A model generated the notes under the pieces. That model saw only the letters and a program-made list of their open reading frames with translations, was not told the origin of the DNA and searched no databases. This document shows positions 1 through 59,827 of a stretch of DNA of 59,827 nucleotides, one piece after another. The first letter of the stretch is position 1; each line of letters opens with the position of its first letter. This stretch comes from Spirogloea muscicola (taxonomy: Eukaryota; Streptophyta; Zygnematophyceae; Spirogloeales; Spirogloeaceae): assembly GCA_009602725.1 (NCBI GenBank), contig WELB01000050.1:326955-386781 (forward strand). Reading direction: 5' to 3'. Position numbers and translations under genes: made by a program.

Positions 1-12
1 AAAAAAAAAAAA
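1..12. other. Homopolymer A at contig edge
   Basis: Twelve A residues open the window and run directly into GC-rich coding sequence. With the 123-A run at the other end, this looks like an assembly or trimming artefact and not a biological poly(A). Confidence 0.6.
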
Positions 13-1020
13 GCCGTCGCGCGCCGCGGCCGCCGGTGCCGGGGCCGGCCGCGGCGACGGCCACTGTCGACGGCGCAGCTTCTCCGAGCGCGCGGGAAGG
101 CTGGATGTGCGTCGCCGGCTGCGGCGCCTGCTGCCAGCTCGACAAGGGCCCGCTAGCGCCGCCGATCGAGGACATCCTGCGCGACCACGCCGAGGCTCAG
201 GTCTGCCAGCTCGTCCGTCCGCCGCAGCCTGAGCGCCACAGCTTGGGCTCCAGACTGTGCCGCCTTGCCGAAGCTGCTGCCAAGTGCGCCATTCTCTTTC
301 GACCAATGTGTGGTCTCTCCCTAGTGGAGCTGAGCGCCCTCCTGATGCACGTCTGCCGCCACAGCCAGGTCACTGTGCGTGGCAGGCATGCGAATGTAAG
401 AGCAATACTTCCATCTTTGTGTGCCCTTCAGTCAAGCGCGAGTGGGGTCCGGCTCATACCCTTTGTTCTACTTGTGTGCAGCTGTACAAGAGTTTGGTTG
501 GGCCAAGCGGCTGGTGCATCCACTTCGATCGCAGCTCGAGGATCTGCAAGATATATGACGGTATGACTTAGTCCCTACCTACAGTCCTGCCTACTTGCCT
601 CAGTCTTGATCTTGCACAAGATTGGAGCATACCATTGCATATAACTGAGCGACCATGTAACCTCCTGGTGTCTTCCTGTGCAGATAGACCGCGATTCTGC
701 CGGGTGGAGCCAGAGGTCTTCAAGGACCTCTACGATGTCGACGAGCAGGACATGGACGCCACAGCTTGCAAGTAGGACTGGCCAGGGGACTCAACAACCT
801 GGCAAGAAGACCCAATGCTTGGGCTGCAGATGCCTTGGTGCTGCTCATGGCATCCTTGATTCTGTGTTGGCCAGTCATCAAGCTGATCGAGTACTCACTG
901 GAGACGTCCTTCCTTCCTTGACTCAGCTTCTGCAGGCAGAGCATCAGAGACGTGTACGGTGGAAGGTCGAAGGAGCTGAAGTCCTTTCAACGCATCATAC
1001 GAAATCTTGGGAGGAGGTGA
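12..1020 (+). CDS. YkgJ-family cysteine-cluster (zinc/iron-chelating) protein, 5' partial
   Basis: The model has four exons: <12..200, 482..560, 684..771 and 936..1020, with compatible phases (0, 1, 2) and a TGA stop. Exon 1 carries the cluster CVAGCGACC. Exons 2 and 3 add the family's later cysteines in GWCIHF, RICKIY and RFCRVE. The C-terminus contains IRDVYG, as in plant members of this UPF0153/YkgJ group. The family is thought to bind Zn or an Fe-S cluster, and no substrate is known. The frame is open upstream to the contig edge with no ATG (position 36 is GTG), so the N-terminus, possibly a transit peptide, is missing. Family assignment is firm; function is unknown. Confidence 0.8.
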
Positions 1021-1289
1021 CACACGCTGAGCACACCAGCAGCCATGCTATAACAATCTCACGTAAGTCAACAGCAAGACCTATCCTTCCTGCACATTTA
1101 TCCACAATGTGAGGTAGCAACCTCCAATGGTGCTTGGAAAATTCCTGAGCTATTGGAATTAAGCATAAGCTTCCCATTGCTTGTGGTTCGCATTGCCAAT
1201 CTCTTGACATGTCGAGTCAAGATTGCAAGGGATGTCACCTACTCGAGATACTTCGCCTCCTCACATGCTGAAAAGGTGACTGACAAGAC

Positions 1290-2337
1290 TTGCAGGCTTT
1301 TGCGCCGTATGCTGCATTCGCAATCCCTCATACAGAACTCTTGCCAAGCTGTAGAACTGCTAAAGCCGAGCAGTTCCCATGCCCGACCTTCAGTGAAAGC
1401 TCAGTTCAGGTAGTTGTTGACAAAGGCTCCTTATCATATGCAAACCGACTTGCCAAGCTCCTGAATCTGTATATAATCGTCTCAAGACAGAAAAGCAATG
1501 TGTGCTTGTCTCCAGGGTGTGGCTGCAAGTTTGCCAGACAAATCTTGTCTTAGCCGACTCTTTTCTTTCGGTGTCCTGCAGCAAGTTGTGCATGTCGTGT
1601 TCCTCGTCTTAAGGACTATCTATGTCACATGCTGCAGGAGGCGAAGATGGCACCACCCCGCAACAGCAACCTCTGACTCTCCAGTTGGGATGCCGCTGCA
1701 TCCGGCGCCGAGTTTGACTACCTTATATGCGATGATGGTCTAGCTGATGAGAGGCTCCTTGGGTGCGCTTGGGGCCCTGTTGGGGTGTCCCACAAAGTAC
1801 ACTGGGCTTTTGCAGTGGTCCTTGGACCCCTGGCAAGTACCGCTCAAGTTGAAAGGACAACAGGGGTATTTCGCTCTATGAGTGGCCCTCAACGCACACG
1901 TGTGATACTGGTCAACACACACAAACCAGCATGCACTTACAGGAGGTCACTTGGGAGGACGTCACCATGGTAGTCCAGAGGACGCCAAAGCTTAGTCACA
2001 GTGGCTTGGATATTGGTGGTAAGGTTGAAGTAGTGCTTTAGCGGTTGGAGATGATGGTTACCTTCAGCGACAGCGTCAGGCCTTGCTGTACATGCTTTTG
2101 TTGTTGCTACTGCAACTTTCAGGCGGTGCCGAACATAGAGAGCGTTGCACTTGGAACGTTCTAAATGACATCTACGATGTCTGGTGGCTACGAGAACGGC
2201 CAAGCAAGGCAACTTACAGGGATTGGGAGACAGTCGGGAAGCTTATTGCACAGCGGGCTTTTGATGTAGCCAGCCGAACCAGTGGATGTGGTGCAGATGA
2301 AGGGAGCTCGCTCCTAGCAAGTGGAGACAGCTGCTGA
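1290..2337 (+). CDS. Unidentified multi-exon gene (partial model)
   Basis: I do not recognise the product. Four phase-compatible exon candidates follow each other: about 1290..1517 (contains VVVDKGSLSYANRLAKLL), 1685..1784 (contains FDYLICDDGLADERLLG), 1943..2018 (EVTWEDVTMVV and LSHSGLDIGG) and 2123..2337 (TWNVLNDIYDVWWLRERP), ending in TGA. Each inner exon has TNCAG or TACAG acceptors and GT donors, and the frame stays open through all joins. The acidic DDGLADER stretch and the low repeat content argue for a real protein. The 5' end is not resolved; an upstream exon between 1020 and 1290 is possible. No Pfam-type signature was recognised. A spurious join of open frames cannot be excluded. 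Confidence 0.4.
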
Positions 2338-3180
2338 TATGACAGACGGGTGTGGAAGTCCAGCCCAAAGGACAAGAAGGCACAGAACCACCGCGGGAGC
2401 GGCGGCTGCCGACAAAGATATGAGATCTGGTGCAGTGGCGCCGGCAGCGCGGTGTGAACTTGCTTATGTCGAGTCTGGATGTTGGCCAGACGAGAGAAAG
2501 TTCTTCCCATGAAGGCCAGGAGCGTGTATTGAGAGATGGAGGGCCTGAGTGTGCAAGTACTAAGGCAAAGGGGGCGACAACTGTAAGAGGCCAACATAAA
2601 TTAGAGAGAAATTTTCGAGAGAATTTTCTTCTTCCCCCCCATATCTTCGAAGGGGCCAGACCACACAGCTGCGCAAGTGTGGCTGCTGCAAATGGTTGCT
2701 CAATGCAAAGACAAAAACGAAGAACATCACAAATGGAGGGCGGGGACTCCAGTCCCCAAGAGTGAGCGCAAACATATCCGCCAGGCTGACCTGGTAAGAG
2801 AAGCAGTGATGCTCCGACGAGGACCGCACCGGGAAGGAGCCTCCGAAAACGAAGGATGCGGCTGCTGATGTAAGAAGCGCGGCTACGAAGTCCGGAAACG
2901 GGAAAGCGACAGCTGCTCCCGCCCGCCGCGGGAGCCGAGAAGCCGCGCAGTCCTCGGCAGCACCTCGGCGCCCGCGCCCTCCTCCACGCCGACGCCGCCA
3001 GCCGCCGCCGCCCCCGCCGCCAGCGGCGCCGCCGTCAGAGGAGAGGAAGAGGCCCCCGCGGCGCAGGCGAGGAAGCTGGGGCCGAGCGGCCTGCGAGGCC
3101 AGCCGCCGTGCGGGCCGCCGGAAAAGCCGCGCAGCGGTTCCCCACTTGTCCGAGCCGGCGGCGGGGCCCCGGGCTTGTGG
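2338..3180. other. Intergenic stretch with a partial R1 repeat and a CCG-rich tract
   Basis: No gene seen. Positions about 2735-2800 match the core of repeat family R1 (the GGGGACT..AGT.CCC..GAGTGAGC..AA block found again at 13.35, 13.75, 14.4 and 18.93 kb). From 2900 the sequence becomes very GC-rich with CCG/GCC triplets. The long frames on both strands there (for example minus 2560-3189) are low-complexity translations. Confidence 0.5.
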
Positions 3181-3182
3181 AA

Positions 3183-3218
3183 GGCCCATTTAGGCTGTAG
3201 GGTCTAGAATTTAGGGTT
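3183..3218 (+). promoter_or_regulatory. Possible site II plus telo-box promoter elements
   Basis: AGGCCCAT at about 3182-3189 is a plant site II-like motif (TGGGCC on the other strand). TTAGGGTT at 3211-3218 is the reverse complement of the plant telo-box AACCCTAA. They lie 53-90 bp upstream of the ATG at 3271. In plants this pair marks promoters of growth-related genes; a role here is inference. Confidence 0.3.
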
Positions 3219-3270
3219 AAGGCGGCGGCGGCGGCGGCGGCAGCCCAAGTGGCCGCGCCGCTGCGGCGCC

Positions 3271-4206
3271 ATGGACTCGCTGCTGTCCAAGGCCGGCGGC
3301 TACCTGATGCAGCGCCGCGCCACAACCGAGTGGAACTCCTTCAACGACGACGTCACTGTGAGTTCCCACGGCCCCGGCCTTCCTGCGCCGCCTCCGCCAC
3401 TGCCGCCGGCTGCGACGCCGCGTCGCTTTGCTGGGCCCCGGCCTGGTTGCTCGGGAGCCCACCTGGCAGAGGTCGCGCCAGAAATGCTGCGCAACTGGGC
3501 TGCCCCGGCTCTGCTGGCAGAAAAGGCCCGGCGGATGTTTGCGGATGCAATCAGCTGTGCAGCTCTAGGCGCGCTGCTCCCAGCTGACTGCCTTCGGGAA
3601 CAATTGGCCACTGTGCAGGCAATGAGCAAGTCGGCGTCCGAGTCTACGTCAAGGCTCATCAACAAACTCCGAGGTTCGCACCGCAGGAGCGCACTCCGCA
3701 TTTGCCTAGTCATTGTTGCACCTTCAGATGTGCGAGTCTTGCCCAGTTCGCACGCCAACCACCAACAGCTCCTGTTCTCTTGCGAACCTGCTCATACGCT
3801 ACCCTCCTTGGGAGCTGCTTCTGCAGGCAAGGCGCAGGTACTGATCACGGAGTTGCTGGCAAAGCACGGCTTGCCCAGGGGGCTATTTCCCAAGGACGTC
3901 ACTGGTTACACCTTTGACGAGGCCACAAGTCGGTTGGAGGTGACTCTTGGTAGCTGCCGCGAGGTGCACTATCCAGACAAGTCCATCGTGCGCTTTGACT
4001 CCATAGTGTCTGGTATCCTGGAGGAGCGCTCCCTGACTGTCATCGAGGGCATGAAGACCAAGATGCTGCTGTGGATGAAAGTCACGGCAATATCTGCGGA
4101 CTACCCACCGCCGGACCAGGTGTACTTCCAAGCCAGCGTCAAGAAGGCCCGCAAGTTTTCCGCTTATGACACCGTCCGGGAGGGGGTGGAGATTGATGCA
4201 TTCTAA
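3271..4206 (+). CDS. DUF538 domain protein
   Basis: Exons 3271..3357, 3619..3673 and 3827..4206 give 173 residues. The DUF538 fold fills residues about 60-165: LLAKHGLPRGLFPKDVTGY, then the GYTFDEATSRLEV strand, VRFDSIVSGIL and LTVIEGMKTKMLLWMKVTAI, which follow the plant family's LLxxxGLPxGLLP...Y and KxLxxWVxV pattern. The basic N-terminal piece (MDSLLSKAGG) carries no signal peptide or membrane segment that I can see. The whole span is also open without splicing, but the spliced form removes a proline-rich, non-conserved segment and joins LINKLRG directly to KAQVLITELL, so splicing is preferred. DUF538 proteins are plant-lineage beta-barrel proteins; lipid or chlorophyll-degradation roles have been proposed. 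A TGTAA polyadenylation-like signal lies at 4224-4228. Confidence 0.85.
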   Translation: MDSLLSKAGGYLMQRRATTEWNSFNDDVTVSSHGPGLPAPPPPLPPAATPRRFAGPRPGCSGAHLAEVAPEMLRNWAAPALLAEKARRMFADAISCAALGALLPADCLREQLATVQAMSKSASESTSRLINKLRGSHRRSALRICLVIVAPSDVRVLPSSHANHQQLLFSCEPAHTLPSLGAASAGKAQVLITELLAKHGLPRGLFPKDVTGYTFDEATSRLEVTLGSCREVHYPDKSIVRFDSIVSGILEERSLTVIEGMKTKMLLWMKVTAISADYPPPDQVYFQASVKKARKFSAYDTVREGVEIDAF

Positions 4207-4439
4207 TGCTTGCAAGTAGCTTCTGTAAGTGGACTCTCTTTGTTATTCAGCAGAGGCTGCGCATGAGTCGCACCCTCGGCTCCCTTATACACGAGCATGG
4301 CACACAGCCCATGCCAACTCCGTCCTTATAGAATGCAGTAAGCTCATGCAATGGCCCGTACTTGGACCTTGTTGAGGAATTCAAGTGAATGTCAACTCGA
4401 CTAATACATGCCTTCGACTGGCATTTTGCTCCTCTATCA

Positions 4440-6850
4440 TCATAGACTACTGCGCAAATCAACGACATCAGGTGTTGTCGGTGCAGCAAGGCCACCCACA
4501 GTGACTCCGAGTGCCCTTGCAGAGCTGTCCAGCGGCCTGTCCCAGTGCAGTGGCACAGTCCGCCAAGCTTTGAGGCGCATTGAAGCAGAGCAACTTGCCC
4601 CATTGACCCTTGTTTCTGGGCACATTGTAGCAGCAGCAGTCAGTGGTGCCAGTGCTGCATTGGTATCAAAGGATGGCCAACTTCACAAGTGCCAAGAGAT
4701 ACTCATCAAGGCCGATTGCATACCTCAGATGGTGACCAGGAAAGGTCATTACAGTGCATCAATGCAACATGATGATGAAGCCAGGCAGACGCAGTGTGAA
4801 ACATGCCAAGACATAGGGCAATGGTATTTGAACAAGAATGGACCTCGAGTTGCAGGTGATGCTTGACCCAGGCAGATTGCTGCGTAATGGTCACGCGTGG
4901 GCTGCAGCAGGAGGCACTCAAAGGCGTCAGGTGCAGCACCGTGACGCTCCAATGTCCTCTCCTGATCCCCAAACGTAAGAGTGATAGCTTGCGCCTGCAC
5001 TCGCTCACTCAAGAGGAAGGGGTAAATATGGAAGTCGCAAAGAGACAACAGAAGCACCTTCCCAAGCAATGCATTCACTAGTAGCTTGTCAGCAGAGCGC
5101 TTGTTTATATACCTCTGCTCTAGAAAGGTATCAAGAGCTTATAAGTGTCTCTGGCTGATAACAGGTATTGCTGGTAGTGTGCTTCACATGCATCTGTCAG
5201 GATGTCTGCACCTCCTCGGAAGCAGCAAAACCTGAGACCTCCTGCAAGGCCAGGCTGACCCCAGGGCATGCCCGCAAGTCAAATGTGAAGTCTCGCAATG
5301 GTGCAGCCTGGATGCCCATACCGATAGCTTTCACATATGCCTCCTGTAGACGAGATCATACTGCAGCCTCTAAGTACACAGTAGCAGATGGACCAAAGAT
5401 GCACACCAACGGCCGCAAGACTTCAAGGGCTTCGCATTTAAACTTATTAGGCTGTCTTTCTTGCACTCAACGCAAGATTGATAAAACATTGCTAGTACTG
5501 CAACTTGAGGAGAGGAACTACACAGACTGCAACTTGAATGTCAAGCTGCATGTCAAGCATGTACTCAGTTTACTGAGTAGGGTAACCATTCAGGAGATGT
5601 AGAGAAGCACACATAACACCTTCAGAGTCCAAAGTTGCAAAAAGCGGAGGCGACGTTCTTCTTTGCTTGTGCACTGCTGCAACCAGTCTACCTCAGCACT
5701 TGAATATTTCTTCCTGGCCAAGGCAAGGACATCTCTCCTTGGGACTCGGCTGGTATCCTCCACATCTATCCCAATCTGCAAGATCTCAAATCGCCATATA
5801 TCAGCTCCATCATTGTCAAAATTCCAGTCACCATCGCCCCAAATGCATAGCGTGCCTGAACTAGGCTGTACTTGAGCTGATGTGGAAACAGCCAAATACT
5901 AGGCGTTCAGACAGAAGGCTGCAAGCATGTACATGGACCTCTTGACAGAGCCAAGGTCATCAGCGCCTCACAGGATCTGATGTGGTGACTCCGCAAGCAA
6001 TGAGGGAGTGAGTGTGGGACAGGTTGAATTGTAAGGACGGGAAGCTACTTCCACTCAGACTACCACCTGAAGTAGCTGCATCAAACTGCACAGAGCCACA
6101 CATATTGGCAACTTCATAAATATACTTGTCCATGCATGAAGTCATGCAGGAGAAGGCACTTGGCATATAAGATCCTCCAAGTATTCATTTTGGAACAGAG
6201 ATGTCGCTGTGGCAGCAGCAGACACCCTCAGCTTTCACTCATTACTTATGCCGTTCAAATATAACTGACCTCTGCATACCAAATAAGCGCTAAAAGATCA
6301 CAGAACGAGGAGGGTTGAAATGCTTATAAAAGAAAACCTTTGGTTTTCCATGGCGGTTACTTCTAAACTTCAGCTGCTTAGGTCCCAACAAGCCACCACA
6401 ATCTGAATGTACATTCATCCAGCAATTGGAAATATATGATGGTAAACATACGGCTGAAGCCAATAGCTACTAGCCATGGAATAGAGCTGAAGCTGGAGCA
6501 GATGCTGTTGGTCAGTCCCCTTCTTCAAGATGGAACTAGGAGAATGTCATGTGAGTTGCAAGAAGCTGTGATCTACTAGTGATGTCAAACGTAGTGGTGT
6601 CAACAAGTAGCAGCCAGACCTTCCTTTCGGGAGCTTACATTTGGCAAGTGATGTGCGAACGAGGGCCCTCGCAAGCAACCGTTCCCTCCTCAGTGCCTCA
6701 CTATTAGCAGCAGCTACGTGCAGCTGCTCGGCTGGCGAGAGTATGCTGTGGTAAGTATGTAATATGTCAGGGTCGTGGACGTCTTCAGGGAACAGGCACC
6801 AGAGGTGGACCTCCCTGCGATGTGACAACAGGAGAAGTGTGTTGTGCCAA
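4440..6850 (-). CDS. Sfp-type 4'-phosphopantetheinyl transferase, 5' end unresolved
   Basis: Transfers the phosphopantetheine arm of CoA to a serine of acyl-carrier proteins. Minus-strand exons, 5' to 3': about 6850..6639, 6402..6338, 6085..5972, 5775..5620, 5343..5212, 4994..4844 and 4615..4440; all phases agree. Family landmarks appear in order: EVHLWCLFPED, FRSNRHGKPK, FNLSHTHSLIACGV, the Mg-binding IGIDVEDTSR, RFLQLWTLKEAYVKAIG (WxxKEAxxK motif, split by an intron), then the C-terminal MRLKAWRTVPL seen in plant homologues. The donor of exon 5 could also lie earlier, after LALQE, and exon 6 could end at 4868; both keep phase. No ATG is found upstream of 6828 before an in-frame stop, so a first exon, possibly a transit peptide between 6850 and 7460, is missing. 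Convergent with the DUF538 gene. Confidence 0.9.
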
Positions 6851-8228
6851 AACTTCAGGTCACAGCCTCATAGTCGCAATTAGAGAGGACCGACCACCCT
6901 AACAGGCAACGGCAAGGAATCAACAGACTTTTGTCAAGAGGACCAACGCGCTTCCAATCAGCTCAGACAACCAAGTGAAGCAGAGTTTCAACCTGCAACA
7001 TCATTAGTACACTAGCTCTGCTCTAGAGACATATAACTGCAACCAAGCACAACAACGCGTATGCTGCCTGTACTGACTACTCTGCTACAGCCTTATATGA
7101 CAAGGCACACTCTTAAATACTTGACTAAGCAACTGGCACCTTACTCAGTTGCACACCACTATCAGCAGCCGCTTCTCTAGCTTGATCAAGCTGACCTCGG
7201 AGCGGGCGGAACCCTTAGTTGCAGGGATGCGGTCAGCATGCGGCGCATACAGGTCCAACTTCGGCTGCGCTGCTCCGCGACGCCTGCTCTGAACTTGTGC
7301 GAATGAAAGCTAGAGATGACTGCTTCTCCCCATCCTACACAGGCAATCCCTGCTCCGCAGCAGCTAGCAGCTATCTGCGCCTCCTCACTCCGCGATGCCT
7401 TCGCCGCAGTGCCTTCGGCCGGCCCGCGCGGCAGCGGCGACGCCGGCGCGGCCGCCACTGCAATGGACGCCTGACGGCCTGGCCCTGGTCCAAGTGTGAC
7501 TTGATGGGATGGTCAGGAAAACCGCAGTTTGCATAGCTGTTGTGATTGTAGCGCCCTCTGGCCCTTCGGAACTTGTCCACTTTGTATGGCCTGGCCGTTC
7601 ACAGCCCCATTGGCGAAAGCCACATGAAATGATGGTCAGGAGGCACAAAGTATTGATCCATGAAACGGCTGAGGTAACGGCGGGTTTGGCCGCTGTACAT
7701 ACGGCTAAGCTAACGAGGAAGGCAACTCCCAGGGTGAAGAGAGGCAAGGAGGTGGCTGCCCTGCCGTCCGATGCGTGCAATCGGAAGGCTTGGGGCGCGC
7801 CGCGGCGCCCAGTCTCGGCGGGCCACTCGGGCAATTCGCCGACGGATTCGATCACCCCGGCCCCCGGCCTCGGCTGCCCAGACGGCTTACCAGCGGCGCC
7901 GAGGACAGTAAGGCCGAATTTGTCAGATCCAACGCCAGGCTTGCTGCCACTCGTAACCCTCCCGTCACCACACCCCGGCACCCCGGCTATTCCCGCCGCA
8001 GCGCCGCCGCCGCCGCCGTCGCTGCCGCCGCCGCCGCCGCCTCAGGTCCCGGAGCCGTACCGGGAGCGCCGCGTGGAGCGCGCCCTGCAGATGCATCCCT
8101 CGCTCGTNTGATCGCCGGCTGGCGCGCGAGGTGGTCGCAGTCGGTCGCAGTTGGCTGTCGGCGCTCTCCGGTAGACCTTAGCTGTCGTTGGTCCCTTCAG
8201 GTCTGCGTTTTGTAGCCAATCTTAAGCC
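6851..8228. other. Intergenic region between divergent PPTase and helicase genes
   Basis: This should hold the PPTase first exon and both promoters. A minus-strand frame at 7981-7385 has a hydrophobic stretch but starts with GTG and matches nothing I know. Positions 8004-8042 are CCG/GCC triplets, and position 8108 is a single n. No gene is called. Confidence 0.4.
8108..8108. other. Single ambiguous base
   Basis: Lone n about 120 bp upstream of the helicase ATG, just after a proline-rich open frame. It could mark a contig join, as at 48149. Confidence 0.6.
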
Positions 8229-12827
<4,599 letters not shown>

Positions 12828-15621
12828 AATTGTTGGCATCTGCCTGGCGTGCAGCTACATTGACATTCTCGATCAAGTCAGCTGGCCATATCAGCTGCTA
12901 CTTTAAGAGGTGTGCTGTGGTGTGCGCCACGTCGAATGCGTGAGGAGCTGGTTGGATGGACAAGGTCGTGGAGGCGTCGCACCGCAAGCAAGGCCGAAGC
13001 GCTTGCCTTGCAGCTTTGCACTTGTGCCACCACCATCTACTTTTGTACCTCCTCCATTCAAGGATAAAGCATTTAGAATCATGGTCGTTCAGAAGCTTGG
13101 GACAGCCTTTAGCAATGATCTATTACATCTGCCAAACCCAGCTTACACGCGGGTATATTGTCATTATGTCCTACTTCTGTGCCGTTAACACTTTTGGCGA
13201 AGCAACGAATGGGTGTTGATGCGGAAGTGAAGAGGGGTGCGCATGAAATGAAAGGGAGGCTAAAGCAAGCCAAGATACTGTGTAAGAGAAAGAAATAGAA
13301 TTCATCAGGGGCTAAAGTTACAAAACGAAATGTATACTGAAGGGGGACTATAGTACCCCACGAGTGAGCAAATACACATCTGCCAGACTCAACTGGGACG
13401 CCGGAGCACCACCCCGCAAGTCAGTGGCCTGGCCTGGTGCACGCCCAGCACGCTCACGTTGCCAGAGCCTGGGAGAGCTGCAAATGAAGCAAGAGCCGCA
13501 CTCTGCAATCAGCAACCAATGCTTGCAGGACACTGGTATGCCCTGAGCTACCCGCCCACTACGGCGGGGCGTGTCGACCGGGTGGGCCAGGCGATGGAGA
13601 GAAGGCGCGCAGTGCGCAAAATATGAGAGGGAGGCCAAATCAAGCCAGTACACTGATCAGGCAATAGCTAGTGCGGATTTTGGGGCTTCAAAGACGAAGC
13701 CCTATGTTAAGGAGGGCTAAGGTGACAGAGTAATGTAGGCTAAGGGGGACGTCAGTACTCACGAATGAGCACGTACAAACCCGACGATTTAGCGTGGGAA
13801 GCCGGAGCACTGCCACGGAAGCCAGTGGCCTGACTAAAACGAGCCCAGCACGTTGATGATTAATCAGAACTGGGAAGCGCTGCAAAATTTAGCAGAAGCC
13901 AAATTCTGTGACATGCAATTGTTGCCTGCCCAATGCTAGTATGCCCCAAGCTGCCCCCTTAACTGCGAGTGTGAGGACCACTTAGTACAGTAGCCGTCTT
14001 GAATATGCATACGGCATGCATAAAAGTGATCTTTCTGGTGATGGTGTTTGTAGTGCCGCTCCTTTCTTTCCGCGTGTCTGTCGCATGTACTATATTTCAC
14101 TACTTTGGGCTGGTCTCTCACACCCATTGCCTTACATTGGAAGATACGTTTCTTATTATTTCTTCCTTGTCGCCCGGCCAGGCACAGGCGGCGTGGCCCC
14201 CGATTGGAAAGCATCAGTCACGACGTCGAGGAGACAAGCGGCGAGAAACAACAAGCAAGAAGAGAGGAGAAGGCGCGCAGGGCGCATGAATTGAAAGGGA
14301 GGCCAATTCAAGCCAATACATTGTCCAGGCAGATTCGAGTGCAGACTAAACAAGGCTACATAATACGGAGACCTAATCTAAGGTACCTAAGGTGACATTC
14401 GTAGCCACGGGTGAGCACAAACAAATCTGACAAGCTAACTTGGGGAGCTGGAGCGCCGCCACGAAAGCCGGAGGCCTGACTTAGAGCGCGCCCGGCACGT
14501 TGATGAAGAGCCAATGCTTGCGAGCGCTGCAAACTCAGCGAGGGCCGCATTCTATAATATGCAACTAAGGCCTGCGGAATGCTGGAGTGGCCCAAGCTGC
14601 CCCACCGACTTCGACGACGCGCATCAACCAGCCGGGCCAGATGCTGGATCAGGGAGGACCATTTCACGCCGTAGCCTCCGTAGATATCCATGGCACACGG
14701 GTGAAGATGGTCACCTTCGAGGATGGTCATGGTAGTGCCGCTCCTTCTTGCGCTCCGCGCTGGACGTGGCCCAGCCAGACACGGTTGACGTGGGTGCGCC
14801 GCCAGCCTTGTATGCGTCGATCAGTACGAAGAGAGAATGCCCCCAAGGCGCGGATGGTCGAGTCTTGGGAGACGATGGCTTCTCCAACGGGGCCAGAAGG
14901 GGCTGGTGGGTTGGCGCCAAGCCCCTCCCAAACGACGTGAGGTGGTCCTGGTGGCGGGCTCGGCCCGCGGGGGCTGTGCGGCCACGGCGCGGCGTGGCGG
15001 GACGGATCGGGGGGGATCGGACGGCCGAGCGCCCGTGGCCGGGGTCGCGCGGCGCGGTCGGCCATCCGATGGGCGCCCAGGCGAGCCCGCGCCGTCCGAT
15101 GGGGGGGTCCGCTTCGCGAACCTTCCCGCCGCGGAAGACCCCTCCCCGCCGCCCCCCTCCGCGGGTCCCCAAGCCCTCTTCCCATCTGGCAGCTTCTCCA
15201 TCTCCCACTATCGTCGAGGCCTTGTGACCGCCGCTCTAACGACAGGCCGTTCAGTACCCGACACCGTCGCCGCCGCCACCGCCGCCGCCGCCGTCGCCGC
15301 CGCCGCCGTGGTGCCGCGGGACCGCCGGCCGTCTGCGGCGTGGACCCCTTGTCCTGCGGCGCGCGCATTCGCCGCTGCGATTGGGCTGCCCACGGTGGCT
15401 CTCGGCTCTCTCTGAGCCCGGAGATAGGCCTCCGGCAAGTGCGGCCTTCCAATTCGTCGACCTAGCGCTCCCGGCCGCCTGGATCTGCATCGCTCCCACT
15501 CTCCGTGCGCCGCAGCCTTTGCTGAGCTTCCTAAGAAGTGCGGCGGCTTGATCTATTGTCGTACGGACGCGATTCTGCTTCTGGGAGGGGCCGTTTGGAG
15601 CTAGATTGAGAGCTGCCAGCC
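12828..15621. other. Gene-poor region holding the R1 repeat array and the DnaJ promoter
   Basis: After the helicase 3' end, 13.24-14.77 kb is made of diverged copies of repeat R1. From 14.8 to 15.6 kb the sequence is very GC-rich, with a CCG tract at about 15264-15310. The long overlapping frames on both strands there show no family signature and are taken as compositional. No gene is called. Confidence 0.6.
13240..14765. repeat. Tandem, diverged R1 repeat copies (about three units)
   Basis: Three units, beginning near 13240, 13590 and 14270, share blocks in the same order: a GGGAGGCCAA.TCAAGCCA block, about 100 bp of variable sequence, a GGGGAC...AGTACCC.CGAGTGAGCA block, GCCGGAGC.CCGCCACG.AAGCC, GCCCAGCACGTTGATGA and an AATGCTTGC...GCGCTGCAAA block. 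Units 2 and 3 then share AGTGCCGCTCCTT. Fragments also occur at about 2735-2800 and 18925-19030, and inverted at about 30905-30970. No open frame is conserved between copies and no terminal repeats are obvious, so this is probably a non-autonomous element. Confidence 0.75.
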
Positions 15622-17997
15622 ATGTTCGGGCGCATGCCCTCGAAGAAGAGCGACAACACCAGATTTTATGACGTCCTCGGTGTCCCCAAGAATGCCACCA
15701 CCGATGATCTGAAGAAAGCCTACAGAAAGGCTGCCATTAAGAACCATCCAGACAAGGGTGGGGATCCGGAGAAGGTGCATGGCTATCAAATCTCCCAAAT
15801 CTAATGTCTGCACTGGTTGCTACTTTTCAAAGCGGTGGCTTGCGGCAAAGTGGAGTTGCAAGCGACACAGCCTCTCACACCAACGCGAAATGAAGCAAGA
15901 GGTCTATCTCTGGTTACGTGGAAGATGCCATCTGTTGTCTAACTCGCCACTCTGAGCTGCGTCTCTGTCATGAGCAGTTCAAAGAGCTCTCCCAGGCATA
16001 CGAGGTTCTCAGTGACGCTGAGAAGCGTGAGATTTATGACCAGTACGGGGAAGATGCTCTCAAGGAGGGGATGGGAGGTGGTGGTGGCATGCATAATCCT
16101 TTTGACATCTTCGAGTCGTTCTTCGGCTCAGGAGGCGGTGGTCATCCATTTGGTGGTGAGCCATAGCACCTCAATCTGCCATTTTCGTCTTCTAGTAGCT
16201 AGGTCAGTGATCCTATGTGGCAGTTTGGCAATTGCAGTCTATCCGCATTGCCTTCCTCTTGCTCAGCTTATGCATTAGTTGCTGGTGGTCATCACTCAAT
16301 CAATCTTGAGTTTGATGTGTGCAGGCGGGGGTGGCTCAGGTCGGCGCAGGCAGCGGAGAGGAGAGGATGTTGTACATGCGCTCAAAGTCACACTTGAAGA
16401 TCTTTACAATGGAACCTCAAAGAAGCTGTCACTGTCTAGAAACGTCATTTGCACCAAATGCAAAGGGTATGGCTGTGCAGGATCCTGTGCCGCAGCGCAG
16501 ATTTTGTGAAGTTGCAGCAGCTGCATAGTTCCAGTCTTACTGTTGAACGAGCCTCCTACACATTGTGGTACTTGTATGGGTTTAGTCTGGCACATGATGC
16601 ACACCTCATGCAGGCAACCTAAGCTTTATTCTTAGTGCTGGCAACCCAAGCTGTATGATAAGCTTAGCACAAGGGCACACATTCTGGCCTTCATCATTCA
16701 GGCCATGGGTATTGACTGACATCCTTGTTGCAATTTCAGGAAGGGTTCAAAGACTGGTGCTTCAGGCAGATGCGCAGGGTGCCAGGGTTCAGGAATGAAG
16801 GTGTCCATTAGGCAGCTTGGACCCAGCATGATTCAGCAGATGCAGCATGTGTGCCCAGAGTGCAAAGGTTCAGGTAAGTGTTGCAACATGTGACATGTTC
16901 AGCCCACATGTGGACGCAGATGCCAGTCACTTTGGTTTAGGGTCTTGTGCAATTGCTGTTAGATTTTCTCAAGAATTAAGCCAACAAGAACAGGCAAGTG
17001 TAGGCTACCACAGTGTTTGTGTACATCATCGGTGGCAAGCTCACTTGACCTTGAATTTCTGGGTTGGCAGGTGAGACAATAAGCGAGAAGGATAAGTGCA
17101 CAGCGTGCAAGGGGAATAAGGTTGTTCAGGAGAAGAAGCTGCTTGAGGTGCATGTTGAGAAAGGGATGCTTAACGGGCAGAAGATTACCTTCCCAAATGA
17201 GGCAGATGAAGCGGTAATGATCCTGCACCTCAGCTTAATGTGCAAGTGGTCGTGCTAGCAGGACGGATCGCTAGTTGATGTTGCATTACTGCATATAATG
17301 CATGTCATGCCTCCTGACTGATGCTCCTATGTGGCTGTGACTGACTTTGCAGCCCGACACCGTTACTGGAGATATTGTATTCGTACTCCAGCAGAAGGAA
17401 CATCCAATCTTCAAGAGAAAGGCTGATGATCTCTTTGTGGAGCACACACTGAGCCTGACTGAAGCTCTCTGCGGTTTCCACTTCCCTCTGACTCATCTCG
17501 ACAACCGCCAGCTTTTGATAAAGACCAATCCTGGAGAGATTATTAAGCCAGGTCAGTTCATTATTGAAACTGCATGATTAGAGGTGGAGGCATTGATGCT
17601 TGTAACATTCTTGGCAGCTGTTTGGTAACGAGCTTCTGTATTGGCAAAAGCTGACGATCGGATGGTGGATGCAGGCCAATTCAAGGCTATCAATGATGAG
17701 GGCATGCCACAGTATCAGCGACCCTTCATGAAGGGCAGACTTTACATCCACTTCAGCGTGGACTTTCCTGAATCTGGTAGCCTCAGCTTAGAGCAGACAA
17801 AGCTCCTTGAGTCTGTACTTCCTCCCCGGCCTTCCTCAAGCCAGTTGACAGAGATGGAGCTTGATGAGTGCGAGGAGACCACATTGCACGATGTCAACAT
17901 AGAAGAGGAGATGCGGCGGAAGCAGCAGGCTGCCCAGGAGGCTTACGAGGAGGACGAGGAGACAGCAGGGCCTCGAGTACAGTGTGCTCAGCAGTGA
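15622..17997 (+). CDS. Type I (class A) DnaJ co-chaperone with farnesylation motif, ANJ1-like
   Basis: Exons 15622..15774, 15978..16155, 16325..16466, 16740..16873, 17071..17213, 17353..17551 and 17675..17997 encode 423 residues, close to plant ANJ1 (about 420). The J domain spans residues 14-78 with HPD at 42-44. A Gly/Phe-rich stretch follows ([11 protein letters not shown]). The zinc domain has [24 protein letters not shown] and a degenerate fourth repeat CTACKGNK, as in ANJ1. The C-terminal substrate domain includes [13 protein letters not shown] and GEIIKPG. The protein ends CAQQ, a farnesylation CaaX box. It stimulates Hsp70 ATPase and delivers clients in the cytosol or at membranes. 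An upstream in-frame Met at residue 5 (MPSKKSD) could also serve as start. Confidence 0.95.
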
Positions 17998-19481
17998 GTT
18001 GAGTGAAGCCGGGCTGATTTACTGGGGCATAAAAGCTGGGCTGAGCTCCTAGTACTGGATGGTGGTAGTAGCAGCATGCCGCGCTCTTGCGGATGGCAGT
18101 CTCCATGGCAAGCCATTGCTTTTGGCACGGAATAGGGATGCGGGTGCTTCGTGGATGGTTGCATGGCCTTGTGCTGGAGGCTGCTTCCTGTGGCTCGGAG
18201 GGCCGGCGACCTTGCCATGAAGTTTCTCGTTTCTAAGTTCAGAGGTGGCAACAATGCTGGTAGTGACAGATCTCTGAAACTTTGTCACCACCATTGCCAT
18301 ACCATTGTTTGTCGTGGCGCGGCCCATTGGCAAGGGAGATTTTGCCGCGCTGGCTGTAGCTCCCTGCAACATGCTTGTCTGCTGTGTAGGATTTCAATTA
18401 GTCAAATTGGGTACAGCCGTGGACAGATTGACTGAAGGAGACTGCGGTGCTCCTTATTGGTGTCGAGTTTGCCAGATAATGACGATACCCTTGTCATTGC
18501 TGGGGCTGCCCTGCACTGCAGCCCTCTGCAATAGACAATTTCTTCCAAGATTCGATTACTGGCACACAAGCATTTGCTGCATGGGCATGGACATGTGGTT
18601 GAGCACATTGTCAGCAGGAGTTGCTAGAGCTTTACTTTCTGGTCGAGCTGTTTGGTGTTGCTTCTCGCCTTGGCTTGATGGTTGTCTTCTCTGGCTTTTG
18701 GTATAATAGTGTGTCATATAGGTTGATGTTGACAGTGGCCTCAGTAAAGTGCCTCATCATCATGAACCCCCTCTCTTAATTCAGCTGCTTAGCTCAGGAG
18801 AAGGAGTAAGCGATTACAGTCAATCGATGCAGCAGATGAGCTGCTGCATTGAGCACGTTCCAAAATGTTGCTGAAGCTTTGAAAGGTCAGTATTCACACA
18901 ATGTAGTGGGGCATAGACAGAATAGACAGAAATGAGTGGGGACTCTAGTACCCACGACTTAGCGCATATGTATCTGACAGACAATGTGGGGCGCCAATCA
19001 CCACCCCGCAAGCCAAGGAAGCAGCTCTTTCGAAGGAAGAGGCAATGGCTGTTACGATTGTAAGGGCCAAGAAGAAGCTCTTGGCAAGAGGGGCCGATGG
19101 CTGTGAAAGGCAAAGCCCCAAAAGGGTGAAGCTCTTCCGGGGGCGGAGTCGCCCCGTCGATGGCCTGGAGCCGGTCAGGTATGTGGGGCTCTCTGAGCAA
19201 GGTGGTCAGGTGGCCAGAGCGCAGCACTCTCCTGCTCGTCCTGTTGCAGCGTGCTCATGCTTTGCACCAGGAAGCTGGGCGAGCTCTAGTTGGTTGCAGA
19301 AGGGCTTGGAACAGTCGCCAACTGGTATTCAGGCATCAAATAGTGACCTTCATGTGCTGAGCCTGGGTACTGAGCGGGTCAATCTGCAGTGGGTAATGTA
19401 CGTCATTAGATGTGCTCGCCGTTCACTCGGCCAATATGGCCGTCCATCATCTCAGCACATGCAAGTCCTGCTGCTGCAGCC
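17998..19481. other. Intergenic region with an R1 fragment
   Basis: Contains the DnaJ 3' UTR and about 18925-19030, an R1 fragment (GGGGACTCTAGTACCCACGA...). A 133-codon frame at 18305-18706 has no recognisable family and no splice context, and is not called. Confidence 0.5.
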
Positions 19482-19726
19482 ATGGCGGACGGCGCAGCGG
19501 CCCTCCCGGCGGCAGCTGCGGCCGCTGCGCCACGGCCGGAGCCAGAGGGCGAGGGCGGCGGCGGCGGCGGCGGCGGCGCGCTGCGGCTCTTCGTCGGCGG
19601 GGTCCCGCCGGACGTAACGAGCGCGGAGCTGGAGCGGCGTTTTGCCGCCTTCGGCGCGGTGCTCGGTGTCGACGTCATCCCCGCCAAGCGCTCGGCGGCC
19701 GAAGCGCCCGGCGAGGCGCCCTCCGC

Positions 19727-19757
<31 letters not shown>

Positions 19758-22700
19758 GCCGCCGAGTGTTGCGGGTTCGCCTACGTCGAACTCGTGCCGC
19801 AGACCGATGCGACACTGCGCAAGTGCTTCTCGGTGGTAAGTGAGCCGGCGATGTCGCCTTAGAAGGTGGCAATGTGGAGCTTGCCATGGCGATTGGGCCG
19901 CGCCTGACAGCGCCGTGGCAAGGCGCGCAGTACAATGGCTGTCGGTGGCGAGGCGGGCGCCTGCGGGTGGAGGCGGCTCGCGAGCACTTCCACAAGCGCC
20001 TGCAGGCGGAGTGGCGGCAGGCGGCGGAAGCGGCGGCGGCGGCGGCGGCGGCGGCGGAGGCGGGCAAGCATTCCGCCAAGTCCATCCTGCCGCTGGCCAA
20101 CCTGGCGGAGCCCGTCAAGCTGCCATGGCGAGGTTCCAGCAAGGCAAGCGCTGTCAGAGACCCCATAAGGCCCCCTCCCCACCACTTAAGCACACGTTGT
20201 CGATTCCCCGGAGTCCCGCTCCAATCACTCATTTTTTCACTCCCCCAGCTGCGAGCAAGCTATGCAGGCAGCGTTGGCACCGCTCACGAGGCAGATGTTC
20301 TCAGGGCCCTCAGGGTCGCGAGGCAGATGCCTCAGAAGAGGGTTTGGAGGCTCAGTGTCGAGGCCAACGAATGGCATTCTTGCACAGCTTGAGAATCACT
20401 GCAGACCTGATTAAGTGTAGGGATTTAGAGACACTGATCCTGAGTATACAGGCTCAAGGCCAGCGTTCTCAGGAATTAGATGCAGTTGGGTCCTTTGTCC
20501 ACAGACTCGAGAGCATCAAGGTCCCCAACGCCAGTGGTGCGGCCACACTTAAGGACACATGCTTAAACATGACAAGTCTGAGCTGCGCAGGCGCTGCTCT
20601 CGCCTGGCAGCCTGACAAGCTCAATCAGCCAGCCCTTTGCTAACAGTCCCACGAGCAAGCTATAGTTGACGCCCCGCTGAGCTCCTCCATTCCTTCTGTG
20701 CCCGTGTGCTCCCTGTAGGCCAAATCAATCCCGCTCACAGGCCTGGGGAAGCACAAGCGGAGCTTCCAGAACATTGATGTGCCACCGCTGCGTCAGACGC
20801 TCGAGGAAGCCTGCCGGGTGGCGGGCGCAGCAACAGCCAGAGACCAGCGGCCCTGGCCCCAAGTCATGGGCATCGGCCTGCCTGAGGCCACAGGCGCTCC
20901 AAATCCACCTCGGATGGCTACAAACTCCCAGCCATTGGAGGGGCTTTCTTCAGCTAGGAGCGTGGAAGCCAACGTGGTCACGCTTGCCAACCGCGGAGCT
21001 GCATCACTTCCACCCAAGTCCATGAAGCCGGAGAGGAGGATAGCGGCGGCAGGCCAAGCGTCTGGGCTGGGACAGGGTGCAGCAGATTTGGTCAATGATG
21101 GACACCTTGAGGTGGCGCCAAATACCGAGCGGCAGCCTATGCTGGAGCCTGCAGAAGGTGGTCAGTTGGGCACATCGATGAGACGCATGCAAGTGCTTCA
21201 TGTGCTTGATGATTGGAGGTAGTTGCACCTGCCTATCATTGGTACATGGACCTCTGACGTTCATGTAGCTATGGCAACAGTGTTAGAATGTGGTTCCAGC
21301 TTGCGGATTTTGACCAGGCTGGTGACGGTGCTGAAGCAGATGGGCTTCCCGCTGCTTTGTCGCTGTCGGAGGATGATGTGGACCAGGGACTCATCGAGGA
21401 GCGGCAGCGGCTCCTCAAAGTCCTGACAGCCATGTTCCCTGAGGATGGCAGGTCTGAGTCACTCGTCATCTTCCAGCAGGGGAATGTTGTAATCAACTTT
21501 TGTGTGCTGGGTGCTGAGCCTCCAAGCAGCTTCTTTGTGTGACAGCTCTGGTGAGCAAGCAACAGGTGCGCAAGCGGCAGCAGCCCCACTGAAAGCGTTC
21601 TCGGCAACTCTCCGCTATGATCCTACTCAAGGTGCCCCCTTGGATGTCCATTATTGTCATGCTGCGTAACCCTCATCTTGTGCATGCGCTGGGCAGCACA
21701 GAGTAAGAGTACAAAGTTCACAAAATGAGATGATGGCCATGGCAGGGAGTCTGGATCAGCGCAAGTCTGTGCTCCATGAAGGCAAGCTTTTGCCGTTGGC
21801 TGAGACCCTGCACAGTGCGGACATGGCTGAAGGAGGACACGAACCCACCAAGGGAAGTAAGAAGGATGACGGTCAAGACCTGCAATTAGAAAAAGAGATT
21901 GGGGATCCTTGGGAGAGACTCTTTGCCAAGGCAGCTCTGCGTCCAGGTCCAGTGAGCGGCAGTGGCTACAAAAAAGACAGTATCGAGCGAGGTTGGTCAC
22001 AAGCTGCAACTGGTGGTACCAGCTCTGAAGAAGCTGCTGAAGGAAGTGATGAAGTAGCACGGGCTGTTGATCATGGTGAGTCTGAAGCCCACACAACAGT
22101 GAGGGCGAAAGGAGGGCAAGCAGTGCGTGGCATCAGTTCGTTGCAGAGCACGGAAGATGCAGCTGTGGAGTTGGAGCTGAGGGGTCCTGCAGAAACCCAA
22201 ACAGCGGCACAACTTGACCAAGCCTCTCATAAGCAGACTATAGAGTTACTTACTACTCACCAGCAGCAGCTGAATGAAAATGAGAACCTAGTCAAGGGCA
22301 ATGGGGTTCCTGAAGGACTGGCCTCGTCGGTCAAGCGCAAGAAGGTCAAGAAGAAGGACAGGCCTTCTGCAGTGACACAAGCTGAGACTGCGAATGCCAG
22401 CAACGAAGCCATGGAATTGTCAGAACCATCTGTCACTCTGTTGGCGGAGAGCAAGGACTCTGATAAGCTATCCGCACCGAAAGATGGGCAAGAGAAGTGG
22501 TACCAGAGGGCAACTTGGACGTCACTTGTGGATCATGATGGCACTGCTTCATTCTCGCTGACATCTGTGCTTCCTATTTCGGCGTCGGCAAACGCTGGTG
22601 CCGCTACAGGGGCAGTAAATGGTGCCAAAGAGGGCAAGATACGCAGTGCCATCATTGCCACACGACAATCATCTATGGAGGCCACGTTGTGTGAAGCTGA

Positions 22701-23052
22701 GGCCTTGCTTGATGGTAGCAATGCAGGCATTGGAAACACGAATAGAAGATCACGCACAACAGAAGCTCAGTCTCCACAAATGCAACAAGGGCACAAGCCA
22801 CCTGCAAAGACCTCGCAGGGGACGAAGAGGTCGAATTCTTTAGCCATGGCACAGCGTCCTGATGAGAAGGTGGAACGAGATAGGCTGGTGACATTAGGCA
22901 GCTCCTTCATGAGGTCCACCAATGCTGAGGCAGAGTGGCTCGCCCTTAAGCAGGCCATCAAGGGCGACTACAAGAAGAAGCACAAAGCTGCTCTTAGGAA
23001 GGGGCCTATCAGCATCAAGGGTGGCCTTGGCCAGTTCGATCTAGTGCCTTGA
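19482..23052 (+). CDS. NOL8-like nucleolar RRM protein
   Basis: Exons 19482..19835, 19931..20152, 20719..21218, 21269..21451, 21546..21631 and 21704..23052 give 897 residues with matching phases. The N-terminal RRM has RNP2 LRLFVGGV and RNP1 CCGFAYVEL. As in plant NOL8-type proteins it is followed by a YNGCRWRGGRLRVEAA segment, GKHKRSFQNIDVPPL, SVRMWFQLADF, RLLKVLTAMFPED and FSATLRYDPTQ. The C-terminus has WERLFAKAAL, a basic patch (SVKRKKVKKKDR) and the family-typical FMRSTNAEAEWLALKQAI..DYKKKHKAALRK. Human NOL8 is nucleolar and supports rRNA maturation; the same role is inferred. Oddities are poly-Ala runs from GCC repeats inside the RRM, between the domain's halves, and again in exon 2. 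Intron 2 is the least certain join. The ATG at 19482 was chosen because upstream sequence is non-conserved. Confidence 0.75.
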
Positions 23053-24530
23053 TGGTCATTGGTGCACATTCAAGGCATTGTTGAGTGGCAGGGTATCTAT
23101 TATGATAAGGAGGACATAAGTTGCTCCATTGCTCTGGCAATAGTTGTACACTGTCTACTACGGCTCTGTTCTTGATTGTTTCAGCACTATTTGATCTAGG
23201 AAAAGGGTGTACACTGCAGGCATGTAGAGCACTTACATCACTTGTGGGTGGGAGTGGGTCTGCCGTCAGCTTAAAGCTGGTCAGCAATCTTCAAAACATT
23301 CACAGTAGGCCTCCTGGCACTCCATAGCTATAGCTTGATGCTAAGCAGGCTTGAGATGCTATTGCTGTGCATATGTACTATGCAATCTAAGTGGCTGAAG
23401 TGGAAGATCCTCTTCCTACTTTCAACATCAATTCAACCTCCTCTTCAAAGAACATCTCCAGTGGAAGGGAGCAGCTTTGTAGTCATGTGCTTGCTGTCCA
23501 TTCAGCAAGGTCATATGCTACGTGTGTATGAAGTTGTCCATCTAGCTGTTTAAAGATTACGCATGGTTGCCTGCCATGAATCTGCATTTCATGTGTTGGG
23601 AACAGGGCTGCAACCTGACAGTACTTTGTACAGTTGGTCACTTGACCAACTGCTTGGAACGATCTTGCCCGCAAACTTGTTGTGCAATGCTCGTTTGACG
23701 ACTTTGGTGCCAGACAATGAACTTCCTTGCCAGAGTAAGCAAAGGACACGCCGTTGTTGGCCCCATGGATATGACAGCCTCTCGAGGCAGACACGGATGA
23801 CCGGCTGCAGAAGGCATGGGGACCTTTGGCCTACTGTTCACGGTCCTTAGTAGGGTTGATCGGGGGGTTACCACCCCGTCACCGCCGCCAGCAACCAGCT
23901 AATGCTCAAGCCAGCTGCTCAGCAAGGCTGTCCTCAGTACTGGACCACATACGGAAACCTGGCCTACAACTTGCAGTTTGGCCGCAGATTGGTTGCACTG
24001 CTCGTCTCAGACAGCTGCATGCCTTTTACCAAGCATCCAGAGCGACTTAAGGCAGCCTTAGCAGGTTATTACCTGGCGAGCTCTGCCACCAGCTACGACT
24101 GCTGGTGGCAGAGCTCGCCAGGTAATAACCTGCTCGGACACCCTTGTCAAGCGCATAAGGTGCAAGTTCGTTAGGCAACCTCATTGCCCAAAAGGACAAC
24201 AACCTGGACCATTGGCACACTGCACTGCCTTTCACTGGAGACTTGCCATTGCAGTTCTCATTCTAATTGCAGTTCTCCATCCTAGCCTATGGGGAGCCCA
24301 GCCCAAACGAATGGCCAACAACGACGAGAAGGGATGCAACCACATGACCAGACATTGGAGAGTTCAAAGAGCACCAACGCTGACAAGGCGTCTATGATTG
24401 TCAGATGTTCCCAAGTCAGACTCCCTCTTGTAGCTGAGTACACTCTCACAGAAAACTTTGAACGTTGCCTATAACAGCCCTGCTTAATAATTACTGCAGG
24501 CATGTTCAAACAGTCAAGGACACAAACATG
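23053..24530. other. Intergenic region between convergent NOL8-like and IspG genes
   Basis: Holds both 3' UTRs and the hairpin at 24060-24134. A short palindrome (CAGTTGGTCA / TGACCAACTG) sits near 23632-23653. No coding signature was recognised on either strand. Confidence 0.5.
24060..24134. repeat. Perfect inverted repeat, 34-bp arms, 7-nt loop
   Basis: 24060-24093 (starting AGCAGGTTATTACCTGG) is exactly complementary to 24101-24134 around a seven-base loop at 24094-24100. The transcript of either strand would form a long uninterrupted stem. It lies between two convergent 3' ends. It could be a small foldback element, a miRNA-type precursor, or a termination/processing structure. Confidence 0.9.
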
Positions 24531-27500
24531 TCACTCCTCCTCAGGAGGCTCTATCCACCGACCGTGCTGCTTGATCAAGTCAACTAAGTCGTTGGTCGCC
24601 TGCTCCATAGGGATGCCCCTTCTGACTACCTCCTGCAACAGAAATCCATTGACAGAAAAAAGGCCACAAAGTCAGGAGGGAAGGTCTCAATCGAACCCAT
24701 GCAACAGGAAGAAACCATCCCTGCGCTGATCAGCTCACATACTATTGTCCACAATCATCTGGCATTCTTAGTGCGTCAAAGTACTACTCACACATTAGAT
24801 GTTGCAACATCCAGTGCAGATAGAGCAGCCTCTGAACTACTTTTAACCACTGCAAGGGAAAGGCTAGCCTAGATCAAAGTGTAGACAACATCACAACGTC
24901 CTAATAAGTTGGCGCAAGTCTTTGTTGCCGGCAACCTACCTTACCAACGTACAGGTCAATCTTCCCGGGTGCTCCTCCCACATAACCAAAATCAGCGTCT
25001 GCCATCTCTCCAGGTCCATTCACAATACAACCCATGATTGCAATCTGTTTGCAGCAACAACATTCACAGCAATACTTGTCTCAGTAACTCGAAGCACACT
25101 AGATGAAGCAAGAGCTACACAGAAGTCATCGTCTGTGTCTGTGGATCAACAGGGAGAACATCATTGCCGAAATCTTGTCAGGTTTTCTGAGCTTCTTCTG
25201 GTTCCATATCAGGACAGGTCTACAATAGCAGGAGTGGACACAATGTCAGATCTGGCCACTTATAGTACCGCAACGCCTGGAAGATGTGCTGTTCGCTCCC
25301 GGATGGACGCCGTGACTTCTTGCAAGTCAAACAGGGTCCTACCACAGGAAGGACAAGACACAAATTCCTGCACACACATCATGGATAATTGCATATTAGT
25401 ACATTGGCATCATGAGTCCTATTTGTAGGCAGTACGCATGTAAGCTTTGCAAAAAGCATGGGGGCAAAGCACTGGCAAAAATGCAATGGCGAAGATCAAT
25501 AAGGTCGGCTACATGTCACAAGTGCCATGATCCATTGGCTTGTCTAATTACTGCAATCTCTAGACAACATCACTGTACAACAATGAAGCACCAAAATAAG
25601 TACGAAAACAATCCCAGAAAGAAAGACATTACCGTTTTTGTGTTCCGCATGCGGCAACCTTGAAGCATGCCAAAAGAAGTATTTCTCAGGAAATCCATGT
25701 CCTTGTCCCCGCACTCAAGGAGAACACCATCTCCCAGACCATCAACCTGGAATGCCACCATGAGCCCCTTAGCAACCTATGATAAGATCTTTGTCTCAAT
25801 ATAATGATACTAGCATGCAACACGTGGAGCTGCCCATCTCTTTAAGGATGTGCAAGGAAGAACCTCTGGGGGAGGGCAATGTGCTTGTCACTCTGTGCAA
25901 CTTAGTACTCACCAGCAAAGCTCCAGCTTCGGCACCGGATCTGATTACTAGGTCATCTCTGAATCATAAGATCAGCAATTGCAAATGAGTGTTTTGAATA
26001 AGCTGCCAATCCATCTGCCTTCATAGCAATAGTTCTCAGCCGGATGCTCATATCCCCTCTGTGCTGTGAAGAAGCAAATCTACTTGTATGAGCAGACTTC
26101 AACCAGCACACTGTAGTTGGCCTACTTGTGAGTGCCGACAGGGAAGACAAGATGGTGAATCACGGGAGTATCGATCTGGTTTGACTGAAGGTACTCAAAA
26201 ATCCTGCAGGAAATGGGATTTCTCTCACGTCAGGACAAACAATTGGCCAGAGATATATTTGGCAACTACACAAATAGATAGGGCAAAAGCTTAAATTACA
26301 TCATTACCTGCGCGACGCATGCACACGGCTGACAGCCTCGTCGTTCTCAGGGATGTCGAGGAGGAGGAATATAGCATCCATGGACTTCAGTATCTCCAAT
26401 TTCTCGTAAGGCTCGTCACCGCGCAAGGTCAATGCAACACGGGTATCTGCATAGAAGACCGACATATATCACCACATTGAGAGCGGGCATATAAACCCCT
26501 TTGCTACTTAATCGGAGACAACAACACTGAAGATTGTGCATAGGACACGGCATGGTGCTGGCAAAGTGTAGTGGTCTTACTCTTTGGCAGCTGGCTCTGT
26601 GCGTTCGAGATAATTTCCTCCGAGGACAGTAGAGCCATGGCATTCGGCAGCTGCTTTGAGAGCACTTCAGACAGAGGGGCGAGGACTCCCACAGTCACTT
26701 CTTGCAGCCGCTTAAGGGTTTTCCTCTGCAGGATTTCAGATGCAGTGGTAAATAAAGTCAACTTATATGCCTACTGTAACATATTGGTCCTCAAGCTGCA
26801 AGTCCGTGCTCACTGCCTTGACATTCTTCCTACCGTTGACAGCACTGAAGCTGCCCCAGCAAGCCTTCATCAAGTGTGATACGCAGCAGCTATGAAGAAG
26901 GTTTGGACAAAGTTCGCACCCCTTCTGCATCGTCAAGTGGGGGAAGCTCCCGCATGAAGATGCTATCAACAGTTGCAATGTCCTGAGTAAATGAAATGTC
27001 TATCTATATTAGATTGTAGCCATTAAGCGTGCTAGTAGTGTATATTTAGTTGAGCACTAAGGATGTATCTCTGCTTGAACACGTTATGTGAATGTCAATC
27101 ATTATCCTTAATGGCTCCACCAACAACTGTAGATCAAAGCAAGTGGTAGGAGGTAATCACCTTGAAGGGCATGCCAACTGCAGTCTTACAACCAAGGCCT
27201 CGGTACAGATACTCAGGACTCTGCGCAAAGATAAAGGTACTGTTAGTGTGCATGAGAGAAGATAGTAAGGTAACAAGGAAGAGCAACCGCATGCAACACT
27301 GAGCAGCCCGAAGCTTTTGTCTACCTTCAGCTGATCCAGTGTAACAGCCATCAAGACTGAGCCATCTCGATGTAACACACCGCGGAAGTCAATGGCATCT
27401 CCCTGACAGGTGCACATGTTGGAGTTTGAGGACGAATTGATGGGCATATAAAATGAGGATCTTTCAACAGTGACTGCAAGCTTGCATAGCTTTACCCCTA

Positions 27501-30332
27501 CCAAGACAACAGAGCTGCAAAATGAAAACGAGGAATGGTGATGAGTCACATTCACTGGGCTTCTTGTCATAAATACCTCCTTCTGTAGTGGTAGCTGGCC
27601 TGACCTCCTTTTGAACTCGTAATAGCTGCGATGCTTCTCCTCAAAAGGAGACTGCCAGAAGTCACACATAAGACGACAAATTATAGAGATCAATATGACA
27701 TGTATTCGTCCAATGCAGACCACATGCAAGAATCTACTGTGTCCCAACTTGTACGCAATTAGAAACTGACTGGTGCCTGCGTCTTCAATAACATACATCC
27801 TGTAGCCTTTTTAAGACATCAAGTATCCTGCATCAGCTGGCAAATGCTGTGGTGCTCTGTGCAACTGTTCTCAAAGGCTTCACTGGTACTTACAACGCCC
27901 CTTTGCTTAGCTGCAGCCGTCATCCCATAGTTTGCTAGACGAGTGCACGGGTCGATCTCCTCCTCTGGAGGCTCCGTGAGAGAAACTCGAATGGTGTCCC
28001 CAAGTCCATCCTACGAGAAGACGCGTGCAGGGGTGTTTGAGACAACGTGCTCCTGGAGGAGGAGGCACACGCTTTTGCAATAACTTTTACGTCGTCAAGG
28101 TTTTCCCACTGAGTACTTTGTCCACATGCGAGCCATGCGCACCTGTAACAAAGCGCCTATACCAATAGCTGACTTCATGCGGCCATCCTCCCCATCTCCA
28201 GCCTCAGTGACCCCAAGATGGAGGGGATAGTCCCACCCTTCTCTGTACATCTCAGCACTGAGTAGGCGATATGCAGACTTCATCACGACTGGATTGCTGG
28301 CCTTCATTGAGAAAAGGAAGTTGTGGTAGTCGTACTTGCGGCAGACTCTCGCAAATTCGAAAGCCGACTCCACCTGCACACAGGGCAGTACCGAAGGTTA
28401 TTGCAGAAGACATTATGCACATAGCCGTCTGCATACTTGCATAATACATATGCAGAGGTCCTGGTATCACCACGGCAGCTGTTGAGTAAGTTGTTTGATC
28501 ACAAGTGGCTATTACCATGCCCCTTGGTGAGTCGCCATAGTAGCTCATAATTCTGTCAGACAGACTGCCATGATTGGTCCCTATCCTCATTGCTCTGCCA
28601 AGCCTCTTGCACTTCTCCACAAGAGGCGCAAACACCTAAGACCAATTCATGACAAGACCCCCAACAATCAGCTGCAAGAATACATATACAATCAATGTGA
28701 GTTTCTTTCTAGAGTGCCTAGACAATGCTGCTTCAATTTGGAGCAGCAAGCTTTCGACAGATAGTAGGATATCAACGGCTCCAGCAACATCAATCAGCAA
28801 GGAGTTGGAGCCAATGGCAAAGAGTTGGGCCTGACACTCTCTATATTTTCAAGCTCCAGCTGGTAGAGCTCATCAGTGTACTCCTTAATCTCAAATCTGG
28901 CTCTTGTGTCGGCTGAGACATGCAGAAGTGAGTAAATATCAGGCAACTAAAGCCAACATAAGAGTCGTCTTTTAGAAAACATGATCACCAAGGCTGTTGT
29001 GTTGACTAGCTGCCAAGAAACAGCCAAGATCGTGAACACGTTGACCGGAACTACAGATGTCAACCTGAGAGGTGCACTTACCAAAGTTACCAGGGTTGAT
29101 GCGGATCTTGTCAAAGCAATCCGCAACCTTGGATGCAATCCTCGGTGCAAAATGGATGTCAGCTACCAGGGGTATATTGTACCTGGAGGCAGGCAGGCAG
29201 GCAGATCCTCTTCTTGAGATACCAAAACAGTGCCTGTGCTCCTAACAGCTTCAGTTGCTGCAACTTCATCCCATTGTGGACTTAAGCCGCGTAACCTGAC
29301 CTAATTGCAGCATGCCGTAGCCCATGCTCTGAGTAGCAAAGAGTGATAGTGCTACCTTATCTAAGTGATTTTTTAGGTCATCCAGTCCTCACAACAACTA
29401 TTGGGCATGTTACTACCGTCCTTTTGATGGAGCAGGTTCGCTTGGTAAATTGTCACATTTCCAACTTATTGTGTAACACATTCTCCAGGTTCACTATATG
29501 CACTAACCCAAGCTGGACAAGCTTGTTCTTAATCTCATAGCAGGCATCGGCCTCCTTGTTGCCCTGCACTGTAATACGGCAGATGTCGCACCCACGGTCT
29601 GCCACCAGCATGACCTGCAATTGTCAAGGGCATAAGAAGGTCAAGAGCATGGTCAATCCGCAAGCATTGCAGCTCAACTGCTGGCGACACTTCCAACTGT
29701 AGACAGGAAGAGAGGCAATCTCTGCCTTTAATAAGAAAACGATGTGTCATCGTCTCTTGCACATAGCATAGCAGCTGAAGGTCTCGCAGAAAGCAATGAA
29801 CCAGACGGCACTCTCTCATGCAGATGAATGTATGGTTCGGGATGGTTCCTGACCTGGTCCACAGTGCCCTTGACGTCCTTGGTGTCCGTGGTGGTCATCG
29901 TCTGGATTCGAATGGGATGCTCGCTGCCCACCGCCACGTCCCCAATCATGATCGTTCTTGTTGGTCTCCGCACAGTCTTGTAGTGATACTCAGCATAGCG
30001 TTGCGGCGGGACTGTCAGCAGAAACATACTCCAGGCTGAGGTTGCCAATGACTTTACGAACGATTTGACAGCATCTGTCTAACACAAAGAGACCTAGATT
30101 TCCTTGGATGACCTTGGGGCTCAGCGAGTCGACGTCCTTGCAGTTTGACTTCATGACTGCATGGACATCAACAAGCTATAGTGCAATAAGCCTTGGCTCC
30201 TGAAGACGAGGGCAAAGGTGGCTAGGGCAATGGGCTGCAGGTTCTCGAGTCTGTGCAGCGAGCAAGGAAAGTGCTACCAAAGAGTCGGCTGTTCTGCGCC
30301 GCGGGCGGCAGCTCGAGCACGTCAGCTGTCAT
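24531..30332 (-). CDS. ispG: 4-hydroxy-3-methylbut-2-enyl diphosphate synthase (HDS), plastid type
   Basis: Catalyses the reductive conversion of MEcPP to HMBPP in the plastid MEP isoprenoid pathway. Twenty-one minus-strand exons, all phase-consistent, give 710 residues: 30332..30278, 30156..30094, 30011..29854, 29614..29508, 29182..29082, 28912..28836, 28635..28516, 28373..28143, 28010..27894, 27651..27577, 27402..27325, 27220..27161, 26982..26920, 26725..26581, 26446..26308, 26203..26126, 25958..25913, 25746..25633, 25367..25269, 25044..24940 and 24632..24531. Landmarks: [21 protein letters not shown]-barrel motifs VADIHFAP and [18 protein letters not shown], the plant/apicomplexan middle insertion (exons 9-16), and Fe-S cysteines in [10 protein letters not shown] and [14 protein letters not shown]. 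It ends in [16 protein letters not shown]. Exons 1-2 (about 39 residues, starting [10 protein letters not shown]) are the likely transit peptide and the least certain; the frame continues upstream into the n gap. Confidence 0.96.
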
Positions 30333-30431
30333 CGCCACCGGCCGCCTGCTCGCACGGTCCCGGCGCACCGCCGGCCTGGCCAGCGGCGGGGCAGGCCAGG
30401 CCGGCGCGCCGANTTTCTTTTTTTTTTTTTT

Positions 30432-30488
30432 NNNNNNNNNNNNNNNNNNNNNNNNNNNNNNNNNNNNNNNNNNNNNNNNNNNNNNNNN
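30432..30488. other. Assembly gap (57 n)
   Basis: Run of n directly after a T homopolymer and a lone n at 30413. Confidence 0.95.
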
Positions 30489-30904
30489 TGCCGCCGCCCG
30501 CCAGCCGCGCGGGCAGGCGGTCCACTCGGCGGAGCTGCTCGTGCGAGGGCACGGCCGGGCCCGTCGCGGGCGCGCCGCTGGCCGCCCCCCGCGCACATGC
30601 CGCTGGGGACAGCATCGCAGCAGACTGCTGGTGTTGGCTGCGGCACAGCGGCGGAGGCCTGCCGCCTGGACACCACTGGCTTCGTCTCAGCCGGCGAGCT
30701 CGAGCGCCAGTGGCAGTGCTGCTACCGCAGCCGCAGCCGCCGCAGCCGCCGCCGCCGCCGCCGCGTGGCGCGGCGCAAATCCCGGCGAAGGGAGGGGGGA
30801 GCTGAGTGGTCGCGGGCTACAGGCCCGTCTGGTCCGTCTGGCTCGTCAGCCATCCGATCACAAGTGCCGTCGAGCGATTCGGCGCAAAGCATCTCTCTCG
30901 ACTC

Positions 30905-30970
30905 TGCCTGAACAATGTATTGGCTTGAATTGGCCTCCCTTTCAATTCATGCGCCCCGCGCGCCTTCTCT
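30905..30970 (-). repeat. Inverted copy of the R1 head block
   Basis: Reverse complement matches about 14271-14335 over roughly 62 bases with two differences that I can see, much closer than the R1 units are to each other at 13-14.7 kb. This suggests relatively recent dispersal of this subfamily. Confidence 0.8.
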
Positions 30971-31225
30971 CTGGGGAACAATGTTGTGATCGTTATTGAG
31001 GCAAAAACACGAGATAAACAGGAACACAAGAAAACTAGGTAGAGAAAGGTGAAAAGGAGAAAGTGCTTGGGGTCATCCGCCGCGGCGGGCCGTCATTGGC
31101 CGCAACCAGCCACGTCGGCAGAGGCTCGCTCAGGCTCTGGGAAACCTTGTCCATGAGAAACAGCTCTTTTATCTCTGGCTGTGCTCTTTTATCTCTTGCC
31201 CCTTTGTAGCTGCTCACCGCTCTTA

Positions 31226-32665
31226 GGCCCCTTCGAACCTTTGTCAATTCTTTTGGGCTGGCTTTTCGCAGCCATTGCCCCCATTGGGAGTACCACTTCT
31301 TCTGACATAGCTGTGAGAAAGGGCGGCGAGAGGCCAGCCCGAAGGCGTGTACAAGGCCATGTACTTTAGGCCCTTCCTTATATTTAGCTTACTCACCTAC
31401 TCACACTTACTTACATCGCCCTTACTGGAAGAGTCTCTCTTTCTTCACAGAGCTTCTTGGACTTAGGTGGCTGTGTGCTATAGAGCAATTCTGGCCACTT
31501 CAACCTTTGTTGATTCTAAACAGCCCGTTCCTGGAAGCGTCCTTCTTTTTCCTGGGCTGGCCGATCACAGCCATCGCCCTCTACAGGAGGAGTCTCTCTT
31601 CTCTTGCCGCGCTTCTGCTTCTTGGAATTGTGGAGAGTAGCCCCTTCTTCGGAAGATCTTGTCGTTTCTCTTCCACGTTTTCCGGTGGCTCCATCAGAAG
31701 AAGAAGAACGGACCCTTGTTCATTTCTTTGATGGGCTGGCATCTCCTTCCCCTTTGGAAGAGCTCCTTATCCTTTCCGGCACGGAAAGCCCTGCAGCAGT
31801 CCTTAGCATTTGCCGTCCACTGGTGTGCAGGTCGCGCCTTGGCTGCTGCCTCCGGGTCCCGTCAGGGCGACGCCGTTCATCCCTATACTTATTCTGATCT
31901 ACACTTAGCTGAACGTTATTGAGCGCCTCGAGGTTACTGAGCGCCTCTTGCTCTCCGTCTTGGAGAAGTAGTGGCTCTCCGTCTTAGAGACTAGTATCTC
32001 TCCTTCCAGCCCTTGTAGATTCTATTGGGCTGGCCTCTGACAGCCATTGCCGTAAATTGGAAGAGCTGTTTCTCTTCTCTTTCCTCACCGGCTAGTCTTT
32101 CTGACTTGCCGCTGCTAAGTAGAATTTACTAAGTGATTGTTACTACATGGTCCTTGCTTACTTGTGTCTTTCAGCACTTTTCGGCACCGTCGGACCTTGT
32201 CAAGCTTTTCGGGCTGGCTTCTCACAGCCCTCGCCCCCGTTGGGGAAGCCACTTTCGTTCTTGTCCTTCCAGGAACATAGCCCCTCAGACCTGCGACTGC
32301 TTAGCAGGGGTTACTGAGTAGTTAGTAGCTGCTTTGTTTCTTCTTGTGTGCTTCTTTCTTAGTGCTTCGCCTTAGTGCTTCGCCTGGCCCCCCTTCTTCT
32401 TGGGCTTCTTGTACTCTGCTCATTCTTTTTTTGGGCTGGCTGTTCCAGCCCCTATCCTCAATGGGCGAGCTCTTTCTTCTTTCTTTTCTCTCCATCCTTC
32501 GTGGTACTTGCTTGCTTCATAAAGTGGCTCTCTGAAAGACAAGTGGCTTTGCCAGCCCCTCTTCTCTAAGGGCGAGCACTTTCTTCTTCCCAATGGGGGC
32601 AAGGGCTGTGAGAAGCCAACCCGAAAAGAATTGACAAGGTTCGAAGGGGCCAAAGTACGAAGGGG
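31226..32665. repeat. R2 repeat cluster 1
   Basis: Copies of a roughly 70-90-bp motif occur at about 31226-31300, 31500-31595, 31715-31775, 32005-32070, 32180-32260, 32417-32480 and, inverted, 32575-32665. The core is GGCCCCTTCGAACCTTGTC, then GGGCTGGCTTCTCACAGCCC, then TGCCCCCATTGGAAGAGCCA. The GGGCTG...CAGCCC part forms a 6-bp stem with an 8-nt loop. Some copies show compensating forms (GGGCTGGCTNNNCCAGCCCC). Confidence 0.8.
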
Positions 32666-33094
32666 CCAAAAAAAAAGTTTCGTGTAATTGAAACAAACGA
32701 AGGCGAAATGGCCAAGTACAAATGCAAGCACATCTGAAGACAACCTACAGCAAGCCAAAAGCGCTACCTTCGAACTGGTGTAGGATGAACCACTCAATAA
32801 CGACGAGTGAGGAGCCTAAATCCGACAGACTAGCTGACGGGAAAACAATCTCCTGACGATAGCCAGAGGCTGCAGCGAGAGCACGGCCAGCACGCAGGTG
32901 CAAGGCGGCGGGCCAGAAGGTGCAAGAAGGCGGGCCACCGCCGACCAGTCGGCTCCCGGCCGCCTCCGCCGTCACCTGCTGACGGCGAGCCGTGGGGGCG
33001 ACCCCGGTGGAACGGCGTGGAGCTGGTCGCCAATCGGCGGCCGCCAAGTCAGTTGCTCTTTGGCCTCCTCACTCCAACACTCACCCCGCGCCAT

Positions 33095-33165
33095 CTCCGC
33101 CGCCTCCGCCGCCGCCGCCTCCGCCGTCGCCGCCGCCGTCGTCGCCGCCGCCGCCGCCGCCGCGC
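33095..33165. repeat. CCG-rich triplet tract upstream of the SEC14-like gene
   Basis: Almost pure CCG/GCC triplets with a few CCT and GTC interruptions, ending about 155 bp before the ATG at 33320. Similar tracts lie near 3221-3240, 8004-8042, 15264-15310 and 41637-41655, each close to a gene start. Confidence 0.7.
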
Positions 33166-33319
33166 CTCACTGCCGAGCTGCGCGGCGCAGCGGCAGAGCT
33201 GCTGAGCTCACAGAGCGGCTGCACGTCTCGCCCGTCGTCCGCCAGTCCCCTGGCCCGGCTGTCCTCCGCCGGGCCCGGCCCCCGACCGCCGCCGGCTCGG
33301 GCGGCCCCGCGCGCCGGCC

Positions 33320-35761
33320 ATGATGCACAAGCTCAAAGACAAGGTGCTCAACGGCCTCTCGCCGTCGCACCGCGCCGCCGCCGCCGACGGCGAGCCGGAC
33401 ACGGCCAACGGCGACGGCAGCCCCGCGGCTGCAGGTGCAACTGCAGCAAACCTCCATTGATCTTACTGCATCCTCAGCCAGTCATGGTATTACCCGCACT
33501 GCACCACCATCAGGGCTCAGTGACGGCCATACAACGGCGCTGCTTGCCGCAAGCTCCGTCTCCACATTGTGCGGCTTCCCATTTGCTGGCGATTGACACG
33601 CGGCGCCTCAGCACCTCAAGCTGAGGGCGCTGGTGCTGCGGCAGACGACGAGGCTGACGGCAGCGCTGAGGCGGCGTGCTCTGATGAAGCCCGCGCTCTC
33701 GCGGAGCTCCGGCAGGCTGTTGGAGCTGACGGCGTCGACACTAGCGTGAGTGGCCGCTGGTCACACCCTCAAGCTCTGCCCTCACCTTGGGAGCAACCTA
33801 CTGCTGTGACTTCAGCAATTGTGCTGGGTAGCCACTTGGTACTGGCATTACTCCATAGGCGGCACCGACACTTGGGGCACAGAGCATCACTGTGGACGCC
33901 CCATATCTGTGTTACTTGGTTCACTTCTTAGCCCATTAAAAGCACGTCTTCTGATTGCCACTGGGGTGCCACTATGCAGGGCGTCGACGATGCCACGCTC
34001 AATCGCTTCCTCCGGGCGCGGGGCATGCGCGTGCACAAGGCAGCCAAGCTCTACGTCGGCCACGTGAGGTGGCGCAAGGAGTACTTGCCCCAAGGCCGCG
34101 TCCTGCAGTCGGAGATCGCCAACGAGCTTGCTGCTGACAAGTGCTTCCTGCAGGTCTCGTCATAGAGCCGGCCTGGGTCACCCTGCTGCTACCTGCTCGT
34201 CGCAATTGCCAGCAAGTTCTTCTCGGGCAGCGCGCTCACTGCAGTTGCAAGGCACCTTTGCCTGCACATGCCAAGCTTGAGTGCCTGCCAAATGTATCTC
34301 AATGCTGGCTGTGGCTTCTGCAAGGATCAATCAGTCAAGCAGATGCCCTGATCTGACATGCAGAGGTGGGAGCTGCTTGCATGCTGATTTGCTTCATTGG
34401 TCAGTGCTTGATTTACCACTTGCCTGGATCAGGGGCACGACAAGGCGGGGAGGCCCATCATTGTCGTGCATGGGTGCAAGCACGATGCTGCCGGCCGAAA
34501 TCTCGACGAGTTCAAGCGTACGGGCCACGACTGGCTGTTCCCACTACCTGGTCATGGGGTTATTTGAGCAGTAGTTGCTGATTGCTTGTCATTTGCCACT
34601 TCTGTTTTCACTGCCGGGTCTGATCAGACCATTGCTGTGGACAACGTTGCAGGATACTGTGTCTTCAACGTCGACCAGGCTGTAAATAAGTAGGTGTTGG
34701 ACGCCTTCCCTAGGGGTCTTGCAAAGCTCCTTGTGTGCATCATAATCAGCATTCCTGCTCTGTGTCGCCACTGACAGGCTTGCACTTCTCTGTGCGTACA
34801 TTATATTGCGGACGCTCTCCAGTAGCTAAGTGTGGCTTGCACCTTCGCCAAACACCTCTGATTCCATGCATATTGGGATTATTACTTTTGTTGCAGTATG
34901 CAGGATGGCATAGAGACATTCTGCGCAATCTTGGACCTGCAAAATGTGGGCTACAAGAATCTGGACTCTAAGGCCCTCATTGCCATCTTCGATTTTCTCC
35001 AGGTTATTGAAGCAAACTCATGAACCTTACTGCCTTCCTGCTTACTGTGACAAAGTTGCTACACAGGCCTGCATGCATTTGCAGATGAATAGTGTTCCTT
35101 GTTTAAAATTCAGCATGTAATCGTCTCCCTGACGTGCACGCGAGCATGGCGAGCAGGCACAGTACCCCGAGAGGCTTGGCAGGCTCTTCATGATCCACGT
35201 ACCAACTATTTTCTGGGGCATTTGGAAAATGGTCTCACCCTTTGTTGACAAAGCCACTCGGCAGAAGGCAAGCCAACTTTTCTCGATGCTTGCCAACAAA
35301 TTGCATGCCCCCTACTGAGCCAAGCGGAGGGGCCAAGGCAGTTGGCAGTGCTGGTCTGCCCCAGCATCTCTTTGTCTTCACACATTTTGTGCAGGACCTT
35401 AAAGCTGAAAGACTTATTTGTACCTAAGATGCGACTCCGTGTGCTTCTTCTGGTGAGGCAGATCCTCTTTGTGGAGGACAAGCGCCTGATGGAAGCGCTG
35501 CTGGAGGAGATTGACCTTGACCAGCTGCCCAAAGATTACGGCGGCAAGCTGGACCTGGTTCCCATCCAGCTGGCTGCTAGAAGTGGGGCGCCGGCTGGTG
35601 CCGCAGCTACTGCACCAGCCCGACCTGCTGCAACCGCTCCAGTCCCGCCTGCCGCAGTGATGCCATTCCAGCAACCTGGTGCCGGGCTGCCATTGCAGCA
35701 GGGTTCGCAGGCTGCTGTGCAGGTGCCAGCATCTGCACAACCATTCATGGTTGATTCTTAA
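33320..35761 (+). CDS. SEC14-like (CRAL-TRIO) lipid-transfer protein
   Basis: Exons 33320..33434, 33612..33745, 33980..34153, 34433..34517, 34653..34689, 34897..35002, 35157..35267 and 35462..35761 encode 353 residues. Residues about 84-141 are the CRAL-TRIO N segment (ATLNRFLRARGMRVHKAAKL). The lipid-binding lobe follows: GHDKAGRPIIVVHG, FKRYCVFNVDQAV, FCAILDLQNVGYKNLDSKAL and YPERLGRLFMIHVPTIFWGIW, then ILFVEDKRLMEALLEEID. The C-terminal 60 residues are Ala/Pro/Gln-rich. Such proteins move or present phosphatidylinositol and phosphatidylcholine at membranes. Intron 7 appears to be GC-AG (AAG|GCAAGC at 35268), a known minor class. ATG at 33320 is followed by a second ATG. Confidence 0.93.
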
Positions 35762-36869
35762 TGTAACGTCCAAAACTTGCAGGTAGCTGCCATGCAGCGC
35801 AACTTATGATATCCTCAGTCTGTACATGCTGCAATTGCCATCTTGGCAGTTTCAGCAAGCACATTCGTATGTTTGCTGCATCAAGATCAGGGATCCTGAG
35901 AACGCCAAATTGCCAAGCACTCTGTGCACCCCAGGCAGGCACAGCCTTGCATGGTGCATAGACCAGCATTCTTTATCAAGAACCATTGGATACTTACAGA
36001 TAAAGCAAGGAACACCCACATCACAGAAAGTAAAATCCTTCTTCCTGTCTGATGTCACTACTTCGCTTACAGTCCTCTCACTGCTTGAGAGTCTCGTATA
36101 CCAGCACACTGCTGGAGTTGTGAGTAAGCCCTTCTAGTAGTAGTCAAGCATTCTTGGGTCTGAGGAGACCGCGCTGCTCCGGTGCGCACCCCAGCCATGG
36201 CTGTTACCACACCGCAGGTCTGAGTGGAGCCTGTGCTAGTCTGACCTCTGTCTGCCGCCACAAGCGGATCTGCATCTGTACTATCAAGACGAGGACAGTC
36301 TGCTGATCCTGCAAATGCCCAGCTTTAGGATACAGTGGAGAAAGCAAGAAGCTACTACTATGTAACTGTCAACAGGAGCAACATCAGGAGTTACCAACTC
36401 CCGAAGATATCCATAGATAATCCTCAGCGAGAGCGAATCAAACACTTACCAACCACGTGCCCTAGCCTGAAAAGCCTATACCTCAACAATTTGGGAGCTT
36501 GTTGGTGGATAAATCTCACAATTTCTTGATGCAAGACATACATGGCATTTCCATAAAATGCCTCGACCTCGTTATCTGTGTCCCTCTAAAGTAGCCGCAT
36601 CTTCTAGAACAGAGAATGACTGATGCGAGCCACAATGTCTGCAACGTTGTCAGCTGTGTACTTCAATTTCAGAGCTACTGGTTGCATTCTGGTCGTAGGT
36701 GGTCATCGCATGAGGTCCAGGTCACCCGAAGCACTGCACATGCCATATGTGAAATTTGTAGAGATAATGTAGCCAGGCTCCCTTACTGACTGTACTAGGC
36801 CCAGCAAAGGCGCAGCGAAGAAGTTGAGCGGGAGCAAGCAGCGCGGGATTTTTGGACCCCTGGTTTGTA
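35762..36869. other. Intergenic region after the SEC14-like gene
   Basis: Lower GC than the genes. No coding signature, RNA gene or repeat was recognised before the foldback begins near 36870. Confidence 0.5.
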
Positions 36870-37795
36870 CTCACTTTCGTTCTTGATTGTTTCCGAGTAC
36901 ATCTCTCTTTGCTGTCAAGTGCCATTATCTTTGTCCATTATCAGTCCAACTCTTTGATTCTTCTTTGACATGGCTTCTTCCAGCGGCACTAATACTACTA
37001 ACATGACTGAGGATTTCGAAGTAGACAGGTTATGCCCACAAGCGCTACACGATCACTGCTCCAGCGGCACTAATTCAGATTCACTGGCGAGAATTTTCTT
37101 GAAAAATGGAAGATGACAATGCACCTTCAGGACAGGAATCTTTATGGCCGTTGTTAATGATTCAAATCCCGAACCATTTGAGTATCATCCTACATACAAT
37201 ATCTGGTCAAGATAAATTCTGAAAGGTAATGTCAACGATATTGTGTGAATATTAATGACAATCTAACTAATTCCTAGCCGTAGTCTTCCCGAAGCAAAGC
37301 AAATTTGGGATAGTCTATCATGATAGAAAGTGCGAAAAATCTATTTTTCATCATAGACTATCCCAGATTTGCTTTGCTTTGGGACCTATGTATATGACTC
37401 AGTTGATTGTTATCTACATTCACAGAAATTGTTGACATTTCCTTTTGACCAGATATTGTATCTAGGATGGCTTTCTGATGGTTCGTGATCTGAACCGTCA
37501 ACAATGCCACAAGATTCCTGTCCTGAAGGTGCATTGTCATCTTCCATTTCCAGGATAAATTTCTCGCCAGTGAAATTTAAATCAGCGCCGCTGGAGAAGT
37601 GAAGTCCTATAGCGCTTGTGGGCCCATAACCTGTCTAGATTCGATATTCTCAGACATGTTGGTAGTGTTAGTGCCGCCGGAAGAAGCCATGTGAAAATTG
37701 AATCAAACAGTTGAATAACAATCGATGGACAAAGATGATAGCTCTTGACAGCAAAGAGAGATGTAATCGGGAACAATCAAGAACGAAAGTGAGAA
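36870..37795. mobile_element. Large imperfect foldback (about 460-bp arms) derived from copia-like gag sequence
   Basis: The arms, about 36870-37325 and 37340-37795, are inverted copies centred near 37332. Shared blocks, in mirrored order, include TCACTTTCGTTCTTGATTGT, TCTCTCTTTGCTGTCAAG, ATGGCTTCTTCC.GCGGCACTAA, GACAGGTTATG, CACAAGCGCTA, TCCAGCGGC.CTAA/GAT, GACAATGCACCTTCAGGACA and, next to the centre, GATAGTCTATCAT. Both arms contain broken frames resembling the N-terminus of a Ty1/copia gag (an ATG with SSGTNTTNM, then WKWKMTMHLQDRNL in the right arm). Stops and indels differ between arms, so neither copy is functional. A head-to-head double insertion or a retroelement-derived hairpin locus are the alternatives. 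Confidence 0.8.
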
Positions 37796-38002
37796 AGGTA
37801 GAAGGTAAGGAAGATCCTGACAATCCTCACTCACCCCCCTTTTCCACAGTGTGATGCCTTGCATTCTTACTAAACTGTTTCTAAAAATAACCAGAGCAAC
37901 AAGCTCACAATGCGAGAGCTCACTACCTGACATATCAAGCCCCACGTGAATTTTCTCAACAGAGACCATGAATGGCAACAGCAATTTGAAAAAGATACAC
38001 AC

Positions 38003-41000
38003 CTGAAGATGATGTACCGGTCCTCAGGAAAGATGACAATTGAGTAGTCATTCTCGCCCCCACACATGTACCCATGTTCAGCCCCCATCCAAGAGACCTG
38101 CGAGAGCAGACAGCTGACCAATTGATGGCCATGACGCAAAGTGACGCACATCTCTCCTCATTTACTGACACACTGTCATGTCGAACTAAAAGACCTCAGT
38201 GCCTCTGACGTGGGTTGCTGACAAGATGCTGTAGAACGAGTAGGCAATGAGCAGCTCATTATCATCTTGTTGTGACTCACAGGAGAGTCTGCAAAACCCC
38301 AAACTGTGATAGCAGCCCAGGGCACCGATCCCTGCTTCACTAATAACCTGACCAAAAAATGATTCCAATGTCATACTGCAAAAATTACTTTTGTCACCAA
38401 CCTCCGTGAAATCTGTATATTGATATCTACTTGCAGCTTGTGAGTCAGCAGGTCCTCATTAGCTGCACTTACCTTGCATGACATATCACCTTCATCACCT
38501 GCCCATTGCCACATATAAAACGTTGCAAATAAGCTGACCTGCCAAATCTGCTGGAGATTGCGTAAGACAGACTTCCATGGAATCTCAGGCAGCGGACTGT
38601 AAGCGAGTAAGTGGCATCAGACAGTTGCAAGCATCAATGTGATGTGCACCTGCCCTGACGCGATGGGGCCGTCCCATCGGACGACCTCGGCATCCCCCTC
38701 CGTCGCTTCTCCTCGCCAGGGTGCTGACCACTCATATCCTAGAGGTTCTTGCCTGGCACAGCAGTAAGATCTGAGATGACCACTGACACATCAACCTCAG
38801 CAAACCCCAACTTAAAGGTAACTCAACGCTGACCAGGTACAAGTTGCCATACGGAGTCCAACCTGCTGAGCATGCAAGCCCAAGTGGGGTGCAGCAGTCT
38901 GAGCTAAGACTAGCTAAAGTAGCATCCTCACTAACGGCTGCATTGAGAGAAGCTTGCTGCAGAAGGGCCGCAGCACCGACCCGAGGATACGACACGCGGC
39001 AGCACCGAGCCACTCGAAGAGGGCAGACAGGAACTCAGCATCCAGCGGGCAAGCCCCCCGATCCCAGCCTCGTGGGCCAACGGCGTCCTCGGCGGCTGCT
39101 CCATCCCTGTCTTCGGCTGCGGCTGGAACTGCCAGATTGCCAGCACCGACTGGAGGGAGCGGGACCTGCTGCAGCAGCTCTCGCGAGCACGTCACCTCAG
39201 CTCGAACGGCATTTGCTGCCTCTGAGAACTCCACAGCAGTGGATCCACCATCTGAAGAGTATGACTCACGATGACGGCCGTCAGACAGTTAGCAGGCAAT
39301 CATTGCAGTGTTTCTTATGGACAAGCTCAGCACAGAATTACACACTATTTCATTCCCTGCTTAACACCAGAGCCCACCAGAGAAGAAGGTGCACAGGAAG
39401 CTCAGGGGTCCAGTCCGCTCCTTCAGGCACTCATGCACCTGCAGGTAATGCACTACACCTCTCACAACACTTCACGGAGATCGCAGAAAGGAGGCCTGCA
39501 ACAGCACATCTGAGCTTGAGAAGCTTACGCGGTTGTACAGCTTCCTGCCTGGCACGAACGAAGAGGCTGCGGTGTCTATGCAGATGTCTGTCCAGAGGCG
39601 TCAAGAGATCTTCAACGCCCTTGTTGCCATTGCATGAATGACGTCTACTATCATCGTTCTGAAACTTGACTAGTATCATACTTCAGTGGGTCCACACAGG
39701 ATACTATACCTCTGGCCTGGGTCGAGCTCCGAGGATTTCCCTGCCTCACAAGTGCAGCATGTAGACAGCGATAAAATTATCATTACTTGTTGTCATTAGC
39801 AAAAACCGACAATTCGCCTTGTGGCTTTGTAAGCAAGTCACAAGACAGGCTCGCTCATGAAAGAGCCATGATATACAATTGAGCACTCTCTTTCGTGTCA
39901 AAGTGGTGTACTTCATACATACTTTCATACTTTAGCGCGCCCACTCCAGTAAATGATATATCACTACAACAAATATCACTACAAGGTGACCACCAAGAGA
40001 AACTGCACAATACGCACCTGTCAGGCCAAGCTGCTGGTATGTGTCCCTGGTTACTGCTAAGTGCACCTTCCCTGATCATTTTGAAACTTACATTCAGATC
40101 AATAAGAGCTGTTTCCCCCTTGAACCTGCTTGCTTGTTGGACTGGAAAGGCTATGCAGCCACTCGAGTCCTGCTAATTGTCAGAAGCGCTAGGGCCTGCT
40201 AGAGCGAGCTGGAACCCCCCCCGTGGAACACTCAGCGAGATCTCTCAGAGCTAGAGAAGACTGTGATAGCTATGCATGGTACCATCAGGCGTGATAGCCA
40301 CGGCGTCCGTTCCGTCGATTGCGGTCGCGCTTGAGATCGCAACGAATTCTCCTGCACATCATACAGCAGAGCTAAGGACCTCCAAATGGATGCCGGCATG
40401 AATTTAGCAGCTTGGCGCACACCATGCCAATTGATTTTCGATTTGTGACCGAGCTTTGCAATAGCGCTGCTTAGTGGTCGGCAAAAGCGTTAGCGCAGGC
40501 CATCAAGACTAGCGCATCCTGGATGTACGCCCACACCTGGCGGCTTGAAGTACTTGGCACGGAAGTCGTCCACGAGAAGAGCCCCTAACGGAGCCCGCAC
40601 TCTGTAGTAGAAGCATTCGGGTTGGAGAAGCGGAGCGAGCATGCCCTCCACGTCCTGCAGAAAACAAGTTGATAAGATACAGACTTAACATTCTGTTATT
40701 CAGATCTAAAGACTGGGGAACAGGAGGGCTGCGTGACTATCGGGTAGCACGTGTGCCAAGCCAAACCTCCTACTCGTTTCACAAGCATATCTTAAATGGC
40801 AGCTTTGTCGGCTTGAACACGAGTTAAGCAAAAGTAATGAGTTAATGAGAAGCTAAACTGAACCCTTCCCAGCCAAAAACCAGTCGAAGTCTTCATCTCT
40901 AGTTACCCACAATTGAATATTGGCAATGTAAGATCGGAAAGTCAAGACATAAAGGGATGACTGTGAAATTCATGAGACATGTAAGAAATCCACTCTCTCT

Positions 41001-41802
41001 TGTATGAACAGCGGGCGGCCAGACACGCCGAGCTTGACAACGGAGCCTTGGGCTCGCACGGCAGTGACGCTGGGCTCGTGCGAGCGCCTGAGGTGAGTCG
41101 AGTGCAGCGTTTCCTGCCGAGGAGCAGGGTGAGCATGAAGCCGCGTGCCGCTTCAGGCCTGGTGTGTCATTCTGGTTTCACTTGATTCTGTAGTGGAGCT
41201 TTGACGCTTCAAGCTCAGTCAATCATTTAGAACTTGGGCCTTAGGTGGGCACGCAACGTTAGGAAGTGGAGCACGAAATCTGTTACCCAGAAAATCTAAT
41301 TATTCACCGTTGGTGTCCACGCTTCAGTCTATGGAGCACAAGTACACGCTGCGACATGGCAGGGAAGACTAGAGCCCCTGAACAGCCAGCCGTGACATAA
41401 AGCTCGAGCCCTAAGCATCGAACCCCAGACCTGTGGGAGTACAGGCCGCGGCTCTAAGACTTCGTCGCCTGACAAGCTCGGAGCAGAGCATCTGAAGGCC
41501 TGGGGCTGGCTCTAAGGAGCCTGGGGTCTCTGAGGTGGAGGTTCAATTTCCTGATCTGCACAATGTGCAGCGCAGGAGGACGTCCTGCGACGGCTGCGGG
41601 AAGCGGCAGGGGACGCGGCGAGATCCGAGGTCGACGGCGGCGGCGGCGGCGGGCTGACCCGGAAGGCGCGCGCGGAGGCGGCGGCGGGGAAGGGCAGGAG
41701 CAGCTCGGCGGCGGAGTTGAGGGCGTGGCCGGCGACCAGCGCCTCCAAGCGCGACCCGGGGTGGCCGAACGAGCTCGCGCGCGCCACGAGCCTCGGCGCC
41801 AT
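38003..41802 (-). CDS. RPP40: RNase P/MRP subunit Rpp40-like protein (3' end unresolved)
   Basis: Minus-strand exons 41802..41659, 40654..40537, 40351..40283, 39587..39529, 39438..39378, 39251..38994, 38937..38863, 38738..38650, 38583..38539, 38331..38281 and 38097..38003 join in phase. The order of conserved blocks follows human Rpp40: SSFGHPGSRLEALVAGH, LLQPECFYYRVRAPLGALL, FVAISSATAIDGTDAVAITP, RKLYNR/VHECLKERTGPLSF, FLSALFEWLGA, DCCTP, then PWAAITVWGFADSP joined to VSWMGAEHGYMCGG and YSIVIFPEDRYIIF. Rpp40 is a protein subunit of RNase P and RNase MRP (tRNA 5' and pre-rRNA processing). A possible extra small exon at 40125..40092 (FKGETALIDLN) does not fit phase with its neighbour and is left out. 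The last exon after 38003 is unclear; an acceptor at 37927 would give a stop at once. Similarity was judged by eye from memory of the human protein. Confidence 0.75.
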
Positions 41803-41824
41803 GACCGCCGCCGCCGCCGCCGCC

Positions 41825-42199
41825 NNNNNNNNNNNNNNNNNNNNNNNNNNNNNNNNNNNNNNNNNNNNNNNNNNNNNNNNNNNNNNNNNNNNNNNNNNNN
41901 NNNNNNNNNNNNNNNNNNNNNNNNNNNNNNNNNNNNNNNNNNNNNNNNNNNNNNNNNNNNNNNNNNNNNNNNNNNNNNNNNNNNNNNNNNNNNNNNNNNN
42001 NNNNNNNNNNNNNNNNNNNNNNNNNNNNNNNNNNNNNNNNNNNNNNNNNNNNNNNNNNNNNNNNNNNNNNNNNNNNNNNNNNNNNNNNNNNNNNNNNNNN
42101 NNNNNNNNNNNNNNNNNNNNNNNNNNNNNNNNNNNNNNNNNNNNNNNNNNNNNNNNNNNNNNNNNNNNNNNNNNNNNNNNNNNNNNNNNNNNNNNNNNN
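41825..42199. other. Assembly gap (375 n) in a bidirectional promoter region
   Basis: The gap is flanked on both sides by GCC/CCG triplets. The Rpp40-like ATG lies at 41802 on the minus strand, and the first RCC1 exon enters from the gap on the plus strand, so both promoters and the RCC1 start codon are hidden here. Confidence 0.95.
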
Positions 42200-45100
42200 G
42201 CCGCCGCCGCCGCCAGGCTCGCGCGTCGCGGCGGGCCTCCCACCCGCTGTGCCTCGGGCACGAGAGCTTCCGGCCAGGACGCGCTCTCGGCTCGCGGCTC
42301 GCGTCCGGCAGCTCGCGGCGGCGCTCTCGCTCGGGCCTTCCTGTGAGTCCGCGTCCTCCGTCTGAGCGAGCTTGCGGCGGCGTCGCCGCAGGGGCGCCGG
42401 CGAAGATGGCCAGCTCGGCCTGGGCGACCGTGGCGACGCGGCGTCGCCGCGCCCGGTCCCGGCCCTGGACGCCGTGGACGTCGTCGGCCTGGCCGCCGGC
42501 AGCCGGAACTCCCTCGCCATCTCCTCCGACGGCCGCGTGAGTGGCCAGGCAGCGGCCGGACGGCTGAGCAGCAGCGCGCAGCTCACGAGAGGCGGGTTTG
42601 TCACTGGTGTTACTGTTACTGTTACTGTTACTGTTACTGTTACTGTTACTGTTACTGTTACTGTTACTGCTACTGTTACTGCTACTGCTACTGCTACTGT
42701 GACTGTTTCTGTCACTGTCATTGTCACTGCAGCTGGCCTACTTGAATATGGGATAACTTTGCAGGCCGGCAGCTCAGAGACCGGTGCCACTTTTACAGGT
42801 GTTCGTGTGGGGCTGGAACCAGCGCGGCACTCTCGGGCACCCCCCCGACACCGCGGCGGCGGTCGAGAGCACTCCCAGCCAGGTGAGGAGCCCCGGCGAG
42901 GCCTCCCAGTACGTTGCTGCTGCTGTTATAAAGGTGGAGGTTCCAATCTTAGCTGCCACGGCAGGTTGCTGGAGCTGATGTGAGATGGCTGGCAATGCTG
43001 CCCTGCTGGAGGTGATGGTAGCTTCCAGTACTCTGATTATAAGAGTGTGTAGCAATTGTGTGGCACAGGTGCAGTCCCTGGCAGAGGTTCGCATCGTCCA
43101 AGTGAGTGCGTCGCGAGCTGCTTGTCCATCACCAGGCCGCGTGGCTCTGTGTGCACTGTGTACTCCTCTTTCTACCTTGACAGTGTCATCAATTTACATG
43201 ATAGACGAACATTGACAGCAAGGGCACTTGTGATTGGTGTCAAGGATGCTGTAGTTGGTCCTACTAATCCAGCCAGGCGCAAGCAGGACGCATTCAGCAT
43301 CATGGAGGCTGTAGTCATGCCTGACTCTGGCAGGTGCATACTGGGTCACACTGAACACTGGTATGAGCATGCGTACAGGCTGCTATTGGAGGCTGGCATT
43401 GCCTGGCAGTAGATGATGGCGGCAGGGCCTATGCTTGGGGTAAGCACTCCTATGCTGTCATTGCCACACAAACCGACGATCTGTTATGCAATTGGTGGTA
43501 GAGAGCCAACTGAGGGCAGTGCTAAGCTCAAAGCACTATGCAAGCATAGTGCTTTGCGCAAACATCTCTTCACCAGATTCACATAGTCCACATAGCGTAG
43601 ACCATTATTTTATTTAGTCTGTGCAAGTGTTACTCTTCCTTGTGGAGTCATTCTTGCTGATGTAATGGGTACAGGTGGTAATGAGTACGGCCAGTGCGGT
43701 GTGAGATTCGAGAAACGCCAGACAGGCGAGATGACCTGCCGCGACATACCAACGCCGCGACCCTGCGCGCCTCATCTCCACGTGAAGCAGGTCAACAAAA
43801 TAGGCCATTCACTTCTTACAGGCTGTCTTTGTGCCCACGTGACAAGGCTTGGGGACATCCAATCTTGCTTTTCCCTTGAGCTGCTAGACATGATCATGTG
43901 GAATTTCTGCCAAACTTACAATCAAAATTGAAGCACTTTGCCAGGTAGCAGCTGGGGGCACGCATTCTGTGGTCCTCACCCAGGATGGTGAGGTGTGGAC
44001 CTGGGGGCAGCCCTGGCCTCCAGGCGACACGTTAGCTGCTTTACCTCCTGCCTGCCATTCACAAGCTCGTGAGAAGCCCTCTAGTCGGCTGCTGTCCTTG
44101 CACCAGGATGTGTGTAGCATCTTATCGCTCGATCTAAAGCTCAATCTTAGATCAGCCTTGACCATCATGTCCTTCTGTGACATAGTGGGTCTGAGCTTGT
44201 GTTGCTTGGCAGGAAGCAGATATGGAACCCAGTTAAGGTGGCGGGGCTGCCCAAGGTCCGCCAGGTCGCTGTGGGGGCCTTCCACAACCTCGTGCTGACA
44301 GAGTCTGGTCAAGTCTGGGCCTGGGGCAACAATGAGTACGGGCAGCTCGGCACCGGCGACACGCAGCCGCGCTCGCAGCCGCTGGAGGTTGCTGAGCTTG
44401 CGCAGCTCAACATTGTGAGCACTCAGAACATTCACGACACTGCGCGATTGCGACAGTCAAACACGCGACGAACTTGCGCCATTACTGGGTAATGCATCCT
44501 GGTAGTCAGAGCACGTAAGTGATTGTTATTGGTGGATGAAATGCGCATGCTGCGCGGCAAGTTGAGGACGTTGTTACTGTGTATACTCAATGTGCCACTG
44601 AGTGATCAGGTTGACTTGTCTGCGGGGGGGTGGCATTCAGTAGCCATTTCAAGCTGCGGCAAGGTATTATCTAATTACCTTGCTTGCGATTTGCGAAAGT
44701 CGTGCACCACCATACAAGGATGTTGGCTCTTTTTGTGATAATTTCCTTTGCAGGCTAGCAAATTCTCAGAGTCGATTATGCAACCCAAGTAAGGCCTGCC
44801 TTGTGCTCTGCAGCTCCATGCGGGGCTGTACGAATTGCCAAAATTGCAGTGCAGGATACAGGATAACAACACATATCAGAGTGTGTGTGTGCTAAAGAGT
44901 TACTGGCTAAGGCTGACAATGTGAATACATTCACCATGGGATATACAGATGTATGCATGGGGAAGAGGCGAGCACGGGCGACTGGGGTTTGGCGACAAAG
45001 ACAAAGGCAGCAAAATGCGGCCCACATTGGTTGAGCTCCTGTCGCATGAGAAGATCATACAGGTACCAGACGGCAGCTGTCTCACTAGGCACTTGGCTTT

Positions 45101-46043
45101 GGCTAACTTGCAGACTGGTCAGTGAGAAGCTTCTGGGCTTGATCTTTACGACTCGTGAAAAATTTCCTGGCTCTGTTGTAAGCGATGACACCTGTAGGCT
45201 CTGGAAAGGCAAGACTTTGAATGCTTGTCATGTCAGTCTTGGTGCTCTGGCCACTGGTACTCAATGAGGGCTCAATTTGCACAGGTGGGATGTGGAGGGA
45301 CGCACTCGGTGGTGCTGACCGAAGCTGGCTGCATGTTTGCTGTACGTGGCTCGCACTCACAAGCTTGTTGTCCTTTCACAATGGCGTCATGTGTGCCGTT
45401 CAAGATAATTGGTTTGATACGTACACAGCACTGATCAGGCTCTTTGCTTGGGCCGCATGACCAGTTTGGCAGGGCAGACAATGGCCGATTGGGACCCAAA
45501 AGCACGGTGGCAACTGGCCAGCCAGTCGCGGTTTCGTACGATCTGAGTGAGCACAATGCTGTAATGTACAGCACAAGACAGCTTGGTTTGCAAGCTAGTC
45601 CACTGGGGGCAGCGGCGGCTACACCTCCTGGAGAATGGAGGGTTGCCCTCCTTGCCTGCGGAGGGCGCCACACTCTGGCTCTCGCTGAGTGGGACCTTCC
45701 TCGGCCTGCACGTGTGCACTTCTCTGAACACGACTGTGTCAGGCCAAGTACTCAGAGTAGGGCGCCGGCTGAAGCAACTGCGGCCCTGGTTGATGATGAG
45801 CCTGCTGTGCCTGCCGAGGAGGGCGGTAGGCCAGATGCAGCGCCGCCGAGCACTGAGGAAGAGGTAGATAGATTGGGCACAGTGGAGCGGACCTGTCGGC
45901 GAACTCCCGATGTTCTGGTCGTGCCCAGGCCAGGCGGCAGCCCTGGGGAGATTGTAGGCTCTCCAGTGACGGGGCTCCTGCAGCGGCCGGCTTTTGCAGA
46001 GGCTCGCACGTGGTCCGCAGACAAATGGTCTGAGGCAGGATGA
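42200..46043 (+). CDS. RCC1-repeat (UVR8/RCC1-like) beta-propeller protein, 5' partial
   Basis: Exons <42200..42342, 42392..42536, 42799..42882, 43069..43101, 43379..43439, 43675..43790, 43945..44030, 44213..44414, 44610..44663, 44949..45062, 45285..45341 and 45465..46043 join in phase. RCC1 blade motifs recur: AGEDGQLGLGD, VFVWGWNQRGTLG, AAIGGWHCLAVDDGGRAYAWG/GNEYGQCG, VAAGGTHSVVLTQDGEVWTWG, VGAFHNLVLTESGQVWAWGN, EYGQLGTGD, LSAGGWHSVAISSCGK, MYAWGRGEHGRLGFGDKDKG, VGCGGTHSVVLTEAGCMFA and FGRADNGRLG. This makes a seven-blade propeller likely. The last exon adds about 150 residues of acidic, Pro/Ala-rich tail ending in ADKWSEAG. RCC1 proteins act as Ran exchange factors, photoreceptors (UVR8) or scaffolds; I cannot choose between them. 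The start codon is in the gap. Confidence 0.9.
42606..42730. repeat. Hexanucleotide microsatellite in RCC1 intron 2
   Basis: About 20 units of TACTGT and close variants (TACTGC, GACTGT, CACTGT toward the 3' side). It is open in several frames (Val-Thr repeats on both strands) but lies between clear splice sites of the RCC1 gene, so it is intronic. Confidence 0.9.
43530..43555. repeat. Perfect 12-bp-arm hairpin in RCC1 intron 5
   Basis: AAAGCACTATGC, a two-base spacer, then GCATAGTGCTTT. The GCAAAGC flanks do not extend the match fully. Confidence 0.85.
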
Positions 46044-48143
46044 GAGGAGTCAGAAGGCAACAGCATCAGACCTTGAGAGGGCAGCAACATCGTGGAATCC
46101 TGTGCCCTTTGTGTCCGTTTGCTGTGTGCTGTTGGAGTGAAGTCGAGAAACCCAGTGGGGTGCTACTACTTGTACTTTTCACGCCGTGTACATTTGTGTA
46201 TTCATTTGTATTCTGAGTGCATTATTGAGTAATTTAAGGTTGCCTGGCCTACTAATCTCCTCAGTGCAGTAAGTCAAGGCTGCCCATAAAAGAGGTCAGC
46301 ACACAAGCCCCAATGCCCCTCGAGGCCTCGACTTCACTGGGATTGAAAACTTTCGCCGGCATTAGCGCTGGCATCTGGAAGTGCTCTTGCTGGTGTTTAA
46401 TCTCGGCAGTGCAGGGGCTAGAGGAGATTGTTGTATTGCACATACAACCCGCCGCACATGGGCCAGAGAGCAACCTGGAAATTTGATTCAAGAATGTATG
46501 TCAATGTGAATCAGGACAGCCTTGTGGCTGCTAGTCTACATGATTTGAAGCTGCTAAGTAGGAGCTATTGAGCGACCACCATCGTGATGCTTGCATAGCA
46601 AGTATCTCCATAGCTGTGTAAGTTGAGCAATTTCCGGCCCCTTCAGACCTTGTCCATCCTTTTAGGGCTGGCTTCTCACAGCCCTCGGCCTCTTTGGAAG
46701 AGCCATCGCCGCCTGAAATGAACCTCTTCAACAGAAGGAAAAGCTCTTCCAAAGTACGGCAATATAGCTGTGAGAGGCCAGCCCAAATGGAACGAAGGAA
46801 TGAAGGAGTTAACAAGGTCCGAAGTGAGCCGAAAGCACAAGCGACTTGAAGAGCAAGTGGCATAGATTGGTTGCTCGGTAAGCCCTTGTCAGGAGCCGAA
46901 AGTCGGATTGAGTAGAAGCACGGGAAGGACTTGGTACACAGAAAGTTAAAGGCGGCAGCCAAGGCACGTCCTGCCAACAGAAACACTGCGAATGCCTGGG
47001 AGCGCGGCTCGCCCAGCAGCCGGGGTTCAGGTCCTTAGGCGGCCCAGCAGCTTGTAGTCTTTTCTTCCTTACTTTAGAGCTAGCACCTCGGGCCCCTTCG
47101 TCCAAAAGGCATGGACTGTAGTGTAGTTCTTTTTCGGCACCTCTTTCTTTGGCTTGGGATATTGTCCATTCATTTTGGGCTGGCTTTGCCAGCCACTCTT
47201 CTCTATGGGCGAGCACTTCGCTTCGCGCAGTTTAGCCCCTTTGAACCTTGTCAGTCCTTTCTGGGCTGGCTTCTTACAGCCCTTGCCCCCATTGGAAGAG
47301 CCACTTCTCTCCTTATTAGGCTTGGGAGACTCGTGATGGGGGCCTTGTTAGCTACGTGATCTTGAGGAAATCCTTCAAGGCATCCTTTAGTGGCATCGTT
47401 CAACGCCAAACCTCAAGGCGGAAACCCCCTTGAGCCCGGCTGTTGAGGAAATGGAACAGACGGGCTTAGCGCTTCGTCTGTTGGCGCCAAATTCCAGCGA
47501 GGCCGAGGTCCTCACGACCAGCGCCGCGCGCGGCGGCGGCGGCGGCGGCAGCGGCGGCGGCGGCGGCGATGGCGATGAACGTGGAGAGAGCAAGGCGGCT
47601 GGGAAAGGCTTGGAAGCAGGTGGTTGGGCCGTTGACGGCGGCGTTAGCGGGAAGATAGCGCGGGGCCGGAAAGGCAGGCGGAGCGCGTGGGACCCCGACG
47701 AGCCTCTCCATCGGTCGACTCGTTCCGATCCGTCTGTGGTTGCTGCCCGCTTGCAAGCGGCTTGCAAGCGGCCGCGCGTTCTCGCTAAATGCCCATGCCC
47801 GTGGGGCAGGCTCACGGTAACCCGGCCGCACCGCGGACGGGCAATCTGAGCCGCTCGCCCTCGCATATCGACGGCTCATGATCAAAGTAGTCACGTGGCT
47901 CTGCCTGACGTGAGCCGCCGATAGCATCACATCCACGGCTACAGCACCGAGGACCTTTTTGCGCTTCCTCTGGCTTCCTCTGGCCCCCTTCTCGTTCTTT
48001 GTTCATTCTTTTTTGGGCTGGCTTGTCCAGCCCCTATCCTCAATGGGCGAGCCCTTTCTTTTTTGGATGGGACGGGCCGCCATTGACTCGAAACTTCCAG
48101 CGCGTCAGCTGGACGACCAACGACCCGTCTCTCCTTCGCTAAC
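46044..48143. other. Intergenic region with R2 repeat cluster 2
   Basis: Contains R2 copies (listed separately) and a GC-rich segment at 47430-47850 with a GGC/GGT tract at about 47531-47570. The 139-codon frame there (47430-47849) is glycine-rich low complexity, with no family match, and is not called. Confidence 0.5.
46635..48060. repeat. R2 repeat cluster 2
   Basis: Copies at about 46635-46700, inverted 46735-46830, 47088-47210, 47225-47310 and 48000-48060, with the same GGGCTGGCTTNTNACAGCCC core and CCATTGGAAGAGCCACTTCTC follow-on as cluster 1. The last copy ends about 85 bp before the n at 48149. Confidence 0.8.
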
Positions 48144-48582
48144 CTGCCNCGTGCGCCTCGACGCGCCCGCCGCCGCGCTCTACCTCCACGACCTGCAGGA
48201 CTGCACGGTCGCCGCCGGGCCCGTCGCCGGCGCGGCGCACGCCGAGGGCCTCTCGCGCTGCACGCTCGTGCTGGCAGCCCACCAGGTCCGCCTCACCGGT
48301 GCAGCGGACTGCGACCTCCGCCTGCGTGTGCGCAGCCGCCCTGCCATCGAGGCCTGCTCGGGCCTCCGCGTTGGGCCGTACTCCGGCCACCACTATCCTG
48401 GCCTGGCGGCGGACTTGGCGGCCGCCGGCCTCGCTGAGGACACGCTGCAGTGGCGCGACGTCCAGGATTTCAGCTGGCTGCGAGCTGGTCCGTCGCCCAA
48501 CTGGGTGTTGCACACTGAGCAGCTCCTGCATAGCAATGGTGGTGGAGGGGAGAGTCCTTCACAACCATCGCCGCCGGCCTAA
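48144..48582 (+). CDS. TBCC: Tubulin-folding cofactor C, C-terminal fragment
   Basis: Encodes the C-terminal part of the TBCC/C-CAP beta-helix: ALYLHDLQDCTVAAGPVAG, LSRCTLVLAAHQVRL, CDLRLRVRSRPAIEAC, GLRVGPYSGHHYPG and the end motif WRDVQDFSWLRAGPSPNW, then stop. Cofactor C is the GTPase-activating step that releases native alpha/beta-tubulin dimers. The catalytic-arginine strand (usually QxRxH) reads AAHQVRLTG, so the Q and R are kept. The N-terminal spectrin-like domain and the first beta-helix turns are absent. Upstream the frame runs into a single n (48149) and R2-derived sequence with no splice acceptor that I trust. Either the gene was truncated by the repeat, or the assembly joined two loci here; I favour the latter. 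Confidence 0.85.
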
Positions 48583-49505
48583 TGGCTGCCTGCATGGCAC
48601 ACTGTGCAGTCGCTTGGTACTCGGTGGCAGCTCAGTAGCCAGCACGCATTGCAGAAGGAGCTGCATGTGATTCATTCCATGGCCACAGCAGCTCTGACCC
48701 CATATTTGCCCACAAGGTTGTACATTACACAACACTCAACACCTAATTCTGGGCTCTGTATGTAGCAACGAGGTGCTGCATTTGCAAATTCTTTTTTTGA
48801 TGATGGTTCCATTGACTGCTTTAACACTTAGCACGTTGAGTCCTCATTGGCATGGCATCTGCCTATGCCATGCGTGGTGAGCTGGGAGGCCGTTACCAAG
48901 TTGGCCGGACGCACTTGATACAAAATGGACGTAAAACTTGCTCGTGCCGGCAGAGACTTTGGCCTCTTGGTGATGTGGTAACTCATCTTGGATTGCCTAC
49001 ATAAGATTCACCATGAGAACCAAAATCTCCGACGGCGGACACGTCTTCCCAAAATCCAGCACGACCCTAGCTTTGTTAGAGCCATGAGAGCAGGAAGGGG
49101 TCAGGGAGGCTGCCGCACCCTTTCAGGCCAAGTTGCACATCTGCTCTTAGATCTGCTTAAGAGGACCTCTTTCACAATCCCAGGAATATTTGCTGCAAGT
49201 GCCCTTGGAGGCGGCCGCACAAAAGCGAGTATAGAACAAGGCCATGCATGCAAACTGATGATAGCGTCTTGATAATCGAGCATGTAGCACGGCAAAGAAC
49301 GACTGATGTAGACAAAGGCAATACACATGCGGCCAATATATACATCTTCCATCCCACAACTTTTTCCTACGAATTCAATGATCGCAAGGATATAGCAGCT
49401 ACCCGGCTTGCCCTGTTAACATCGAGGTGGGCATATTACAGGTGGCAGCGAAAGGTGCACTTCTGCCGAAGAAGTGACCGCCATTGTGCACTGAGGAGAT
49501 CCAGA
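48583..49505. other. Intergenic region between convergent TBCC and KDM5 genes
   Basis: 3' UTR sequence of both genes. No further coding or RNA signature was recognised. Confidence 0.5.
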
Positions 49506-59644
<10,139 letters not shown>

Positions 59645-59704
59645 CGCACACTCGCGGCGGACGACGAAGACTCAGCGGCGGTGGACGAAAGCCGCGAGGG
59701 GCTG

Positions 59705-59827
<123 letters not shown>

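Follow-up and report, generated by a model that had tools for sequence, protein, structure and literature searches.

Foldback and MITE elements have an inverted-repeat shape, and the known inverted repeats derived from transposable elements, the Mu killer locus of maize included, are to our knowledge single cases. According to one study, Mu killer is a partial inverted duplication of mudrA that dominantly silences a living target, a hairpin RNA having been proposed as the agent; the same study describes two short antisense transcripts in silencing plants and read-through sense transcripts in non-silencing plants, and questions the locus's own mechanism (PMC3440606). Small RNAs have been reported from endogenous inverted-repeat loci of Drosophila cells (PMC5392987). 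In the alga considered here, Spirogloea muscicola, the genome is triplicated and has three DCL2/3/4 copies, three AGO1/5/10 genes and an AGO2/3/7 clade, and NRPD1/E1 (Pol IV/V) were not found in streptophyte algal genomes, according to PMC7994812. The three Dicer-dimer loci and the Piwi exons that we located at four places in the genome agree with this DCL/AGO set. Our search of the literature for small-RNA sequencing in the Zygnematophyceae returned only a review.

Here we describe a foldback in a 59,827-nucleotide stretch of contig WELB01000050.1 (hereafter C50; the whole stretch is called the window). A first-pass annotation of the sequence had proposed two inverted arms of ~460 bp with a short centre near position 37332, and comparison of the window with itself bore this out: positions 36870–37793 aligned with their own reverse complement as a single inverted diagonal (self-BLAST; 960 columns, 79.2% identity) that continued across an axis at ~37332 (Table 1). 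A local inverted-repeat finder resolved the arms into ungapped pieces of 18–74 nt, including a perfect 39-nt piece, with the innermost arms 10 nt apart. The suggestion that a transcript could form a long double-stranded RNA (dsRNA) was in keeping with the predicted fold, at −570 kcal/mol compared with a shuffle mean of −234 ± 7.6 kcal/mol (0 of 20 shuffles as low), in which 804 of 946 bases were paired and perfect helices measured 39 (the longest uninterrupted helix), 31, 27, 23 and 22 bp. This was by far the strongest palindrome of the window (others were found at 46640–46806, 68%, and 24049–24145, 97 nt, 82%), and Rfam, at gathering scores, gave no match in the whole window. Elsewhere, the window contains a high-copy repeat at 14257–14827 (at least 34 matches at 95–96% over ~560 nt among the best 37 of 5,721 candidates), apparently a recently active element; a dispersed short repeat at ~36147–36392 (more than 30 other matches among those listed, 70–92% identity); a run of N at ~41822–42200 (masked or an assembly gap), which gives X in translations; and 123 uninterrupted A at its end (59705–59827).

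Table 1. Features of the foldback and its surroundings, in window coordinates.
Feature	Position	Strand	Remarks
SEC14-like (CRAL-TRIO) gene, 3' end	35249..35758	+	PF00650, E 0.024, under Pfam's cut-off; weak
Short stretch from the 5' region of the element, inverted with respect to left arm	36797..36856	-	75% to C89 (E 2.8e-9), 82% to C99 (L042, E 4.6e-12)
Left arm: copia 5' leader, ATG at ~36972, gag N-terminal region	36870..37332	+ (sense)	Frames broken
Palindrome centre	37331..37356		C73 homeolog carries ~600 extra palindromic bases here; C50 and C113 are without them
Right arm: second copy of the left-arm region, ATG complement at ~37690	37333..37795	- (sense)	Frames broken
Rpp40-like gene, last recognisable exons (frames 38004-38157, 38176-38370)	38004..38370	-	PF08584, E 6.4e-6 and 1e-5

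The sequence of the arms points to a retrotransposon. Each consists of a leader of ~100 nt followed by an ATG and frame-broken gag N-terminal sequence, and although six short frames of the window gave no Pfam match, a homologous relative with an open frame, on contig C89, matched Retrotran_gag_2 (PF14223, E 1.8e-8). The C89 palindrome also joins gag to what appear to be the first residues of RVT_2 (a weak Pfam match, E 0.045; tblastn, 46% over 52 aa to a copia element on C115). The homeologous copy on contig C73 is a longer palindrome (1,530 nt, 79%), the inner part of which, read by eye, contains CFYCKEKGHLIGDC and SWYMDTGATTH, motifs that we take to be a CCHC zinc knuckle and a DTGA-type protease start of copia type; this stretch is missing from the window copy. 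On the strength of the gag of the C89 relative and the zinc knuckle and protease motif of the C73 homeolog, features shared with Ty1/copia LTR retrotransposons, the arms are best read as derived from the 5' end of a Ty1/copia element, as the first-pass annotation had it in placing degenerate copia gag in both. Unlike such elements, the window copy is truncated, frame-broken and palindromic, and no LTR, PBS, integrase or reverse transcriptase was recognised at the locus. Element-derived sequence extends on the left beyond the arm start at 36870, to ~36797, through a 60-nt inverted piece that adjoins the arm and forms a second inversion junction at ~36853–36857; its equivalent on C73 reached a raw score of 30, whereas none of 200 shuffles scored above 17.

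The foldback had been described as sitting alone in a gene-free stretch between SEC14-like and Rpp40-like genes. The flanking genes stood, the SEC14-like one on a weak match, and the isolation did not: the foldback is a member of a genome-wide family (see below) and a recognisable Rpp40 exon (38004–38157, minus strand) lies only ~210 bp beyond its right end, so that the foldback may lie in the last intron or the 3' region of that gene. Human RNase P p40 (residues 320–349 of 363) also matches the Rpp40-like exons, though weakly (E 0.0097). In favour of a last-intron position, a GT donor follows the exon at 38004 in all three homeologs (see below), and ~36700–36800 is nearly or wholly free of indels and has a common stop; against it, changes in that interval, judged by eye, were not enriched at third codon positions, and the supposed acceptor region is partly element sequence. 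Rpp40-like transcripts might run through the foldback.

The palindrome occupies the same place in three homeologous contigs, C50, C73 and C113. The window was collinear with C113 from ~26 kb and with C73 from ~29 kb, in both cases to 47 kb (the extent compared), with main blocks 82–87% identical and a break in collinearity at ~31–33 kb. Both flanks of the foldback matched full-length at only two other places in the genome, those on C73 and C113, with shorter repeat matches elsewhere; further to the left, window positions 15140–20000 continue on C73 at 90%, whereas parts of 3–8 kb match C118 and C376 instead. Palindromic chimeric reads occur in long-read data, and a single read folded back on itself could give such a structure by faulty assembly; the ~20% difference between the arms and a structure common to three divergent homeologs leave an artefact of this kind with a vanishingly small chance.

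To place the window copy among its relatives, we searched the genome at the DNA level with the palindrome and obtained at least 46 matches, at 20 loci. Most (14 of the 20: the window trio and 11 of the 17 others) were palindromic at the gag match; four more (L032, L034, L035 and L040) had a palindrome elsewhere in the 10 kb compared, and two (L036 and L038) had none at all. The six loci non-palindromic at gag form ~5 sets, those on C12 and C95 being homeologs, and an extra copy found by a search with the leader (L042, on C99) had no inverted repeat in the 1.2 kb examined. By all-against-all comparison, which also identified C154 as a homeolog of C23 and C34, the 14 palindromic copies fell into ~8 independent sets (C50/C113/C73; C113:38k/C73:212k; C23/C34/C154; C89/C4; C257; C243; C6; C131). 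The 3' side of gag is at the axis in four of these sets (the C50 trio, C89/C4, C257 and C243) and the 5' side in the other four, with differing axis positions; because palindromes made from the same gag differ in axis and orientation, palindrome formation appears to have recurred, rather than one palindrome having spread. Ten open reading frames of related loci were compared with Pfam, nine of them without a family. The tenth, a 225-aa open frame near another gag palindrome (L014, C73:208000–217999, at 1182–1856, minus strand), matched the Totivirus coat protein (PF05518, E 5e-21) and is likely, by this match, an endogenous dsRNA-virus coat gene. A 2.3-kb palindrome on C95 (L032, 5790–8111, 76%), homeologous to the C12 region, contains two open reading frames without a Pfam match.

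The abundance of palindromic copies might also reflect a mobile foldback element that spread as a palindrome, and the copies on C89 (L028, 3646–5292) and C4 (L029, 4640–6286) share 1,647 nt at 99.76%, axis included, with little similarity outside. Either a palindrome fragment was recently transferred, or the near-identity stems from a mistake in the assembly. Like foldback and MITE elements, the family has an inverted-repeat shape; it differs from them in the axes and orientations that vary among its copies and in its coding retroelement content. No target-site duplication was seen by eye at the ends inspected in five copies (C50, C73, C113, C89 and C4). As the C50, C113 and C73 copies are, moreover, explained by the triplicated region, we regard spread as a ready-made palindrome as improbable.

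How such palindromes could form is suggested by copia sequence elsewhere in the genome. Among the 155 RVT_2 matches listed, read by eye, near-duplicates no more than 1.5 kb apart comprised 12 pairs in inverted order (from 9 loci) and 2 in direct order (from one locus), an excess that persisted within 3 kb (15 versus 4 pairs) and 6 kb (16 versus 4; two-sided sign test on the 1.5-kb loci, by hand, P ~0.02). A degenerate copia pol on C137 (L040, 1468–5473) contains three tail-to-tail inverted duplications; the element picks up again beyond the first and second of these, and its pieces alternate in orientation (sense 975–1034, inverted 1035–994, sense 1174–1274, inverted 1262–1127, sense 1298–1373), the pattern expected of switch-and-resume copying. 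TE-rich DNA often contains nested insertions, and inverted arms could in principle be left if the same element had inserted twice independently, the two copies facing one another, and the remainder had been lost. The inverted alignment, however, crosses the axis in 14 of 14 palindromic copies, and inverted RVT_2 near-duplicates outnumber direct ones, which makes paired insertions a very improbable origin. Serial strand switching would fit the RVT_2 bias, the C137 pol and the left-end junction of the window foldback better than paired insertions. Literature searches returned nothing on retrotransposon palindromes formed via snapback reverse transcription, and only a fly inversion study on inverted duplication of LTR retrotransposons by template switching.

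Five observations stand, namely the palindrome, its copia origin, its shared position in three homeologs, its recurrence with different axes and the lack of excess pairing described below. The foldback is probably what is left of the 5' portion of a Ty1/copia element, which strand switching turned into a palindrome before the triplication and which is now decaying. The growing strand would have changed template and doubled back along the sequence it had just copied, so that hardly any spacer separates the arms. This could have taken place while the element was being reverse-transcribed or while its DNA was under repair or replication, alternatives that our comparisons cannot tell apart. We infer this strand switch and its timing relative to insertion; the window locus yielded neither a target-site duplication nor a pair of LTRs nor an empty site, so the insertion event was not reconstructed. 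At this site the event would have occurred shortly before the genome triplication, after which the three homeologous copies would have lost sequence and mutated independently.

To assess whether the pairing of the arms has been kept, we compared arms within and between homeologs; if selection or gene conversion had kept it, identity between the two arms of a locus should exceed that between arms of different homeologs. In the window trio, within-locus identity was 80.8% and cross-locus identity 79.9%, a difference of 0.9 with a 95% bootstrap interval (−0.1 to 2.0) that barely touches zero and leans slightly to pairing; the same arm compared between homeologs gave 81.9%. Sites splitting the six arms two versus four (n = 24) grouped the same arm in 12 cases, the same locus in 4 and others in 8 (possible pairs 6, 3 and 6, respectively), and the six-arm tree was almost star-like, with weak support (57–66). 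Results were similar for the C23/C34/C154 triplet (73.9% within and 73.6% across loci, interval −1.7 to 2.6; 80.8% for the same arm) and for the C113:38k/C73:212k pair (82.0 and 78.9% within loci, 78.0 and 81.8% across them), such that within-locus identity approximated cross-locus identity in two triplets and one pair, and selection on pairing found no support. Nor was the window-trio palindrome conserved in excess of its surroundings: identity between homeologs was 78–86% for the arms, 81–84% for the left flank and 87–88% for the right flank with exons. This near-equality of within-locus and cross-locus identity suggests that the window palindrome arose not long before the homeologs diverged and then decayed without visible constraint on pairing. 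Neutral-looking divergence of this sort may nonetheless be compatible with a past role.

These comparisons bear on whether the foldback works today as a hairpin-siRNA locus, with dsRNA from its own or Rpp40 read-through transcription diced by DCL2/3/4 and silencing copia relatives. If a transcript of either kind crossed the foldback, a long imperfect hairpin would result, which could, on the predicted fold, be cut by a DCL2/3/4-type Dicer, with no sign that this step is maintained. The hairpin would be large and very stable, with perfect helices of up to 39 bp, DCL and AGO loci are present, a conserved gene adjoins and, between C23 and C34, the bins covering the palindrome reached 92 and 94% identity, towards the top of the 69–95% range at that locus. 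The layout is also like that of Mu killer (PMC3440606), the closest analogue in anatomy: both are partial inverted duplications of a TE coding region in which one end of the element supplies the two outer ends, and both lie beside a transcribed gene. Mu killer derives, however, from a DNA transposon and silences a living target, whereas the foldback is a copia relic with arms ~79% matched, common to three homeologs and with no close living target found. The Drosophila-cell loci, from which small RNAs are reported, similarly have a long inverted repeat capable of folding into dsRNA (PMC5392987).

The hairpin had been proposed to be complementary to a related active element, and here the genome offered little. 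A protein search with the C89 gag gave 22 matches, with only two open reading frames longer than 1,000 aa (C115, 1,431 aa; C37, 1,281 aa), both 29% identical, and this genome-wide search, which took in gag-similar elements only, found no intact copia with a close gag. Only 2 of the 906 21-mers of the foldback were within two mismatches of the C115 copia (the one compared). Near-exact 21-mers are shared with other dead relics, for example L013, where 62 of the 906 matched one strand and 57 the other at that limit. An active copia target is thus unsupported by the whole-genome gag search and the 21-mer comparison with one long-ORF copia. With no close intact target, no clear within-locus pairing excess in two triplets and a further pair, and a window-trio palindrome conserved no better than its surroundings, present-day silencing by this locus is unlikely.

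The same absence of an intact close relative, alongside 14 of 20 related loci palindromic at gag and a window palindrome that predates the homeolog split, would be expected if the foldbacks were an extinct silencing memory, in which dsRNA from young, near-perfect palindromes shut the copia family down and left palindromic or broken relics behind. Since NRPD1/E1 were not found in streptophyte algal genomes (PMC7994812), hairpins could have been a simple dsRNA source. Families die for other reasons, however, and palindromes could be mere by-products, and we give this reading a small chance, much like that of a working locus. A bolder form, in which an alga with DCL2/3/4 Dicers and Argonautes, and apparently no Pol IV/V, kept palindromic copias as heritable dsRNA memories that silenced the family to extinction before the triplication, is less likely still. 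Were a memory reading true, only folded-back, broken relics of the copia family would survive today.

Together, these results suggest that the apparently recurrent palindrome formation in copia relics is more interesting than the single locus. Small RNAs, if found, would bear on TE silencing in the algal class that is sister to land plants and whose studied genomes did not yield Pol IV/V (PMC7994812). The triplicated genome provides natural replicates for testing selection on hairpin pairing, and the sets tested are not visibly selected. With ~8 independent palindromes from one copia family, the origin of palindromes from retrotransposons may be studied as a population.
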